A program made the translations under genes and the position numbers. The notes beneath the pieces were generated by a model, which made no database searches, had not been told where the DNA came from, and worked only from the letters and a program-made list of their open reading frames with translations. Source: Haloprofundus halobius (GTDB taxonomy: Archaea > Halobacteriota > Halobacteria > Halobacteriales > Haloferacaceae). Taken from it: 64,000 nucleotides of DNA. The stretch covers positions 124,001-188,000 of the forward strand of contig NZ_CP083667.1 of assembly GCF_020097835.1 (NCBI RefSeq), in the 5' to 3' direction. Shown here one piece after another: positions 1 through 64,000 of the stretch (position 1 is the stretch's first letter; every line of letters begins with the position of its first letter).

Positions 1-58
1 GAGAGTCGCGGCCGCCAATCGGGGTCTTCGATACCCTGCGAAGGGTCCAGCGAGTACG

Positions 59-363
59 CGAACAGGTTTCGCTGGAGTATCCGCACCCGGGAGCGCCCTC
101 GGCGCTCGAATCGGCGCGGGCGCGACGAAACTCGTCGACGAGGACGCCATCAAGGGGTACTTCGCGGCGATGCTGCTCGCGGGGAGCGTCGCCGTCGCGG
201 CGAAGGAGCTCGGAAACGCTTACGGCGTCGAGTTGCTGAACACGGTGATATCGTACTCATCTTCGGCGCGGCCGTCCTCGTCAGCGGAGCGGTCGTTCTC
301 GCCGCAATCTGTCGACTCAGGGGCGAGCAGACGGGAACGTGGTGTCGACTCATCACGTCCTGA
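59..363 (+). pseudogene. C-terminal remnant of a TauE/SafE-like membrane exporter, frameshifted
   Basis: Reading from about 59, one frame gives a membrane-protein-like stretch (GAGATKLVDEDAIKGYF, then a hydrophobic helix MLLAGSVAVAAKELG, ending ELLNTV near 246). The continuation IVLIFGAAVLVSGAVVLAAI lies in another frame from about 250 and stops at TGA 361-363. A single missing base around 245-250 would rejoin the two parts. The pattern resembles the end of haloarchaeal TauE/SafE sulfite-exporter-like permeases, from memory only. The gene start lies outside the window. It may be a real frameshift or a sequencing error. Confidence 0.45.
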
Positions 364-541
364 GCACGTCGGTATTCGTCCGGATTCACCGTCCAGTACT
401 CGACGGGGGTTACATAGCAAACGTCTTTGCCTCTCGGCGGTTCGATTGTTAACCAACAATGAGCGCGAATCCCGACTGTGTACAGCAACGGACTCGGACC
501 GATGTAGGGGCTCGCTCCCCCAGATCCTCGGTTATCGATCG

Positions 542-3424
542 ATGACGGCTTCCCCTACTGTCCTCGATTCGTCGACCGTACTGCTCGTCGGAACGAGCGA
601 GTGGATCTCCCGGTTCGCAGCGACGCTCGAAACGCGGACCGAGGCGACTGTCCGGAGCGCTCGAACCGAAGCGGACGCGTTCGATATCTTCCGGAATCAG
701 TCCGTGGACTGCTTCGTCAGCGAGCACGCGCTCGACGGGACGACCGGACTCGAACTGCTCAGAGAGATTCGTGCCGAGACTACCGTGCTCCCCGTGATAC
801 TCGGCACCGACTCCGGAAGCGAAGCCATCGCTAGCGAAGCGATCAGGGCCGGAGTGACCGAGTACGTCGCGCTGACGGAGTCGACCGAACAGATGGTAGC
901 CGAGCTCCTCGACCGGACCGAACGGGCGATTCGGTCCGCACGACGGGCGGCTACCCGGCGGGAACGCGCCAGACAGTTCGACGCCATCTTCAACGATTCG
1001 CGGACCGCGACGTGGGTGCTCGATCCGGAGGGGTCGCTCGTCCGAGTGAACCGGACGGCACGCGAGATGGTCGACGAAGACGTCGAAACCGTCGTCGGCG
1101 AGCCGTTTTGGACGCTTCCGTGGTGGTCGCAGTCCAACGAAACGGAGACCGAGGTGCGACAGGTCGTCGAGAAGGCGCTCGACGGAACGTTCGGCAACGT
1201 CGTCGTCCCACAGCCGTCACACATCGCGAACCCACGCGTTATCGAACTCTCGGTGCGGCCGGTCGAGGACGAACGCGGTGACCTCGCCTCGGTCGTCGTC
1301 GAGGGCGTCGATATCACAGAGCGGGTCGATCTCGAACAGGATCTCCGTCGCTCCGAGGAACTCCATCGCGTCACGCTCAACAACATGACCGACACCGTCC
1401 TCATCACGGACGAAGCCGGCGAGTACACCTACGTCTGTCCCAACGTCCACTTCATCTTCGGGTACACGGCCGCGGAGATCCGCGAACGGGGGACGATCGA
1501 CGGACTCCTCGGCGAGGATCTCTTCGACCGCGACGAACTCGCAGAAGAGGGCGTCCTCAAGAACATCGAGTGCACGGCGACCGACAAAGCGGGACGCGAA
1601 CACACGCTCTTGGTCAACGTCCGTGAAGTCTCGATTCAGGACGGCACGCTCCTCTTTAGCTGTCGGGATATCACGAAACGGAAGCAGCGCGAGGAGGCGC
1701 TGGCGACGCTTCACGAGACCGCTCGGGACTTTCTGTACGCCGAAACTCACCAGGAGATCGCCCAGCACGTCGTCGGCAACACCCTTGGCGTGCTCGGCCT
1801 CGATGCGAGTGCCGTCTACCTGTTCGACGTCGACACCAACGACCTCCGCCCCGCGGCGCATTCACGGGCGATGCGAACACTGAACGGCCCACTTCCGACC
1901 GTTCACGCCGACGGTGAGACGCTCCCGAGTTACAGTTTCGTCGAGGACGAAGTGCTGTTCCTCGACGACGTCCACGAGACGGACCGACTCGAAAACAGGG
2001 CGACTGACCTCCGAAGTTCGGCTTACATCCCGCTCGGCAATCACGGAGTGTTCGTCGCGGGGTCAACCCGAGTCGGCGTATTCGACGACGTAACGCGGGA
2101 ACTGGCCGACCTTCTCGCGGTGACGGCCGTGGCCGCTCTCGACCGCGTCACCCGAGAGTCACGACTGCGCGACCAGGACCGAACGCTTCAGGAGCAAAAC
2201 GAGCAACTGACAGCCCTGAATCGCATCAACGAGACGATTCGGGAGATCGATCAGGCGCTCGTTCAAGCCGAAACGCGAGCGGAGATCGACCACACCGTCT
2301 GCGAACGGTTGACCGCCGACGACCGACTTCGATTCGCCTGGATCGGGTCGATCGATCCGACGACCGACACCGTAGAGCCGCGCGCTTGGGCGGGGACGGA
2401 GCGCGGGTACTTGGACAGCCAGTCGTTCGCCGTCGGCGCGGAGGACACCGAACCGGCCGGCCGGACCGCGGCCACCGGCGAGGTGACGCTGGTGACGAAC
2501 GTCGCGGCCGACCTCCGCGACGAACCGTGGCGGAAAGACGCGCTCTCGCGCGACTACCTCTCCGTACTGAGCATCCCACTCGTGTACAACGACCTCGTGC
2601 ACGGTGTGTTGACCGTCTACGCGCCGACTCGGGACGCGTTCGATGACACCTCGAAGGCCGTTCTGGGCGAACTCGGTGAGACCATCGCATCTGCACTCAG
2701 CGCCATCGAACGGAAGAACGCGTTGCTCACGACGTCGATGACGCGCGTGGAGTTCGCCGTCGACGACCCCTCGTTCGTCCTCTCACGACTCGCCCGGGAG
2801 GCGAACTGTACCCTCTCGTATCAGGGCGGCGTCCAGCAGTCCTCGGAGGGAAGTTACGTGTTCGTCACCGTCGAAGACGCATCCGTAGAGGCGGTCGCCG
2901 ACGCGGCATCGCAGTTGGTCGCAATCGACGACGTCCGACAGATCAGCGCCGACGCCGAGGGCGGCGTCTTACGACTACGGCTCACACAGCCGTTCCTCGC
3001 CCTGGAGTTAGCTGACCACGGCGCGATCTTCCGGGAGGCGACCGCCGATCCGAGCAACACCACGCTCGTCGTCGACAGCCCGGACAGCATCGACGTTCGA
3101 ACCATCACGCAACTCGTCCGTGAGACGTTCTCGACCGTCGAACTCCGTTCGAAGCAGACGCTCGACCAGTCGATAGAGCGCGACCTCTACTCGAAGTTCC
3201 TCGAGAAGTTGACCGAGCGACAGTTCGAGGTGATACAGACGGCGTACTACAGCGGTTTTTTCGAGTCACCGCGCGAGAGCACGGGCGAAGAGGTCGCAGA
3301 GACGCTCGGAATCAGCCCGCCCGCGTTCTCTAAACACGTACGGACGGTCCAGCGTAAACTGTTCGCTACGCTCTTCGAAGGGCGCGATCTCCCGGCTGCG
3401 ACGTCCGCTGGTGGGGTTAAATAA
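542..3424 (+). CDS. Bat-like sensor regulator (receiver-PAS-PAS-GAF-GAF-HTH_10)
   Basis: Protein of 960 aa. I chose ATG 542 because the receiver fold begins just after it, while upstream in-frame sequence reads as the shadow of an exporter remnant. Order: receiver-like domain about 12-125, PAS about 150-265, PAS about 275-380, GAF about 385-530, GAF about 560-720, then a Bat-type domain and C-terminal HTH_10 ([18 protein letters not shown]). This is the layout of haloarchaeal Bat regulators, cytoplasmic proteins that sense redox or ligands and bind DNA directly. Oddity: the phosphoacceptor Asp of the receiver appears to be Glu61 ([10 protein letters not shown]), so classical phosphorylation is doubtful. 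Target genes cannot be read from the sequence. Family confidence is high; signal unknown. Confidence 0.88.
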
Positions 3425-3532
3425 TAAACCACCTCGGTCGGTTACAGTTTGATGCTCAACTGCTCAGTATTCCCTTATACAATTATTATAACCTTGTAGA
3501 GTGTCCCGGACAGCCGGCACTCACAGTCAACC

Positions 3533-3676
3533 ATGAGAGATGTCGAAACCCAGCCTGGGCAGGAAAGTTCCTACGAGTGCTTCGAGTGTGGCAACATCAC
3601 CTTCGCGGAAGTCAACCCCGGCACGTGTCCCGATTGCAGCGGATCGATGCGGAATCGACAGATGCCAGTCGAGTAA
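3533..3676 (+). CDS. small rubrerythrin-like zinc-ribbon protein (47 aa)
   Basis: A 47-residue protein with two Cys pairs, YECFECGN and GTCPDCSG, forming one zinc ribbon. Such mini-proteins are common in haloarchaea and are often labelled rubrerythrin-like; their role is unknown. The stop is 2 nt before the ATG of the downstream glutamate dehydrogenase, so the two are probably co-transcribed. A TATA-like AT-rich element (attattataa) lies about 45 nt upstream at 3482-3491. Start is the only ATG that gives a protein holding both Cys pairs. Confidence 0.8.
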
Positions 3677-3678
3677 TC

Positions 3679-4980
3679 ATGGCATCGACACCCGACGACA
3701 GCCACGACGGGGCCGGTGACGCCCCGAGAGAACTGACGCAGTCGGAATCGGCGCTCGAAACCGCTCGCCGACAGCTGTATCACGCCGCCAGTCACCTGGA
3801 TATCGACCCGAACATCGTCGAACGGCTCACGTATCCGAAGAAGATTCACGAGGTGACGATTCCCATCGAACGGGACGACGGAACGGTCGAAGTGTTCACC
3901 GGCTACAGAGCCCAGCACGACAGCGTCAGAGGGCCGTTCAAGGGTGGGCTCCGGTACCATCCCGACGTGACCAGAGACGAGTGTGTCGGCCTCGGGATGT
4001 GGATGACGTGGAAATGTGCGGTGATGGACCTCCCGTTCGGGGGTGCGAAGGGCGGCGTCGCCGTCGATCCGAAGGAACTGAGTTCCGGGGAGATAGAGCG
4101 CCTGACTCGCCGATTCGCCCAAGAGCTTCGTGACGTCATCGGCCCCAATCAGGACGTTCCCGCGCCGGACATGGGGACGGACCCGCAGACGATGGCGTGG
4201 CTGATGGACGCGTACTCGATGCAGGAAGGCGAGACGACTCCGGGTGTCGTCACCGGCAAGCCGCCATCCATCGGCGGCAGCGAAGGCCGCGAGGAAGCGC
4301 CCGGCCGGAGCGTCGCCATCGTCACGAAACTGGTCTGTGAGTACTACGACCGACCGCTCGAAGAGACGACGGTCGCGGTCCAAGGCTACGGCAGCGTCGG
4401 CGCGAACGCGGCCCGACTCCTCGACGACTGGGGGGCGACGATCGTCGCGGTGAGCGACGTGAACGGGGCGATGTACGATCCGTCGGGAATCGATACGGCC
4501 GCCGTGCCGTCGCACGACGAGAAACCGGAAGCCGTCACGAAATACGCGGATACCGTCATCTCGAACGACGACCTGCTCACGCTCGACGTCGACGTACTGG
4601 TTCCGGCCGCACTCGGGAACGTGATTACGAACGAGAACGCCGAAGAGATCGCCGCGGCGTTCGTCGTCGAGGGCGCGAACGGTCCGACGACCTCCGCGGC
4701 CGACTCGATTCTCGAAGAGCGCGGCGTCGCCGTGATTCCCGACATCCTCGCCAACGCGGGCGGCGTCACCGTCTCGTACTTCGAGTGGCTCCAAGACATC
4801 AACAGACGCGCGTGGCCGCTCGAACGCGTGAACGACGAACTCGACGCGGAGATGCAGTCGGCCTGGCATGCCGTCCGAACCGAGTACGAACGTCGGGACG
4901 TCACCTGGCGCGACGCGGCCTACATCGTCGCGCTCTCACGCATCGCGGAAGCACACGAACTGCGTGGGCTCTGGCCGTAA
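3679..4980 (+). CDS. gdhB: NAD(P)-dependent glutamate dehydrogenase, paralogue 1
   Basis: Protein of 433 aa, normal for hexameric archaeal glutamate dehydrogenase, interconverting glutamate with 2-oxoglutarate and ammonia in the cytoplasm. The substrate domain carries [10 protein letters not shown] and [15 protein letters not shown] with the catalytic lysines, then PAPDMGTD; the Rossmann domain carries [18 protein letters not shown] 3679 was chosen because it directly follows the zinc-ribbon stop (2-nt gap), forming an apparent operon. A second paralogue lies at 55728-56978. The substrate links to the galacturonate route, which ends in 2-oxoglutarate, but that connection is an inference. The exact symbol (gdhA or gdhB) is not certain. 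Confidence 0.93.
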
Positions 4981-5126
4981 CTCGAATTCCGAACGTTCGG
5001 CCGTCGGACGCGACACTCCCGTCGATTCCGACTGCCATTTGTCAGATTCCTTCCCGGCAGAAGACGGCGGTGGATGACGCCAAACGCCATTTCTCTCGGC
5101 TGTCTGATAGTCGAAGATAGAGAAGG

Positions 5127-5133
5127 TTTATAG
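5127..5133 (+). promoter_or_regulatory. TATA-like element before the Vps62-like gene
   Basis: The sequence tttatag lies in an otherwise GC-rich 225-nt gap (4981-5205). With transcription starting about 25 nt downstream, a leader of about 50 nt would precede the GTG at 5206. Nothing else was recognised in this gap. Confidence 0.35.
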
Positions 5134-5205
5134 AGCGAATCACCGGATGCAAACTCATGTTTGGAGCAGACGTAGTCGCACACAGCGGCGAGGTGGTGAG
5201 CGACT

Positions 5206-7335
5206 GTGGACGATGAGTCGGGTCCAGTTGTCGACCGTCGCACAGTGCTCGGCGCACTCGCAGGCGTCGGTGCAGTTAGTGTGGCCGGCTGTTCGGCGCT
5301 CGAACGCGAAGACGACGGGCAGACGACGGCGGTAGACGCCGAACCCGCCCGAGAACTGGCGACACGCTTCGCGCCGACGGTGTACTTCGACGAGAACGAA
5401 CCGTGGTTCCCGACCGACCCGCGTCCGTACACGACCGAACGCGACGGTGAAACCATCGTCGACGGATTCGACGCCTTCGACGGCTATCACGAGGAGTACG
5501 ACGGCGAGAGCCCGCCGAATTCGACTGTGTTCTACAACACCGTCGAGTATCAGGACTCGTCGCTCGCCGTCGTTCAGTACTGGTTCTACTCGGCGTTCGA
5601 CCAGTTTACGACAAACTTTCACTAGCACGACTGGGAAGTGTTGCACGTCTTCGTCGACACCGAGACCGAGACACCGCAACTGTACGTCGCCAGTTCCCAC
5701 TCTCGGAAGGTCCCGAACAACGAGTTTCTCGACCCGGACCCGCAGGTGGTCCCGCGAATACTCTCGGAACTCGGGTCGCATTCGAGCACGCTCTCGCTCA
5801 ACGACGTTCCGAATCGGTTCCAGCGGGTCACCGTCGACGAGTTGACGGCGGATATCACGAACACGCCGATCGAGAGCATCGAAGACCTCGCGGACGTCAC
5901 GCTCCCGCTCGCGTACGGACTCCCACGCGACGAAGGCTCGCGGTTGCCCTACGTCGTTCCGGAGTACGAGGGCGCGCCGATATACGACCACGAGCGGTTA
6001 CCGTCCGTCACGGCGGACTCGCTGGTCGACGCCGAGTTGACGATACGATCGTACGACGCGCTGACGTCGCCGCCGACGGACCTCCTGACGCGCGAGACGG
6101 GTCTGCTCTTCGGACATCGCGACCGAGATACCGATGCAGATGTCGAGTACGACCTCGTTTCGACCGACGAGCTCGAACACATCGTGGCGTTCACCGGGCC
6201 GCAGTTGAGCTTCGAGTTCGCCGTCCCAGCGGTGGTCGAAGACGCGCTCGCCGCCCACATCACGTCGACGGACGCGCCGTGGAATCAGTCTCGATACGGG
6301 AACCCGGCGACCGACATCACTGACCCCAAGCACCGGGCAGCGCTGGCTGAACGGTACGAAGTTATCAGCGACCCGGCACCGGTACAGATGGTGGCGACGC
6401 GCATCACCGAAACCGTTACCACCGACGACGCGCCCGAAAACGAAGGGCTCACGACGACGGAGGCGTCGGTCGAATCGGTCGCACTCCTCGAAAGCGAACC
6501 CGAGGCCGTTCCAACTTTCGAAGGTATTGCGGTAATACGAGACGTACCGACCGGCGAGCACCGCCTGACGGTCAACGGTGCGGGCCGGGCACCGCACAGC
6601 GAACGGGTGACTGTCTCCGACGACGAGACGGTGACCGCCGCCGGCATCGGCGGTGAGATACCGTTGGTCGCCCGCGAGCGTGCAACGAAACTGGAGATTG
6701 TCGGCGAGGACGCGCCTATCGACCTCTCGGCTGTGGCTGTCGAAGACGACTTCGCCGGTCGGCTCTACGAGTCGCCGGTCGACGGAGACGACGCGGTGTA
6801 CGTCCACGTCGGCGGAGCGTACACCGCAGAGGTACGGGACCGAGACGACGCCGTCGGCGCGTATCGAGTCAATCCATCTCCCGACGAGGCGTCGGGTGTC
6901 CGTATCGACCGCCCCGAAACGGGCAAAGCGTCTCTCTCGGAGTTCGTCACAAACATCGCCGAGGAGACACGAGCCGCAGTTGCCGCACGTGGCCGCGGAG
7001 ACGCCGAAACGACCGAGACCGAAACCCAGACCGAGACCGAACCCGAAGTCCAGACCGAAACCGAACACGGGTCGTCGAACGCGGTTCGGGGACTCGAACG
7101 GTCGCTCGCGGCCGTCGTCGAAGCCGCAGAACGGGCTGCCGAACGAGCGCGCGCCAAGGACCGTGGCAACACCGACAGACAGCTCGAAGTCGTCGTTGAG
7201 CGGCTCCAGCGTGCGGAAAATCGTCTCGCTGAAGCGAGATCCGACCTCTCGGAGCCACTCTCGAATGCTACTGAAAACAGACTCGGACAGGCGAACCGGC
7301 GCACCGAACAGGCGCAGAACTCCGAGAAGTTGTAA
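5206..7335 (+). pseudogene. Vps62-like Tat lipoprotein interrupted by an in-frame TAG
   Basis: Two open stretches in the same frame, 5206-5622 and 5626-7335, are separated only by TAG at 5623-5625. Around it the protein reads NFH-stop-HDWEVLHVF; the family motif I recall is H-E-H-D-W-E, so GAG to TAG (one G-to-T change) explains the break. The N terminus is a twin-arginine lipoprotein signal (DRRTVLGALAGVGAVSVAGC), so the product would be anchored outside the membrane. The first ~300 residues resemble Vps62-related proteins (FAPTVYFDENEPWFPTDPRP). The tail has a Thr/Glu-rich linker (TETETQTETEPEVQTETE) and an Ala/Arg/Glu-rich helix likely to be coiled coil. The reading frame beyond the stop is intact and codon use is unchanged, so the lesion is recent or read through. 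Start is GTG 5206; function unknown. Confidence 0.65.
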
Positions 7336-7393
7336 CGTCCGCTTCGTTGTAAGCGAGGAGACGCTTCGTACTTGCAGCCGGGTGTAGCCTGAC

Positions 7394-7705
7394 ATGAGCC
7401 ACCCGCTGCACATCCACAACCACCGCTTCCGCGTCGTCGAGAAAGACGGGAGCCCGATGCCCGAGGCGCTACAGTTCGCGCAGGACGTCCTGAACGTCGC
7501 GCCCGCCGAGCGCTACACCGTCGAGTTCGAGGCCGACGCCGACCCCGGCATCTATCTGATGTACTGTCACAAGGTCGACCACGTCAGAAACGGGTCGTCG
7601 TACTCCGGCGGGATGCTCAACGCCGTCGTCTACAGAGACGCGATGGACACGGACATCTTCCGCGAACTGATGGAGTACGCGGGATACGAGGGGCACGAGG
7701 AGTGA
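7394..7705 (+). CDS. C-terminal cupredoxin fragment of a multicopper oxidase (103 aa)
   Basis: The protein begins MSHPLHIHNHRFRVV and contains MYCHKVDHVRNGSSYSGGM, matching the last copper-binding domain of laccase-like multicopper oxidases (HPxHxH plus an HCH-like motif). Full enzymes are 400-600 aa with two or three cupredoxin domains; here an in-frame TAG (7385-7387) directly precedes the start and no upstream domains were found, so it is a truncated relic or a minimal domain. No signal peptide is visible. Its stop overlaps the GTG alternative start of the following halocyanin gene (7702), so they are co-transcribed. A trinuclear copper centre cannot form from this piece alone. Confidence 0.65.
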   Translation: MSHPLHIHNHRFRVVEKDGSPMPEALQFAQDVLNVAPAERYTVEFEADADPGIYLMYCHKVDHVRNGSSYSGGMLNAVVYRDAMDTDIFRELMEYAGYEGHEE

Positions 7706-7710
7706 GTACG

Positions 7711-8706
7711 ATGAGCGAGACAACACGCCGTCGGTTCCTCGCGGCGACGGCCGGTGTGACGCTCAGTGCCGGGCTCGTCGCGTCGCCGGCAGTCGCGCAG
7801 AGCAAGGGCCAGAGCGACGAGACCGACCTCTCGTCGTGGTTCGACGACGTCGAGGGCGTGACCGAAATCGTCGACGCTCGCGGACAGCCGTCGGTCGACG
7901 TCACGGTCGGAGCGCAGGGCAAGGGTGGTGCGTTCGCCTTCGACCCGGCCGCAGTCCGTGTCGACCCCGAAACGACCGTCGTCTGGACGCGGACCGGCGA
8001 CGGCGGCACGCACAACGTCGTCGCGAAAGACGGGTCCTTCGAGTCCGAGTACTACGAATCGAGCGGTGAGACCTTCGAGACGACGCTCGATACCGACGGT
8101 GTCGTCCGCTACGCGTGTGCTCCCCACGAGACGATGGGGATGAATGGGGCGCTCGTCGTCGGCGATACGGTCGCCTCGCTCGGTGGGAGTGACCCGACCC
8201 GGACGACGGACGCGGCCGACACACCGACGACGCCCACCGAGACCTTCGACGGGTGGCTGTCGAACACCGACAACTACCACGAGTTAGTCGACCGACGCGG
8301 TGAGTCGGAAGTCGTCGTCGAGGTCGGAACCCAGGGCAACGGCGGGCAGTACGCGTTCGACCCACCTGCGGTACACGTCGACCCCGGGACGACCGTCATA
8401 TGGGAGTGGGTCGGCGACCTGACCTACGACGTCGCGGACCCGGAACTGGGGTACCACAGCGAGCAGGTCGCCGGGCGCGGTCATCGGTTCGCCGTGAAGT
8501 TTGACGGTCACGGTCTGAGCACCTACGACTGTACCGAGTACGGCGGGCAGGGGATGCGCGGCGTAATCGTCGTCGGTTCGGGGCCGACGAAGCGGCTGTC
8601 ACCGCTCGGCTACACGGTCGTTGGGGGCGGAGCGCTCCTGTTCGGCGGACCGCTCGCGTACGGGGTTCGCGAACATTTCCGCAACGTCACGACGAGCGTC
8701 GGGTGA
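7711..8706 (+). CDS. halocyanin-like blue copper protein with two cupredoxin domains, membrane-anchored
   Basis: Protein of 331 aa. A Tat signal (TRRRFLAATAGVTLSAGL) exports it; a C-terminal hydrophobic helix (about 290-315) anchors it. Domain 1 keeps all type-1 copper ligands: His101 (GTHNVV), Cys136, His139 and Met144 (CAPHETMGM). Domain 2 keeps Cys274 and Met282 (CTEYGGQGM) but both His positions read Tyr (about 239 and 277), so it probably binds no copper or binds it differently. Halocyanins carry electrons at the outer membrane face. Start is ATG 7711; GTG 7702 is possible and overlaps the preceding stop. Cupredoxin neighbour 7394-7705 suggests a copper redox module. Confidence 0.85.
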   Translation: MSETTRRRFLAATAGVTLSAGLVASPAVAQSKGQSDETDLSSWFDDVEGVTEIVDARGQPSVDVTVGAQGKGGAFAFDPAAVRVDPETTVVWTRTGDGGTHNVVAKDGSFESEYYESSGETFETTLDTDGVVRYACAPHETMGMNGALVVGDTVASLGGSDPTRTTDAADTPTTPTETFDGWLSNTDNYHELVDRRGESEVVVEVGTQGNGGQYAFDPPAVHVDPGTTVIWEWVGDLTYDVADPELGYHSEQVAGRGHRFAVKFDGHGLSTYDCTEYGGQGMRGVIVVGSGPTKRLSPLGYTVVGGGALLFGGPLAYGVREHFRNVTTSVG

Positions 8707-8834
8707 CGTCCGTGTGAGCGCTCTCGCTTCGAGCCGGTGTCGCGTAAACTCGTCCGCTTTCTGACCGGAGGTGGCGCGTTTCCGTCGGCGGCCTCCGACG
8801 GTTCCGAGGAAGAATGAAAGATAGGTGACATCCC

Positions 8835-8854
8835 CCCACGACTTCAGTCGTGGG
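8835..8854. mobile_element. terminal hairpin resembling an IS200/IS605 (TnpB) element end
   Basis: A perfect 8-bp stem (CCCACGAC / GTCGTGGG) with loop TTCA, preceded by gacatcccc and followed by TTTTCT. From memory, haloarchaeal IS200/IS605 TnpB elements end with this kind of cccacgac-ttca-gtcgtggg hairpin. No tnpA or tnpB is present within 1 kb, so it would be an orphan end. It could equally serve as a transcription terminator for the halocyanin gene that ends 128 nt upstream. Confidence 0.4.
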
Positions 8855-8859
8855 TTTTC

Positions 8860-9200
8860 TCGCCTATTCTGTATAAACAACCACGCCAGAGAATAGTACA
8901 TAATATACAGTACTAACCTAACCGTCTATCGTGTAACGATCCTCCCAAGATATATGGATACTGCTCTGTTTACACCGGAAACAGTCTTCCGAATGTCAAT
9001 TCCGTGTGGAATATCGTTGGGAGATATAATTATAGTAACTATAGTATAATCTGGCTAAAAATTGTTCTTCCTACAATAACTCCGATACATAAGCGCCTGT
9101 TCGGATGTGTGAAGCTTTCGCAGTTCGTGGATGAACAGTTACACCCACTTCTATAGTATTGTATCTATAGGACAATACTTACTGCCGGTTGGAGCGGTGC
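8860..9200. other. AT-rich gene-free stretch with inverted repeats
   Basis: About 340 nt of clearly lower GC than its surroundings, with no credible ORF. It holds two perfect inverted repeats: 8895-8914 (5-bp arms AGTAC/GTACT, 10-nt spacer) and 9155-9179 (8-bp arms AGTATTGT/ACAATACT, 9-nt spacer). The second lies just downstream of the stop of the minus-strand gene 9208-9567 and could form a terminator hairpin. The composition suggests old mobile DNA. Confidence 0.45.
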
Positions 9201-9207
9201 TTCGGCG

Positions 9208-9567
9208 CTACTCGGATTCGAGATTCCCCTTCGAATCCCAGATACGCATCATCAGATCCGCAAACACCGACGTTCGAAGGGGATATCCCTCGTCGTCGGC
9301 TTCGTCGAGCGTCACGTCGGCGATCGTCGAGACGAACTCACTGTCGTAGCTCATCTCCGCCAGCGTCTCGTGGACGTCGAACGTGAGCGTTCCGTCCTCG
9401 TCGGTGTCGACCCAACTGACCGCTCGTTGACGCTCCCCGTACTGGATGCTGTACGTCTTCCCGCCGACCAGTCCGTAGACGTCGCTCAGTTCCCCGACTT
9501 CGAGCCAGTCGTCGTCAGTCTCGACGTAGAGCGTTCCGTTTCGTATCTCGGTCTGATATCGTTCCAT
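9208..9567 (-). CDS. conserved-looking hypothetical protein (119 aa)
   Basis: An acidic soluble protein with no signal peptide or membrane segment. It starts MERYQTEIRNGTLYVE, with alternating hydrophobic and charged residues suggesting a small beta-rich fold in the first 60 residues and helices after that (TLAEMSYDSEFVSTIADV). I do not recognise the family. Composition and codon use match the genome, supporting a real gene. It is convergent with the AT-rich stretch and separated by about 110 nt from the stop of the next minus-strand gene start side. Confidence 0.6.
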   Translation of the reverse strand: MERYQTEIRNGTLYVETDDDWLEVGELSDVYGLVGGKTYSIQYGERQRAVSWVDTDEDGTLTFDVHETLAEMSYDSEFVSTIADVTLDEADDEGYPLRTSVFADLMMRIWDSKGNLESE

Positions 9568-9679
9568 GCAGGTGCCTCTGGACGAGTCGACTTAACCCTG
9601 CGGGACCCGTCGGCGACCCACCGTTCGCTGTCTTCGCGAGAGAGGCCGTGAACGAGCGGCAACTCGCGTCAGCATCCCA

Positions 9680-11269
9680 TCAGATACCGCCCGCCGGAGT
9701 TCGCGGTTCGCCGACCGGACTCGGCAGCGACTCGCCGTCGCCACGCATCTCGGCCGCGAGGTGAAGAAGTGCGAGGGGAACCGGGTCGTCGAGTCGGATT
9801 CGTCCGTGACAATCGACGAACCCCCCGTCGCTCGCGCGATATCGCTCGTCTCTGAGTTTCTCACCGACCGCGATGGCCGATTCGAGATACGCGTGGTCGC
9901 CCGTCGCACGGTACAGTTCGAGCACTCCGCACAGGGTGGCGTAGTCGGACTCCACAGCACGCTCCGTGGGTCGGGGTTTGAGTTCGACGCTCTCGGCGTC
10001 ACCCACGGCACCGACGCCGATTCCGGCGCCGATCTCTCTGACCGCCCGCCAGCAGACGGGGTCGTCCGTGAGCCGAACCGCCCGAGCGTACGCCCAGAAG
10101 AACTCCGGTCCCGCTTCGATGGGCCCGACGACTCGACCTTTCGGGCCGAAGTACCCCTCGCGCCGACAGACGAAGCCCTCCAGACTGAGTCCGTCCGTGA
10201 GCATCGGCTCGAAATCGTTGCTCTCGGGACGATATGCGGCCGTGTACCACGCCCGGAGTTCCTCGACTGCCCAGCGAGTGAACTCGCCACCGCGGTCGCC
10301 GAATCGCTCGCCGAGCGCCAACTGCTGTCGCTGGACCAGCGGTCGCGGTCGAAAGAGCGTGCCCTCGTAGACGAGGTGGTCGCCGTGGACGTACGGCGCG
10401 AACTGATACTGCGCGCGGTCGCCGCGAATCGCCGGTCCGTTGCAGTAACTCGGGTGCTGACTGAACTGATAGCCGCTGATGCCCGGTTCCTGGCGGGTTT
10501 CGACGTACCGTTTCGCGAGGCGTTTACTCCATCGTAGCGGCGCGTCGTCGCCGGTGTACGCCGCCAACTGCGCCGCGGCGTAGTAGAGGTCGCTTCCCGT
10601 GTTGACGAACGTGAGTCCGTCGCCCCAGAAGAAGACCTCACCTCCCTCGTAGTCGCGGTTCCAGACATCACCGACCGGGTCGTCTGAGTCGTGCGAGTCG
10701 TTCGAGTCGCCGAGTGGGTCGTTCGAGTTACCCCGGTTACCCCACGCTCCGTGTCGGTTGAAGTCGAGCGTCGACCAGTCACAGACGTGCGCGTCCCAGA
10801 ACGCTTTGACGAAGCACCTCGTCCGCTCGGCATCGACGTCGAAGAGGAGTTCGTAGAACGGGTACTCGAACTTCAGTTCGTGCTTCCCCTTGTGGAAGAC
10901 GAGTTCGTCGGCGTCGAGGTCGTAGGCGGTGTGTCCGCCCCAGTAGAAAAGACCGGCCGAGTCGATCAGATTCGTCGTGACCCACGACGCGATTCGCTCG
11001 GCCTCGTCGCGAAACTCGGCCTCCCCGGTCAGCGCCGTGAGCGCGACGAGCGTCCGGAGGAACTCCTGCTGGACGGCGAAGTTCGAGAGACGCCGTCCGT
11101 CGCCGACGTCGCGAGCGTCGTAGGCGAGCGCCGTTTTCTCGCTCGGGTGTATCGCGTCCGCCAAAAGGGGCGTCCGTTCGCTCCCGTATCGGTCTCGTCC
11201 GTACTCGAGAACGGTCTCCGCGTGCGTCCGGACCGCGTCGACGACTCTCTCCGCTACCAGCCCTGGCAT
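9680..11269 (-). CDS. PL2-like intracellular pectate / oligogalacturonide lyase
   Basis: Protein of 529 aa, close to the usual PL2 length (about 550). PL2 enzymes are (alpha/alpha)-barrel lyases that cleave polygalacturonate or oligogalacturonides by beta-elimination with a metal and a catalytic arginine. In Yersinia YePL2A the residues are, as I recall, His109, Glu130, Arg171 and His172. Here His113 (YWGGH), Glu131 (GKHELK), Arg172 and His173 (DFNRHG) match in order, and the Glu-to-Arg distance is the same 41. No signal peptide, so it acts in the cytoplasm on imported fragments. It is divergent from malic enzyme with a 108-nt gap and stands a few kb from the PL1 and GH28 genes. Product would be an unsaturated uronate or digalacturonate. 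Confidence 0.7.
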   Translation of the reverse strand: MPGLVAERVVDAVRTHAETVLEYGRDRYGSERTPLLADAIHPSEKTALAYDARDVGDGRRLSNFAVQQEFLRTLVALTALTGEAEFRDEAERIASWVTTNLIDSAGLFYWGGHTAYDLDADELVFHKGKHELKFEYPFYELLFDVDAERTRCFVKAFWDAHVCDWSTLDFNRHGAWGNRGNSNDPLGDSNDSHDSDDPVGDVWNRDYEGGEVFFWGDGLTFVNTGSDLYYAAAQLAAYTGDDAPLRWSKRLAKRYVETRQEPGISGYQFSQHPSYCNGPAIRGDRAQYQFAPYVHGDHLVYEGTLFRPRPLVQRQQLALGERFGDRGGEFTRWAVEELRAWYTAAYRPESNDFEPMLTDGLSLEGFVCRREGYFGPKGRVVGPIEAGPEFFWAYARAVRLTDDPVCWRAVREIGAGIGVGAVGDAESVELKPRPTERAVESDYATLCGVLELYRATGDHAYLESAIAVGEKLRDERYRASDGGFVDCHGRIRLDDPVPLALLHLAAEMRGDGESLPSPVGEPRTPAGGI

Positions 11270-11344
11270 GTGGGGCTATCTCCCGTCAGTCGGCTTGGTC
11301 TTTCGGGTCGCCTCGATGCGTCGGCGATCGGTTCGGCGGCCGCC

Positions 11345-11352
11345 TACCTTTA
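11345..11352 (+). promoter_or_regulatory. TATA-like element before malic enzyme
   Basis: The sequence acctttat sits about 27-30 nt before ATG 11378, the spacing expected for a leaderless haloarchaeal gene. The 108-nt divergent gap with the PL2-like gene contains nothing else obvious. Confidence 0.4.
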
Positions 11353-11377
11353 TGTGCCGAGGAAACAGGATTCGAGT

Positions 11378-13633
11378 ATGTCTCTCGAAGATGACGCACG
11401 GGCGTACCACCGGGAGGAACCGCCGGGAAAGATCGAGATCTCGACGACGAAATCGACGAGCACGCAACGAGACCTGAGTCTGGCGTACTCGCCGGGCGTC
11501 GCCGCGCCGTGTCTGGACATCGCCGACGACGCCGACCGAGCCTACGAGTACACCGCCAAAGGCAACCTCGTCGGCGTCGTCTCGAACGGCAGCGCGGTGC
11601 TCGGTCTCGGTGATATCGGCGGACAGGCGTCGAAACCGGTGATGGAGGGCAAAGGCGTGCTGTTCAAGCGCTTCGCCGACATCGACGTGTTCGACGTCGA
11701 ACTCGACGTCGACGACCCCGACGAGTTCGTTCGAACCGTTAGTGCGATGGAACCGACGTTCGGCGGCGTCAACCTCGAAGACATCAGCGCGCCGGAGTGT
11801 TTCGAGATAGAACAGCGACTCCGCGAGGAGATGTCGATTCCAGTCTTCCACGACGACCAGCACGGGACGGCCATCATCTCCGGGGCCGCGCTGCTCAACG
11901 CGCTCGATATCGTCGGCAAGGAGCCGGAATCCATCCGCGTCGCGTTCGCCGGCGCCGGGGCCGCGGCGACGGCGACCGCCCGATTCTACCGCTCGCTCGG
12001 CGTTCGCGCGGAGAACATCGTCATGTGCGATATCGACGGTATCCTCACGACCGAACGCGAGGCGAAGGGAGCGCTCGACGATCACCACCGCGAGTTCGTG
12101 CGCGACGTTCCGCCGGGCGGACTCGAAGACGCGATAGATGGCGCGGACGTGCTCGTCGGCCTCTCCGCCGGCGGCATCGTCTCGCCGGAAATGGTGCGGT
12201 CGATGGCCGACGACCCCATCATCTTCGCGATGGCGAACCCCGACCCCGAAATCGGCTACGAGGAGGCCAAAAACGCCCGCGACGACACCGTCGTCATGGC
12301 GACGGGGCGCTCTGACTACCCGAATCAGGTGAACAACGTGCTCGGCTTCCCGTTCATCTTCCGCGGAGCGCTCGACGTTCGCGCGACCGAGATAAACGAG
12401 GCGATGAAAGTCGCCGCCGCGGAGGCGCTCGCCGACCTCGCGCGCGAAGACGTCCCCGACGCCGTCGTGAAGGCGTACGGCGACCAGACGCTGCAGTTCG
12501 GCCCGGAGTACCTCATTCCGAAACCGCTGGACACCCGCGTGCTGTTCGAGGTGTCGTCGGCCGTCGCGAAGGCGGCCATGGAGAGCGGCGTCGCCCGCGA
12601 CCGTGTCGAACTGGACAGCTACCGGGAGTACCTCGAAGGGCGGGTCGGGAAGTCGCTCGAGATGATGCGCGTCGTGCTCAACAAGGCGCAGAGCGACCCC
12701 AAACGAGTCGTGCTCGCGGAGGGCGACGACGAGAAGACGATTCGAGCGGCCGCCCGGATGGAGACGGACGGAATCGCGGAACCGCTTTTGGTCGGCGACA
12801 GCGAGCGGATCGAGTCGGTGGTCGCCGAGCGGGGCCTCGACTTCGAGCCTCGCATCGTCGACCCGTCTGTGGACGTGCTCGAATCGTACGCCGAGCGACT
12901 CTACCGGCGCCGTCGCCGGAAGGGTGTCACGCGGCGCGAGGCGGCGTCGCTCGTCCGGACGGACCCGAACTACCTCGCGAGCGTGATGGTCGACGCCGGG
13001 GACGCGGACGCGATGCTCACCGGACTCACCCACCACTACGGCCCGGCGCTTCGTGCACCGCTACAGGTCATCGGGACCCGCGAGGGGGCGAACTACGCTG
13101 CCGGCGTCTACCTCCTGGCGTTCCCGGACCGGGTGGTGTTCTGCGCGGACGCGACGGTCAATCAGGACCCGACGGCCGACGTGCTGGCCGAGATTGCCCG
13201 CCATACTGCCGACCTCGCACGCCGGTTCAACGTCGAACCGCGAGTGGCGATGCTGTCGTACTCGAACTTCGGCAGCGTCGACAACGAGGGCACCAGAAAG
13301 CCGCGCGAGGCCGCACGAGCGCTTCGGCGAGACCCCGCCGTCGACTTCCCCGTCGACGGCGAGATGCAGGCCGACACGGCCGTCGTCGAGGAGATCCTCG
13401 ACGGAACCTACGAGTTCTCGACGCTCGCCGAACCGGCGAACGTGCTCATCTTCCCGAACCTCGAAGCAGGCAACATCGGCTACAAACTGCTGCAGCGCCT
13501 CGGCGGCGCGGAGACCATCGGCCCGATGCTCGTCGGCATGGATAAACCCGTCCACGTGCTCCAGCGCGGCGACGAAGTCAAGGACATCGTGAATCTGGCG
13601 GGTGTGGCCGTGGTGGACGCCCAAGAAGAGTAG
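11378..13633 (+). CDS. maeB: malic enzyme with C-terminal phosphotransacetylase-like domain
   Basis: Protein of 751 aa, the MaeB layout. Residues 1-about 420 form the malic enzyme ([58 protein letters not shown] for NAD(P)). Residues about 430-751 form the phosphotransacetylase-like regulatory domain ([17 protein letters not shown] ... [16 protein letters not shown]). It decarboxylates malate to pyruvate in the cytoplasm, drawing carbon out of the TCA cycle. ATG 11378 was chosen over far upstream in-frame ATGs because family homology starts there and a TATA element is correctly spaced. Its position between two pectin-degrading genes suggests a role in using 2-oxoglutarate-derived carbon; this is inference. 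Confidence 0.95.
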
Positions 13634-13640
13634 GAGTAGC

Positions 13641-13657
13641 AGTCCCGTTCGGGGAAC
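13641..13657. promoter_or_regulatory. candidate IclR-type operator upstream of the pectate lyase
   Basis: AGTCCC-gttcg-GGGAAC matches 10 of 12 arm positions of the perfect palindrome GTTCCC-N5-GGGAAC found at 36934 and 17971. It lies 113 nt upstream of ATG 13754 and just after the malic enzyme stop. Confidence 0.45.
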
Positions 13658-13723
13658 GCCAGTTCTGAGTACAATCCGAGTATGTACTAATGTCATATAT
13701 GTAGCCATAATATTTTTGTCTCA

Positions 13724-13750
13724 TTATAATTACTGTACGTTCGGTGTACA
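13724..13750 (+). promoter_or_regulatory. pectate lyase core promoter and second inverted repeat
   Basis: TATA-like ttataat at 13724-13730 stands about 26 nt before ATG 13754. Between them lies a perfect 5-bp inverted repeat TGTAC-gttcggt-GTACA (13734-13750) covering the expected transcription start, a place where a repressor could act. Confidence 0.4.
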
Positions 13751-13753
13751 GCA

Positions 13754-15859
13754 ATGACACCTAATAGGAGAACGTTCATGCGAGCAGTTGGTGCAGGGAG
13801 TATCGGAGCCGCGCTGTTACCGCTCACGAGCGGTACGGCGGCGGCGGCGACTATCATCACGATTCGAGGCGCGGGCGCGGACATCTGGAGTACAGAGGAC
13901 GCCTTCCACTACTTCTACGAGTCGCGAAGCGGCGACTTCGACGTCGTCGTTCGGAACACGGCGCTCGAACGAACCGAGGCCAACGCGAAGACGGGCATCA
14001 TGGTTCGAGAGTCGCTCGAGCCGGATGCGAAGAACGTCATGCTTCGGCGGCTACCCAGCGGCGAGGCGTCGCTGCAGTGGCGGCCGGAGGCCGGCGCCGA
14101 CACGCTGAGCACGACCTCTGGCGGCGAGGACGAGAGCGAGGTGAGCGACGGGAGCATCGAGGCCGACTGGCTCCGCCTCACTCGTTCCGGGGACACGATC
14201 GAAGCCTACGGCTCCACCGACGGGAGCGACTGGACCCGTATCGCACAGCTCACCGCCGACAACGTCGAACTCGGCTCGGACACGTACGTCGGACTCCCGG
14301 TCACGAGTCACGTCGAGGGGACGCTCTGTACCGCGGAGCTCCGCGATCTCTCGGGACTCTCGCCGGACACCAACCGCGACATCGGTGACGTACAGGTCGC
14401 GGGGAGCGTCTCCGTCGAGGAGGGCGTCCCGTTCGTCTCGACGGAGTCGGCGACGAACGTGGAGGCGACGTCGGCGACACTCAACGGTGACCTCACCGAC
14501 ATCGGCGGCGCGGAGTCGGCCGAGTGTTACTTCGAGTACCGAAAGGTGCCGACGGAGTCGTGGCAGGCGACGAGTTCGACGACGCTCTCGTCGACTGGGA
14601 CGTTCAGCGCGGAACTCGACGACCTCACGAGCCGACGCTACTACGAGGTGCGCGCGGTTGCGGAGATGAGCGACGGCGACTCGACGACCGGGTCGACGGT
14701 GGCGTTCGGGACGCCGAGTCGCGCGAACGGCCGCGGCGGCGAGAACGGCCCGCGGAGCGCCTCGCAGTTCGACCTCGGCGACGGGTTCGCCGACCCCGCG
14801 CCGTGGCTCGACAACGACACTCCGGTCATCAAGATCACCGAGCCGACGACGCGGCAGTTGGAGGCCGCGCTCAACGTCGACGGCGAGCGGCTGGTCGTGT
14901 TCGAGACGAGCGGGAGCATCGACCTGGAGGAACAGCAGCTCACGGTGACGAACGACAAGCTGTACATCGCCGGTCAGACGGCTCCCTCCCCCGGGATCAC
15001 GCTCGTCCGCGGGAGCATCTGGCTCGACTCGAACGACAACGTCATCCAGCACATCCGCGTCCGGCCGGGCGACGCCGGCAACGAGAGCGACTGGGAGCCC
15101 GACTGCATCTTCACGGAGGACGGCACCGAGAACAATGTCATCGACCACTGTACGGCGACGTGGGGCGTCGACGAGAACATCTCGGTCGGCTACGACACCA
15201 GCGACACGACCGTGTCGAACTGCCTCATCGCGGAGGCGCTGCAGGACTCCTCGCACTCGAAGGGTTCGCACGGCTACGGCTCGCTCATCGGCAACAACGC
15301 CGAGAACGTCACGCTCGCCGGCAACGTCTGGGCGCACACCCTCGACCGCAACCCGCGGCTGAAAGAGGGGACTCGGTCCGTCGTCGTCAACAACGTGGTC
15401 CACCACTACAAGGACGGCGTCTGGATGGACCCCGACACGCAGGCGAGCATCGAGGGTAACGTCTTCGAGTGGCCCATCAGCGACCAGCCGAACGTCTTCG
15501 GCGACGGCGAGGCGTATCTCGACGACAACGTCCTGAACTGGGACGCGGACGTTTCGATGGTCGGCGAGGGAATCACCGAACTCGACTCGCGGCCGCTGTG
15601 GCCCGACGGACTGGAGGCGCTCCCGGCCGACGAGGTCCGCGAGCACAACTTCCGCAACGTCGGCGCGCGACCCGCCGACCGAACGCCGACCGACGAGCGA
15701 ATCGTCGAGGCGGTGCGGAACGGAGACGGGTCGTACATCGACAGCCAGGAGGAGGTCGGCGGCTACCCCGAGCTCCCCGTGAACACCCGCACGCTGGACA
15801 TCCCCCAGAGCGGGACGGGCGCCTGGCTTCGAGATCGGTCCCGGGAGGTCGAGGAGTAA
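13754..15859 (+). CDS. secreted multidomain PL1-like pectate lyase
   Basis: Protein of 701 aa. A Tat signal (NRRTFMRAVGAGSIGAALL, cleavage near AAA-AT) sends it outside. Residues about 35-215 look like a DUF1349/LamG-type jelly-roll (GIMVRESLEPDAKNVML), about 225-325 like a fibronectin-III-like module (SATLNGDLTDIGGAESAE), and about 350-600 a right-handed beta-helix of PL1-like lyases: IAGQTAPSPGITLVRG, HIRVRPGD, NNVIDHCTATWGVDENIS, and DRNPRLKEG, which probably contains the catalytic Arg. It would cleave pectate by beta-elimination outside the cell. ATG 13754 is leaderless relative to the TATA box; ATG 13790 would lose the twin Arg. The GH28 gene follows after 109 nt with its own TATA. Confidence 0.85.
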   Translation: MTPNRRTFMRAVGAGSIGAALLPLTSGTAAAATIITIRGAGADIWSTEDAFHYFYESRSGDFDVVVRNTALERTEANAKTGIMVRESLEPDAKNVMLRRLPSGEASLQWRPEAGADTLSTTSGGEDESEVSDGSIEADWLRLTRSGDTIEAYGSTDGSDWTRIAQLTADNVELGSDTYVGLPVTSHVEGTLCTAELRDLSGLSPDTNRDIGDVQVAGSVSVEEGVPFVSTESATNVEATSATLNGDLTDIGGAESAECYFEYRKVPTESWQATSSTTLSSTGTFSAELDDLTSRRYYEVRAVAEMSDGDSTTGSTVAFGTPSRANGRGGENGPRSASQFDLGDGFADPAPWLDNDTPVIKITEPTTRQLEAALNVDGERLVVFETSGSIDLEEQQLTVTNDKLYIAGQTAPSPGITLVRGSIWLDSNDNVIQHIRVRPGDAGNESDWEPDCIFTEDGTENNVIDHCTATWGVDENISVGYDTSDTTVSNCLIAEALQDSSHSKGSHGYGSLIGNNAENVTLAGNVWAHTLDRNPRLKEGTRSVVVNNVVHHYKDGVWMDPDTQASIEGNVFEWPISDQPNVFGDGEAYLDDNVLNWDADVSMVGEGITELDSRPLWPDGLEALPADEVREHNFRNVGARPADRTPTDERIVEAVRNGDGSYIDSQEEVGGYPELPVNTRTLDIPQSGTGAWLRDRSREVEE

Positions 15860-15938
15860 CCGACTCGATACCGAACAGTCGACGAGAACCGCGAGAAACC
15901 ACCGTCCGATGCGTCGACCTCGCCGTATCGACGCAACG

Positions 15939-15945
15939 TTTATAC
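15939..15945 (+). promoter_or_regulatory. TATA box of the GH28 gene
   Basis: The sequence tttatac lies 24-30 nt before ATG 15969 in a GC-rich spacer, fitting a leaderless transcript. Confidence 0.5.
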
Positions 15946-15968
15946 GCGCACTCCGAAAGTAACGACTG

Positions 15969-17522
15969 ATGTCACTACCAGGGACGGCCCAGTACGACGT
16001 TCGCGAGCGCGGCGCCGTCGGCGACGGCGACGAACTCGACACCGAGCCGATTCAGCGCGCACTCGACGAGTGCGCCGAAACCGGGGGGACGGTACACGTC
16101 CCGCCCGGCGAGTACCGCACCGAACCGCTTCGCGTCGGCGACGACACGACACTCCACCTCGACGCGGGGGCGACGCTCCAGTTCGAACGGGACTTCGCCG
16201 CGTTCCCCTCCGTCGAGAGTCGCTGGGAGGGATGGGACCAGGTCGGGTTCCACCCGTGTCTCTGGGTCGCGGACGCGGAGAACGTCGCCGTTACCGGTCG
16301 CGGTACCATCGACGGAAACGGCGACTACTGGTGGGACTTTTACCACATGCCGGAGTCGGAGTACCCCGAAGGACTCCGGGAGCGACTCGCCGAGTTCGAC
16401 GACCGAAACGGCAAGAGCGACGACGTGAGCAGTTTCACGCTTCGACCCCCGCTGTTTCAGATCTCCGGGTCGGAGAACGTCACCGTCTCCGGGGTCACGC
16501 TCCGGAACTCCCCGTTCTGGAACACACACGTCGTCTACTCCGAGAACGTCACGCTCCACGACGTGAACGTCGAGAACCCCGCCGACGCGCCGAACGGCGA
16601 CGGTATCGATATCGACTCGTCCCGGTTCGTCAGGGTCAGCGATACGTACATCAACGCGGGTGACGACGCCATCTGCATCAAATCCGGCAAGAACGCGGAG
16701 GGGCGCGAGGTCGGACGACCCGCGGCGCAGATTACGGTCACCAACTGCACGGTCGAAGCCGGTCACGGCGGCGTCGTCATCGGGAGCGAGATGTCGGGCG
16801 ACGTCAGAGACGTCACCGTCACCAACTGCACCTTCACGGACACCGATCGCGGCGTCCGAATCAAAACCCAGCGGGACCGCGGCGGCGTCGTCGAGGACTT
16901 GTGCTTCGACACCATCGTGATGCGGCGCGTCGCCTGTCCGTTCGTCATCAACGGCTACTACTTCACCGACATCGACAGCGACCCGCTTCCGGTCGACGAC
17001 GGGACGCCGCTGGTGCGGAACGTCCACTTCCACAACGTCACCGCCCGGGAGGTGTCGTACGCGGGGTTCCTCGCGGGACTCCCCGAACAGCCCTTCGAGG
17101 GGATCTCGTTCTCCGACGTCCGCATCGACGCGACCCGGCCGCTCGACGCCACGGACCACAGACCGGCGATGGCCGACAACTACGAGGCCTCCCACACGTT
17201 CTTCGCCAAATCGCTGGCCGACGTGACGTTCACCGACGTGGAGATTCGGACGCCGGAGAGTCCCGGACTCGCGTTCGAGGAGGTCGACTCGGTCTCCATC
17301 GACGGCCTGCGGTTCCGCGGTGACGCGCCGTCGCCGGCCGTCACCGTCTCCGACGTCGGGGAGACCCGAATCCGAGGCTGTGCCGCCTCCTCGCCGACGC
17401 AGGCGTTTTTGCGCGCGAGCGGTTCAGAGACCGAACGAGTGTCGCTTTGCGGAAATCACGGTGAGTTCGAAGCGCACGTCGACATCGACGAGTCCGCCGA
17501 CGTAACGCTCGAACAGTCCTGA
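15969..17522 (+). CDS. GH28 polygalacturonase, probably intracellular exo-acting
   Basis: Protein of 517 aa with the four hallmark GH28 motifs: NGDGIDID at about 209, GDDAICIKSG at about 231, GHGGVVIGSE at about 265 and RIKTQRDRGG at about 297. The three Asp residues of the first two motifs are the catalytic acids. The N-terminal VRERGAVGDGDELDTEPIQRAL is the usual beta-helix entry. No signal peptide, unlike secreted endo-polygalacturonases, which suggests release of galacturonate from imported oligomers in the cytoplasm. It lies between the secreted pectate lyase and the transporter operon. Related GH28 specificities (rhamnogalacturonan, xylogalacturonan) cannot be excluded. Confidence 0.92.
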   Translation: MSLPGTAQYDVRERGAVGDGDELDTEPIQRALDECAETGGTVHVPPGEYRTEPLRVGDDTTLHLDAGATLQFERDFAAFPSVESRWEGWDQVGFHPCLWVADAENVAVTGRGTIDGNGDYWWDFYHMPESEYPEGLRERLAEFDDRNGKSDDVSSFTLRPPLFQISGSENVTVSGVTLRNSPFWNTHVVYSENVTLHDVNVENPADAPNGDGIDIDSSRFVRVSDTYINAGDDAICIKSGKNAEGREVGRPAAQITVTNCTVEAGHGGVVIGSEMSGDVRDVTVTNCTFTDTDRGVRIKTQRDRGGVVEDLCFDTIVMRRVACPFVINGYYFTDIDSDPLPVDDGTPLVRNVHFHNVTAREVSYAGFLAGLPEQPFEGISFSDVRIDATRPLDATDHRPAMADNYEASHTFFAKSLADVTFTDVEIRTPESPGLAFEEVDSVSIDGLRFRGDAPSPAVTVSDVGETRIRGCAASSPTQAFLRASGSETERVSLCGNHGEFEAHVDIDESADVTLEQS

Positions 17523-17636
17523 CGGTCGAGTCAGCACACCTCTCCCATCTGTTTCTCTCCTTCTCCTCGAACTCGACAAGTGTCGCTTCGGTTCTGTATC
17601 GACAGTTCGGACGACCGTCCTCTCGAGTCTCCCTTC

Positions 17637-17653
17637 GTTCCCTTCTGCGGAAC
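17637..17653. promoter_or_regulatory. candidate IclR-type operator, near-perfect copy
   Basis: GTTCCC-ttctg-CGGAAC matches 11 of 12 arm positions of the 17-bp palindrome. It lies between the GH28 stop and the Gfo/Idh promoter. Confidence 0.45.
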
Positions 17654-17970
17654 ACATCTGCAGGAGATCGTCCGCCGAACTGACGGGAAACGCCGAAGTA
17701 TTCGCCGAACTCCGCGATAGGTTCCCATCGAGCGGGTTCGGCAGTCCGAACCACACGTTCGGCGGCGGCCGAGTCGAGGTGAGGAGTTCGGCCATCGAGA
17801 ACAGCAACCCCCGAACCGTCGGAGACCGAAAGCAGAACGTCCGTTCGAGTGGTACTCGTGTGGTCGTGCGTGTTCTCTCTGTACAGTTCGCCACCGTCGC
17901 TTCGCAGACCGTTCCTATAGTGGTAACAAAACTACGTTTGTTATTCTGCGTCCTCGTGTCCTCTCCTTTC

Positions 17971-17987
17971 GTTCCCCTACCGGGAAC
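17971..17987. promoter_or_regulatory. candidate IclR-type operator, perfect palindrome
   Basis: GTTCCC-ctacc-GGGAAC, a perfect 6-5-6 palindrome extendable to 7-bp arms (C/G at 17970/17988). It is the same element as the one next to the iclR gene promoter (36934-36950) and sits about 65 nt upstream of the TATA element of the Gfo/Idh gene. Confidence 0.6.
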
Positions 17988-18087
17988 GCGACGGCTTGGA
18001 ACACGCGGGAGACGTTCCGTGTGGTCGGGTCACAGGTGAACAATGAAAACAATTATACCCTTTTCGGGGAATCAGAGACCACTCGCA

Positions 18088-19137
18088 ATGTCTGAAGAAC
18101 CGCAATCCGACCGTCGACTTCGTGTGGGCCTCGCGGGCCTCGGGAGTCTGGGTGTCCGTCTCGGGCGCGAGTTCGACTCGCTGTCCGACGCCGAACTCGT
18201 CGCCATCGCCGACATCGACCCGGAGGGGCTGGCTTCGGCCGGCCGCGAGTTCGATATTCCGCGACGCGCCCAGTACCGGGAGTACGAGACGATGGTGGCC
18301 GAGGAGTCGCTGGACGCCGTCGCCATCGCGACGCCGAACGGGCTGCACTACGACCAGGCGACGACCGCGCTCGACCGCGACCTGCACGTCCTCTGTGAGA
18401 AACCGCTGGCGACGACCGTCGAGGACGCACACGACCTCCTCGTCCGCGCCGAGGCGAGCGACCGGGTCGTGATGCTGGGCTACCAGCGTCACCTCAATCC
18501 GGCGTTCGTCGTCGGTCGCGAACGCTGGGCGCTCGGCGAGCTCGAACCCACGTTCATCACCGGCGAGATAACGCACGACTGGAGGGAGTACTACGAGGAG
18601 ATGACCGACTGGCGGATGGACCCCGACCTGAGCGGCGGGGGACACCTGCTGAACGTCGGGACGCACGTCATCGACGCCATCCTCTGGACGACGGGACTGA
18701 CGCCGACGCACGTGACCGCCCACGTGGAGTTCCACGACGACGAGCAACTGTTCGACAAGCAGTCGTCGCTCATCGTCGAGTTCGAGAACGGCGCCGTCGC
18801 CAACATCGCCGACACCGGCATCGTCCCGCGTACGCGTGAACACATCCACATCTGGGACGACGAGGGCGCGATCTACTTCGAGGGCCGCGAGTGGGACGAG
18901 CGGACCTCCTACAGGATCGACACCGACGGAACCGAACACGTCCCGTATCCGAAAGGCAGAGGGAGCAAGGCCGGCGCGTTCGTCGAGTCCGTACGAAAGG
19001 GCGAGGAGCCACCGTCGACGGCGCGCGACGCGTTCTGGGCGACCGTCGTCACGATGGCCGCGTACGAATCGGGCAGACGAAACGAGCGCGTGCGACTCGC
19101 GGAGCTGTATCCGTTTCTCGCAGACGTCCCGCGCTGA
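18088..19137 (+). CDS. Gfo/Idh/MocA family oxidoreductase
   Basis: Protein of 349 aa. The N-terminal Rossmann fold shows VGLAGLGSLGVRLGREF, the family motif ATPNGLHYDQA and LCEKPLATT with the conserved Glu-Lys-Pro. The C-terminal half has GGGHLLNVGTHVIDAILW, with Gly-rich loop and conserved His. Members are NAD(P)-dependent dehydrogenases of sugars, sugar acids or inositol; the substrate is not readable. ATG 18088 was chosen because homology starts directly after it; an upstream in-frame ATG at 18043 would overlap the TATA element. In this cluster it could act on a pectin-derived uronate, a rhamnose-type side sugar or an unsaturated uronate; all are inference. Two candidate operators precede it. 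Confidence 0.88.
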   Translation: MSEEPQSDRRLRVGLAGLGSLGVRLGREFDSLSDAELVAIADIDPEGLASAGREFDIPRRAQYREYETMVAEESLDAVAIATPNGLHYDQATTALDRDLHVLCEKPLATTVEDAHDLLVRAEASDRVVMLGYQRHLNPAFVVGRERWALGELEPTFITGEITHDWREYYEEMTDWRMDPDLSGGGHLLNVGTHVIDAILWTTGLTPTHVTAHVEFHDDEQLFDKQSSLIVEFENGAVANIADTGIVPRTREHIHIWDDEGAIYFEGREWDERTSYRIDTDGTEHVPYPKGRGSKAGAFVESVRKGEEPPSTARDAFWATVVTMAAYESGRRNERVRLAELYPFLADVPR

Positions 19138-19198
19138 GTTCGTCTCCCCTCGTATCCGCGTTCTCTCGACGCCCCCCGTATTCGCCTTCTCGGTAGTG

Positions 19199-19227
19199 AT
19201 TCACACGTGATGAATAGATATATATAG
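19199..19227 (+). promoter_or_regulatory. transporter operon promoter with inverted repeat
   Basis: A strong TATA box (atatatata, 19217-19225 region) lies about 25-30 nt before ATG 19249. Immediately upstream is a perfect inverted repeat ATTCA-cacgtga-TGAAT (19199-19215), the position of a BRE or operator. Confidence 0.5.
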
Positions 19228-19248
19228 GGGAGTTCATATTGTAGTACC

Positions 19249-21159
19249 ATGCCAGATACTAACAACTGGCGAAGAGACCTGTGTTCGAGACGAAACTTCA
19301 TCAAGGCTGGCGCAATCGGGGGTGTGACAGCGCTCGCCGGCTGTGGGGGATCAGGGGAGGCCCCAGAGCCCGGCGGCGGCAACGGTAGCGGCGGCAACGG
19401 TAGCAACGCCGCCGGCGGCAGCGGGGGCGGAGGAGGCTCCGGTTCGTCCGGTCAGTTCCGGGTTTTCGACCCGCTGACGAGCGGGACGACGCCTTCGGAA
19501 CGACACTTCAACCCGTGGAACCCCTCGCAGAGCGGCTGCTGGCACCCCGGCGCGTGTATCTTCGACCGCCTCGCCGTCTACAGTCCGACCCAGAACGAGG
19601 CCTATCCGCTGATGGCCGAGTCGTGGGAGATGGCCGACGATACGACGCTCGAAGCGACCATCAGCGAGGATTGGACGTGGCACAACGGCGACCAGTTCGT
19701 CGCGCAGGACTGGGTCACGCAGTACCAGATCGAACTGGAGATTCTCAAGGCCGGCGTCGAAGACGACGAACGGCCCCACCAAGTCATCAAGGGCGTCGAG
19801 ACCGTCGACGACCAGACGCTTCGTGTGTCGTTACACGACCCCTTGGACGAGATCTTCGCCGTCCAGAACTCGATCGGTGCGTACCACGACGACTTCAGCC
19901 GCGGCGTCTTCACGAAACACGACGACGACCGCTGGAGCGACTGGCTCGAACAGCTTCAGAACACGGAGGGTTCCGAGAAGGAGGCGGTCATCGAAGAGAT
20001 CACCACGGCAGAGTACCCACTCATCACCGACGATCCCATCGGTACCGGCCCGTTCCAGATCTCGGAGGTCGGCGACGACGTCATCGTGATGGAGAAGTAC
20101 GAGGACCACCCGAACGCGGACAACATCAACTTCGACGAGTTCACGCTCAGGTCGTTCTCCGACGACGAACCGACGCAGCCGTACTCGACGGGACAGGTCG
20201 ACGCCGCGCACAGCGGCTTCCCCGTCCAACAGGACCTCCAGAACCAGCTCCCGGAGGGGCACACGCTGTTCCGGGAGGGTCGCTCGCAGAACAAGCTCTT
20301 CGCGTTCAACTGCGGCCACGAGGTCGAGGGGTACGACTCCCCCGTCAACAGCGTGAACGTGCGGAAGGCGATCTGCCACGTCTTCGACCGTCAGCAGGTC
20401 AGCTCACTCCTCCAAGGGGAGAACCGCCTCTTCGAGTGGGCACCGTGCAGAGTTCCCGGCAAGGTGCTGGAGGAGGGCTCGCACCCGGCCACCGACTGGA
20501 TCGAGGATTTCACCCTGTACGGACAGAACGACACCGAACGCGCTACGGAGCTGCTCGAGCAAGACGGCTACGAGCAGAACAACAACGGCGAGTGGATGGA
20601 CCCCGACGGCGAGCGCTTCACGCTCAAAATCATGAACGGGACCGAGCGCCAGGACATCCAGGTGCTCAAGCGGAACCTCACGGAGTTCGGCATCGACGTC
20701 GAACAGCAACAGGTCGACGACGCGACGTTCGACGAGCGTCGGATGAACGGCGAGTACGACATCATGGAGGACGGGTCGTCGGCCAACGGCGTGACCGCGC
20801 TCTGGGCGCTCGACCTGGTTCCCGACTGGGTCCAGTCGATCACCCACTTCAACCCGGACGCGGAGATCCCGATGCCGATCGGCGATCCCGAGGGGTCGAG
20901 CGGGACGAAGGAGATCAACATCAGCGAACACATCAACAAGTGGATGACGACCGGCGAAGACCAGTACCACAAGGAACTGATGTGGTGGTGGAACCAGACG
21001 CTCCCCGAAGCGGAGATGCTGTACCAGCCGGACGCCGGCGCCTACGACGGGTCCAACTGGGAACTGGAGGCGAGAGACGCCATCGTCAACGGCGTCGACG
21101 ACGCTCTCTACATCGCCCCGAAGATGGCCGACGGGACGATCCGGTACGTGGGCGACTGA
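19249..21159 (+). CDS. ABC transporter substrate-binding lipoprotein (Opp/Dpp type, SBP_bac_5)
   Basis: Protein of 636 aa. A Tat lipoprotein signal (SRRNFIKAGAIGGVTALAGC) is followed by a long Gly/Ser linker (about 35-70), then the family 5 solute-binding fold: NPSQSGCWHPGACIFDRL, TTLEATISEDWTWHNGDQF, VRKAICHVFDRQQV. Family 5 proteins bind peptides but also oligosaccharides. It is followed by permease and ATPase genes on the same strand and sits directly after pectinolytic genes, so oligogalacturonide uptake is the natural guess. The ligand cannot be read from sequence. The start directly precedes the twin-Arg region and fits the TATA box. Confidence 0.9.
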   Translation: MPDTNNWRRDLCSRRNFIKAGAIGGVTALAGCGGSGEAPEPGGGNGSGGNGSNAAGGSGGGGGSGSSGQFRVFDPLTSGTTPSERHFNPWNPSQSGCWHPGACIFDRLAVYSPTQNEAYPLMAESWEMADDTTLEATISEDWTWHNGDQFVAQDWVTQYQIELEILKAGVEDDERPHQVIKGVETVDDQTLRVSLHDPLDEIFAVQNSIGAYHDDFSRGVFTKHDDDRWSDWLEQLQNTEGSEKEAVIEEITTAEYPLITDDPIGTGPFQISEVGDDVIVMEKYEDHPNADNINFDEFTLRSFSDDEPTQPYSTGQVDAAHSGFPVQQDLQNQLPEGHTLFREGRSQNKLFAFNCGHEVEGYDSPVNSVNVRKAICHVFDRQQVSSLLQGENRLFEWAPCRVPGKVLEEGSHPATDWIEDFTLYGQNDTERATELLEQDGYEQNNNGEWMDPDGERFTLKIMNGTERQDIQVLKRNLTEFGIDVEQQQVDDATFDERRMNGEYDIMEDGSSANGVTALWALDLVPDWVQSITHFNPDAEIPMPIGDPEGSSGTKEINISEHINKWMTTGEDQYHKELMWWWNQTLPEAEMLYQPDAGAYDGSNWELEARDAIVNGVDDALYIAPKMADGTIRYVGD

Positions 21160-21289
21160 TTGCGGCGTCGGTGGCTGCTACTGTACCGGCCGACGACCGT
21201 CGACGGTGATTCGCGACGTGAGCCGTGAGCCGCGAGACGCGATAGCCTCGACCCGACGTCGCCGATCGCGAAGGGACGTTCCGGGCGTC

Positions 21290-21306
21290 GATTTCTCCGA
21301 GGGAAC
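21290..21306. promoter_or_regulatory. weak half-site resembling the IclR-type operator
   Basis: GATTTC-tccga-GGGAAC matches 9 of 12 arm positions, with a perfect right arm. It lies directly before the TATA-like tttatta (21312-21318), the same arrangement as at the iclR promoter. Tentative. Confidence 0.25.
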
Positions 21307-21341
21307 TAAACGTTTATTAGGGACTAATGGAATCCCATCGT

Positions 21342-21539
21342 ATGGGACTGCTCCAGTCAGCGTCGAGAACGATCATCGGTGTGGACCTCCTCTTTTTGCT
21401 CTTGCTCGGCTTCTCGTTTCTCTACCTCGAACCGGGGTCCGGTTCCTACGTCACCGCGCTGATCACGCTCGTCCCGATCGGGCTCACACTACTGGCGGGC
21501 GTCGTGATACTCTACACCGGCTGGGATCCGTTCGAGTGA
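21342..21539 (+). CDS. small two-helix membrane protein (65 aa)
   Basis: Two predicted transmembrane helices (VDLLFLLLLGFSFLYL and ALITLVPIGLTLLAGVVILY) with a short C-terminal tail (TGWDPFE). ATG 21342 fits the TATA-like tttatta (21312-21318) as a leaderless start; ATG 21327 would add five residues. It sits between the substrate-binding protein and the first permease. I do not recognise the family; small membrane proteins of this size are common in haloarchaea. A role as an accessory of the transporter is possible but unsupported. Confidence 0.65.
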   Translation: MGLLQSASRTIIGVDLLFLLLLGFSFLYLEPGSGSYVTALITLVPIGLTLLAGVVILYTGWDPFE

Positions 21540-21613
21540 CTCCGCCTCTCGTCCGGTCGCGGCCTTTTCCCGCTCCGACCACGGGAATCTGACCGTCGCT
21601 TCGTTCATCAATT

Positions 21614-21640
21614 TACGATACATAATCGTACGGAATTATG
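21614..21640. promoter_or_regulatory. overlapping palindromes upstream of the permease gene
   Basis: Two overlapping perfect inverted repeats: TACGAT-acata-ATCGTA (21614-21630) and CATAAT-cgtacgga-ATTATG (21621-21640), 49 nt before ATG 21689. The AT-rich character also makes this the likely promoter for the permease-ATPase part of the operon. Confidence 0.4.
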
Positions 21641-21688
21641 AGGTACTTTGATTAAGGATGTGCTCGAAGCGATTTGCGTATCTATATC

Positions 21689-22693
21689 ATGGCACGAGTA
21701 GACTGGCGCGTAAGACGATTAGCGCAAACAGGATTTACCGTATGGGCGGTGACGACGCTTTCGTTCGTTCTGATCCGCCTCATGCCCGGAAACCCAATGG
21801 GCGCGATGGTGCGGCAGCTCGAGTCACAGGGGGTCGACCCGGTTCGCGCTCGCCAACTCGTCGAACTCCGGATGACGATCGATCCCGACAAGCCGATTCC
21901 GCTGGCTTACATCGACTACATGGGAAGTATGCTGCAGGGCGACCTCGGGCAGTCGACGTACTACGCTGCGCCCGTGACCGAGGTGCTCGCACAGGCGATG
22001 CCCTGGACCCTGTTCGTGCTGAGTTGGTCGCTGTTCATCAGCTTCTTCATCGGTATCTCGGTCGGTGCGCTGATGGCGTACTGGGAGGGCGGAAAACTGG
22101 ACGTCGGCATCACGTCGTGGGCGATCCTGATGGGTTCGATCCCGTTCTACGTGCTGGCGATTCTGCTGTTGATCTTCCTCTCGTACCGCGGCGGGTATTT
22201 CCCGACGGGCGGTCGTCAGCCGACCGGCATCCCGCCCGGGTTCAACTGGCCGTACATCAAGGGGATCGCCTACCACGCCACGTTGCCGGTCGCGTCCATG
22301 CTGGTCGCCTCCGGCATCGCCTCGCTGGGAATGCGTGGGAACAGCATCCGCGTTCTCGGCTCGGACTACCTCCGCGTCGCCCGTCTCCGGGGACTGTCGG
22401 ACGCGACGATCTCCACCCAGTACGTCGCGCGGAACGCCGTCCTTCCGATGTACACCACGCTGTTGATAAGCATCGGAGAGATGTTCGGCGGGTCCGTGGT
22501 TCTCGAGCAGGTGTTTCAGTACCGAGGCCTCGGCTACTACCTCTACTCTGCGATCAACCAGCGCGACTACCCGCTCATGATGGGCGGGTTCGTGCTCATC
22601 ACGGTCGCAGTCGTCATCGCGCTGCTGATCGCCGATCTGACGTACGGGTACATCGACCCCAGAGCAGGAGGACAGAACGATGAATCGTACTGA
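21689..22693 (+). CDS. ABC transporter permease, DppB/OppB type
   Basis: Protein of 334 aa with six hydrophobic segments, the first at about 14-34 (TGFTVWAVTTLSFVLIRLMP). The RLMPGNP motif after helix 1 and the EAA-like loop (YLRVARLRGLSDATI) that contacts the ATPase are diagnostic of the first permease of peptide/oligosaccharide importers. ATG 21689 was chosen over TTG 21674 on start-codon grounds. It is followed at 39 nt by the second permease. Partners: binding protein 19249-21159 and fused ATPase 23850-26030. Confidence 0.93.
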   Translation: MARVDWRVRRLAQTGFTVWAVTTLSFVLIRLMPGNPMGAMVRQLESQGVDPVRARQLVELRMTIDPDKPIPLAYIDYMGSMLQGDLGQSTYYAAPVTEVLAQAMPWTLFVLSWSLFISFFIGISVGALMAYWEGGKLDVGITSWAILMGSIPFYVLAILLLIFLSYRGGYFPTGGRQPTGIPPGFNWPYIKGIAYHATLPVASMLVASGIASLGMRGNSIRVLGSDYLRVARLRGLSDATISTQYVARNAVLPMYTTLLISIGEMFGGSVVLEQVFQYRGLGYYLYSAINQRDYPLMMGGFVLITVAVVIALLIADLTYGYIDPRAGGQNDESY

Positions 22694-22732
22694 ACCGAAC
22701 GACTTTCAGAGCCCTCACTCGGGGGTCGACCG

Positions 22733-23845
22733 ATGAGCGAGCACACAGAGAGAGACGACAGAGACGACCGAACCGAGACAGACCGACCGGCAGCCGACGG
22801 GAGCCGGTCGAGAGACCGAGACGCGCTGACCGACGGTGGTAACGTTACCACGCCGTTCGACGTCGTCTCCGAGTACGAGGAGACGCGACAGGACCGGTAC
22901 CGGAAGCTGTACGACGCGTACATCTACGCGCCGGTCTCGATCGTCTGGCGCGACTGGCGCGCGCGTATCGGCTTCTCTATCATCCTGCTCTACATCCTGA
23001 TGGGCACGGTCGGGACCTGGATCATCGAGCCGACAACCGTCGCGGAGGGACCGGCGCTCGCACAGCCGTTCGAGACGATGGAGTACCCGTTGGGGACCGA
23101 CGATATGGGTCGCGACCTGTTCTCGCAGATGGTTCACGCCACGCAGGGGATGCTCAAGATGATCGCCGCCGGCGCGGTGTTCACCGTGGTCGCCGGGACG
23201 ACCATCGGCGCCATAGCAGGGTACAAAGGCGGAACCACCGACTCCGTGCTGAGTTCGATCACCGACATCTTCATCAACATCCCGGGCTTCCCGCTCGTGA
23301 TGGTCCTCGCGCTGCTGCTTCCCATCGGCGGCAACCCGTACCTGGTCGGTATACTACTCTGCGTCGCCTCCTGGGGCGGTCTCGCGCGGGCGATTCGGTC
23401 GCAGGTACTGACGCTCCGGCAGGAGTCGTTCGTCGAGGCCGCCCGATCGATGGGGATTCCGACGAGAAAGATCGTGTTCAAGGATATCGTCCCGCACCTG
23501 ATGCCGTTCGTCGTGATCAACCTCACGAACGCCGGACGACGGGTCATCTTCGAGGCCGCCGCGCTGTACTACCTCGGTATCCTCCCGTTCGAGGACCTCA
23601 ACTGGGGCGTCACGCTCAACCTCGCGTACAACGGCGGCGCCCACTACCGGCCGGAGGCGCTCCACTGGTTCCTCGTGCCGATGGGCGCGATCATCTTCAT
23701 CTCCATTGGACTCATCCTCCTCGGGCAGTCGCTCGACCGGGTGTTCAACCCCCGGGTCAGAGCGCGCCACGAGAAGATGAGCGCCGACGCTGCCGAAAAC
23801 ATCGACAACGACGAGAATCCCACTAACACGATTGGAGGACTCTGA
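22733..23845 (+). CDS. ABC transporter permease, DppC/OppC type
   Basis: Protein of 370 aa, longer than usual because of a charged N-terminal extension of about 60 residues (Asp/Arg/Thr-rich). It has the OppC N-terminal region with first helix at about 80-98, the motif LGTDDMGRDLFSQ, and an EAA loop (ESFVEAARSMGIPTRKI). Five to six more helices follow. It pairs with the upstream DppB-type permease; its stop is 4 nt before the ATPase ATG. Confidence 0.93.
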   Translation: MSEHTERDDRDDRTETDRPAADGSRSRDRDALTDGGNVTTPFDVVSEYEETRQDRYRKLYDAYIYAPVSIVWRDWRARIGFSIILLYILMGTVGTWIIEPTTVAEGPALAQPFETMEYPLGTDDMGRDLFSQMVHATQGMLKMIAAGAVFTVVAGTTIGAIAGYKGGTTDSVLSSITDIFINIPGFPLVMVLALLLPIGGNPYLVGILLCVASWGGLARAIRSQVLTLRQESFVEAARSMGIPTRKIVFKDIVPHLMPFVVINLTNAGRRVIFEAAALYYLGILPFEDLNWGVTLNLAYNGGAHYRPEALHWFLVPMGAIIFISIGLILLGQSLDRVFNPRVRARHEKMSADAAENIDNDENPTNTIGGL

Positions 23846-23849
23846 CACC

Positions 23850-26030
23850 ATGACGATTTCACAGACCGACTCCGCCTACGGGGTCCCGAAGAGCGAAACG
23901 ATACTCGAGATGCGAAACGCGTCCGTCTCCTTCGACATGGAACGAGGCGACTCGCGCGTCCTCAACAAAGTCGACCTCGACGTCCGACGGGACGAAATCC
24001 TCGGCATCGTCGGCGAGAGCGGGTCGGGCAAATCGATGCTCGCCTCCGCGTTTCTCGACGCGATCGTCGACCCGGGCGTCCTCTCGGGCGATATCACCTA
24101 CTACCCCGAGAGCGGCGAACCGGTCGACGTGCTCGGCCTCGACAAGGGCGAACTCAAGGAGCTCCGCTGGGAGCAGATCTCGATGGTGTTCCAGGGGGCG
24201 ATGAGTTCGTTCAACCCCGTCCGCAACATCAGGACGCACTTCGTCGAAACGCTGACCGCCCACGACTACAACGTCGACGAGGGGATGGAGCGCGCCGAGC
24301 AGTTGCTCTCGGACCTGTATCTCGATCCCGAACGCGTGCTCGACTCGTACCCGCACGAACTCTCCGGCGGGATGAAGCAACGGGCGCTCATCGCGCTCAG
24401 CCTCGTCCTCGAACCGGAGGTGCTCGTCATGGACGAGCCGACCGCCGCGCTCGACCTGCTGATGCAGCGCTCTATCATCTCGCTGCTACAGAACATCCAG
24501 CAGCAGTACGACCTGACCATCGTGTTCATCACGCACGACCTCCCGCTCATCGCGGATCTGGTCGACCGCATCGGCGTGATGTACGCCTTCGAACTCGCCG
24601 AACTCGGCCCGACCGCCGAGATGCTCGAAGCCCCGGCGCACCCGTACACGCGACTGCTGCTGAAGTCGACGCCGAACCTCGAGTCGCCCATCGACGAGAT
24701 GCGGCCGGTCGAGGGGAGCGCACCCGACCCCGTGAACGTGCCGACGGGATGTTCGTTCCACCCCCGTTGTCCGCTCGCCGACGACACCTGCGTCACTCAG
24801 GACCCTGGGGCGTATCGAGTCGACTCGAGCCACCACGTCCACTGCCACCACTGGGAGGAGTCGGCCGACGAGATCCCGATGGGCGCGGCCGCGTCGTCGC
24901 TCGATAGCTTCGACGAGAGCTCCGTCCGGACGACCGCCGCGACGCAAGAGCGAGGCGGCGACCCGCTCGTCTCGCTGAACGACGTCGAAGTCCACTTCCA
25001 GAAAGAGAAGGGGTTCTTCGACTTCTTCTCGGATCCGCCGGCGGTCAAAGCCGTCGACGGTATCTCGCTCGACGTATACGAGAAAGACGCGATCGTCCTC
25101 GTCGGCGAGTCCGGTTGCGGCAAGACGACGCTCGGCAAGACGGCGGTCGGACTCCAGAAGCCGACCGGCGGCTCCATCGAGTACCGCGGCCACGACATCT
25201 GGGACGTCCACGACGGCAACGACCCCGATATGGGCTGGGGCGAGGTTCGCCGCTCGCTCCAGATCGTCCACCAGGACCCCGGTAGTTCGCTGAACCCCAA
25301 CCGGCGGGTGAAAGCCTCCTTGGAGGAACCGCTGAAGCGTTGGAACCCCGAACTCGACGGGAACGACCGGAAGCAGCGCATCCTCGGACTGCTCGAACAC
25401 GTCGGGATGGCGCCCGCCGAGGACTACTTCGAGCGGTATCCCCACCAACTCAGCGGTGGCGAACAGCAGCGCGTCGCCATCATCCGAGCGATGCTGATGA
25501 ACCCGGATCTCATCCTCGCCGACGAACCGGTGAGCGCGCTCGACGTCTCGCTGCGCGTCGAGATGATGGACCTGATGATACAGCTTCAGGACGTGTTCGA
25601 CACGTCCTACCTGTTCATCTCCCACGACCTCGCGAACGCGCGGTACATCGCCGAGAAGACGGGTGGTCGAATCGGCGTCGTCTACCTCGGCGAACTCGTC
25701 GAGATCGGACCGCCGGAGCAGATAATCAACGACCCGCAGCACCCGTACACGCAGGCGCTGCGGTGGGCGACGCCCGAACTCACCGTCGACGAGGAGGAAG
25801 CGACCGTCGAGGATTCGCCCATCCGGAAGATAGACATCCCGGACCCGACGAACCCGCCGAGCGGCTGTCACTACCACACGCGCTGCCCCGACGCGCGCGA
25901 GGTCTGCCGCACGACCGCCCCCGAGGCGTACGACGCCTCCGACGTGGAGACGCACCGCGCGTCGTGTTTCCGGGCACTCGACGACCACGAGTACTGGCAG
26001 AGCGGACCGATTACGGACGAGAACGACTGA
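23850..26030 (+). CDS. fused double ABC ATPase (DppD-DppF in one chain)
   Basis: Protein of 726 aa carrying two complete Opp/Dpp ATPase units that are separate genes in most operons. Unit 1: Walker A GESGSGKS (55-62), signature LSGGMKQR, Walker B LVMDEPTAALD, C-terminal CSFHPRCPLADDTC. Unit 2: Walker A GESGCGKT (419-426), signature LSGGEQQR, ILADEPVSALD, C-terminal CHYHTRCPDAREVC. The C-x(5)-C-P clusters are the usual oligopeptide-transporter tails. It energises the permease pair just upstream (4-nt gap). ATG 23850 was preferred to an in-frame TTG at 23832 that overlaps the permease. The second operon at 46850-49010 keeps the two ATPases separate. Confidence 0.95.
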   Translation: MTISQTDSAYGVPKSETILEMRNASVSFDMERGDSRVLNKVDLDVRRDEILGIVGESGSGKSMLASAFLDAIVDPGVLSGDITYYPESGEPVDVLGLDKGELKELRWEQISMVFQGAMSSFNPVRNIRTHFVETLTAHDYNVDEGMERAEQLLSDLYLDPERVLDSYPHELSGGMKQRALIALSLVLEPEVLVMDEPTAALDLLMQRSIISLLQNIQQQYDLTIVFITHDLPLIADLVDRIGVMYAFELAELGPTAEMLEAPAHPYTRLLLKSTPNLESPIDEMRPVEGSAPDPVNVPTGCSFHPRCPLADDTCVTQDPGAYRVDSSHHVHCHHWEESADEIPMGAAASSLDSFDESSVRTTAATQERGGDPLVSLNDVEVHFQKEKGFFDFFSDPPAVKAVDGISLDVYEKDAIVLVGESGCGKTTLGKTAVGLQKPTGGSIEYRGHDIWDVHDGNDPDMGWGEVRRSLQIVHQDPGSSLNPNRRVKASLEEPLKRWNPELDGNDRKQRILGLLEHVGMAPAEDYFERYPHQLSGGEQQRVAIIRAMLMNPDLILADEPVSALDVSLRVEMMDLMIQLQDVFDTSYLFISHDLANARYIAEKTGGRIGVVYLGELVEIGPPEQIINDPQHPYTQALRWATPELTVDEEEATVEDSPIRKIDIPDPTNPPSGCHYHTRCPDAREVCRTTAPEAYDASDVETHRASCFRALDDHEYWQSGPITDEND

Positions 26031-26134
26031 CTGGGTCGTCGCGTCGTTCGACCTCTCGGAGGCGATCTTGCACCGTTTTTGACCACCGATTCAACTAAGA
26101 GGCTCGAATCCGTCGTGAGAGACGATAATCCGCG

Positions 26135-27265
26135 ATGGAGATCAGCGATATCGAGACGATTCGGTTCACGTATCGGTCGACGAAAGTCCGCGACGAGAAA
26201 GGTCACTCTCACCCAGGCGACCCCTACGAGAAGACGGGGAGTATCACGCGCGTCGTCGTCGACGGCGGCCCGGACGGCTACTGCACGGGCGGCGACGTCC
26301 GAGCGAACGACCTCGCTGCGAGGTATCTCACGGGAACGGACCCGCTCGAACGCGAGCAGATCTGGCAGCAGCTCAACCGCTCGCAACGCCTGCATAAGGG
26401 GACGTTCAGCGACTCGAACGTCTCGCGCATTGACAGTGCGCTCTGGGACGTCGCCGGCAAGGAGTTCGGCGTGCCCGTCTACCGACTGCTGGGCGGACAC
26501 AGAGAGAAGATACCGGCCTACGGGAGTACGATGGTCGGCGACGACGACCCCGACGGACTCGGGACGCCGGAGGCGTACGCCGAGTTCGCGAGCGACCTGC
26601 TCGACGAGGGGTACCGCGCGATCAAGCTCCACACGTGGATGCCGCCGTACGACGCCGACCCCGAACGAGTTATCGAGGCGTGCCGCACCGTCCGAGCGGA
26701 GGTTGGCCCCGATGTCGACCTGATGCTCGACTCCCATCACTACTACAGTCGTACCGAGGCGAAGCGGATCGGACAGGCGCTCTCGGACCTCGACTTCAAG
26801 TGGTTCGAAGAGCCGATGGACGAGCACTCGATCTCCTCGTACGAGTGGCTGACGAACGAAGTCGACGTGTCGATCGTCGGTCCGGAGACGGCAGCGGGCC
26901 AGATGTACACGCGGGCGGAGTGGCTCAAACGCGGCGCGTCCGACATCAGTCGCGTCGGCGTCGGAGACGTCGGTGGACTCACGCCGGCGCTCAAGACGGT
27001 CCACCTCTGCCAGTCGTTCAACGTCGCGTGCGAGGTCCACGGCGGCAACGCGCCGAACCTCCACCTGCTCGGCGCGATGGCGACGCCCGGCGAGTACTAC
27101 GAGCGAGGCCTCCTGCACCCGAACTACGACTACGACGGCGCGACGCCGTGGCTGTCCAACCCGGTCGACCCGCTGGACGACGACGGCTGCGTCCCCGTTC
27201 CGCAGTCGCCCGGCCTCGGCTACTCATTCGACTGGGACTACATCGAGGAACACCGGGTCGACTGA
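26135..27265 (+). CDS. enolase-superfamily sugar-acid dehydratase-like protein (mandelate racemase subgroup)
   Basis: Protein of 376 aa. N-terminal capping domain with KGHSHPG and the barrel with KLHTW (K-x-H in place of the usual K-x-K), metal ligands Asp in LMLDSHHYY, Glu in KWFEEPM and Glu in VGPETAAG, and catalytic His in CEVHGGNAPN. These define a mandelate-racemase-type enolase, normally abstracting the alpha proton of a sugar acid. Substrate unknown; the K-x-H motif differs from the Gci-like and DgoD-like paralogues in this window. It is 104 nt after the transporter ATPase on the same strand, so co-expression is likely. It faces the SDR gene tail to tail. Confidence 0.85.
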   Translation: MEISDIETIRFTYRSTKVRDEKGHSHPGDPYEKTGSITRVVVDGGPDGYCTGGDVRANDLAARYLTGTDPLEREQIWQQLNRSQRLHKGTFSDSNVSRIDSALWDVAGKEFGVPVYRLLGGHREKIPAYGSTMVGDDDPDGLGTPEAYAEFASDLLDEGYRAIKLHTWMPPYDADPERVIEACRTVRAEVGPDVDLMLDSHHYYSRTEAKRIGQALSDLDFKWFEEPMDEHSISSYEWLTNEVDVSIVGPETAAGQMYTRAEWLKRGASDISRVGVGDVGGLTPALKTVHLCQSFNVACEVHGGNAPNLHLLGAMATPGEYYERGLLHPNYDYDGATPWLSNPVDPLDDDGCVPVPQSPGLGYSFDWDYIEEHRVD

Positions 27266-27297
27266 GTCGGAGAGCGCGTCCGCTCAGTCGCGGTCGT

Positions 27298-28164
27298 TCA
27301 GCCGTTATCGCTCGGTCGTGGTCGTTCAGCCGTCGTCGCTCGGTCGTCTTCTCGCCCGACGGCGAACGACTCCCACGACAACCCTTTTCCGACCGCCGCG
27401 ACGCCGCCGTCGACCGGAACGTTCGCCGCGGTGACGAACGAAGCCTCATCGGACGCGAGAAAGCAGATGGCGTCCGCGACCTCGCGGGGCGCGGCCGCAC
27501 GCTTGAGAACCCCCGGACCGTCGGGATGCGGCGAGGTCTTCTCGTCGAAGAACCGCCTCGCCTCCTCGGCGTCGTCCGGCAGGTGGTACTCCGTGATGAC
27601 CCACCCCGGCGAGACGGCGTTCACTCGGATACCGGCGGCGGCGTGGTCGCAGGCCATGTCCTTCGTTATGGAGACCACAGCGCCCTTCGTCGCGTCGTAC
27701 TGTGACCAGTTCGGTCGCGCGACAGTAGCACCGTTCGAGGCGACGTTGACGACCGACCCGCCCGCCGTCATCAGGGGAACGAGATGCTTCGTGCAGAACG
27801 CGACGCCCTTTAGATTGACCGCGAGAATGCGGTCCCAACTCTCCTCGTCGGCTTCGGTCACCGGTCGCGGGTCGACGCGGACGGCGGCGTTGTTCACGAG
27901 CACGCCCACGCGGTCGAACCGGTCACGAACTCGCGCGGCCATCGCGGCGACCTGCGACTCGTCGCCGACGTCGGCCGTCACGACGAGCGTTTCCCGACCG
28001 GTTGCCGCTTCGACGTCGGCGGCGGTCGTCTCGGCGGCAGTCTCGTCTCGGTCTACGACGACGACCGACGCACCCGCTTCGGCGAGTCGGAGACACGTTG
28101 CGGCACCGATTCCGTTGCCGCCACCCGTCACGACGGCGACGGTTTCAGACAGTCGACTGGACAT
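27298..28164 (-). CDS. short-chain dehydrogenase/reductase (SDR)
   Basis: Protein of 288 aa. Classical SDR: TGGGNGIG (residues 13-20) for NAD(P), NNAAVR, catalytic region NVASNGATVARPNWSQYDATK with Tyr-x3-Lys, and SPGWV. Substrate is not readable. In the pectin context a KduD-type 4-deoxyuronate reductase or another sugar/uronate dehydrogenase would fit, since lyase products need such an enzyme, but no specific motif supports this. An unusual 35-residue C-terminal extension follows the family end. Divergent from the PPC-domain gene across a strong inverted repeat. Confidence 0.85.
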   Translation of the reverse strand: MSSRLSETVAVVTGGGNGIGAATCLRLAEAGASVVVVDRDETAAETTAADVEAATGRETLVVTADVGDESQVAAMAARVRDRFDRVGVLVNNAAVRVDPRPVTEADEESWDRILAVNLKGVAFCTKHLVPLMTAGGSVVNVASNGATVARPNWSQYDATKGAVVSITKDMACDHAAAGIRVNAVSPGWVITEYHLPDDAEEARRFFDEKTSPHPDGPGVLKRAAAPREVADAICFLASDEASFVTAANVPVDGGVAAVGKGLSWESFAVGREDDRATTAERPRPSDNG

Positions 28165-28202
28165 AGCGAAGCCTCGTCGGAGGTGGGGTTAACAACTCCG
28201 GT

Positions 28203-28234
28203 CACCGCGCGGTGAATCGCCCGGATTCACCGCG
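28203..28234. promoter_or_regulatory. strong inverted repeat between SDR and PPC genes
   Basis: Perfect 11-bp arms CGCGGTGAATC / GATTCACCGCG with a 5-nt spacer (28208-28234), overlapped by a second perfect palindrome CACCGCGCGGTG (28203-28214). It lies 39 nt from the SDR start and 87 nt from the PPC start, suited to control both divergent genes, or able to form an RNA hairpin. Confidence 0.55.
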
Positions 28235-28320
28235 ACCCGGTGAGAGGCTCACTCGAACTCCCGTCGACGGCGGACGAAGCTTTATCTGCCTCGCCGGCAC
28301 ACCAGCAGTACGTCGAACCG

Positions 28321-28755
28321 ATGGAAACATTCGAATCAGACGACGGACACGTAATCGTCCGTCTCGACCGCGGCGACCTCGCGCTCGAATCGCTCACGGA
28401 AGCGTGTGAGGAACACGACGTCGACACGGGCGTCGTCGTCTCCGGAATCGGCACGTTCAGTAACCTGAACATCCACTACGTGAATCGAGCCGACCTCCCG
28501 GAGGAGAAGGCCGACCGGAACGTCGACCTCGAACTCAACGGCTCCTGGGAGGTGACGAACGTCGGCGGCGTCGTCGCCGACGGCGAACCGCACCTGCACG
28601 TGACCGCGTTCGACGGCGAGCGGACGGTCGGCGGTCACCTCGAAGCGGGCTGCGAGGTGAACGTTCTCGGGGAGTTTACGATCCGAAAACTGGACGGACT
28701 CTCACTACACCGCCGGCCGGGAACCCACGGTATCTCGCAGCTTCGACGTCGGTGA
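28321..28755 (+). CDS. PPC/DUF296-domain protein
   Basis: Protein of 144 aa covering one PPC (plant and prokaryote conserved) domain: VIVRLDRGDLALESLTEACE, GVVVSGIGTFSNLNIHY, and HLHVTAFDGERTVGGHL, which holds the conserved His residues that bind metal in archaeal and bacterial members. ATG 28321 begins the domain; the upstream in-frame ATG 28240 overlaps regulatory DNA. Members are trimers; some bind DNA, others have unknown roles. It is the divergent partner of the SDR gene and may be a regulator or a small metabolic protein. Confidence 0.85.
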   Translation: METFESDDGHVIVRLDRGDLALESLTEACEEHDVDTGVVVSGIGTFSNLNIHYVNRADLPEEKADRNVDLELNGSWEVTNVGGVVADGEPHLHVTAFDGERTVGGHLEAGCEVNVLGEFTIRKLDGLSLHRRPGTHGISQLRRR

Positions 28756-28774
28756 CGGCGACTCCGAACGTGGA

Positions 28775-29011
28775 TTACTGACGCTGCCACCAGATTATCG
28801 CGAACGCCACCGTCCCGAAGGCGATGAGCGCCGCGCCCCAGAGTGCGAACATGGCAGCCAGGACGCCTTGGTTGATGAGAAATCCCAGAAGGAAGAGGCA
28901 GGCACCGAACGTCGCGATCTTGAGCGTCACCGAGTTTCGAATCGTCGCGAGTGGGTTCCTCGAACTCCCCCGCTGTTCGTCGCTCTTGCTAGTTTGGCTA
29001 ATCGAATTCAT
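28775..29011 (-). CDS. small membrane protein (78 aa)
   Basis: Two hydrophobic helices, IATFGACLFLLGFLINQGVL and MFALWGAALIAFGTVAFAII, preceded by a charged N-terminal part and ending IIWWQRQ. ATG 29011 was chosen; a GTG at 29035 would add eight residues. No family recognised. It converges with the PPC gene 20 nt away and diverges from the aldehyde dehydrogenase. Confidence 0.6.
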   Translation of the reverse strand: MNSISQTSKSDEQRGSSRNPLATIRNSVTLKIATFGACLFLLGFLINQGVLAAMFALWGAALIAFGTVAFAIIWWQRQ

Positions 29012-29158
29012 TCGGTGCGTGGTACGGAATGACACTATTTAGAGATTGGGATGTCGTCGGTTCGACGACCATCGCTGTCGCTGGCGCGGGAGTCGGCGGA
29101 AGACGCGATTGTCGCCACCAAAACATTGGTATAGTGGTGTCGTGAACGCTATCGTAGT

Positions 29159-30610
29159 ATGCCGACAGAGCACGGTAACTACGTCGACGGCGAGTGGACA
29201 GAGTCGTCGTCGAGTGAGACGTTCGAGGTACGGAACCCAGCCGACACGAGCACAGTCCTCGCCGAGTATCAGTCCTCGACGAGAGGCGACACGGAGACGG
29301 CGCTCGAAGCTGCCGTGGCCGCCCAGGAGACGTGGGCGTCGACGCCCGCGCCGGAGCGCGGGGCGACGCTGAAGCGCGCAGCCGACATCCTCGACGCACA
29401 GAAGGACGAACTGACGGAGACGCTCACCGCCGAAGAGGGGAAGACGCACGCGGAAGCCGGCGGCGAAGTGCAGCGGGCGATAGACATCTTCCACTACTAC
29501 GCGGAGAAAGCGCGTGAACTCGGCGGGACGGTGAAATCTCCCAGCGGTGAGCACAAACAGCTGTACACGAAACTCGAACCGCTCGGCACCGTCTCGCTCA
29601 TCACTCCGTGGAACTACCCGATTGCGATTCCGGCGTGGAAACTCGCGCCCGCGCTCGCCACGGGCAACACGGTCGTGTTGAAGCCCGCGTCGGTCGCACC
29701 GGGTGTCGCGCGGGCGCTGTTCGAGGCGCTCGACGAGGCCGGACTCCCCGACGGGGTGGCGAACTTCGTGACCGGATCCGGAAGCGAAGTCGGGTCGGTG
29801 CTGGCACAGCACGAAGCGGTCGACGGCGTGTCGTTCACCGGCAGCACGGGGGTTGGCACGACCGTCTCCCAGCAGGCCGCGAACGACCTCAAACGGGTCC
29901 AGTGTGAGATGGGCGGGAAGAACCCGACCGTCGTGATGCCGAGCGCCGACCTCGACGCGGCCGTCGACATCGTCGCAAGCGGCGCGTTCGGTGTCACAGG
30001 ACAGGCCTGCACCGCCTGTTCGCGCGCCATCGTCCACGAGGACGTCTACGACGAGTTCGTCGACGCCGTCGTCGACTACGCGGAGACGATCGAAGTGGGC
30101 GACGGGAGTGCGGGTGCCGATATGGGCCCGCACGTCACCGAGAGTGAACTCGAAGGGACTCTCGACTACGTCTCGGTCGGCATCGACGAAGGTGCCACCC
30201 TCGAAACGGGCGGCGAGCGACTCACCGGCCACGGCTACGACGACGGCTACTTCGTCTCTCCGGCCGTCTTCTCGAACGTCGACTCCGAGATGCGCATCGC
30301 CCAAGAGGAGATATTTGGCCCGGTGCTGGCGGTGATCCCCGTCTCGGACTTCGATGAGGGCGTCGACGTCGCCAACGACGTCGAGTTCGGTCTCGCCGCG
30401 AGCGTCGTCACACAGGACCTCACAGAGGCCAACCGCTTCGTCGAAGCGGTCGAGGCGGGTGTGGCGAAGGTCAACGAGAAGACGACGGGACTCGAACTCC
30501 ACGTCCCCTTCGGCGGCTACAAGAACTCCTCGACGAACACGTACCGCGAGCAGGGTGACGCGGGTCTCGACTTCTTCACGTCGACGAAAACCGTCTACAT
30601 GAACTACTGA
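29159..30610 (+). CDS. 2-oxoglutarate semialdehyde dehydrogenase-like aldehyde dehydrogenase
   Basis: Protein of 483 aa, standard aldehyde dehydrogenase. Catalytic Glu250 (QCEMGGKNP) and Cys284 (GQACTACS), cofactor motif FTGSTGVG. The C-terminal VNEKTTGLELHVPFGG, followed by a run of Ser and Thr and REQG, matches what I recall of 2-oxoglutarate semialdehyde dehydrogenases of Sulfolobus and Haloferax (XacF type). The reaction oxidises 2,5-dioxopentanoate to 2-oxoglutarate with NAD(P). It ends the galacturonate route beside uronate dehydrogenase (30713) and the KdgD-like gene (33549). The same enzyme could serve pentose oxidation; its gene context here favours uronates. Confidence 0.88.
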   Translation: MPTEHGNYVDGEWTESSSSETFEVRNPADTSTVLAEYQSSTRGDTETALEAAVAAQETWASTPAPERGATLKRAADILDAQKDELTETLTAEEGKTHAEAGGEVQRAIDIFHYYAEKARELGGTVKSPSGEHKQLYTKLEPLGTVSLITPWNYPIAIPAWKLAPALATGNTVVLKPASVAPGVARALFEALDEAGLPDGVANFVTGSGSEVGSVLAQHEAVDGVSFTGSTGVGTTVSQQAANDLKRVQCEMGGKNPTVVMPSADLDAAVDIVASGAFGVTGQACTACSRAIVHEDVYDEFVDAVVDYAETIEVGDGSAGADMGPHVTESELEGTLDYVSVGIDEGATLETGGERLTGHGYDDGYFVSPAVFSNVDSEMRIAQEEIFGPVLAVIPVSDFDEGVDVANDVEFGLAASVVTQDLTEANRFVEAVEAGVAKVNEKTTGLELHVPFGGYKNSSTNTYREQGDAGLDFFTSTKTVYMNY

Positions 30611-30712
30611 GTCACCCGACGAGAAAACCGATTGGCGTCGAACACCACAACGCCGAACGAAGCAACGAGCGAAACGACCCGTCGCAGGCGAGCGTGAACG
30701 GCCGACGTGCGC

Positions 30713-31552
30713 CTACTTCGGGGGTTCGTCCCACTCCTCGCCGTCGTCCTGCGGATTGTAGCCGATTTTCGCGCGCGCGTGTTCGAGGTCGTACCAGCGG
30801 CAACGGTTGTCGCTTACGCCGCTGAAGATGTCGAACTCGACGGAGTCGTCCTGCAGACAGCAGTCGATCTGGTGGGCGAAGTCACGGCGTGACTGCCAAG
30901 TCGCCTTCATCCGCGCGACCTGTTCTTCGTACTCCGGACTCCCTCGTTCCCACATTCCGTTTTCGACCCCTATCTCGGCGTCGCCGTAGGGGTGGTCGTT
31001 CTCGGGCATGTTGACAGTACAGATGCGCAACGCGTAGAACCGCTTCGGATATTCGTACGTCTCAACGTAGTACCGACCGAGGTCTTCGCCGAAACTCTTC
31101 GATGCGCCGTAGTACGAGTCGGGACGAACCGGGTCCTCGTGGTTAAGGACTAACTCGTACGTTCGCGAGTAGATATCCGGTTTGTGTTCCTCTTCGTATA
31201 GCCCCATCACGTGGTTCGTTGAGCCGAAGACAAACGACTCGACTTCGGCCTCGCGGGCGGCCTTCAACGCGTTGTACATCCCGATGACGTTGGGCTGGAA
31301 GATCTCGTCCCACTCTCCGTCCGTATCCGGATACGCCGCGAGGTGAACGACGGCGTCGTGTCCCTCGAACGCGTCGCGAAGCTTGTCGTACTCCGAGATG
31401 TCGCCGACGACGGTGTCGTACCCGCCGTAGGGGTGGTCGTCGGGGCGGTCCGACCGGTTGTAGTACGTGAAGTCGTACTCCGGGCGGTCGTGGAGATGGT
31501 CGATGATGGCGGTTCCGCAACGGCCGTAGACACCGGTCACTAGTACGTCCAT
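30713..31552 (-). CDS. udh: uronate dehydrogenase-like NAD-dependent epimerase/dehydratase-family protein
   Basis: Protein of 279 aa; Agrobacterium uronate dehydrogenase is about 265. NAD motif VTGVYGRCG at residues 5-13, catalytic Ser111 (FGSTNHVMG), and Tyr148-x3-Lys152 (YYGASK). The C-terminal NRCRWYDLEHARAKIGYNP resembles the substrate region of Udh. It oxidises D-galacturonate (or glucuronate) to the aldarolactone with NAD. ATG 31552 starts at the Rossmann strand; an upstream ATG at 31663 would add 37 residues of atypical sequence. A leaderless TATA is present. Convergent with the aldehyde dehydrogenase. Other NAD-dependent epimerases are possible but less likely given the context. Confidence 0.82.
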   Translation of the reverse strand: MDVLVTGVYGRCGTAIIDHLHDRPEYDFTYYNRSDRPDDHPYGGYDTVVGDISEYDKLRDAFEGHDAVVHLAAYPDTDGEWDEIFQPNVIGMYNALKAAREAEVESFVFGSTNHVMGLYEEEHKPDIYSRTYELVLNHEDPVRPDSYYGASKSFGEDLGRYYVETYEYPKRFYALRICTVNMPENDHPYGDAEIGVENGMWERGSPEYEEQVARMKATWQSRRDFAHQIDCCLQDDSVEFDIFSGVSDNRCRWYDLEHARAKIGYNPQDDGEEWDEPPK

Positions 31553-31574
31553 GGTAGTAGCGGGAGTTTTGGCG

Positions 31575-31582
31575 TAATAAAA
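31575..31582 (-). promoter_or_regulatory. TATA box of the uronate dehydrogenase gene
   Basis: On the minus strand the sequence ttttatta stands about 23-30 nt before ATG 31552, the spacing of a leaderless promoter. Confidence 0.45.
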
Positions 31583-31609
31583 TATGGGGGTGAGGAGCCT
31601 TTGTGTCTC

Positions 31610-31660
31610 ACGAACTCTTCGCCAGTCGCAGACTCTTCGCAGCTCGTGGACTTCGCATCT
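31610..31660. repeat. imperfect short direct repeats between udh and UspA genes
   Basis: The decamer (g/a)actcttcgc occurs at 31612-31621 and 31631-31640, with a shorter relative (gacttcgc) near 31648. Small imperfect repeats of about 18 nt period; significance unclear. Confidence 0.3.
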
Positions 31661-31691
31661 CACGGACTCGTCACATCCGGTCGACGCCCGG

Positions 31692-32165
31692 TCAGTCCAT
31701 CGCGGTCGTGACCAGTCCGTCGAAGTTGAGGATGACCTGTTGGGCGACGTCGCCGAAGAGGACCTTTCCGGTCGGCGAACGCTTCTGGCCGGTGAGGAAG
31801 ACGTGATCGCAGGCGTGGCTCTCCGCCGTCTCGATGATCTTCGTCCCGAGTTCGTCCTCGTCGACGACGGCCGCGACTATCTCGTAGTCGACGCTCTTGC
31901 CCAGATCCGCCAGCGTCTCCTCAGCGAACTGACGGACGAACTGCCGAACCGAGTCGAGCGGTGACGGCGCGTCGTAGCTCGTGTGCTCCATCTGCTCGAT
32001 CGACGCTATCGCGTCGAAGTTCTCGTCGACTCGCTCCGGTGTCAGCCAGGAGAACAACACCAGTTCGGCGCTGTCACCATCGTCGTTACTCGCGAACCTG
32101 ACGGCTTCTTCGAGGAGCGTTCTGTGCGTCTCCGTGTCGTCTACGACGACGAACCCTCGCTGCAT
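31692..32165 (-). CDS. universal stress protein (UspA family)
   Basis: Protein of 157 aa. It begins MQRGFVVVDDTETHRTLL, the usual UspA entry strand, and ends with HVFLTGQKRSPTGKVLFGD, where Gly-x2-(Lys/Arg)-SPTGK-LFGD corresponds to the ATP-binding G-2x-G-9x-G(S/T) motif. UspA proteins are cytoplasmic nucleotide-binding stress proteins. ATG 32165 was preferred to an upstream in-frame ATG at 32180, adding MVYVT. It lies between udh and the Gci-like gene on the same strand but its link to sugar metabolism is unclear. Confidence 0.85.
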   Translation of the reverse strand: MQRGFVVVDDTETHRTLLEEAVRFASNDDGDSAELVLFSWLTPERVDENFDAIASIEQMEHTSYDAPSPLDSVRQFVRQFAEETLADLGKSVDYEIVAAVVDEDELGTKIIETAESHACDHVFLTGQKRSPTGKVLFGDVAQQVILNFDGLVTTAMD

Positions 32166-32225
32166 GGTCACATATACCATTGAACGACACGGAGAAATAG
32201 CTACCGGCGCCGAGTGACAGCCCGT

Positions 32226-33359
32226 TCAGTCAGCGCGGTACCGTTCGACGGCCGCCTCGTCGACGGTTATCCCCAACCCCGGTCCCTGCGGGACATCGAG
32301 GACGCCGCCGGTCGGGTCGAACGGCGTTTCGAGGATCTCGCTTCGGAGCGGGTTCTCGCTCCGGTCGAACTCGACCATCATTGGCTCGGGAACGTTCCGG
32401 GTGTGCGGGTAGCGGGAGACGCTCGCGGCGAACTGGACCGCCGCGGCGAGACCGACCGCGCTGTTCCAGATGTGAGGGCGCACGGCGACGTTCTCGGTCG
32501 TCGCCATGTCGGCGATGAGTCGCGCCTCCGAGAACCCCCCGCAGCGCCCGAGGTTGGGTTGGACGATGTCGACGGTCCGGTCGTCGATGAGCCGCTTGAA
32601 CGCGAAGCGGCCATAGTGGGCTTCACCCGCCGCGATGGGCGTGTCGACGTGGCGCTTCACCTCGCGGTAACCGGACTCGTTCTCCGGCGGTACCGGCTCT
32701 TCGATCCACGCGATGTCGTACTCTGCGATGGCTTTCGCCGTCTTCACCGCCTGTCGCGGCCGGTAGTTCCCGTTCATGTCGACCATCAACGCGGCGTCGT
32801 CGCCGAGGACCTCTCTGGCCGTCCGCACGCGTTCGATATCCTCCTCGTAGCCGCTTCCGATCTTGATCTTCGCGGCCGTGAACCCCTCGTCGACCGCCTC
32901 GGCGATGGGGTCTTCGACCGGTCGGTCCCGCTCGGTGAAGTACATCGTCGACGCGTACGGCGTGAGCGTCTGACACGCCTCGCCGCCGAGCAACCGGTGT
33001 ACCGGCCGGTCGACGGTCTTGCCGATGATGTCCCAGCAGGCGACGTCCAGGGCGCTGACGACGCTCTGGCTGAAGACGTTTCCGGCGAAGTGGTACGGGT
33101 CGGTGTACGACCGGTCGGCCAGCGACTCCACGTCGAAGGGGTCCATCCCGACGACGTCGTCGCGGAACAGTTCCTCGACCGTCGCGTCGACGATGCGACC
33201 GGGGGCGAACGCCTCACCCCACCCCACGGTTCCGGTGTCCGTCTCGACCCGCAGGAGAGTCGTCGCCCGCTTTCGGCCGAAGCCTCTCGAATCGCCCACA
33301 CCTTCGCCTTCGGGAAGCATCGACGCGATGGGAATCGTCTCGATCTCTGTGATTTCCAT
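32226..33359 (-). CDS. gci: galactarolactone cycloisomerase-like enolase-superfamily enzyme (Gci type)
   Basis: Protein of 377 aa. Catalytic K164-x-K166 (KIKIG), metal ligands Asp194 (MVDMNGNY), Glu220 (IEEP) and Glu246 (AGEAH), and His296 (RPHIWN). The C-terminal parts CGGFSEARLIADMAT, AAAVQFAA, EFDRSENPLR and VPQGPGLGI match Agrobacterium Gci as I recall it. That enzyme turns D-galactaro-1,4-lactone into 3-deoxy-2-keto-L-threo-hexarate, the step after uronate dehydrogenase. It is divergent from the KdgD-like gene. TATA on the minus strand (attata 33384-33389) stands 26 nt before its ATG. A galactarate or glucarate dehydratase reaction would serve the same path. Confidence in the broad role is good, in the exact substrate moderate. 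Confidence 0.83.
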   Translation of the reverse strand: MEITEIETIPIASMLPEGEGVGDSRGFGRKRATTLLRVETDTGTVGWGEAFAPGRIVDATVEELFRDDVVGMDPFDVESLADRSYTDPYHFAGNVFSQSVVSALDVACWDIIGKTVDRPVHRLLGGEACQTLTPYASTMYFTERDRPVEDPIAEAVDEGFTAAKIKIGSGYEEDIERVRTAREVLGDDAALMVDMNGNYRPRQAVKTAKAIAEYDIAWIEEPVPPENESGYREVKRHVDTPIAAGEAHYGRFAFKRLIDDRTVDIVQPNLGRCGGFSEARLIADMATTENVAVRPHIWNSAVGLAAAVQFAASVSRYPHTRNVPEPMMVEFDRSENPLRSEILETPFDPTGGVLDVPQGPGLGITVDEAAVERYRAD

Positions 33360-33427
33360 GTGGTCTACTCCGAGGCGACCGGATTATAGCTTGCGCCACC
33401 GGCACGTCGGCATCGACTGTCGCGCCT

Positions 33428-33440
33428 CCCCTCCGCGGGG
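33428..33440. promoter_or_regulatory. short palindrome in the gci-kdgD divergent region
   Basis: CCCC-tccgc-GGGG with the same 5-nt spacing as the island palindrome but only about 7 of 12 arm positions in common. It may be a divergent operator. The region also holds the gci TATA (33384-33389) and the kdgD TATA-like catttatta (33511-33519). Confidence 0.25.
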
Positions 33441-33548
33441 TGCGGGCACCATCCCTCGAATGGGGGACACGAGACGCACGAACTGACAATTGGGTTACTA
33501 TTGGGCGGTACATTTATTAGTCGCATCAAATATATCTGGATATACTCC

Positions 33549-34484
33549 ATGGTAAGAGCGGACCTCAGAGCTAGCTATCAGGATGTCGCGTTCACTACTG
33601 CCACCCCGTTCGAATCGGATGGCAGTACCGTAGACCATACTGCGCTAGTCGACAACATATCGAAACTGTACGATTCGGGGGCGCGGCAGTTCGTCCCCTG
33701 TGGAAACACGGGCGAGTACTACTCGCTCACCGACGAAGAACGGGTGGACGTCGTCGCGTCGCACGTCGAGGCTGTCGGCCCCGAGGCGACGATAACGGCC
33801 GGAGCGGCGGGAAGCCTCGTCGAAGTCGAGCGACTCGCGTCGGCGTACGAGGACGCGGGCGCGGACGCGCTCATGGTGATGCATCCAGACCATACCTACG
33901 TCCACGAGACGGGACTGAAGGAGTACTACCACCGAATCTGTGATTCGACCGACCTCGGTGTCGTCATCTACAAGCGCGGACCCCAGGTGACGCGCGACGT
34001 CATCGCCGACGTGAGCGAACGCGAGAACCTCGTCGCCGTGAAGTTCGCCGTCAACGACATCAAGGAGTTCTCACAGACCGTCGACGACGTCCCCGGCGAG
34101 CTCACGTGGGTCAACGGTATCGCCGAGCGGTACGCGCTCGCGTTCGCCATCGAAGGGGCGACCGGCTACACGACCGGTATCGGTAACTTCGTCCCCGAGG
34201 CGACGTTGGCGCTCCACGCGGCGGTCGAATCGAGAGACTGGACGCGCGCCCGTCGCATCCAGCAGAGTCTCCGGCCGTACGAGGACCTCAGAGAGCAGGC
34301 GGGCGAGGAGAACAACATCGCCGCGGCCAACAACGTCTCGGCGGTCAAGTACGGGATGGACCTCGCCGGCTATCGTGGCGGCGTCGTCCGGAGTCCGCTC
34401 GTCGAACTCTCCGAGGAGGACAAGAGCCGGGCGGACGACTACTACCGACAGATACAGTCCGAACCGCTACACGAGACCGCATAA
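33549..34484 (+). CDS. kdgD: KdgD-like 5-keto-4-deoxyglucarate dehydratase (decarboxylating), DHDPS family
   Basis: Protein of 311 aa, class I aldolase barrel. Schiff-base Lys165 (VAVKFAVND), proton-relay Tyr141 (VVIYKRGP) and CGNTGEYYSL (51-60) match KdgD-type dehydratases; the KdgD hallmark is a Thr-Gly-Glu with aromatic pair. It converts the ketodeoxyhexarate to 2-oxoglutarate semialdehyde with loss of CO2 and water. ATG 33549 begins the family sequence; an in-frame upstream start at 33501 overlaps the TATA region. Divergent from the Gci-like gene that makes its substrate. An alternative is a 2-keto-3-deoxy sugar-acid aldolase. Confidence 0.83.
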   Translation: MVRADLRASYQDVAFTTATPFESDGSTVDHTALVDNISKLYDSGARQFVPCGNTGEYYSLTDEERVDVVASHVEAVGPEATITAGAAGSLVEVERLASAYEDAGADALMVMHPDHTYVHETGLKEYYHRICDSTDLGVVIYKRGPQVTRDVIADVSERENLVAVKFAVNDIKEFSQTVDDVPGELTWVNGIAERYALAFAIEGATGYTTGIGNFVPEATLALHAAVESRDWTRARRIQQSLRPYEDLREQAGEENNIAAANNVSAVKYGMDLAGYRGGVVRSPLVELSEEDKSRADDYYRQIQSEPLHETA

Positions 34485-34738
34485 GCGGCCGTCGAGAACA
34501 CACCCGAACCGGAACGTGACCGAGCGCCACTCGTCAGACAGCATCACCATCGCACAGCCCGCGTTCTGGCTCTTCTGACATCGAGTCGCCGACGGTGCGA
34601 CTCGGGGTACCTGCGACGCGACAGCTTCGAGCGACGCATCGCTTCGTCGGCTGAGAGCTCCTGCGGTGAGAATACCGGCGAGAACTGGTCGCTGCGCGAG
34701 AACCGTCGCCGGGTGCGGTGGTTGGCTACTGTGGCCGA

Positions 34739-35986
34739 CTACCCGTCTTCGTCGTAGTGGAACTCGGTCCACGGACCGTCGACGAAGGGGTACGACTCGA
34801 CGATGTCGAGGTCGACGTCGACGCCGAGTCCGGGTTTCTCCGGAACGGCGAGGACGCCGTCGGCGACGGACGGTTCACCGTCGATGATGTCGAACGCGAG
34901 GTCGAACTGGTACATCCCAGGGTCGTCGACGCTCGACTGGAGCAGCTGGTCGTCCTCGAAGACGGGATACTCGAGCAGCCGAACTTCCGGCGCGGCGGCG
35001 ACGAGGTGCGCGTTCGCGATCAGTCCGAGCCACGTCCCGAAGTTGTGAGGGACGAACTCGACGTCGCGTCCGCGGCAGAACTCGACCGCCTTCCGACACC
35101 CAGTGTACCCCTCGTGGTGGCGCACGTCCCCTTGGAGGAACTGGACCGCTCCCGTCCGTCCGAGTTCGACCAGTCCCGCCGCCGACCCCTCGCTCTCTCC
35201 CCCGGCGAGCGGTGCCCCCGACTCCGCGAGCGCGACGTAGCCGGCGTAGTCGTCGGGTTCGACCGGCTCTTCTATCCAGTAGGCGCCGCGCTCGGTCGCG
35301 TGTTCGACCAACTCCCGAACCGTCTCGGCGCCGTACGCGTCACGAAGCTTCCACCACGTGTGGACGTCGAGCATTATCTCCATCTCGTCGACGGTCTCGA
35401 CGAGTCGGTCGACCGTTTCCCGGTCGCCTTCCGGTCCGATGCCGGGTCGGTACTTGTACCCCATGAACCCGCACTCCTCCAACGTCGCCGCCTGCGCGGC
35501 GTACCCCTCCGGTTCCATGTACATCCCGGCGCTCGCGTACAACGGTATCTCGGTCGTTGGGTCGGAGTCGTACTCCTCGGAGAGCAGTCGGTAGATCGGT
35601 TCGCCGAGTTCCTTACCCCGAACGTCGTAGAGCGCGACGTCGACTGCGGATATCGCTTCGGTCCGGAGATGTTCGGGGAGGTTCACCTCGCCGAGTACGT
35701 CGTGAGCGTCGGTGATCCGATCTATCGTCGCCCCTTCGAGCGCGTCGGCGATCTTCCCGCTGACGATATCGGCGAACGTCCCCTGCGAGTCGCCCTCGAA
35801 GTACTCCCGCATCGCGGAACTACTCGCGCCCGCGGTCGAGACCCCTCGCGTTCCGTCTTTCGTCTCGACGACGACGAGCACGACGTCGCGCTTGCGGAGG
35901 CGACGCGTGCCGCCGAAAAACGAGCGACTCTGCGGCGGGTCTATCGGTGACGAGAGAGCGTAGCCTCTCACCTCGGCGATTTCCAT
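34739..35986 (-). CDS. enolase-superfamily protein, mandelate racemase-like, substrate unknown
   Basis: Protein of 415 aa. It has an N-terminal cap with FFGGTRRLRKRDV, then YKYRPG (catalytic Lys followed by Arg), Asp in IMLDVHTWW, Glu in WIEEPVEPDD, Glu in AGGESEG, His in VPHNFGTW. The dense capping loop and the LDVHTWW motif set it apart from the Gci-like and DgoD-like paralogues. It is a sugar-acid dehydratase or racemase candidate. ATG 35986 was preferred over an upstream 9-residue extension. A TATA-like element (minus strand, about 36011-36018) fits a leaderless start. The iclR gene lies just upstream on the same strand. Confidence 0.82.
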   Translation of the reverse strand: MEIAEVRGYALSSPIDPPQSRSFFGGTRRLRKRDVVLVVVETKDGTRGVSTAGASSSAMREYFEGDSQGTFADIVSGKIADALEGATIDRITDAHDVLGEVNLPEHLRTEAISAVDVALYDVRGKELGEPIYRLLSEEYDSDPTTEIPLYASAGMYMEPEGYAAQAATLEECGFMGYKYRPGIGPEGDRETVDRLVETVDEMEIMLDVHTWWKLRDAYGAETVRELVEHATERGAYWIEEPVEPDDYAGYVALAESGAPLAGGESEGSAAGLVELGRTGAVQFLQGDVRHHEGYTGCRKAVEFCRGRDVEFVPHNFGTWLGLIANAHLVAAAPEVRLLEYPVFEDDQLLQSSVDDPGMYQFDLAFDIIDGEPSVADGVLAVPEKPGLGVDVDLDIVESYPFVDGPWTEFHYDEDG

Positions 35987-36125
35987 GCTCACGACAAACG
36001 AACAGAGAGGCATAAATCATTCTACGCGGCCGACTCGGCCGCCCAACGGACGGACGCGAACAGTCGAAAATCGAGCGATAGACGGGAGAAATCGAACGAC
36101 GAACGGGCGAACGCGGCGAACGGAC

Positions 36126-36899
36126 CTACGAGAACTTCGTGTTGAGTTCGATGACGTTCGCTGCCCGCTTGACGTAGTCGGACAGTTCGCCGTGGAGTCG
36201 GTCGTCGGTGAACCGACTCGACGGACCCGAGATGCTGATGGCACCGAGGACCTTCTCACCGTTTCTGACCGGCGCCGAGACGCATCTCAGTCCTTCGATG
36301 TTCTCCTCGTCGTCGATGCCGTAGCCTCGCTCGGCGGTTCGTTCGAGTTCCGTCACGAGTTCGTCTCGCGAGGTTATCGTCGTCTGCGTATGTCTGACGT
36401 ATTCGACGCCGTCGAGTATCTCGTCTCGTCGTTCGGCAGGGAGGTACGCCAGTATCGCCTTGCCGAGCGAGGTGGAGTGGACCGGTTGTTGTGTTCCGAC
36501 GCGGGAGGCGGTCGTCACCGCCCGTTCGCCTGCGGACTTACAGAGATACGACACATTGCCGTACTCGATGATGCCGAACTGCGCGATTTCGCCCGTCTCC
36601 TCGGCCAGCGATTCGACTTCGTCTTCGATCACGTCGTAGTTACCGACCTGCTCTCGGACGTGCTTGGCCATGTCGAGGATGCGGAGGCTCAACCGATAAC
36701 TGTCGCCCTCGCGGACCACGAACTTGCGCTCTTCGAGCGTCTGGAGGTGGCTGTGGATGGTGCTCTTGGAGTGTCCGAGTTCGTTCGCCAACTCCGTGAC
36801 GCCGACGCCCTCCTGTCTCTGGAGGGCGTCGATGATGTTGAAGGCGATCTTCACCGACCTGATCGTTCGCCCGGGCCTCGTACCGGTGTGCTTGGTCAT
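36126..36899 (-). CDS. IclR-family transcriptional regulator
   Basis: Protein of 257 aa, standard length. Winged helix at about 15-75 (VKIAFNIIDALQRQEG, HSKSTIHSHLQTLE as recognition helix), then the IclR effector domain (VGTQQPVHSTSLGKAILAYL, GYGIDDEENIEGLRCVSAPV). IclR proteins bind palindromes and respond to organic acids or aromatic ligands. ATG 36899 was chosen; an upstream in-frame extension would cover the operator. A perfect palindrome sits directly upstream of its TATA box, so autoregulation is likely. It lies between the galacturonate and galactonate modules, so both could be targets. Confidence 0.93.
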   Translation of the reverse strand: MTKHTGTRPGRTIRSVKIAFNIIDALQRQEGVGVTELANELGHSKSTIHSHLQTLEERKFVVREGDSYRLSLRILDMAKHVREQVGNYDVIEDEVESLAEETGEIAQFGIIEYGNVSYLCKSAGERAVTTASRVGTQQPVHSTSLGKAILAYLPAERRDEILDGVEYVRHTQTTITSRDELVTELERTAERGYGIDDEENIEGLRCVSAPVRNGEKVLGAISISGPSSRFTDDRLHGELSDYVKRAANVIELNTKFS

Positions 36900-36920
36900 A
36901 GCAAACCCACCGAGTTCTTC

Positions 36921-36931
36921 CCATATAAAAC
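36921..36931 (-). promoter_or_regulatory. TATA box of the iclR gene
   Basis: Minus-strand gttttatatgg ends about 22-32 nt before ATG 36899, giving leaderless spacing; the perfect palindrome abuts it. Confidence 0.5.
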
Positions 36932-36933
36932 TT

Positions 36934-36950
36934 GTTCCCGAGAGGGGAAC
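36934..36950. promoter_or_regulatory. candidate IclR autoregulatory operator, perfect palindrome
   Basis: GTTCCC-gagag-GGGAAC, perfect 6-5-6, lying 3 nt upstream of the TATA box of iclR. The identical arms occur at 17971-17987 and a near copy at 17637-17653. Confidence 0.65.
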
Positions 36951-37076
36951 TATCCGTCGACACCTCCTGTGCGACTTCCCCTCCGTCGAGTGGATGCGGC
37001 GGTGCCCTGTGAACTGGTCTCGCACCCGGGTCATAAGCTCCGGTCCGTTCGCGGGCCCCACCTCGGACGGAGAGCC

Positions 37077-37093
37077 GTTCCCGGGTCCCGAAC
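37077..37093. promoter_or_regulatory. weaker operator-like site in the iclR to DHDPS2 gap
   Basis: GTTCCC-gggtc-CCGAAC matches 10 of 12 arm positions of the island palindrome. The 506-nt gap (36900-37405) has no gene; it also holds CGGTTC-g-GAACCG at 37170-37182. Confidence 0.35.
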
Positions 37094-37370
37094 TATCGCT
37101 CGGTTGGAAAATTTCGGTCGTCTCGTCACGGGTGCTTCGTCGAATTCTCCCGTAGCGGCCTTCAGACGCCGGTTCGGAACCGCCCCATTGAGCCCCCCCC
37201 GGAGACGCTGAGCTACGAAATGGGTCCAGGACGCTATCCATTACAGAACTAATAATGTAACGCTGTGTTCGTCAATACCGAACACTTCTACGGTCGTCGA
37301 ACGTGGCGTTACCGGCGTGAGCGGTGCTGTGTCTCGAAGGCGGCGAGACCGGATCTACGCGCAACCGAAT

Positions 37371-37378
37371 CTTTTTAT
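37371..37378 (+). promoter_or_regulatory. TATA box of the second DHDPS-family gene
   Basis: The sequence ctttttat lies 28-35 nt before ATG 37406. Confidence 0.45.
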
Positions 37379-37405
37379 CGGGGGACGGAGAGTACCACCT
37401 GTCAC

Positions 37406-38341
37406 ATGCTCAGAGACGACTTTCGGGAGATGAAAGAGCACATCTCCGGAGGAATCATGCCAGCGACCGCCGTGCCGTGGACGCCCGACTACGAGCTTAT
37501 CGAGGACGACCTCTCGTCGCTCGTGAGTTACCTCGCGGGCGTCGACGGCATCGTCGGACTCGTGGCCAACGCTCACACGGGCGAGTGCAAGATGCTCTCA
37601 CGCGAGATGAAACAGCGAGTGATTCGGGTTCACAAGGAGGCCGCCGGCGACGTACCGGTGTTCTCGGGCGTCTACGGCGAGAGCTCGCTGCAAGCCGCCG
37701 AGATGGCCAGAGAGGCCGAGGAAGCGGGCGCGGACGGGCTCATGCTGCTCCCGCTCGACATCTACTCGAACCAGGACCCCCGCGAGCCGGTCGAACACTT
37801 CGAGCGCGTCGCCGAGGCCGTCGACATCCCGCTCATCAACTTCCAGTTCCCGACGTGGGGCAGCGCCGGCCTCCCCATCAGCGCCCACGTGGAAATCTGC
37901 AGTCTCCCGGAGGTTATCGGCTTTAAGGAGGCCTCATTCGACCCCATGCGCTACGAGGAGACCGTGCGCGCGCTGGACCACATCCGCGACGATTTCACCC
38001 AACTGACGGGCAACGACACGTTCCTCTATCACGCCTACCACCTCGGCGCCGAGACCGGACTCATCGGCTACGGAAATCTCGTGCCCGAACTGCACGTCGA
38101 GAAGATTCGCGCGGTTCACGACGGCGACCTCGAACGCGCCAAGGAGATCCGCGAACAGCTCTTGCCGCTCACCAACCACGTGTTCGGCACGCCCGAAGGT
38201 CGGTATCGCGCCCGCGTCAAGGCCGCACTCGAGATGCAGGGTATCTTCCAGTACGATACGCTGCTCCCGCCGCAACAGCAGATCAGCGCCGAGGAACGAC
38301 AGGAACTCCGCGAAATCCTCGTCGACCTCGGAGAACTCTAG
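37406..38341 (+). CDS. DHDPS/NAL-family sugar-acid aldolase-like protein
   Basis: Protein of 311 aa. Schiff-base Lys174 (VIGFKEASFD) is present and the entry motif reads ANAHTGE, a variant of the usual GxTGE. The partner Tyr of the family (YNxP) is replaced: the stretch reads LINFQFPTWG, with no Tyr. The reaction is therefore unclear; a 2-keto-3-deoxy sugar-acid aldolase or dehydratase with altered chemistry is possible. ATG 37406 fits the TATA box. It is followed by ThuA (129 nt) and the DgoD-like dehydratase (convergent), which together suggest a galactonate-type module. Confidence 0.82.
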   Translation: MLRDDFREMKEHISGGIMPATAVPWTPDYELIEDDLSSLVSYLAGVDGIVGLVANAHTGECKMLSREMKQRVIRVHKEAAGDVPVFSGVYGESSLQAAEMAREAEEAGADGLMLLPLDIYSNQDPREPVEHFERVAEAVDIPLINFQFPTWGSAGLPISAHVEICSLPEVIGFKEASFDPMRYEETVRALDHIRDDFTQLTGNDTFLYHAYHLGAETGLIGYGNLVPELHVEKIRAVHDGDLERAKEIREQLLPLTNHVFGTPEGRYRARVKAALEMQGIFQYDTLLPPQQQISAEERQELREILVDLGEL

Positions 38342-38469
38342 CCGCGGTACTGTCGGAGCCGCGCTGTTCAGCGTCGACGCCAGCGGAGTCGACACCGTCC
38401 GAACGCCGTTTCGCGTCTGTCCCGACGCGATGCACCAATTCTTATATCCGCAGCGAGAGAGCTACGAGC

Positions 38470-39192
38470 ATGACCGTTCGAGTGACCGTCTGGAACGAGA
38501 ACGTCCACGAACTGAACGAACCCGAAGTCGCCGAACGCTACCCCGACGGGATACACGGCGCCATCGCCGAGAGCCTCGACGCCGACGGCTTCGAGGTTCG
38601 GACCGCGACGCTGCAGGAACCCGAACACGGGCTCACAGAAGCCGTCCTCGCGGAGACGGACGTGCTCGTCTGGTGGTCCCACTGCGCCAACGACGAGGTG
38701 GCGGACGACGTCGCCGAGCGAGTCGTCGACCGGGTCAACGACGGGATGGGGTTCGTCCCGCTGCACTCGGGGAAGAACTCGAAACCGTTCAAGCGGCTGA
38801 TGGGGACGACCTGTCGCATCAAATACCGCCACGGCGGCGAGACGGAGCGACTGTGGGTCGCCGACCCGGGCCACCCCATCGCGGACGGACTCGACGACCA
38901 CTTCGAGATTCCGTCGACCGAGATGTACGGCGAGCCCTTCGATATCCCTGAACCCGACCGGACGGTGTTCATCTCGTGGTTCGAAGGCGGCGAAGTGTTT
39001 CGCTCGGGCGTCTGCTACCGTCGCGGCCGCGGTCGAATCTTCGCGTTCCGACCGGGACACGAGGAGTACCCCATCTTCTACCAGGACGAGGTGCAGCAGG
39101 TCATCGAAAACGCCGTCGAGTGGGCGGCGCCCAACGAGGGCGCGAGCGCGACGTGGGGCGAAGTCGACCCCGTCGAATCCGGCGACGAGTGA
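38470..39192 (+). CDS. ThuA-like (trehalose-utilisation family) protein
   Basis: Protein of 240 aa of the class I glutamine-amidotransferase-like ThuA fold: VTVWNENVHE at the start, TDVLVWWSHCANDEV with Cys, GFVPLHSGKNSKPF, and GRIFAFRPGHEEYPIF. ThuA members are usually found with sugar dehydrogenases and are thought to act on keto-sugar derivatives; their chemistry is poorly known. A TATA-like cttatatcc (38441-38449) gives leaderless spacing to ATG 38470. It lies between the second DHDPS-family gene and the DgoD-like gene. Confidence 0.85.
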   Translation: MTVRVTVWNENVHELNEPEVAERYPDGIHGAIAESLDADGFEVRTATLQEPEHGLTEAVLAETDVLVWWSHCANDEVADDVAERVVDRVNDGMGFVPLHSGKNSKPFKRLMGTTCRIKYRHGGETERLWVADPGHPIADGLDDHFEIPSTEMYGEPFDIPEPDRTVFISWFEGGEVFRSGVCYRRGRGRIFAFRPGHEEYPIFYQDEVQQVIENAVEWAAPNEGASATWGEVDPVESGDE

Positions 39193-39260
39193 CGCTTCCG
39201 GACGGTCACCGTCCGTTCACCGCTCGGCGACCCGACGCTTCTCACCGTTCAGCGAGTCGC

Positions 39261-40436
39261 TCACCGCTCGGCGACGCTTCCGTCCGGTCGCCGGCCGACG
39301 GGTCGGTCGTAGGAGAGGTCGGTTCCGGCGAACTCGCGGACAGCGTCCTCGTCGACGGAGACGCCAAGCCCCGGTCCGTCCGGCACGTCGACGAAGCCGT
39401 CACGGAGGTCGAGCCAATCCGTATTCTCGACGTACCTGCTGGCTCTCTCCCGACCGAGAATCACTTGCTCCTGAACAAGTGCGTTGGGAGCGCCGACGTC
39501 TAGGTGAAGCGACGACGCGAGCGCGAGCGGACCGATGGGACAGTGGGGCGCGAACGACACGTCGTAGGTCTCCGCCATATCGGCGATCTTCCGCGTCTCG
39601 GTGATGCCGCCCGCGCTGGAGACGTCCGGTTGGACGACGTCCACCGCACCCGCTTCGAGTAGCGGCCGGAACTCCCACCGCGAGTAGAGTCGTTCGCCGG
39701 TGGCGAGCGGTACCGTCGTCTGCTCCGCCAGCGTAGCCAGTTCCGGCCACTGCTCGGGGAGGACCGGTTCCTCGACGAACAGCGGGTCGAACGGTTCGAG
39801 CGCAGCCAGTAGGCGTCTCGCCATCGTCTTCGACGCGCGCCCGTGGAAATCGAGCGCTACGCCGACCTCCGGACCGACCGCCTCGCGGACCGCACCGACG
39901 ATGGCGCGCGCCTGTTCGACTGCCCCCGGCGTGTCGATGCGTTCGAGGGTGTCCGTCGGGACCAACTTGACCGCCGTGTACCCCTCGTCGACCGCGCGCC
40001 GCGCATCCCGTGCCGCGGCGGCGGCGGGGTCGTCGTTCGATTCGTCGTGGTGCGCGGAGACGTGTTCGTAGGCACGGACGCGGTCTCGCGCACGTCCGCC
40101 GAGTAACTCGAATATCGGCTCACCGCACCGCTTGCCTTTGATGTCCCACAGCGCCTGGTCGATGCCCGCGATGGCACTCATGTGGACGGGACCGCCGCGG
40201 TAGAAACTGCTCCGGTACATCGACTGCCACAGTGCCTCGATTCGCGCCGGGTCTTCGCCCAACACGTAGTGCTGCAGCATCTGGTCGACGGCGCTCCGCG
40301 TCGCCGGCGTGCTTCCGTTCACGAAGTGCCACTTCGTGTACGGCTCTCCCCAGCCGACCACCCCGTCGCTCGTCTCGATTCTGAGCAGTTGCCAGCGGGG
40401 CGGTACCTCGTACAGTTCGTAGTCGGTGATTCGCAT
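39261..40436 (-). CDS. dgoD: D-galactonate dehydratase-like enolase-superfamily enzyme (DgoD type)
   Basis: Protein of 391 aa. Asp196 and His198 (LDFHGR), Glu222 (VEEPVLPEQ), Glu248 (TGERLYSR) and His298 (APHCPIGP) match E. coli DgoD residues Asp183, His185, Glu209, Glu235 and His285, all shifted by the same 13. Also PPRWQLLRIET, MSAIAGIDQALWDIKGK and AGGITETRKIADMAE agree with memory of that enzyme. Reaction: D-galactonate to 2-keto-3-deoxy-D-galactonate. ATG 40436 begins the cap domain; a long upstream in-frame stretch is not family-like. Related gluconate/galactonate dehydratases are possible. The 3' end overlaps nothing; ThuA converges 68 nt away. Confidence 0.88.
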   Translation of the reverse strand: MRITDYELYEVPPRWQLLRIETSDGVVGWGEPYTKWHFVNGSTPATRSAVDQMLQHYVLGEDPARIEALWQSMYRSSFYRGGPVHMSAIAGIDQALWDIKGKRCGEPIFELLGGRARDRVRAYEHVSAHHDESNDDPAAAAARDARRAVDEGYTAVKLVPTDTLERIDTPGAVEQARAIVGAVREAVGPEVGVALDFHGRASKTMARRLLAALEPFDPLFVEEPVLPEQWPELATLAEQTTVPLATGERLYSRWEFRPLLEAGAVDVVQPDVSSAGGITETRKIADMAETYDVSFAPHCPIGPLALASSLHLDVGAPNALVQEQVILGRERASRYVENTDWLDLRDGFVDVPDGPGLGVSVDEDAVREFAGTDLSYDRPVGRRPDGSVAER

Positions 40437-40622
40437 CCGTGACTGTGGTGTGCGACCACCGGACATGAACGTTCTGGCGCGTACCCTCGGCCCCATACTC
40501 GGACACGCTCGGCCGAATTCGTCGCGTTCGCAAACTCGGCAGGGTCCGGCCGAAGGCAACGAACTCGCTCGGACCCGTCCGTTCGGTGAGGGTTTAAGCC
40601 ACCCCATCGAGAGGGAACCCCT

Positions 40623-41264
40623 ATGAGGGTCATCGTCCCGTTCGACTCGTGTAACCCGAAGACCCGGCTCTCGGAGGTACTCTCACCGTCGGAGCGGGAG
40701 GGGTTCGCGACGGCGATGCTCGCGGACGTTCTCGATGCCGTCGATGCCGCCGCCGAGTCGCCGACGGTACTCGCGTCGGGCCCCGTCGGCATCGATGCGG
40801 CCGACACAATCGTCGACGAACGGCCGCTCTCGACGGCCGTCAACGACCAACTGCGTACCGCGACGGAACCCGTCGCCGTCTTGATGGCGGACCTCCCGTT
40901 GGCGACGGCGTCGGCGCTCGACCGACTGTTCTCGGCCTCCGGCGAGGTCGTCCTCGCGCGCGGCGTCGGCGGCGGTACCAACGCGCTGGTCGTACGTCGC
41001 CCGGAGTTCACCGTCGACTACCACGACGCGTCGTATCTCGACCACCTCGCCATCGCCCGAGATCGAGGGCTCGCGGTGGAGGAACTCGACTCCTACTCGC
41101 TTGGAATCGATGTCGACGAACCGGCCGACCTCGCCGAAGTGCTGCTGCACACCGACGGCCGATCGGCTCGCTGGTTGCGGTCGGCCGGATTCACGCTCGC
41201 GACGGACGACGGCCGCGTCGGCGTCGTTCGCGCCGAACGACCCGCGGTCGAAGCACGCGAGTAA
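40623..41264 (+). CDS. cofC: 2-phospho-L-lactate guanylyltransferase (coenzyme F420 synthesis)
   Basis: Protein of 213 aa, standard length. Nucleotidyltransferase start MRVIVPFDSCNPKTRLSEVL with conserved Lys and Arg, then MADLPLATASALDRLF and GGGTNALVVRRP, typical of CofC. It activates 2-phospho-L-lactate with GTP in F420 biosynthesis. A TATA-like gtttaag (40592-40598) is about 28 nt before ATG 40623. It is divergent from the DgoD-like gene and next to two further F420 genes. The usual haloarchaeal partner cofG is not in view. Confidence 0.9.
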   Translation: MRVIVPFDSCNPKTRLSEVLSPSEREGFATAMLADVLDAVDAAAESPTVLASGPVGIDAADTIVDERPLSTAVNDQLRTATEPVAVLMADLPLATASALDRLFSASGEVVLARGVGGGTNALVVRRPEFTVDYHDASYLDHLAIARDRGLAVEELDSYSLGIDVDEPADLAEVLLHTDGRSARWLRSAGFTLATDDGRVGVVRAERPAVEARE

Positions 41265-41303
41265 TACCTTCGGATGCGGTCGGAGAAACGTACGCTTCGT
41301 CCG

Positions 41304-41972
41304 TTACTCGAAGCGAACGCCGAGGTCGTGAAGCCCCTCGTTGTTCATCGCGAGGTTGATGAGCAACGGGGTGATGCTCTCGACGAGTGCGGTGTTCGCG
41401 AGCGGGCCGCCGTCGAGCGCGCGCAGTCCCTGAATCTCTTCAGCCATCGACGAGACGAGCGATTTCGCTTCCGGGTCGTCGCCCGTGACGACGACGTCCG
41501 CGCTGAGGTCGTTGTCGAGGTCGCTGAGTGCACCCGCCGCGAGATTCTGGAACGCACCGACGACGGCGACGCCGTCGGGTACCGCCGACTCGATGCGCTC
41601 GGCGACTGAACCGTTCCCCGGCGGGTCGTAGCTGAATCCGCTCTTCGACCGGTTCATCTGTACGGCCGGACTCACGACGACGTCGCCGTCGTCCAGTTCG
41701 GACGCGACGGCCTCGACGGTGTCGACGACGAACTGCGGCGGGATGCTGAGGACGACGACCGACGCGTCTCTCGCGGCCGCCTCGTTGCTGGCCGCCCCGA
41801 TGTCGGCGTCGGTCCCCGCCGTCGAGAGACGATCCCGGTACGTCTCGACCGCCGCGTCGGCCTTCTCGGGGTCGCGTGAGCCGACGATGACCGTGTAGTC
41901 CGTATCCTGTGCCCAGCGGAGCGCTAGCCCCTCGCCGATGTCACCAGTACCACCTAGGAGTGCGACTTCCAT
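41304..41972 (-). CDS. npdG: F420-dependent NADP reductase (NADPH:F420 oxidoreductase)
   Basis: Protein of 222 aa. It begins MEVALLGGTGDIGEGLALRW, the Rossmann GGTGxxG motif of NpdG, followed by VGSRDPEKADAAVETY; Ser-Arg after the second strand favours NADP. Further VVLSIPPQFV and GAFQNLAAG fit the family. It moves hydride between F420 and NADP. It converges with cofC (39-nt gap). Divergent from the LLM oxidoreductase by 226 nt. Confidence 0.9.
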   Translation of the reverse strand: MEVALLGGTGDIGEGLALRWAQDTDYTVIVGSRDPEKADAAVETYRDRLSTAGTDADIGAASNEAAARDASVVVLSIPPQFVVDTVEAVASELDDGDVVVSPAVQMNRSKSGFSYDPPGNGSVAERIESAVPDGVAVVGAFQNLAAGALSDLDNDLSADVVVTGDDPEAKSLVSSMAEEIQGLRALDGGPLANTALVESITPLLINLAMNNEGLHDLGVRFE

Positions 41973-42160
41973 CCCTTAGTCGATGCCAGTTGCGGGTCAA
42001 AGCTGTATGGAGCGGGCCGGAAGTAAACGAATAATCGCGAATATTCGCCGGTGTGTCCTGCGTCTCCGCCGCCCACCACCTCGGTCGAGCGGTCGGACGC
42101 GGTACGTGGTCTCTGTTCTCTCTGACACGCCCCCGCAGCCTCCCGATTCTTCGGCATAAA

Positions 42161-42172
42161 TACTTATATATC
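42161..42172 (+). promoter_or_regulatory. TATA box of the LLM oxidoreductase gene
   Basis: The AT-rich tacttatatatc stands about 27-38 nt before ATG 42199. Confidence 0.5.
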
Positions 42173-42198
42173 GGGTCTGCACATAGCTAAACAGCCGC

Positions 42199-43185
42199 AT
42201 GAAGTTTGGAATCTTTCCCATAGAGGGTGGCGACACCTGGGAAGGTGTCGTCGAACAGTGTCAACTGGCCGAGGACGTCGGGTTCAGAACCTGTTGGGTG
42301 AACGATCACCAGGCGACCGAAGGCGACAACTACTGGCCGTCGCCGTTGACGCGCCTCACGAGTATCGCGACGGGGACCGAGAAACTCGAACTCGTGACGA
42401 GCGTCCTCATTCTCCCGCTGTACCACCCGCTGCACGTGGCCCAGCGAGCGGCCATGCTCGACAACATCTCCGGCGGCCGGTTGACGCTCGGCGTCGGACT
42501 CGGGTACGTCGAAAAGGAGTTCGAGGCGTTCGACGTTCCGATGAACGAACGCGCCGGTCGGTTGATAGAGGGGCTTCGATTCCTCGACCTCTTTCTCTCG
42601 TCGGACGAACCGATCTCCTTCGAGTGTCCGTTCTTCGAGGTGGAGGACTGGGAACCGCTGCCGGACACGATTCAGGACCCCCGCCCACCGCTGTGGGTCG
42701 GCGGCTGGGGCGACAAGCAGATCGGCCGGTCGGTGCGGTTCTCCGACGCGTGGGTTCCCGGCGTCGTCGCCGACCTCGGCATCGTCGAGGACCGCAAGGA
42801 ACTTCAGAAGGAGCACATCGAAAAGAGCGACCAAGGGTGGGACGAGATAGACCACCCGCTGATGCGCGAGTGCGTCATCGCCGAGACCGAAGCGGAGGTG
42901 ATGGAGCGAAAACAGTACCTCCACCGGACGTACCTCGACGAGTACGGCGGCGAGTTCTCCCATCCGCTGATGACCGCCGATTCCGTCGAGGACTTCGAGG
43001 TGTTGGCCGACGACCGGTTCATCTACGGGACGCCCGAGCAGATCATCGACCAGATACAGCGTATACAGGACCGCTTCCCGCTCGACCAACTCACGCTTCG
43101 GTTCCACCACTCGGGGATGCCGAAGGACCTCGTCGAAGAACAGATTCGACTGTTCGGCGAGGAAGTCATCCCTGCATTCGAGTAG
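42199..43185 (+). CDS. LLM-class F420-dependent oxidoreductase
   Basis: Protein of 328 aa, luciferase-like monooxygenase fold. MKFGIFPIEGG start, TSVLILPLYHPLHVAQRAAMLD with the cis-peptide/F420 region, SGGRLTLGVGLGYVEKEF, PPLWVGGWGDKQIGRSVRF. In archaea these use F420 rather than FMN. Substrate unknown. It belongs with npdG and cofC, giving a local F420 supply and use group. ATG 42199 begins the first barrel strand. Confidence 0.9.
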   Translation: MKFGIFPIEGGDTWEGVVEQCQLAEDVGFRTCWVNDHQATEGDNYWPSPLTRLTSIATGTEKLELVTSVLILPLYHPLHVAQRAAMLDNISGGRLTLGVGLGYVEKEFEAFDVPMNERAGRLIEGLRFLDLFLSSDEPISFECPFFEVEDWEPLPDTIQDPRPPLWVGGWGDKQIGRSVRFSDAWVPGVVADLGIVEDRKELQKEHIEKSDQGWDEIDHPLMRECVIAETEAEVMERKQYLHRTYLDEYGGEFSHPLMTADSVEDFEVLADDRFIYGTPEQIIDQIQRIQDRFPLDQLTLRFHHSGMPKDLVEEQIRLFGEEVIPAFE

Positions 43186-43732
43186 TCCACCGACGGTCCG
43201 ACGTTCCAGCGCGATTCTCCCAGCGTGGGTTTCATCGTCAGGTCGTCCATCAGCCGTGTACGACCACGAATCGGGCCGGACACGACGGATGTTGGCGTTT
43301 ATTCGTGCAGATCACGAAACCTTCGGACCGGTGCTAACTGGTCCGAGCGCGAGAACTCCACGTAGTGCGAGAGAATTGCACAAAATCGTGTATCTCTATA
43401 GAAGAACATAGCCATCTCAAAACCGAATTTATATCTCAATATATTACTAGAAATTTTCTGAGTACATAGATAGGTACAGATAGTGATTAGACCTATATCG
43501 CCTACACTTACTGATTCAGTACATCTCTTATCTCGAACGATCATGTCGGGAGTCTCTATTTACCATATTCAATATCTTCTATTATAGATATTAATTTTAA
43601 TTTACTATATAGAGTATCTATGTCGTTCGTGTCTACTACCTTTCCCGCGACCACGGTGTGACTGTCCGAGGGGATATGTTCGACGTTCCGCGTTCCCGAA
43701 GGTTGATACGGGTGCCCCCGATACGCAAAGCC
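43186..43732. other. AT-rich intergenic region without a gene
   Basis: About 550 nt; the middle part (about 43380-43640) is strikingly AT-rich compared with the genome. It contains a perfect inverted repeat AATATCT-tctattat-AGATATT (43571-43592). No credible ORF was found on either strand. Confidence 0.55.
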
Positions 43733-43975
43733 ATGCCGAACTCCCGACTGCGGCGAAACGGGTGGTCGACCATCGGTCTCGGTCTCTCCGTCGCCTTCGC
43801 AGTCGGCGTTTTCGTCTACTTTTGGCTCGCCGGGACGCCGCTGCGCGGGGCGGTGGTCGCACTCCTCGTCCTCTTGGCAGGGGTGTGGGAGCACCGACGG
43901 AAAGTGCGGGATGTCGTCGTCGCCGAGTCGTACGAGGCCGAAGCGGAGGCGCAACGGCGCGAAAACCGAAAATGA
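43733..43975 (+). CDS. small membrane protein (80 aa)
   Basis: One or two hydrophobic segments (GLGLSVAFAVGVFVYFWLA and AVVALLVLLAGVWEHRR) followed by a charged helix (ESYEAEAEAQRRENRK). ATG 43733 was chosen because it begins the charged N-terminal tail before the first helix. No family recognised. It precedes the PmbA-like gene by 107 nt. Confidence 0.65.
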   Translation: MPNSRLRRNGWSTIGLGLSVAFAVGVFVYFWLAGTPLRGAVVALLVLLAGVWEHRRKVRDVVVAESYEAEAEAQRRENRK

Positions 43976-44082
43976 CCGAGTTGACTCGGACGCTCGCGCG
44001 TTCGACCCGCAGCGCGTTTTACCCGTCGAGCGTCCGCCCGTCGTCCGGGAGTTTCATACCCCGTGATTAGGTATCTCTCCGC

Positions 44083-45540
44083 ATGAACGAGAGCGCCGAG
44101 CCGATCGAGGCGATGGAGTGGTTACTCGACCGCTTCGAAGACGACGCTGACGTCGCGTACGCCGAAGTAGGGGCCGTCTCGCAGGCGAAGACGGACCTCG
44201 TCGTCACCGCGGACGATCCGCGGGACGAACTCACCTTCGACGAGACGGGCGTCTGGTGTCGCGTCTTCGCCGACGGTGCGGCCGACTACCGGTACACGAC
44301 GAGTCTGGACGAGGAGGCGCTGACGGACGTGGCGGACCGAGCGGTTCGCGGCGGCAAGTTCCTCGCACAGTCCGACCCCGCCCGATTCGACCGGTTCACG
44401 ACCCACAGAGCCGTTCACGGCGGGTGGGCGGCCGACCGAATCGACGACGTGTCGCCGGAGACGAAGCGTTCGATCGTCGAGGCAGGGCTCTCGGCGGCGG
44501 ACAACCTCGACGTCGAACGTCAGTGGGCCAACTACACCGACGCGCACGTCGAGGAGACGGCGGCGACGACCACCGGCAGCACCGTCAGAACGACGCTGGA
44601 CCGAGCGAGCATGAAGTACACGCTCACCATTCGTGGCGGGCCGACGGTTCGGCGTCACGCCGGGTCCACGCGCGGGGCCGCGTTTCTCGACGAACTGCCG
44701 GACGTGTTCGAGGCCGCGGCCGACGATGCGCGGGCGTTGTCACGGGCGGCCGCGGCCGACGCGCCGACCGGCGAGACGACGGTCGCTTTGAGTCCGCAAG
44801 CGGCGGGGCAGTTGTTCGCGTTCCTCTCGCGGTACCTCGAAGCCGACACCTACGAGATGGGGCTGAGCCCGTACGACGTCGGCGACGAACTCGGTCCGGA
44901 ATCGCTCTCGATAGCCGATACCGTTCGGGCCGGGTCGTGGGCCGCCCGCGGCTACGACGCCGAACTCCGGCCGACGACGCCGGTGCAACTGGTCGAGGAC
45001 GGAACCGTGACGCGCCGACTCCACAACACCGCTACCGGGGCCGAGGCGGACGTGTTTCCGGCCGGAAACGCGGTCCACAGTCTCGGATTCGGCGAAGCAC
45101 CACGTATCCACGCCCGCCATCTGGAGATCGAGCCCGGTGACACCACGCGCGCGGCCCTCCGCGACGGGGCCGACGTGCTCGTCGAACGATTCGCCGAACC
45201 GTGGCTTCGCGACGAGTTGGAACGCGTCCAGCGGTCGGGCGTCATGCCCGCCAGCGCCCTCTACGCGAGAGATATCGACGAGAAATTCGACGACAGACCC
45301 GACCGAGGCTGCGCCGAATTCCCTGTCGCGGAGGGATATCGCCTCCGAGGCGGCGAACGCTCCGGGCGCGTCGAGGGAATCTCGCTCGTGTACGACCCCG
45401 AGACGCTTCGCCGAGTGACCGCCATCGGCGGCGTTCGTGACACCGTCACCGGCGTCGACGGAAAGCACAAATCGCAGATACCGTACGCGGTGACCGCCCC
45501 GGGCCTTCGGCTTCGGGGTGCGCTCCGCGCGGCCCAGTAG
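44083..45540 (+). CDS. PmbA/TldD-family protein without a visible zinc motif
   Basis: Protein of 485 aa with the TldD/PmbA fold: VAYAEVGAVSQAKTDLVV start, RGGKFLAQSDPARF, and in the C-terminal domain a short IPYAVTAPGLRLRGALRAA end. TldD proteins carry an HExxxH zinc site; none is seen here, and the corresponding region reads SPQAAGQLFAFLSRYLEA. It is therefore closer to the inactive PmbA/TldE partner. TldD-PmbA pairs make a protease that trims peptides, including modified ones. A TldD partner is not in the window. Confidence 0.8.
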   Translation: MNESAEPIEAMEWLLDRFEDDADVAYAEVGAVSQAKTDLVVTADDPRDELTFDETGVWCRVFADGAADYRYTTSLDEEALTDVADRAVRGGKFLAQSDPARFDRFTTHRAVHGGWAADRIDDVSPETKRSIVEAGLSAADNLDVERQWANYTDAHVEETAATTTGSTVRTTLDRASMKYTLTIRGGPTVRRHAGSTRGAAFLDELPDVFEAAADDARALSRAAAADAPTGETTVALSPQAAGQLFAFLSRYLEADTYEMGLSPYDVGDELGPESLSIADTVRAGSWAARGYDAELRPTTPVQLVEDGTVTRRLHNTATGAEADVFPAGNAVHSLGFGEAPRIHARHLEIEPGDTTRAALRDGADVLVERFAEPWLRDELERVQRSGVMPASALYARDIDEKFDDRPDRGCAEFPVAEGYRLRGGERSGRVEGISLVYDPETLRRVTAIGGVRDTVTGVDGKHKSQIPYAVTAPGLRLRGALRAAQ

Positions 45541-45741
45541 CCTGCGAGTGGACAGCAACGCAGCGAGGACGCGACTGCGGCGACACCGCCGATGGATTTA
45601 CCACCCACCCATGCGGTGTTTTCGACCATCGATGGCTCAGAGAAACGCTGTAGCACGGTGGGGGGATCCCCCCGTCACACGACGGCGAACGTGGTACGTT
45701 TCCGAGCGACTGACTGACGCGGACTGCCGCCCGAGGGACCG

Positions 45742-46794
45742 ATGAAGCTCGGAACCGCGCAATCGGCGCCCGGCGAGGTCTCCACCGGCTACTTCACCGT
45801 CACCGAGTTGCCGACGGGGCAACCGGAACAGGTTCCGGTCGTCGTCGTCGAGGGCGAGGAGTCGGGGCCGACGGTATGGGTGACCGGAACGATTCACGGC
45901 GACGAACCCACCGGGATGGAGGTGATACACGAGTTCGTCGACCGCATCCGCGACGAGTCGCTCTCGGGAACCGTCGTTTGCATTCCGGTGATGAACCCGT
46001 CGGGGCTCCGGACGAACGCCCGGACCTCCTACTACGACGGTGACGACCCGAACCGGTACTTCGGCCTCGACGGCGACGGCGAGACGCCGCCGCGCGTCCA
46101 GCAACTGATCTGCGACCGCCTGTACGAGGAGATTCGTGCGAACGCCGACGCCGTCATCTCGCTTCACACGTCGTGGGTCGCGACGTACCCCTACACGATA
46201 CGACCGCGAGTTCGCTACGGCGACCACCGAACGAAGACGGACGCCGTCGAGTTGCGCGACCGCCTCGTCGAACTCGTCGACGCCTTCGGCCTCCCGGTCG
46301 TCAACCAGTTCAGTCCCGACGAGACCGTGCAACGGTCGCTCGACCACACGCTGACCGGCGCGGCCATCGCCGACGAGATTCCGGCATTCACGCCGGAACT
46401 CGGCGGTCGATTCGTCGTCGAGCAGGACGTCTGTGAGGCGGCCGTCGCCGGGTTACAGAACGTCCTCCACACCCTCGAAATGGTGTCGGAACCGGCGGCG
46501 TCCGCGACGACGTTCGAGCTTCCGGCCGACACCGACCTCAAACGGTTCGTCCACCCGCACACCGATACTGCCGGAATCGTTCACTACCGAGTACGGGAGG
46601 GCGGGTGGGTCGACTCCGGAGATGTGGTTGCGGACATCGTCACTCCGTGCGGGGAGACGAAGGCGCAGGTGGCAGTCGATCACTCGGGCTACGTCCTCAG
46701 TCGCTACGAGGGCGTCGCGGTCTACGAGAACGACCCGCTGCTCGACATGGCTGTCCCGGACGACGAGTCGCTGCTGTTGCATCAGTCGGATTGA
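45742..46794 (+). CDS. AstE/aspartoacylase-family zinc deacylase-like protein
   Basis: Protein of 350 aa. Zinc ligands in GTIHGDEPTG (His-x2-Glu) and SLHTSWV (His), plus catalytic Glu in FTPELGG, as in succinylglutamate desuccinylase/aspartoacylase proteins. The C-terminal part (about 250-350) forms a beta-rich biotinyl-like domain (GGWVDSGDVVADIVTP). It would remove acyl groups from amino acids or related compounds in the cytoplasm; substrate unreadable. It precedes the second peptide ABC operon, whose minus-strand genes end 56 nt away, giving a convergent arrangement. Confidence 0.87.
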   Translation: MKLGTAQSAPGEVSTGYFTVTELPTGQPEQVPVVVVEGEESGPTVWVTGTIHGDEPTGMEVIHEFVDRIRDESLSGTVVCIPVMNPSGLRTNARTSYYDGDDPNRYFGLDGDGETPPRVQQLICDRLYEEIRANADAVISLHTSWVATYPYTIRPRVRYGDHRTKTDAVELRDRLVELVDAFGLPVVNQFSPDETVQRSLDHTLTGAAIADEIPAFTPELGGRFVVEQDVCEAAVAGLQNVLHTLEMVSEPAASATTFELPADTDLKRFVHPHTDTAGIVHYRVREGGWVDSGDVVADIVTPCGETKAQVAVDHSGYVLSRYEGVAVYENDPLLDMAVPDDESLLLHQSD

Positions 46795-46849
46795 CCGCCG
46801 TCGGCGACGCAGCGAGCGCCTCCCGACGAAGAATTCGAGAACCGCGACG

Positions 46850-47962
46850 TCAGTCGTCCGCCGGTGCCGACTCGGAGTCGTCGCCTGCGCCGCTGGCCGT
46901 GACGTCGTCCGCTCGACGGCTGCCCTCCAGTTCCTCGTAGGGGTCATACCCCTCGGCGCTCTCGTAGAGGTGACAGGCGATATCCTGGTCGACGTCGACG
47001 TCTACCTTCTGTTCGAGCGGCGGGACGACTTGGTCACAGACGTCGCCGATGTAGTCCGGACAGCGCGATTTGAACCGACACCCGGTCGGAATCTCGATGA
47101 CGTCGCCCACCTCGCCCTGTAGCTCGACACGCTCGCGACCCACGTCCGGGTCGGGGACCGGAACCGCGTTGATGAGCGCCTGCGTGTAGGGGTGCTGAGG
47201 GTTCTCGATGATCTGGTCGGTCGGCCCCTTCTCGACGATCTTGCCCATGTACATGATGGCGAGACGGTCGCACATATGCCGGAGCAAGGAGAGGTCGTGG
47301 CTGATGTAGACGACCGAGAGACCGAACTCCTCGGTCATCCGGTTGAGCAGCGACAGCACTCCCGCTCTGAGGCTCACGTCGAGCATCGACACCGGTTCGT
47401 CGGCGACGATGAAGTCCGGGTCGAGGACGAGCGCCCGCGCGATGGCGACGCGCTGACGCTGCCCGCCCGACAGTTCGTGCGGGTACTGGTCGTAGTACTG
47501 CTCGGGGGGTTGGAGCTCCGCGAACTCCAGCGCGCGCTGGACCCGCGCCGTCTCGTTTCTGATGTCGTGGATGCGGAGCGGTTCGGCGATGATGTCGTAC
47601 ACCGTCATCCGGGGGTTGAGACTCTCGAAGGGGTCCTGAAAGATCATCTGGGCGTTCTGTCTGAACTCCTTGAGTTCCTCGTCTGTGGCCTCCGAGAGCT
47701 CCTTGTCGTTGTAGACGATGTCGCCGTCGGTCGGCTCGTGGAGCTTCACCAGCGACATCCCCGTCGTGGTCTTCCCGCAGCCGGACTCGCCCGCCAACCC
47801 GAGCGTCTCGCCCTTGTGGAGATTGAAACTGACGCCGTCGACCGCGTGGACGTAGTCGGGTTCGTCGCCGGAGACCGACTGCATCAGACTCGCTATCCAG
47901 CCCTGATTGACCTTGAAATGCTTCTTGAGGTCGTCGACTTCTAGAAGCACGTCGTCTCGCAT
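46850..47962 (-). CDS. dppF: peptide ABC transporter ATPase, DppF type
   Basis: Protein of 370 aa. Walker [11 protein letters not shown]-loop [13 protein letters not shown], signature LSGGQRQRV, Walker [14 protein letters not shown]-terminal [18 protein letters not shown] 47962 was chosen; it begins 1 nt after the stop of the DppD-type gene (TGAGATG). The C terminus has a charged tail (Asp/Glu rich). Second ATPase of the operon 52759-46850. Confidence 0.93.
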
Positions 47963-47963
47963 C

Positions 47964-49010
47964 TCAGTCACCCCCGGCGTTCCCGACGTTCTGGGCCGCG
48001 GCGGTCTGTTTCCACGTCCTCGCGTCGTCGGCGTACGGCCGCAGTTCCGCGTCTACCTCGTCGGCGTAGTGGCAGTACGACCGAAGGTTGTTCACGTAGT
48101 GCGCTTCGGGCTCTTCCTCCCGACAGCGGTCGGTCGCCATCGGACACCGCTCGGCGAACCGACAGCCCTGCGGCGGGTCGACGAGCTCCGGCGGGTAGCC
48201 CGCGATGGAGAGCAGGTCCTGGTCCTCCATCCGGATGTTGGGGAACGCCCGCTTCAGCCCGATGGTGTAGGGGTGGTACGGCTGGTTGAATATCTCGTCG
48301 ACCGGCCCCTCCTCGGCTACCTGACCGGCATACATCACGAGGACGCGGTCGCACGTCTCGGCGACGACGCTCACGTCGTGAGTGATGACCAGCATCGAGG
48401 AGTTGATCTCGTCTTGGATCGAACGGATGCGCTTGAGAATCTGGTCCTGCATGATGACGTCGAGCGCCGTCGTCGGTTCGTCGGCCAACACCAGCGACGG
48501 GTCGAGCGCGAGCGCCATCGCGATCATCGCGCGCTGGCGCATCCCGCCGGAGAACTGGTGCGGGTAGTCGTCGGCGCGGTCGGGGTCCAGACCCACGAGT
48601 TCGAACATCTCGGTGACGATCTCGTTCGACTCGACCCGACCCGTTCCCGGCCGATGGGTCTCGATGGCCTCGACGATCTGCTCGCGGATGGTGTACACCG
48701 GGTCCAGCGAGTTCATCGCAGATTGGGCGATCATCGATATCTCCTCCCACTTCAGACGGCGGCGCTCGGGGCCGGAGAGTTCGGTGAGGTCGTCGCCTTT
48801 GAACTCGATGCTGCCGTTGTTGACGTAGCCGGCGTCCGGGAGGATGCCGATTATCGCCTTCGCGAGCGTGGTCTTGCCGCAACCGGACTCGCCGACGATG
48901 CCGAGGTTCTCGCCCTCTTCGAGTTCGAACGAGACGCCGTCGACCGCCTGTGCGGGGCCGTCTTCGGTTTCGTAGTACACTTCGAGGTCTTCGACTTCGA
49001 GTAGACTCAT
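47964..49010 (-). CDS. dppD: peptide ABC transporter ATPase, DppD type
   Basis: Protein of 348 aa. Walker [10 protein letters not shown], signature [12 protein letters not shown], Walker [14 protein letters not shown]-terminal [14 protein letters not shown]. Its ATG overlaps the permease stop by 4 nt (ATGA), showing translational coupling. The ATP-binding partner follows directly. Confidence 0.93.
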
Positions 49011-49990
49011 TGTAGCTTGGGGTTGGTTATCTCTTCGTAGCCGCGGCCGATGAGGAAGCCGCTGATCACGAGCAGTCCGATGCAGATACCCGGCGGCACG
49101 AACCACCACCACGCGCCGAACTGGAGCGCGGAGTACGCCCGCGACGCCTGGAGCATCGTGCCCCACGAGACGGTGTTCGGGTCGCCGAGGCCGATGAACG
49201 AGACGCCCGCCTCCGCGAGGATGGCCCACGCGATGCCGAACGAGCCGTAGAGGAACGTCAGCGGCAACACGTTGGGCGCGAGATGCCTGCTGATGATGTG
49301 CCAATCGCCCGCGCCGGCGACCTGAGCGGCCTTCACGAACGGCCGTTCGCGGAGCGAGAGCGCCTGCGAGCGGATGACCCGGGCGGTCGAGCGCCACTGG
49401 AGGACGATCAGCGCGAAGATGATGTTCCAGAGGTTCGGCCCCAGCACCGCGACGAGCACGATGACCGTCGGCAAAAGCGGCATCCCGTACAGGAAGTCGA
49501 CCAGTCGCATCAGCGCGTCGTCGACCTTCCCGCCGTAGTAGCCCGCGACGAGACCGACCAGCGTCCCGATACCGGCGGTGAACACCGCCGCGATGAGTCC
49601 GACCATCAGCGCCGCTCGCGTGCCGTAGACGAGTTGGCTGAAGATGTCGAACCCCTCGGCGGTGGTGCCGAGGATGTAGGGCGTGTCCGCGCCGAGAATC
49701 GACGGTTCGGCCCACTTCTCGATGATGATCTCGGAGTCGGTCTGGTACTGTCGCTTGAGCGGCTGGTGGGTCGCGATGAACGGCGCGAAGATGGCGACGA
49801 GGACGAACCCCGCCACTGTGAGAAGCGAGAGCTTCACCGAGAGTTCGTCGGTGAGCTTCGCCCAGTGTTCTCGGAGCGTCTCGCGCCACAGGCGGGCCGT
49901 CCGCTGCCACTTGTTTATCTGCTCGTCGGACGAGCCGGTGTCGTCGAGGTCGGCGAATATCGACCGGGTAGTGTGTTCTTCTTGAGCCAT
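49007..49990 (-). CDS. dppC: peptide ABC transporter permease, DppC type
   Basis: Protein of 327 aa with a long soluble N terminus (about 50 residues), then six hydrophobic segments. Diagnostic motif LGTTAEGFDIFSQLVYG and EAA loop (ERPFVKAAQVAGAGDWHII). Start 4 nt downstream of the first permease stop. Confidence 0.93.
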   Translation of the reverse strand: MAQEEHTTRSIFADLDDTGSSDEQINKWQRTARLWRETLREHWAKLTDELSVKLSLLTVAGFVLVAIFAPFIATHQPLKRQYQTDSEIIIEKWAEPSILGADTPYILGTTAEGFDIFSQLVYGTRAALMVGLIAAVFTAGIGTLVGLVAGYYGGKVDDALMRLVDFLYGMPLLPTVIVLVAVLGPNLWNIIFALIVLQWRSTARVIRSQALSLRERPFVKAAQVAGAGDWHIISRHLAPNVLPLTFLYGSFGIAWAILAEAGVSFIGLGDPNTVSWGTMLQASRAYSALQFGAWWWFVPPGICIGLLVISGFLIGRGYEEITNPKLQ

Positions 49991-49994
49991 TGGT

Positions 49995-50972
49995 CTAGTC
50001 GTACGTCACCCGCGGGTCGAGGTAGCCGTACGCGAGGTCGGCCAGGAAGTTCAGGAAGATGATGGTCGCCGCGAGAACCATGAACGTCCCCTGTGCGACG
50101 GGGAAGTCCCGCCGGAGCACCGCTCGCACCATCTCCCGACCGATGCCGGGCCACGCGAACACCGTCTCGATGAGGACGCTCCCGCCGACGGCGTAGCCGA
50201 GGGCGATGGCCGCCGCCGTGACGATGGGCAACAGCGCGTTCCGCGCGGCGTGTCTGAACATTATCGTCCGCTCCTTCAGCCCCTTGGCGCGGCAGACGTC
50301 GATGAAGTCCTCAGAGAGCACTTCGAGCATGCTCGAACGCATGATGAGAAGTGGGTAGCCCATGAAGTAGAAGCCGAGCACCAGCGCCGGTGCCAGCAGG
50401 TGGTGCAGGAAGTCCACCGTCAACACCATCTGCCAGAAGCTCGCGTTCTGCGTACCGAGGCTGGTCATCCCGCTCATCGGGATGACGCCGAGGTTCGCCC
50501 CGAATATCCACAGGACGATGAGCCCGACGTAGAACGTCGGGACGCTCCGGGCGGTCAGCGCGACGATGACCGCGTTCTTCTCGAACCTGGAGCCGCGGTA
50601 CCAGCCGGACAGCACGCCGAGCGTGATACCGATGGCGTACGCCGTGATGAACGCCGTCAGCATGAGCACGAGCGTGTTCGGCAGGTAGGTCGCGATGACG
50701 TCCGTCACCGGCTGGTTCGAGTGGAACGACTGGCCGAACTGCAGCGTCGCTAAATTCTCGAGAAACTTGACGTACTGCACGTGCAGCGGCTGGTCGAGGC
50801 CGTAGCTCGCGATGATCTGTTCACGCGCCTCCTGTGTCATCTGTGAGGAGACGACGTACGACGTCGGATCGCCCGGCATGAGCCGAAACAGTCCGAACAG
50901 GACCGTCCCGACCGCCCAGAGCGTCACGACGAGCTGTAGTACGCGTCTGATGACGAAACTCGCTTTTCCCAT
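49995..50972 (-). CDS. dppB: peptide ABC transporter permease, DppB type
   Basis: Protein of 325 aa. First helix VVTLWAVGTVLFGLFRLMPGD, EAA loop (EDFIDVCRAKGLKERTIMF), six helices. Usual N terminus MGKASFVIRRVLQL. Upstream is the binding protein gene 51047-52759 with a 74-nt gap. Confidence 0.93.
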   Translation of the reverse strand: MGKASFVIRRVLQLVVTLWAVGTVLFGLFRLMPGDPTSYVVSSQMTQEAREQIIASYGLDQPLHVQYVKFLENLATLQFGQSFHSNQPVTDVIATYLPNTLVLMLTAFITAYAIGITLGVLSGWYRGSRFEKNAVIVALTARSVPTFYVGLIVLWIFGANLGVIPMSGMTSLGTQNASFWQMVLTVDFLHHLLAPALVLGFYFMGYPLLIMRSSMLEVLSEDFIDVCRAKGLKERTIMFRHAARNALLPIVTAAAIALGYAVGGSVLIETVFAWPGIGREMVRAVLRRDFPVAQGTFMVLAATIIFLNFLADLAYGYLDPRVTYD

Positions 50973-51046
50973 GATATATGTCGTATCTGTATCGTGTTTA
51001 CCGCCGATTTACGTGGAAATTCCGTATCGAAGTCGGTTCTCTCCGC

Positions 51047-52759
51047 TCAGTCGTCGCTCGGCGCCTGGAGCATGTCGTTGTCGTCCCACGTGTAGCCGGC
51101 CTCTTCGAGTCGGCTCCGCGCGGCGTCCCGGCTCTCCTCGTACTCCGTCACGTCCTCGGTGTGGAGCGGCCCGAACGCCGACGAGACGACGTTGAACCCT
51201 GGTTCGGGGAAGCCGAACAGGACCTGGTCGACGATGGGCGTCCGCGGGATGGTCTCGACTAGCGCCTTCCGCAACTGCACGTCGTCGAGGCGCTCTTCGC
51301 GCTCGTTGGGCGTGAACATCCAGAACGTCGGCGCGGTCTGGAACGTCGTCCCGATGTTCTCGTTGTCCTGATTCTGATCGAGGCTGCGGTCGATGCGGCC
51401 GAACGGCTCGTAGTTGAGATCGCCGTTGATGAGATTCTCCCACACCGTCGACGCCTCGGGGATGACGCGCCAGAACCGCTTCTCGAAGGAGACGGGCGCG
51501 AAGTGCTCGTCGAACTTCGTCATCCCGAACTCGCTGCCCTGTTCCCAGTAGTCGAACATCATCGGTCCGCTCCCGACGGGCTCATCGATGTTCGCCTGAC
51601 TCGGGTCCTCGCGGTCGGCCCACTTGTGTTCGGGGATGATGGGGATGAGGTTCGCGACCGCGAGGTTGAACGGACCGAGCGGCTCGGACATGTTGATGCG
51701 AACCGTCTCCTCGTCGACGGCCTCCGCGGTGTCGATGTACTCGGCTTGCGTTGAGTACAGCGGCACCTCGTTCTCGGTGACGTAGTTGTACGTGAACGCG
51801 ACGTCCTCGGCGGTGAGGTCCTCGCCGTCGTGCCACGAGTGGTCGGTGCGAATGGTGTACTCCATCGTGGTCTCGTCGACGCGGTTCCAGTCCGTCGCGA
51901 GGCTGACCTCCGGGTCGGGTTCGCCCTCGTTGTTGAGCTGGACGAGGAAGTCGTACAGCATGTTGAACTGGTAGACGTGCTTGCTCTCGTCGTTGTGACC
52001 GAGCACGTTCATCGTCGAGAGCGTCTCGGGCCAGTACCCCTTCAGGGTGTCCTCGCCGCCCTTCATCTCCAGGTTGATCATCGTCCAGTAGGAGTTGAAG
52101 CCGTTCGCGAGGTCCGCCTGCCAGTTGCCCACCTGATTGCTGTTGTAGATGGCCGCCTGCGGCATCTGCGTGATGGGCATCATCGGAACGTCGTCCATCA
52201 GCGTTTTCTGAATCTCGTGGGCCTGGTCGATCCGGGTGTCGGGGTCCGGTTCGGCCAGATAGCTCGACATCATCTCGTCGAGGTCCGGGTTCTCGTAGCC
52301 AGAGTAGTTACCTTCGCCGGGGTCGGTGTTTCCGGAGTTGAACAGGTTGTTCAGTTCCGTCACCGGTTCGGAGACGAAGAACGTGTGCCACGTCGCGAAA
52401 CTGTAGTCGTACTCTTCGGACACCCTACTGAACAGGGTCCCCCACTCGAGTACGTCCACCTCCATGTCCAGTCCGAGTTCGCTGAACTGGTCGGCGACGA
52501 GGTTTATCGCGTCGTGTCTCGGCGGGTTGTAGCTCTGGGCGTTGTTGACGTAGGTGTACGTCGACAGCCCCTCGCCCGCGCTGGCACCGCCGCCGTCACC
52601 GCCACTCTGGTTTCCACTCCCGTTTCCGCTCCCGTTTCCGCCGTCGCCGCCGTCCTGGTTGCCGGAACACCCGGCTAAGGCCGTCATCCCCGCGACACCG
52701 CCCGCAGTCGCCGCTTTCAGAAATCTCCGACGCTTCACACGATTGGTATCCTCTGGCAT
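51047..52759 (-). CDS. dppA: peptide ABC transporter substrate-binding lipoprotein (SBP_bac_5)
   Basis: Protein of 570 aa. Tat lipoprotein signal KRRRFLKAATAGGVAGMTALAGC, then a Gly/Asn/Asp linker and the family 5 fold (EYTIRTDHSWHDGEDLTAEDV, GSGPMMFDYW, LRKALVETIPRTP). ATG 52759 begins the signal; a TATA-like agatatttatg (minus strand, about 52783-52793) gives leaderless spacing. The order binding protein, two permeases, two ATPases is a complete Dpp operon. Downstream neighbours (peptidases, deacylases) suggest peptide or amino-acid-derivative uptake. Confidence 0.92.
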   Translation of the reverse strand: MPEDTNRVKRRRFLKAATAGGVAGMTALAGCSGNQDGGDGGNGSGNGSGNQSGGDGGGASAGEGLSTYTYVNNAQSYNPPRHDAINLVADQFSELGLDMEVDVLEWGTLFSRVSEEYDYSFATWHTFFVSEPVTELNNLFNSGNTDPGEGNYSGYENPDLDEMMSSYLAEPDPDTRIDQAHEIQKTLMDDVPMMPITQMPQAAIYNSNQVGNWQADLANGFNSYWTMINLEMKGGEDTLKGYWPETLSTMNVLGHNDESKHVYQFNMLYDFLVQLNNEGEPDPEVSLATDWNRVDETTMEYTIRTDHSWHDGEDLTAEDVAFTYNYVTENEVPLYSTQAEYIDTAEAVDEETVRINMSEPLGPFNLAVANLIPIIPEHKWADREDPSQANIDEPVGSGPMMFDYWEQGSEFGMTKFDEHFAPVSFEKRFWRVIPEASTVWENLINGDLNYEPFGRIDRSLDQNQDNENIGTTFQTAPTFWMFTPNEREERLDDVQLRKALVETIPRTPIVDQVLFGFPEPGFNVVSSAFGPLHTEDVTEYEESRDAARSRLEEAGYTWDDNDMLQAPSDD

Positions 52760-52959
52760 GTTATTAGCTATCCCCAACCACCACATAAATATCTTTCCAC
52801 GTGTTCTGTCGTTTGGACAAGGAGACCGGGGATGTACATGATTAACTCGATACCGTTTGTCCTACGCAGCGTAAATTTGTCGAGCTTTTGCGCCCTTTCG
52901 GCGTCGGGATCGGATAGAAACCAGAAGACTATTGAGATGCGATATCACACCCCAGTTAG

Positions 52960-54339
52960 ATGACCGAACTACCAGACTCAGTCGTGGGCGACGCCTACCG
53001 GAGCACGGTCGGGTGGGACCTCCTGGCCGAGTTGGCGGATCTGAACGACCGGATGCCGGGACACGAGGGTGAACGAGTCGGGGCGGACCTCGTGGCCGAG
53101 GCGTTCGAGGACGCCGACCTCGACGACGTCTCCCTCGACGAGTTTCCCATCCCCGCGTGGTGGCGCGGCGACGCGAGTCTCACCGTTGCGCACGGCGACC
53201 GCGAGACGACGTTCGCCCGGTCGCACGAACTCGTCGAGTTGCCGGGAACGCCCTCGGGCGAGGTGACGGGCGAACTCGTCGACATGGGCTACGGCCTGCC
53301 CGAGGAGTTCGAGGACGTGGACCTCTCCGGCGACATCGCAATGGCGTCAAGTCTCACCCCCGACGACTACGGGCGGTGGGTCCACCGCTCGGAGAAGTAT
53401 CACTACGCCGCCGAGTCCGGCGCTGCGGCGTTCGTCTTCTACAACCACATCGAGGGGGCACTGCCGCCGACCGGCAACATCGGCAGCGTCAACGGGCCGG
53501 GACCGATTCCGGCCGTCGGCGTGAGCAAGGAGACCGGTGCGCGACTCCAGCGCTACTGCGACGCCGGCACCGTCGAAGCCGACCTCTCGGTCGAGTCCGA
53601 AGTCGGCCGCGGCACGTCACACAACATCGAAGCGACGGTCGGCCCCGACTCCGACGAGGAGGTGCTGTTCACGGCGCACGTCGACGGCCACGACGTGGGG
53701 ACCGCCGCCAACGACAACGGGTTCGGCACCGCCATGGTCGTCGAAGTCGGAAAGATGCTGGCACAGGTCGCAGACGAGTTGGAGACGAAAGTCCGACTCG
53801 TCGTCTTCGGTGCCGAAGAGACCGGCCTGTACGGGTCGTACTACTGGAGCCATACCCACGACCTAGAGAACGTGAAGTGCATCGTCAACGTCGACGGCGC
53901 GGGCTACTCGCGGAACCTCGAAGTCCACACTCACGGTTTCGAGGCGATAGCCGACGCCTTCGACGCCGTCGGCGACGAGTACGAGATCCCCGTCCACACC
54001 GAAGACGGAATCCGACCGAACAGCGACCACTGGCCGTTCGTCCAGCGCGGCGTCGCGGGCGCTCAAGGCCGTTCCTCCTCTGACGGAAGCGGCCGCGGGT
54101 GGGGTCACACCCACGGCGACACGTTCGACAAACTCGACGTGCGAGACCTGCGTGACATGTCGATTCTCTGCGCCGCGGGCGTCGCGCGACTCGCCCGAAG
54201 CGACATCGAGGTCGACCACGTCGACGACGAGGAGATAAAACAGGCGTGTCTGGACGAAGGCTTCGACGTCGGAATGAAGGCGACGGACGCGTGGCCGTGG
54301 GGCGGACCGAAGGACTGGCCCTGGGCGGACGAACTGTAA
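52960..54339 (+). CDS. M28-family zinc aminopeptidase-like protein
   Basis: Protein of 459 aa. Catalytic dizinc motif residues: His in FTAHVDGHDVG, Asp in ANDNGFGTAM, Glu-Glu in FGAEETGLYGSYYW, Asp in CIVNVDGAGY, and His in WGHTHGDTFDKLD. A PA-like insertion (LVDMGYGLPEEFEDVDLSG to FYNHIEGALPPTG) precedes the catalytic part. No signal peptide. It is divergent from the dpp operon and probably processes imported peptides. ATG 52960 is the first in-frame start. Confidence 0.9.
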   Translation: MTELPDSVVGDAYRSTVGWDLLAELADLNDRMPGHEGERVGADLVAEAFEDADLDDVSLDEFPIPAWWRGDASLTVAHGDRETTFARSHELVELPGTPSGEVTGELVDMGYGLPEEFEDVDLSGDIAMASSLTPDDYGRWVHRSEKYHYAAESGAAAFVFYNHIEGALPPTGNIGSVNGPGPIPAVGVSKETGARLQRYCDAGTVEADLSVESEVGRGTSHNIEATVGPDSDEEVLFTAHVDGHDVGTAANDNGFGTAMVVEVGKMLAQVADELETKVRLVVFGAEETGLYGSYYWSHTHDLENVKCIVNVDGAGYSRNLEVHTHGFEAIADAFDAVGDEYEIPVHTEDGIRPNSDHWPFVQRGVAGAQGRSSSDGSGRGWGHTHGDTFDKLDVRDLRDMSILCAAGVARLARSDIEVDHVDDEEIKQACLDEGFDVGMKATDAWPWGGPKDWPWADEL

Positions 54340-54462
54340 CTCTCGGTTCGACAGCCTCGGTGGAAGATGTCTCCGCGACCCGACTCGCGGCCTCGGGTCG
54401 TCGACTCCCGAGCGAAGCGTACACACAATCCGTATTTAACGTACACAAAAAAGTTATACAGT

Positions 54463-54467
54463 CGCCC
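54463..54467 (+). promoter_or_regulatory. TATA-like element of the M24-fold gene
   Basis: The sequence ttata lies 28-32 nt before ATG 54495, leaderless spacing. The perfect palindrome 54476-54494 covers the predicted transcription start. Confidence 0.4.
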
Positions 54468-54475
54468 TCCGAACC

Positions 54476-54494
54476 GACAACGCGAGACGTTGTC
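54476..54494. promoter_or_regulatory. perfect palindrome abutting the M24-fold start codon
   Basis: GACAACG-cgaga-CGTTGTC, perfect 7-5-7 arms, ending one base before ATG 54495. It covers the likely transcription start, so a protein bound here would block initiation; or in a leadered mRNA it would fold as a hairpin. Confidence 0.55.
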
Positions 54495-55673
54495 ATGGCT
54501 CAAGCGGTGTTCGATACAGCGGAGTACGACCGACGAATCGCCCGGACGAAAGCGCGGATGGAGGAGGAGGGATTGGACGCCGCCGTCGTCAGCGACCCGG
54601 CGAACATGAACTATCTCACCGGCTACGACGGATGGTCGTTCTACGTCCACCAGGCGGTCATTCTCACGCCGGACCGCGACGAACCCATCTGGGTCGGCCG
54701 CCAGATGGACGCGACGGGTGCGCGCGCGACGACGCAACTCGCAGAGGAGAGCATCCGTCCGTACAGCGACGACCACGTCCAGTCGCCGCGTGACCTCCAC
54801 CCGATGGACTTCTTCGCGGATGTGCTCTCGGACCTCGGCGTCGACGACGGCCGAATCGGCCTGGAGATGGACGCGTACTACTTCACCGCGAAGTCCTACA
54901 CGCGCCTGCAGAACAACCTCCCCGAGGCCGACTTCGAGGACATCACGCTGCTCGTCAACTGGGTGCGCGTGAAGAAGTCGGAGGCCGAACTGGAGTACAT
55001 GGAGCAGGCCGCCCGCATCTCCGAGAACGCGATGCAGGCCGGCCTCGACGCCATCGGCGAGGGCGTCCCCGAGTACGAGGCGGCCGAGGCCATCTACTCG
55101 GCGCTCATCGACGGGACCGACGAGTACGGCGGCGACTACCCGGCTATCGTCCCGCTGATGCCCTCGGGCGACTACACCGGGACGCCGCATCTGACGTGGA
55201 CCGACCGTCCCTTCCGGAACGGCGACCCGGTGCTCATCGAACTGTCGGGCTGTCGACACCGTTACCACTCGCCGCTCGCGCGGACGACGTTCGTCGGCGA
55301 TCCGTCCGAGGAGATAGAGGAGACCGCCGAGATAGTCGTCGAGGGGATGGAAGCCGCACTCGACGCCGCCGAACCCGGCGTCACCGCCGAACGGGTCGAG
55401 AAGGCGTGGCGCGACACCATCGCGAAGTACGGCGTCGAGAAGGCCGACCGCATCGGCTACTCGATGGGGCTGGGCTACCCGCCGGACTGGGGCGAGCACA
55501 CCGCGAGTCTCCGTCCCGGCGACGAGACGGTGTTGGAGGAGAACATGACGTTCCACACCATTCCCGGCCTCTGGTTCGACGACTTCGGCGTCGAACTCAG
55601 CGAGACGTTCCGCGTCACCGCCACCGGTGCCGAACCGCTCGCCGACTTCCCCCGACGGCTGTTCACCGCCTGA
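54495..55673 (+). CDS. M24-fold hydrolase of the ectoine-hydrolase (DoeA)/creatinase type, metal ligands lost
   Basis: Protein of 392 aa with an N-terminal creatinase domain and a pita-bread C-terminal domain. The five M24 metal ligands are altered: the first Asp is Glu249 and the second Pro260 (VLIELSGCRHRYHSPLART); His is replaced in YSMGLGYPPDWGEH; the two Glu positions read Ile and Ser (FHTIPGLWFD, GVELSETFRVT). This pattern fits metal-free creatinase/DoeA-type enzymes; GYSxGLGYPPDWGE is what I recall of ectoine hydrolase. It would hydrolyse a cyclic amidine or amide rather than act as an Xaa-Pro peptidase. ATG 54495 begins the family sequence. Confidence 0.78.
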   Translation: MAQAVFDTAEYDRRIARTKARMEEEGLDAAVVSDPANMNYLTGYDGWSFYVHQAVILTPDRDEPIWVGRQMDATGARATTQLAEESIRPYSDDHVQSPRDLHPMDFFADVLSDLGVDDGRIGLEMDAYYFTAKSYTRLQNNLPEADFEDITLLVNWVRVKKSEAELEYMEQAARISENAMQAGLDAIGEGVPEYEAAEAIYSALIDGTDEYGGDYPAIVPLMPSGDYTGTPHLTWTDRPFRNGDPVLIELSGCRHRYHSPLARTTFVGDPSEEIEETAEIVVEGMEAALDAAEPGVTAERVEKAWRDTIAKYGVEKADRIGYSMGLGYPPDWGEHTASLRPGDETVLEENMTFHTIPGLWFDDFGVELSETFRVTATGAEPLADFPRRLFTA

Positions 55674-55727
55674 GATGACGACGACGAACCGACAGAGAAA
55701 ACCGACGCGGCGACAGACGCTACGGAC

Positions 55728-56978
55728 ATGACCGACACCGAATCGACGCTGTCGAACGCTCGCCGACAACTCGAACGCGCGGCCGCTAACGTCGACATCG
55801 ACTCAGGTATCGTCGAACGGCTGAAACACCCGACTCGCGTTCAGCAGGTTTCTGTCCCGCTTCGGCGCGACGACGGTACGCTGGAGGTGTACACCGGTTT
55901 CCGCGCCCAGCACGACGACGTCCGCGGTCCCTACAAGGGCGGACTTCGCTACCACCCCGAAGTCAACGCCGAGGAGTGTATCGGCCTGTCGATGTGGATG
56001 ACGTGGAAGTGCGCCGTGATGGACCTCCCCTTCGGTGGCGGGAAGGGCGGTGTCGCAGTCGACCCGAAGACGCTCTCTGAGACGGAGCGTGAGCGACTCA
56101 CGCGGCGCTTCGCCGAGGAGATACGCGCCGCCATCGGACCGAAGAAGGACGTTCCCGCGCCCGACATGGGGACGGACTCGCAGACGATGGCGTGGTTCAT
56201 GGACGCCTACTCGATGCAGGAGGGCGAGACCATCCCCGGCGTCGTCACCGGCAAACCGCCGTCAGTCGGCGGGTCGCACGGTCGCGAGGAAGCGCCCGGC
56301 CGGAGCGTCGCCATCATCACGCGCGAGGCCATCGACTACTACGACTGGGACATCGAGGAGACGACCGTCGCCGTACAGGGGTTCGGTAGCGTCGGCGCGA
56401 ACGCGGCGCGCCTCCTCGACGAGTGGGGCGCGAAAATCGTCGCCGTCAGCGACGTCGACGGCGCGATATACGACCCCGACGGACTCGACACGAACGACGT
56501 CGAAAGTCACGACGAACGCCCGGGGATGGTCTCGGGGTACGACGCACCGGAGACGCTGACGAACGCCGAACTGTTCGAACTCGATGTCGACGTTCTCGTT
56601 CCGGCCGCCGTCAGCAACGTCATCACCGCCGACAACGTCGACGACGTGCAAGCGGAGATGATCGTCGAGGGCGCGAACGGACCGACGACGTTCGCCGCCG
56701 ACACGGTTCTCGAAGAGCGCGGCGTCCCGGTGATTCCGGACATCCTCGCGAACGCCGGCGGCGTCACCGTCTCGTACTTCGAGTGGTTGCAGGACATCAA
56801 CCGCCGGACGTGGCCGCTCGACAGAGTCCACGAGGAACTCGAACAGGAGATGCTGAAGGCGTGGAACGCCGTCCGCGCCGAAGTCGATGAGCGCGACCTG
56901 TCGTGGCGTGACGCCGCCTACGCGGTGGCGCTCTCGCGCATCGGCGAAGCGAAGGAGACGCGGGGACTGTGGCCCTGA
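55728..56978 (+). CDS. gdhA: NAD(P)-dependent glutamate dehydrogenase, paralogue 2
   Basis: Protein of 416 aa. [38 protein letters not shown] and [15 protein letters not shown], as in the paralogue at 3679-4980. The two are similar over most of their length; the first has a longer N terminus. ATG 55728 is 54 nt after the M24-fold gene stop, so it may share its transcript. Symbol choice is uncertain. Confidence 0.93.
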
Positions 56979-57032
56979 CGCGCCGCTCGCGCTGACCGCG
57001 CTCGGTCCCTCCGAAACGCCGAAATCGACGTT

Positions 57033-60000
57033 TCAGCGCCCCAGCGCCTCGGCGACTTTCTCGATTGGGTGCGGCGGCTCCGAAGCCGACGCCCCCCGGT
57101 CACCGAGTTGCGTGCGGCACGACGCGCCGGGAGCGACGACGACGTCGCCGTCGCTGTCGTCGATTTGGTCATACAGAACGCGGGCGATGGCTCTGCTCAT
57201 CGAGTAGTGTTCGGCCTCGTAGCCGAAACTGCCCGCCATTCCACAACAGCCCGAATCCAGCGGGTCGACCTCGTAGCCCGTCCGCCGGAGCACGCCGACG
57301 GCGTGGTGGTCCTTCCGCGTCGCCTTCTGGTGGCAGTGGCCGTGGTAGGTCAGCGACTCGGCGGGCGCAGAGAACGAGAGCGCCTCGTCGAGTCGGAACG
57401 CGTCGAGATACTCCATCACCCCGTAGGTGTTGGCCGCGACGGCTTCGACGTCCGCGACGGAGCTGTCGTTCGACGCCTGTGACCCGCCCAACAGGTCGAG
57501 GTAGTCCGACTGGAGCATCACCGCGTCCGACGGTTCGACGAGGACGACGTCCCAGCCATCCGCGACGCGGGGGGAGAGCGCCGCCACGTTCGTCTCGGCT
57601 CGTTCCCGCGAGCGGTCGAGAAAGCCCTTCGAGTGGGCGGGTCGGCCGGTCGAGGTGACGCCGTCGGGGAGCGCGACGTGGACGCCCGCGGCTTCGAGCA
57701 CGCGGACGGCCGCTTTCCCCGCCTCGGGGTGGTTGTAGTTCGTGTACGTGTCCGGGAAGAGCAGCACCCTCCGGTCGGCCGACGACGCCGGAACTCGGGA
57801 GCCGCCGCGCTCGTCGAACCAGTCGACGAACGTCTCGCGGTGGAACGTCGGCAGCGACCGCTCTCGCGCGATGCCGACGGTCTTCTCCATGAGCGTCCGC
57901 GCGCCCGGAAGCTTCGGTGCGAAGTTCGAGACGGGCGCGAGCACCGACCCGAGGGCGTTGAGTCGGTCGACTTCGGCAAACAGCCGGTCGCGGAGGCTCG
58001 CGCCGTGGCGCTCGTGGTGAGCGTGTTCGATCTCGGCTTTGAGTTTCGCCATGTCGACTTCGCTCGGACAGTCGCGCGCACAGCCCTTACAGCCGACGCA
58101 GAGGTCGACGATTTCGCGCATAAACTCGACGTCGTGGCTCTCCTCGGAGAGGTCGCCGCTCATCGCCTGTCGGAGCATGTTCGCGCGACCCCGCGTCGAG
58201 AGGCTCTCTTCCTCGGCGGCGCGGTAGGTCGGACACATCACCCCGCCCGTCGTGTCCTGGTTTCCGCGACAGCCCCCGCAGCCGTGACAGAGCTCGGCCA
58301 TTCCCTGAAAGCCGTTCGCGTTCTCCCACTCGAGCGTGGGTTCGAAGTCGGGGTCGAACTCGTACTCGGGCGAGAGGCGGAGGTTCTCGGTCATCGAGAC
58401 GACGCTCGCCCGCGAGGGGACGTCCGCCGGGACGGTCTCGGACTCGGCGTAGCCGCAGACCTGTCCGGGGTTCAACAGCCAGTTGGGGTCGAACGCGGTC
58501 TTCACCTCGCGGAACGCGTCCCAGAGACGGTCGCCGTACAACTTGCGGTTCCACTGGGAGCGCGCGCGGCCGTCGCCGTGCTCGCCCGACACCGACCCGC
58601 CGAACTCGACGACGAACTCCGTCACCGCGTCGGCGATGGTCTCGAACGCCTCCAGTCCCTCGGCGGTCTTCGTGTCGACGAGCGGGCGGACGTGGAGAAC
58701 GCCCGGCCCGGCGTGGGCGTAGAAACTCGTGTTCGCGTCGTACTCGTCGATGACATCGCGGAACCGGTCGACGTACTCCGGGAGTCGCTCGGCGGGGACC
58801 GCGCAGTCCTCGATGAACGAGATGTGCTTCTCGTCGGTCGTCCGCGACAGCAGGATCGGTGCGGCCGCCTTCCGCATCTTCCAGAGTCCGGCGCGCTCCT
58901 CGGCGTCGTGGGCCTCCAGCGCCGCGAACGCGCGGGCGTCGTCGGCGAGTTCGATTCCCGCAGACGGCGTCGCCTCGGGCGTCGCTGACGGTACCCGCGC
59001 GGCGAGGAGGTCTGCGACCTGCTGGCGACCGTCCGCCTCGGAGTCGGCGTAGAACTCGACGAGGAGCGCGCCGCGCGTCCCGTCGGGGAGCGACGCGGCG
59101 ACGTCGCGGAACTCGGCGGTCTCCAGCGCGAGGTCGATGAGCACGTCGTCGATGAGTTCGACGGCGGCGGGGCCGTGGTCGAGGATGGGCGCGACGTCCG
59201 CGGCGGCGTCGTACACGTCCTCGTACGTGAGGAGCGCGACGGCTTTCGTCTCGGGAATCGGTTCGAGCGACACCGTGGCTTCGGTGACGATTGCGAGCGT
59301 CCCCTCGCTCCCGGCGAGTAGGCGCGCGAGGTTGACCGTCCCGGCCTCGCTGTCGGGGTCGATGCCGGAATCGTCGGCCATCCGCCGCTCGCCGCGCGCC
59401 TCGTCGACGAGCATGTCGAGATTGTACCCCGAGACGTTTCGCTTGAGGTCCGGGTAGCGCGCGTCGATCTCGTCGGCTTCCTCGTCGAGGATGCGGACGA
59501 CCTCGGCGTAAATCCGGGGCAGGAGGTCGCTTACCGGTCCAGAGTCGCCCCAACGGTCTGAATCGGGGTCGGCCTTCTCGCGGAGTTCGTCGACAGACAT
59601 CTCGCCGAACGTCGTCACGGTGCCGTCGGCGAGAACGACCTCCGCCTCCTCGACGTAGTAGTCGGTCTTGCCGTACTGCAGCGAGTGCGCGCCCGTCGAG
59701 TTGTTGCCGATGGCGCCGCCGAGGACGCTCCGATTGCCCGCCGCTGGGTCGGGCGCGAATTTGAGGTCGTGTGGGGCGGCACGTTCGTTCAGGTCCGCGA
59801 GGATCGTTCCGGCCTGTGCGGTCGCGCTCTCCTCCTCGGCGTCGACCTCGACGACGGCGTCCATGTAGCGACTGAAGTCGAGGACGACCGCTTCGTTGAC
59901 GGCTTGTCCGGCGAGACTGGTGCCGCCGCCACGAGGGAGGACGGGAATCTCTCGCCGTGCGCAGTAGTCGACGACAGTCGCCACGTCGTCGGTCGACGTC

Positions 60001-60248
60001 GGGAAGACGACGCCGATGGGGACGACCTCGTAGGCGGAGGCGTCGGTCGCGTACAGCTGGCGCGTGTACTCGTCGAAGCGCACGTCACCGTCGACGCGCG
60101 CTTCGAGGTCGCGGACGACGCCCGAGCGGGCGACCTCGCCGCCGACGTAGTCGTACGCCGCACGCGGGTCGGCGGAAGGGTCGGACGCGGTAGAGTCGGC
60201 TAAGGAGTCTGTCGTGGTCGGGTCGTCCGAGGGGTCTGTCGCGGTCAT
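57033..60248 (-). CDS. FAD-linked D-lactate/glycolate-type dehydrogenase fused to Fe-S/CCG domains
   Basis: Protein of 1071 aa: GlcD-like FAD domain (PRGGGTSLAGQ at 105-115, AGNRSVLGGAIGNNSTGAHS), oxidase C-terminal domain (YAHAGPGVLHVRP, GEHGDGRARS), then Fe-S cysteine clusters (CHGCGGCRGN near 650, CVGCKGCARDCPSEVD near 716) and cysteine-rich CCG sequence (SGCCGMAGSFGYEAEHYS near 1000). The fusion resembles bacterial Dld-II/GlcD-GlpC-type membrane-quinone dehydrogenases of D-lactate, D-2-hydroxyglutarate or glycolate. ATG 60248 starts the low-complexity Thr/Ser/Asp leader; the gene ends 8 nt before the D-2-hydroxyacid dehydrogenase stop. The two probably share an operon. Electron acceptor unknown. 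Confidence 0.9.
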   Translation of the reverse strand: MTATDPSDDPTTTDSLADSTASDPSADPRAAYDYVGGEVARSGVVRDLEARVDGDVRFDEYTRQLYATDASAYEVVPIGVVFPTSTDDVATVVDYCARREIPVLPRGGGTSLAGQAVNEAVVLDFSRYMDAVVEVDAEEESATAQAGTILADLNERAAPHDLKFAPDPAAGNRSVLGGAIGNNSTGAHSLQYGKTDYYVEEAEVVLADGTVTTFGEMSVDELREKADPDSDRWGDSGPVSDLLPRIYAEVVRILDEEADEIDARYPDLKRNVSGYNLDMLVDEARGERRMADDSGIDPDSEAGTVNLARLLAGSEGTLAIVTEATVSLEPIPETKAVALLTYEDVYDAAADVAPILDHGPAAVELIDDVLIDLALETAEFRDVAASLPDGTRGALLVEFYADSEADGRQQVADLLAARVPSATPEATPSAGIELADDARAFAALEAHDAEERAGLWKMRKAAAPILLSRTTDEKHISFIEDCAVPAERLPEYVDRFRDVIDEYDANTSFYAHAGPGVLHVRPLVDTKTAEGLEAFETIADAVTEFVVEFGGSVSGEHGDGRARSQWNRKLYGDRLWDAFREVKTAFDPNWLLNPGQVCGYAESETVPADVPSRASVVSMTENLRLSPEYEFDPDFEPTLEWENANGFQGMAELCHGCGGCRGNQDTTGGVMCPTYRAAEEESLSTRGRANMLRQAMSGDLSEESHDVEFMREIVDLCVGCKGCARDCPSEVDMAKLKAEIEHAHHERHGASLRDRLFAEVDRLNALGSVLAPVSNFAPKLPGARTLMEKTVGIARERSLPTFHRETFVDWFDERGGSRVPASSADRRVLLFPDTYTNYNHPEAGKAAVRVLEAAGVHVALPDGVTSTGRPAHSKGFLDRSRERAETNVAALSPRVADGWDVVLVEPSDAVMLQSDYLDLLGGSQASNDSSVADVEAVAANTYGVMEYLDAFRLDEALSFSAPAESLTYHGHCHQKATRKDHHAVGVLRRTGYEVDPLDSGCCGMAGSFGYEAEHYSMSRAIARVLYDQIDDSDGDVVVAPGASCRTQLGDRGASASEPPHPIEKVAEALGR

Positions 60249-60256
60249 CGAGACGG

Positions 60257-61228
60257 TCAGGCCGACTCCGGCGCGAGCAGTTGGTTCGCCAGTTCCTCGC
60301 CCGCGTCGAGGCGGCCGACGTTCTCGGTGACGATGGCGGCGAGTCGGTCCCAGTGTTTCGGCGTGTGACCGCCCGTGTGTGGCGTGATGTGGCAGTTTTC
60401 GAGGTCCCAAAGCGGATGGTCGGCCGGCAGCGGCTCGGGGTCGGTCACGTCCAGCGCCGCGCCGCGAATCTTGTTCCACCGGAGTGCCGAGACGAGCGCG
60501 TCGGTGTCGACGATGCCGCCGCGAGCGGTGTTGACGAGCACCGCGTCGGGTCGCATCGTCGCGAACTCCTCGTCACCGATGAGGCCGCGGGTCAGGTCGT
60601 TGAGCGGGCAGGCGAGGACGACGTACTCGCTGCGCGAGAGCGCGTCGTGGATGGCGTCCTCGTCGAATCCAACGACCTCGTCGGTTGGCCCGCCCTTCTC
60701 GGGCGTGTAGCGGACGCCGATGGTGTCGACCTCGAACCCCTGTAGGCGCTGGACGAGCGCCTCGCCGATGGAGCCGAGACCGACGACGGTGACCGTGCTG
60801 CCGGAGAACTCGTGCGACTGGAAGTGCCGCCACTCCGAGCGCTGCTTCCGTCGCCACCCCTCGTGGAGTCGACGGGTGAAGGTGAGCATGTTGCCGATGG
60901 CCTGCTCGGCGATGCCCGGTGCGTGGATGCCGCCCGCGTTGGTGACGGCGACGCCGCGGTCGGCGAGCGCGCCCATCGGCAGGTGGTCGGTGCCGGCGAA
61001 CGTGCAGGCGAACAGTTCGAGGCGCTCGGCGCGCGCGAGCAGTTCCTCGTCGAGGCTGATGCCGGTGACGACTCGCGCCTCGGCGATGAGTTCGCGCTCC
61101 TGTTTCGGCGTTCGGGCGAGCGCGACCGTCCGGTCGGGGAGGCGTTCGCGCAACAGTTCGGCGTACGGTTCCATCGAGAGTCCTTCCGTCCCCTCGCGGA
61201 GGACGACGACGTCGGGATTGGTGGTCAT
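60257..61228 (-). CDS. D-2-hydroxyacid dehydrogenase
   Basis: Protein of 323 aa. NAD motif VVGLGSIGEALVQRL and the catalytic triad Arg (NTARGG), Glu (DPEPLPADHP) and His (TPHTGGHTP). The D-isomer family oxidises or reduces D-lactate, glycerate, glyoxylate or 2-keto acids. The Fe-S oxidase follows 8 nt downstream on the same strand, suggesting one pathway for D-2-hydroxy acids. Substrate unresolved. Confidence 0.92.
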   Translation of the reverse strand: MTTNPDVVVLREGTEGLSMEPYAELLRERLPDRTVALARTPKQERELIAEARVVTGISLDEELLARAERLELFACTFAGTDHLPMGALADRGVAVTNAGGIHAPGIAEQAIGNMLTFTRRLHEGWRRKQRSEWRHFQSHEFSGSTVTVVGLGSIGEALVQRLQGFEVDTIGVRYTPEKGGPTDEVVGFDEDAIHDALSRSEYVVLACPLNDLTRGLIGDEEFATMRPDAVLVNTARGGIVDTDALVSALRWNKIRGAALDVTDPEPLPADHPLWDLENCHITPHTGGHTPKHWDRLAAIVTENVGRLDAGEELANQLLAPESA

Positions 61229-61373
61229 CTGAGTGTTTCCTCTGCCGGACGGTGCTGGCTCCGGTTGCGGACGCTCGCGAACCGCACGACCCGTTCGAAT
61301 CGTGCGACTCGTCCGGCGTGTACGGTCGTACCATTGTCAGAGTCCGACTTAGTGTTTTTGTGTAACCACCATC

Positions 61374-61386
61374 AACGAAAATCGTT
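61374..61386. promoter_or_regulatory. short inverted repeat before the M20 gene
   Basis: AACGA-aaa-TCGTT (5-3-5) lies about 35 nt before ATG 61421, just upstream of a TATA-like agttaag (61389-61395). Confidence 0.35.
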
Positions 61387-61420
61387 CACAGTTAAGTGCG
61401 TGTCTCTGTCACACTAGCCC

Positions 61421-62710
61421 ATGGCCGAGCCGATACGAGCGCGACTGAGCGAGTTGCGACGACACCTCCACCGGTATCCGGAACCCGGGTGGTGCGAGTT
61501 CCAGACGACCGCCTGGCTGGTCGAGGAACTCCGGGCCATCGGCGTCGACGAACTCGCGGTCGGACCGGAGGCGTACGACCCCGACGACCGGATGGCTGTC
61601 CCAGCCGAGGATCGCGTCGAAGCGTGGTACCAACGCGCCCGCGAGCGTGGCGTGGACGACGATCTCCTCGAGAAGATGGCGGGCGGCAACACGGGAGCTG
61701 TCGCCGTCCTCGACCGCGGTGAGGGACCGACCGTCGGCCTCCGCGTCGACATCGACGGGCTGTTCATCGAGGAGTCCGACGGCGACGACCACGTCCCGGC
61801 GGCCGAGGGATTCCGCTCGGAGACCGGCGAGACGATGCACGCCTGCGGTCACGACGCGCACATGACCTGGGGGCTCGCCACGCTAGAGGCCATACAAGAT
61901 AGCGAGTTCGCCGGCCGACTCGTGGTGTTCTTCCAGCCTGCAGAGGAGGTCTCCGGCGGCGGTTGTCCGATGGCCGAAAGCGAGTACGCCGAGGGGCTCG
62001 ACTACTTCTTCGCCGTCCACGTCGGCCTCGACCACCCCACGGGAGAAGTCGTCGCCGGCATCGAGCGCCCGCTGGCGATGTGTCACGTCGACGTCGATAT
62101 AGAGGGAACCTCCGCACACGCCGGGAAAGCGCCGCAGGACGGCGACAACGCCATCCAGGCGCTCGGCACCGCCATCCAGAACGTCTACGGCATCCCGCGG
62201 CACGCCGACGGGATGACCCGCGTCAACGTCGGCCGCGTCGAGGGCGGCACGGCGAGCAACGTCATCGCCGAGGACGTCGGGGCCGTCGCCGAGGCCCGCG
62301 GCGAGACGACGGAACTCATGGAGTACGCGAAGCAAGCGCTCACGCAGACGTTCGAGACGGCCGCCGAGATGCACGGCTGCGAGGCCGACGTCACCATCGT
62401 GAGCGAGAGTCCCCGCGCCGACAGCGACCCCGAACTCGTCGACGTCGTCGCCGGCGTCGCCCGCGGCGTCGACGGCGTCGACACCGTCGTCCCCACCGCC
62501 GACTTCGGCGCGAGCGAGGACGCGACGTTCCTCATGCAGCGCGTCCAGTGGGAGGGGGGCCTCGCGTCCTACCTCATCGTCGGCACCGACCATCCGACGA
62601 GCCACCACACGCCGACCTTCGACGTCGACGAGCGTAGCCTCGACACCGGCGTCGAACTGCTCACGGAGGCGATCCTCGCCGTCTCGGACGACGGGGTGGA
62701 CGAACCGTGA
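61421..62710 (+). CDS. M20-family amidohydrolase/peptidase
   Basis: Protein of 429 aa. Metal-binding HACGHDAHM (residues about 140-148), FFQPAEEVSGGG, and the dimerisation domain (SAHAGKAPQDGDNAIQAL). It hydrolyses N-acyl amino acids or carboxypeptidase-type amide bonds in the cytoplasm. Divergent from the dehydrogenase pair by 192 nt. The stop overlaps the GTG of the threonine ammonia-lyase gene, so both are co-transcribed. Confidence 0.92.
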   Translation: MAEPIRARLSELRRHLHRYPEPGWCEFQTTAWLVEELRAIGVDELAVGPEAYDPDDRMAVPAEDRVEAWYQRARERGVDDDLLEKMAGGNTGAVAVLDRGEGPTVGLRVDIDGLFIEESDGDDHVPAAEGFRSETGETMHACGHDAHMTWGLATLEAIQDSEFAGRLVVFFQPAEEVSGGGCPMAESEYAEGLDYFFAVHVGLDHPTGEVVAGIERPLAMCHVDVDIEGTSAHAGKAPQDGDNAIQALGTAIQNVYGIPRHADGMTRVNVGRVEGGTASNVIAEDVGAVAEARGETTELMEYAKQALTQTFETAAEMHGCEADVTIVSESPRADSDPELVDVVAGVARGVDGVDTVVPTADFGASEDATFLMQRVQWEGGLASYLIVGTDHPTSHHTPTFDVDERSLDTGVELLTEAILAVSDDGVDEP

Positions 62711-63984
62711 GTCCGTCGTCGGACGTCTCGGACGAGATACCGACGGCCGACGAAGTCGTCACCGTCGAGGACGTGGAGGCCGCCCGCGAGCGCCTCGCGG
62801 ACGTCGTCCACCGGACGCCTCTCGACGGGTCGACGACATTCGCCGAGCGCAGCGGGGCCGCCGCCGTGGGTCTCAAACTCGAGAACGTTCAGCGGACGGG
62901 GTCGTTCAAGATTCGCGGCGCGTACAACGCGATGGCTCAGCTCTCGGCGGAGGCGCGCGAACGCGGCGTCGTCGCCGCTAGTGCCGGCAACCACGCACAG
63001 GGTGTCGCGCTCGCCGGGGGGTTGCTCGATATCGACGCCACCATCGTCGTTCCGGAGGTGACACCGGCGGCGAAAATCGACGCGACGCGCGGCTACGGGG
63101 CCGAGGTCGTCGTCGAGGGCGGCGACTACGAACGCTCCTACGAGCACGCGCTGGAACTCGCAGACGAGGAGGAACTGGCGTTCGTCCACCCGTTCGACGA
63201 CGAGCACGTCATCGCCGGCCAGGGAACCGTCGGCCTCGAACTGTTCGAACAGGACCCCGACGTGGACACGGTGCTCGTCTCCATCGGCGGGGGCGGCCTC
63301 ATCTCGGGCATCGCGACGGCTGCGAAAGCCCACGACCCGAGTATCCGCGTCGTCGGCGTCCAACCCGAGGGGGCGGCCCACGCCAAACCCTCGCTCGTAG
63401 GCGACGAGATTCACGTGCTCTCGAACGTCGATACCGTCGCCGAGGGTATCGCCGACGCCCGGCTGCTGGAGAAGACGTTCGCCGTCGTTCGCGAGCGCGT
63501 CGACGACGTTGTCTCGGTGAGCGACGCCGACATCGCCGTCGCGACGGCGTTACTCGCCGAGCGGGCGAAGACCGTCGCCGAAGCGGCGGGCGCAGCCCCG
63601 GTCGCAGCGTTGCTCTCGGGAGCCGTCGACGTCGAGGGTGAACGCGTCGCGGCCGTCGTCTCCGGCGGTAACGCCAACCTCACGGACCACGCCGAACTCT
63701 GTCGAGTGGGTCTCGAACGAATCGGGCGCTACGCCGAGGCCCGCCTCGAACTCGCCCGGTGGCCGACGGTTCTCGGCGATGTGACCGATGTCGTCGAGGA
63801 ACGGGGTGCGGAACTCGACACGCTCGAACGCGCCCGACGGACGGCGGCCGACGACCTCAACCGGACGCCGGTCCGCGTCGGCGTCGAGGGGAGCGGTCCC
63901 GACCACCTCCGCGACGCGCTGGCCGCGCTCGATGCGCTGGACGGCGTGAGCGTCGTGAGAAACAGCCTCGACACGGAGACGTAG
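62707..63984 (+). CDS. ilvA: threonine ammonia-lyase (threonine dehydratase)
   Basis: Protein of 425 aa. PLP Lys in TGSFKIRGAYN, GGGGLISG phosphate loop, SAGNHAQGVAL, and a C-terminal ACT-like tail (RVGVEGSGPDHLRDAL), usual for biosynthetic or catabolic enzymes. It makes 2-oxobutanoate and ammonia from threonine. Start GTG 62707 overlaps the M20 stop in GTGA. Relatives act on other hydroxyamino acids, including the EutB branch; the ACT tail argues for the usual threonine enzyme. Confidence 0.9.
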   Translation: MSPSSDVSDEIPTADEVVTVEDVEAARERLADVVHRTPLDGSTTFAERSGAAAVGLKLENVQRTGSFKIRGAYNAMAQLSAEARERGVVAASAGNHAQGVALAGGLLDIDATIVVPEVTPAAKIDATRGYGAEVVVEGGDYERSYEHALELADEEELAFVHPFDDEHVIAGQGTVGLELFEQDPDVDTVLVSIGGGGLISGIATAAKAHDPSIRVVGVQPEGAAHAKPSLVGDEIHVLSNVDTVAEGIADARLLEKTFAVVRERVDDVVSVSDADIAVATALLAERAKTVAEAAGAAPVAALLSGAVDVEGERVAAVVSGGNANLTDHAELCRVGLERIGRYAEARLELARWPTVLGDVTDVVEERGAELDTLERARRTAADDLNRTPVRVGVEGSGPDHLRDALAALDALDGVSVVRNSLDTET

Positions 63985-64000
63985 AGCGGGAGCGAAAATC

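Follow-up and report, generated by a model that had tools for sequence, protein, structure and literature searches.

Ectoine is a common salt-stress protectant. Bacteria of salty habitats produce ectoines, and haloarchaea often dominate such habitats. Haloarchaea have long been left out of the ectoine consumers; in the passages cited here, a 2018 review restricts these to Proteobacteria (PMC5924519). A study of April 2026 describes in its main text more than 100 archaeal EutD homologues and putative ectoine clusters in Halobacteria, which it terms provisional (PMC13188858). According to the same text, these clusters contain aminopeptidase, aminotransferase and BCCT genes and are conserved between genera, and the Halobacteria EutD homologues are >55% identical to a Bacillus EutD. 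They are very probably the same clusters as those analyzed here, and the core idea, that of haloarchaeal ectoine clusters, is already known from the main text of that publication, which (supplement aside) nowhere uses the terms hydroxyacid, M20, IclR, glutamate dehydrogenase or threonine. In the open-licence literature we found no further report of archaeal ectoine use, and none of the operator, the IclR control or the co-inheritance with an M20 gene presented below.

Among described systems, DoeA/EutD of Halomonas elongata (6twj, 6twk and 6yo9) has the same fold, length, replaced metal ligands and first-position Glu as the haloarchaeal protein studied here and is 45% identical to it over the full length; the haloarchaeal protein differs in scoring under the DoeA cut-off, in having no adjoining DoeB and in its archaeal host. 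The alphaproteobacterial eut-doe clusters (Ensifer, Paracoccus, Leisingera) share the logic of hydrolase, deacetylase, transaminase and dehydratase, but use DoeB where an M20 protein is found here, EutB instead of an ACT-type lyase, and EhuABCD or TRAP import. EnuR controls them, according to the cited part of PMC8739950, whereas IclR genes were seen near the haloarchaeal clusters and an Lrp/AsnC gene near that of Natrialba. In the Bacillota cluster eutBCD-atf-abgB-thrA-adh (main text of PMC13188858; Priestia pBMV_1) an M20/AbgB-type amidohydrolase replaces DoeB, as here, and the M20 gene beside doeA is already in print there as abgB. The Priestia DoeA homologue, encoded between EutB and EutC-like genes, likewise falls under the DoeA cut-off (530.9 bits). 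The EutC-like gene, PucR and homoserine dehydrogenase of the Bacillota cluster have no annotated counterpart in the five haloarchaeal stretches compared, and among these stretches Natrialba alone has a possible counterpart of its aldehyde dehydrogenase, at a distance of about 10 kb from doeA.

We analyzed a window of 64,000 nucleotides of Haloprofundus halobius, which lies on a 422.8-kb contig (C2) of a 3.95-Mb genome. It holds a doeA-like gene and part of a cluster that continues beyond the window end (Table 1). We read these genes, with a probability of about 0.78, as a haloarchaeal ectoine-degradation cluster that joins a DoeA-like ectoine hydrolase, an M20 amidohydrolase and control through an operator and an IclR regulator, and that would probably let the archaeon use ectoine from its surroundings. 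Matches to doeA at E 1e-50 occur in 37% of the 391 genomes sampled from the class (144 genomes) and in 41 of 86 genera, which would be the spread of the key gene if the cluster works as proposed. A role would then also follow for genes whose present labels are 'M24 family metallopeptidase', 'amidohydrolase' and 'threonine ammonia-lyase'.

Table 1. Features of the cluster and its surroundings, in window coordinates or, where marked C2, in contig coordinates
Feature	Position	Strand	Evidence or remark
AstE-like gene	45742-46794		
Dpp-type importer	46850-52786		
Conserved operator region, two 17-mers	54420-54458	+	weight matrix, other genera
7-5-7 palindrome, noted earlier, judged a chance feature	54476-54494	.	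present, unconserved
doeA-like gene, DoeA/EutD-like ectoine hydrolase homologue, metal-free M24 fold, 392 aa	54495-55673	+	profile, PDB, tree, residues
GdhB-type glutamate dehydrogenase, directly downstream of doeA	55728-56978	+	NF041398, 780.9 bits (cut-off 620)
FAD- and Fe-S-binding D-2-hydroxyacid-type dehydrogenase (YdiJ/GlcD-GlpC-like fusion), assumed start	57033-60248	-	NF049975, 502.6 bits, below cut-off (1350)
D-2-hydroxyacid dehydrogenase, divergent from M20 gene	60257-61228	-	Pfam PF02826
M20 amidohydrolase, proposed N-acetyl-diaminobutyrate deacetylase in DoeB's place	61421-62710	+	TIGR01891, above cut-off
Threonine-ammonia-lyase-like PLP enzyme, candidate EutB counterpart	62707-63984	+	TIGR01127; overlaps M20 gene by 4 bases
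AT3, first class III aminotransferase	C2:188069-189427		
BCCT transporter	C2:189580-191208		
234-aa protein gene	C2:191709-192413		
Rid	C2:192438-192824		
DabaAT, second class III aminotransferase	C2:192897-194288		
Aldehyde ferredoxin oxidoreductase	C2: about 194384-196045		Pfam
IclR regulator, cluster end	C2:196118-196918		Pfam

The first-pass annotation had proposed an M24-fold hydrolase without metal, akin to ectoine hydrolase, and an M20 deacylase close by, an idea that our sequence comparisons largely support. The protein has Creatinase_N and Peptidase_M24 domains, and its highest NCBIfam score is to DoeA (TIGR02993, 472.9 bits; 472.7 in the genome search), ahead of DoeA_2 (243.4) and the archaeal prolidase PepQ (108.3); it stays below the cut-off of 613 for the DoeA equivalog. 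In a PDB sequence search the first molecule was DoeA (6twk, H. elongata EutD, 385 bits) and the next a prolidase (112.5 bits). An AlphaFold2 model built from 11 haloarchaeal rows has a mean pLDDT of 84.6 and a pTM of 0.83, with residues 216-225 and 317-330 below 50 pLDDT, the latter segment holding one ligand position. Based on Foldseek, the model is closest to H. elongata EutD (6twk_A, E 8.6e-43, TM 0.86/0.85, 45% identity), followed by Xaa-Pro peptidases (2.7e-26) and then creatinases.

All five M24 metal ligand positions are altered, as had been noted from the sequence: the columns D, D, H, E and E read E249, P260, Y322, I356 and S369, with the Glu, Pro and Tyr that mark the first three positions of DoeA/EutD. 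The same five residues stand in 52 of 52 rows of type A, the common haloarchaeal type, and all eight bacterial DoeA rows read E, P, Y, M/I and T/S. The complete D-D-H-E-E set is present in three of the seven other M24 proteins of the genome (L001-L003). Counted along the PDB-search alignment, E249 occupies the column of Glu255 in 6twk, the EutD residue that reportedly, from the work of Mais et al. in 2020, bears the covalent intermediate.

In a tree of 75 rows, from which characterised creatinases were left out, one clade of 63 (support 96/97) unites 54 haloarchaeal copies, the window's own and the eight bacterial DoeA. The window protein thus belongs to the broad DoeA/EutD clade, apart from other M24 proteins, and is not placed among metal-dependent prolidases, the placement that would have refuted the first-pass annotation. 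As drawn, with a midpoint root and long outgroup branches, bacterial DoeA is nested among the haloarchaeal copies, so that transfer may have gone either way. The nearest named relatives are from Haloprofundus (94-98% identity), and in an evenly spaced 60 of the 1112 matching plasmid records bacterial entries drop from 58-45% identity directly to 34% or less. From these comparisons we conclude that the gene encodes a real, metal-free haloarchaeal DoeA/EutD-type protein in a conserved cluster.

The surroundings of doeA were compared in 54 stretches of up to 20 kb each, picked for genus spread (51 with type A and 3 with a second type, B). Neighbours were counted by tblastn at >45% identity, and the counts are lower bounds because the stretches end about 9.4 kb from doeA. 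Clustering gave lower numbers for some genes (27 versus 37 for the lyase, for example). By tblastn at least 45 of the 54 loci have the M20 gene, 44 the D-2-hydroxyacid dehydrogenase, 37 the lyase, 35 AT3, 27 BCCT, 20 GdhB, 20 the 234-aa family, 19 the FAD/Fe-S dehydrogenase, 19 DabaAT and 10 Rid. The aldehyde ferredoxin oxidoreductase family lies between doeA and DabaAT at five loci, and 13 IclR-type genes are spread over 11. Annotated plasmids of Haloprofundus, Halorussus and Halomarina have the same gene order, which Natrialba and Haladaptatus keep in part. The 234-aa haloarchaeal protein (e.g. L103:15710-16414), situated between BCCT and Rid, is conserved and has no Pfam match.

DoeA and the cluster-type M20 protein are nearly always inherited together. 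Across the 391 genomes both are present in 140, DoeA only in 4, M20 only in 1 and neither in 246 (Fisher test, p ~1e-100, uncorrected for kinship), at an M20 threshold of E 1e-163 that was set after the scores and the DoeA carriers were known and sits in a narrow gap from 2.5e-160 to 2.3e-164. At 1e-170 the numbers, counted by hand, are 137, 7, 1 and 246. A widespread M20 paralogue lies below the threshold (273 of 391 genomes match at E 1e-140), and one of the DoeA-only genomes (G039) carries a sub-threshold M20 gene near doeA that is 62% identical (L081). In four genomes doeA is located apart, in the closest case by 14 kb and in the farthest on a different contig. All four still have M20 and the lyase beside the D-2-hydroxyacid dehydrogenase, with AT3 near it in three and BCCT in two.

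The association extends to bacteria. In Sinorhizobium meliloti M270 a DoeA-like gene that comes after ehuBACD, the genes of the ectoine importer, is directly followed by an M20 gene, and in four of six Bacillota loci (Priestia, Rossellomorea, Aquibacillus and Anaerobacillus) M20 is one or two genes downstream of doeA; the stretches examined of Gracilibacillus and Oceanobacillus contain none. The M20 residues expected to be catalytic or metal-binding (C142, H144, E176, H200 and H396) are kept in 46 of 46 rows. Based on this co-inheritance, the conserved residues and the placement beside doeA in bacteria, we assign the putative deacetylase step to the M20 protein. Its closest PDB entry is an aminobenzoyl-glutamate utilisation protein, and it is only weakly similar to DoeB2 (NF038260, 96.8 of 550 bits). 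A DoeB equivalog was not found in the genome, where the best TIGR02994 score is 106.7 of 402.7 bits, at a different locus. The EutD-EutE bimodule of the bacterial cluster definition in the cited part of PMC8739950 is therefore absent, as no DoeB adjoins the doeA-like gene. A search for ectoine synthase gave no match in this genome, but none in the control genomes either.

From the homologies, the conserved residues, the conservation of cluster and operator and the co-inheritance, we infer the following route, including its substrates, order of steps, import and regulator. The BCCT carrier, whose best score is to the betaine carrier family but below the cut-off (443.7 of 650), would import the solute. 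The DoeA-like enzyme, with Glu249 where EutD has Glu255, would need no metal to open the tetrahydropyrimidine ring of ectoine; the product would be N-alpha-acetyl-diaminobutyrate, and 5-hydroxyectoine is the probable second substrate of the enzyme. The M20 amidohydrolase, replacing DoeB/EutE, would remove the acetyl group, and a class III aminotransferase may pass an amino group of diaminobutyrate to 2-oxoglutarate. The candidate is DabaAT, which scores 406.3 bits against the diaminobutyrate family (cut-off 671) versus 417.7 against the general acetylornithine-type family; the EctB score is higher for a gene elsewhere (C2:44141). GdhB would recycle the glutamate and release ammonium. The oxidation of aspartate semialdehyde to aspartate would fall to the aldehyde ferredoxin oxidoreductase, if not to another aldehyde dehydrogenase.

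The threonine-ammonia-lyase-like enzyme and Rid are assigned, as candidates, to a hydroxylated branch. The lyase is above the cut-off of its own family (TIGR01127, 393 bits versus 378.75) and 37-40% identical to three EutB, and its score against EutB hydroxyectoine dehydratase (TIGR02991, 243.3 bits versus 413.35) rules it out as EutB proper. According to the cited part of PMC8739950, bacterial EutD also opens hydroxyectoine, EutABC (of unknown activities) are needed for hydroxyectoine use, and hydroxy-diaminobutyrate is apparently turned fast into diaminobutyrate. By analogy, the lyase, Rid and an aminotransferase could carry out the same conversion of hydroxy-diaminobutyrate in haloarchaea.

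Among the most constant partners is the D-2-hydroxyacid dehydrogenase, for which the known ectoine route offers no step, and this counts against our reading. The nearest solved structure to this enzyme by sequence is also a D-2-hydroxyacid dehydrogenase (5mh5). As a pathway marker it proved unspecific, with matches at E 1e-110 in 328 of 391 genomes. In 14 DoeA-less stretches, from 15 genomes picked by eye for a strong match to this dehydrogenase and without G362, it occurs without lyase, aminotransferase and BCCT in all 14 and without M20 in 13. One locus (L139, genome G161) has the pair of D-2-hydroxyacid and FAD/Fe-S dehydrogenases in the absence of doeA, and perhaps represents a D-hydroxyacid shuttle that was recruited to the cluster. 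In Oceanobacillus piezotolerans (L193) an aminotransferase, DoeA, a D-2-hydroxyacid dehydrogenase homologue (29%) and an aldehyde dehydrogenase follow in a row, which is an independent link of this dehydrogenase to DoeA.

The unexplained dehydrogenase also fits a different proposal, namely that the DoeA-fold hydrolase has shifted from ectoine to a small cyclic amidine or N-acyl amino acid of some other kind, while the logic of M20 and aminotransferase was kept. The missed DoeA cut-off (472.9 of 613) points in the same direction, as does type B, a second haloarchaeal DoeA-like type that is 55-57% identical (three copies read: L083:9440-10606, L084:9443-10609 and L085:9416-10714). The cluster M20 is present at none of the three type B loci. 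Found there instead are an FAD oxidoreductase of the DAO family, as scanned in L085, an importer of either the BCCT or the ABC kind, and IclR genes. All three type B rows differ at W47, H52, D331 and G333, positions that we guess line the pocket. The changes suggest that type B acts on another substrate, and together with its different genes they imply that substrate shifts may happen in the DoeA family. Type A, in contrast, retains all four residues, has 92 positions (conserved in at least 96% of 52 type-A rows) in common with eight of eight bacterial DoeA rows, and is separated from the latter by two fixed differences alone. We therefore consider a shift of substrate in type A unlikely.

Within the use of ectoines, a route from 5-hydroxyectoine through 4-amino-2-oxobutanoate, D-2-hydroxy-4-aminobutanoate and D-malate to oxaloacetate, as one TACACA-N5-TGTGTA/IclR regulon, would if true give every conserved enzyme a step. 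After ring opening and deacetylation, the lyase with Rid would convert hydroxy-diaminobutyrate to 4-amino-2-oxobutanoate, which the D-2-hydroxyacid dehydrogenase would reduce to D-2-hydroxy-4-aminobutanoate. D-malate would arise from this product through a class III aminotransferase and the aldehyde ferredoxin oxidoreductase, and would be oxidised to oxaloacetate by the FAD/Fe-S dehydrogenase. To our knowledge no bacterium has such a route, and we regard it as a long shot.

In the proposed ectoine-degradation cluster, one palindromic operator, TACACA-N5-TGTGTA, recurs at several promoters. The first-pass annotation had placed an operator on the perfect 7-5-7 palindrome directly before doeA (arms 54476-54482 and 54488-54494). 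The palindrome exists, but it is at chance level. The window contains 16 palindromes of this form, 16 of 2000 random 60-base stretches have one (114 of 2000 with 7-base arms and a spacer of 3-8), and the perfect form is absent from the four congeners examined, where L043 retains 6-base arms and L044-L046 do not. Within the genus the right arm, by the start codon, persists and the left arm is variable. Since it is unconserved, we reject it as the operator.

Further upstream, a TACACA/ATCTGT element is common to other genera. A pattern drawn from it has 21 matches in 1.07 Mb, 16 of them upstream of doeA, which is circular, and 5 upstream of the D-2-hydroxyacid dehydrogenase, which is not, with none elsewhere. 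A first weight matrix was built on AT3 promoters, using 24 sites from 35 loci. At a score of 15 it returned 135 sites: 23 at AT3, 43 at doeA, 20 at the D-2-hydroxyacid dehydrogenase/M20, 19 at the 234-aa gene, 7 at BCCT, 8 at DabaAT or Rid (of which doeA shares two and the lyase one) and 15 elsewhere. As a control, a matrix was made from 18 cleaned AT3 sites and AT3 promoters were excluded from the count. With it the 17-base operator was found in 61 of 159 cluster promoters versus 3 of 398 regions upstream of other genes. The AT-rich regions among the latter gave 3 of 99, and 200 column-permuted matrices reached a mean of 0.2 and a maximum of 2 of the 159. By promoter the rates are 24/54 for doeA, 14/44 for the D-2-hydroxyacid dehydrogenase, 6/26 for BCCT, 4/16 for DabaAT and 13/19 for the 234-aa gene, the most frequent carrier; most single promoters are thus under the threshold score.

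At doeA itself the element consists of two 17-mers, TACACACAATCCGTATT (54420-54436, score 14.3) and TACACAAAAAAGTTATA (54442-54458, score 21.9), the second overlapping a TATA-like stretch. Judged by sequence, this region just upstream is a better operator candidate than the 7-5-7 palindrome. This genome has further sites: one at AT3 (24.3), one in front of the 234-aa gene (22.8) and one in the interval that separates DabaAT from the oxidoreductase (18.9). Between the D-2-hydroxyacid dehydrogenase and M20 in the window the weight matrix gave no site >11.7, and two window sites (17.0 and 15.6) near 43.4-43.6 kb precede no known cluster gene, which speaks against a clean regulon. The IclR regulator, from its position at the cluster end, probably reads the operator. 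The operator offers a direct and cheap test, and the regulon and the substitute enzymes make the ectoine idea testable.

The genes upstream of doeA in the window (42199-54339) encode an LLM-class oxidoreductase, a TldD-like protein, the AstE-like protein, the Dpp importer and an M28 aminopeptidase, and are probably a separate peptide-use cluster. The M20, AstE-like and Dpp-type genes had all been taken at first as possible parts of one system; all are present, and only M20 stays with doeA across genera. The AstE-like gene is found at one of the 54 loci and the Dpp substrate-binding protein at three, all congeneric, so neither appears to belong to the system; the congener L043 has doeA without them, and in two more congeners, L044 and L046, the stretch does not reach the place where AstE would be expected. 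The Dpp importer was accordingly rejected as a conserved part, with reservations for L091, where M28 (52%) and DppB-F (33-51% identity) are near doeA, and for Halomarina sp. BND7, with a Dpp-like ABC importer annotated 5-12 kb upstream. High identity beside doeA is otherwise confined to the same genus. As DoeB, the AstE-like gene is rejected on its score (63.4 of 402.7 bits), its distance of about 8 kb and its lack of conservation beside doeA. That the doeA-like gene, the AstE-like deacylase, M28 and the Dpp importer form one system for the breakdown of peptides or acyl-amino acids, as their proximity (within 9 kb upstream of doeA) and these two distant loci might suggest, is in view of such counts very improbable.

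Creatinase activity, the conversion of creatine to sarcosine and urea, was another early suggestion. The fold is the same and Foldseek matches 7yto and 1chm, but with 67.7 bits for 1chm versus 385 for DoeA in the PDB search, and 7.5e-24 at best versus 8.6e-43 for EutD by structure, creatine is disfavoured as the substrate and a creatinase hardly credible. A metal-dependent Xaa-Pro dipeptidase, as the public annotation 'M24 family metallopeptidase' would have it, can be dismissed for practical purposes, given the five replaced ligands in every type-A row and the separation from ligand-keeping paralogues in the tree.

Ligands are also replaced in further M24 proteins at L110, L111 and L113, which have 29-34% identity to the window protein; those of L113 and L111 are encoded next to or near M20 genes and that of L110 near an aminotransferase and an aldehyde dehydrogenase, and they are possibly a third kind. 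In Natrialba magadii, about 7-13 kb upstream of doeA (L099:1010-7241), two aminotransferases, a methylmalonate-semialdehyde dehydrogenase, an Lrp/AsnC gene and another M20 are possibly a second part of the pathway. The window also holds an F420-related group at 40623-43185, in which a CofC-like gene (Pfam), an NpdG F420 reductase and an LLM-class oxidoreductase are found together.
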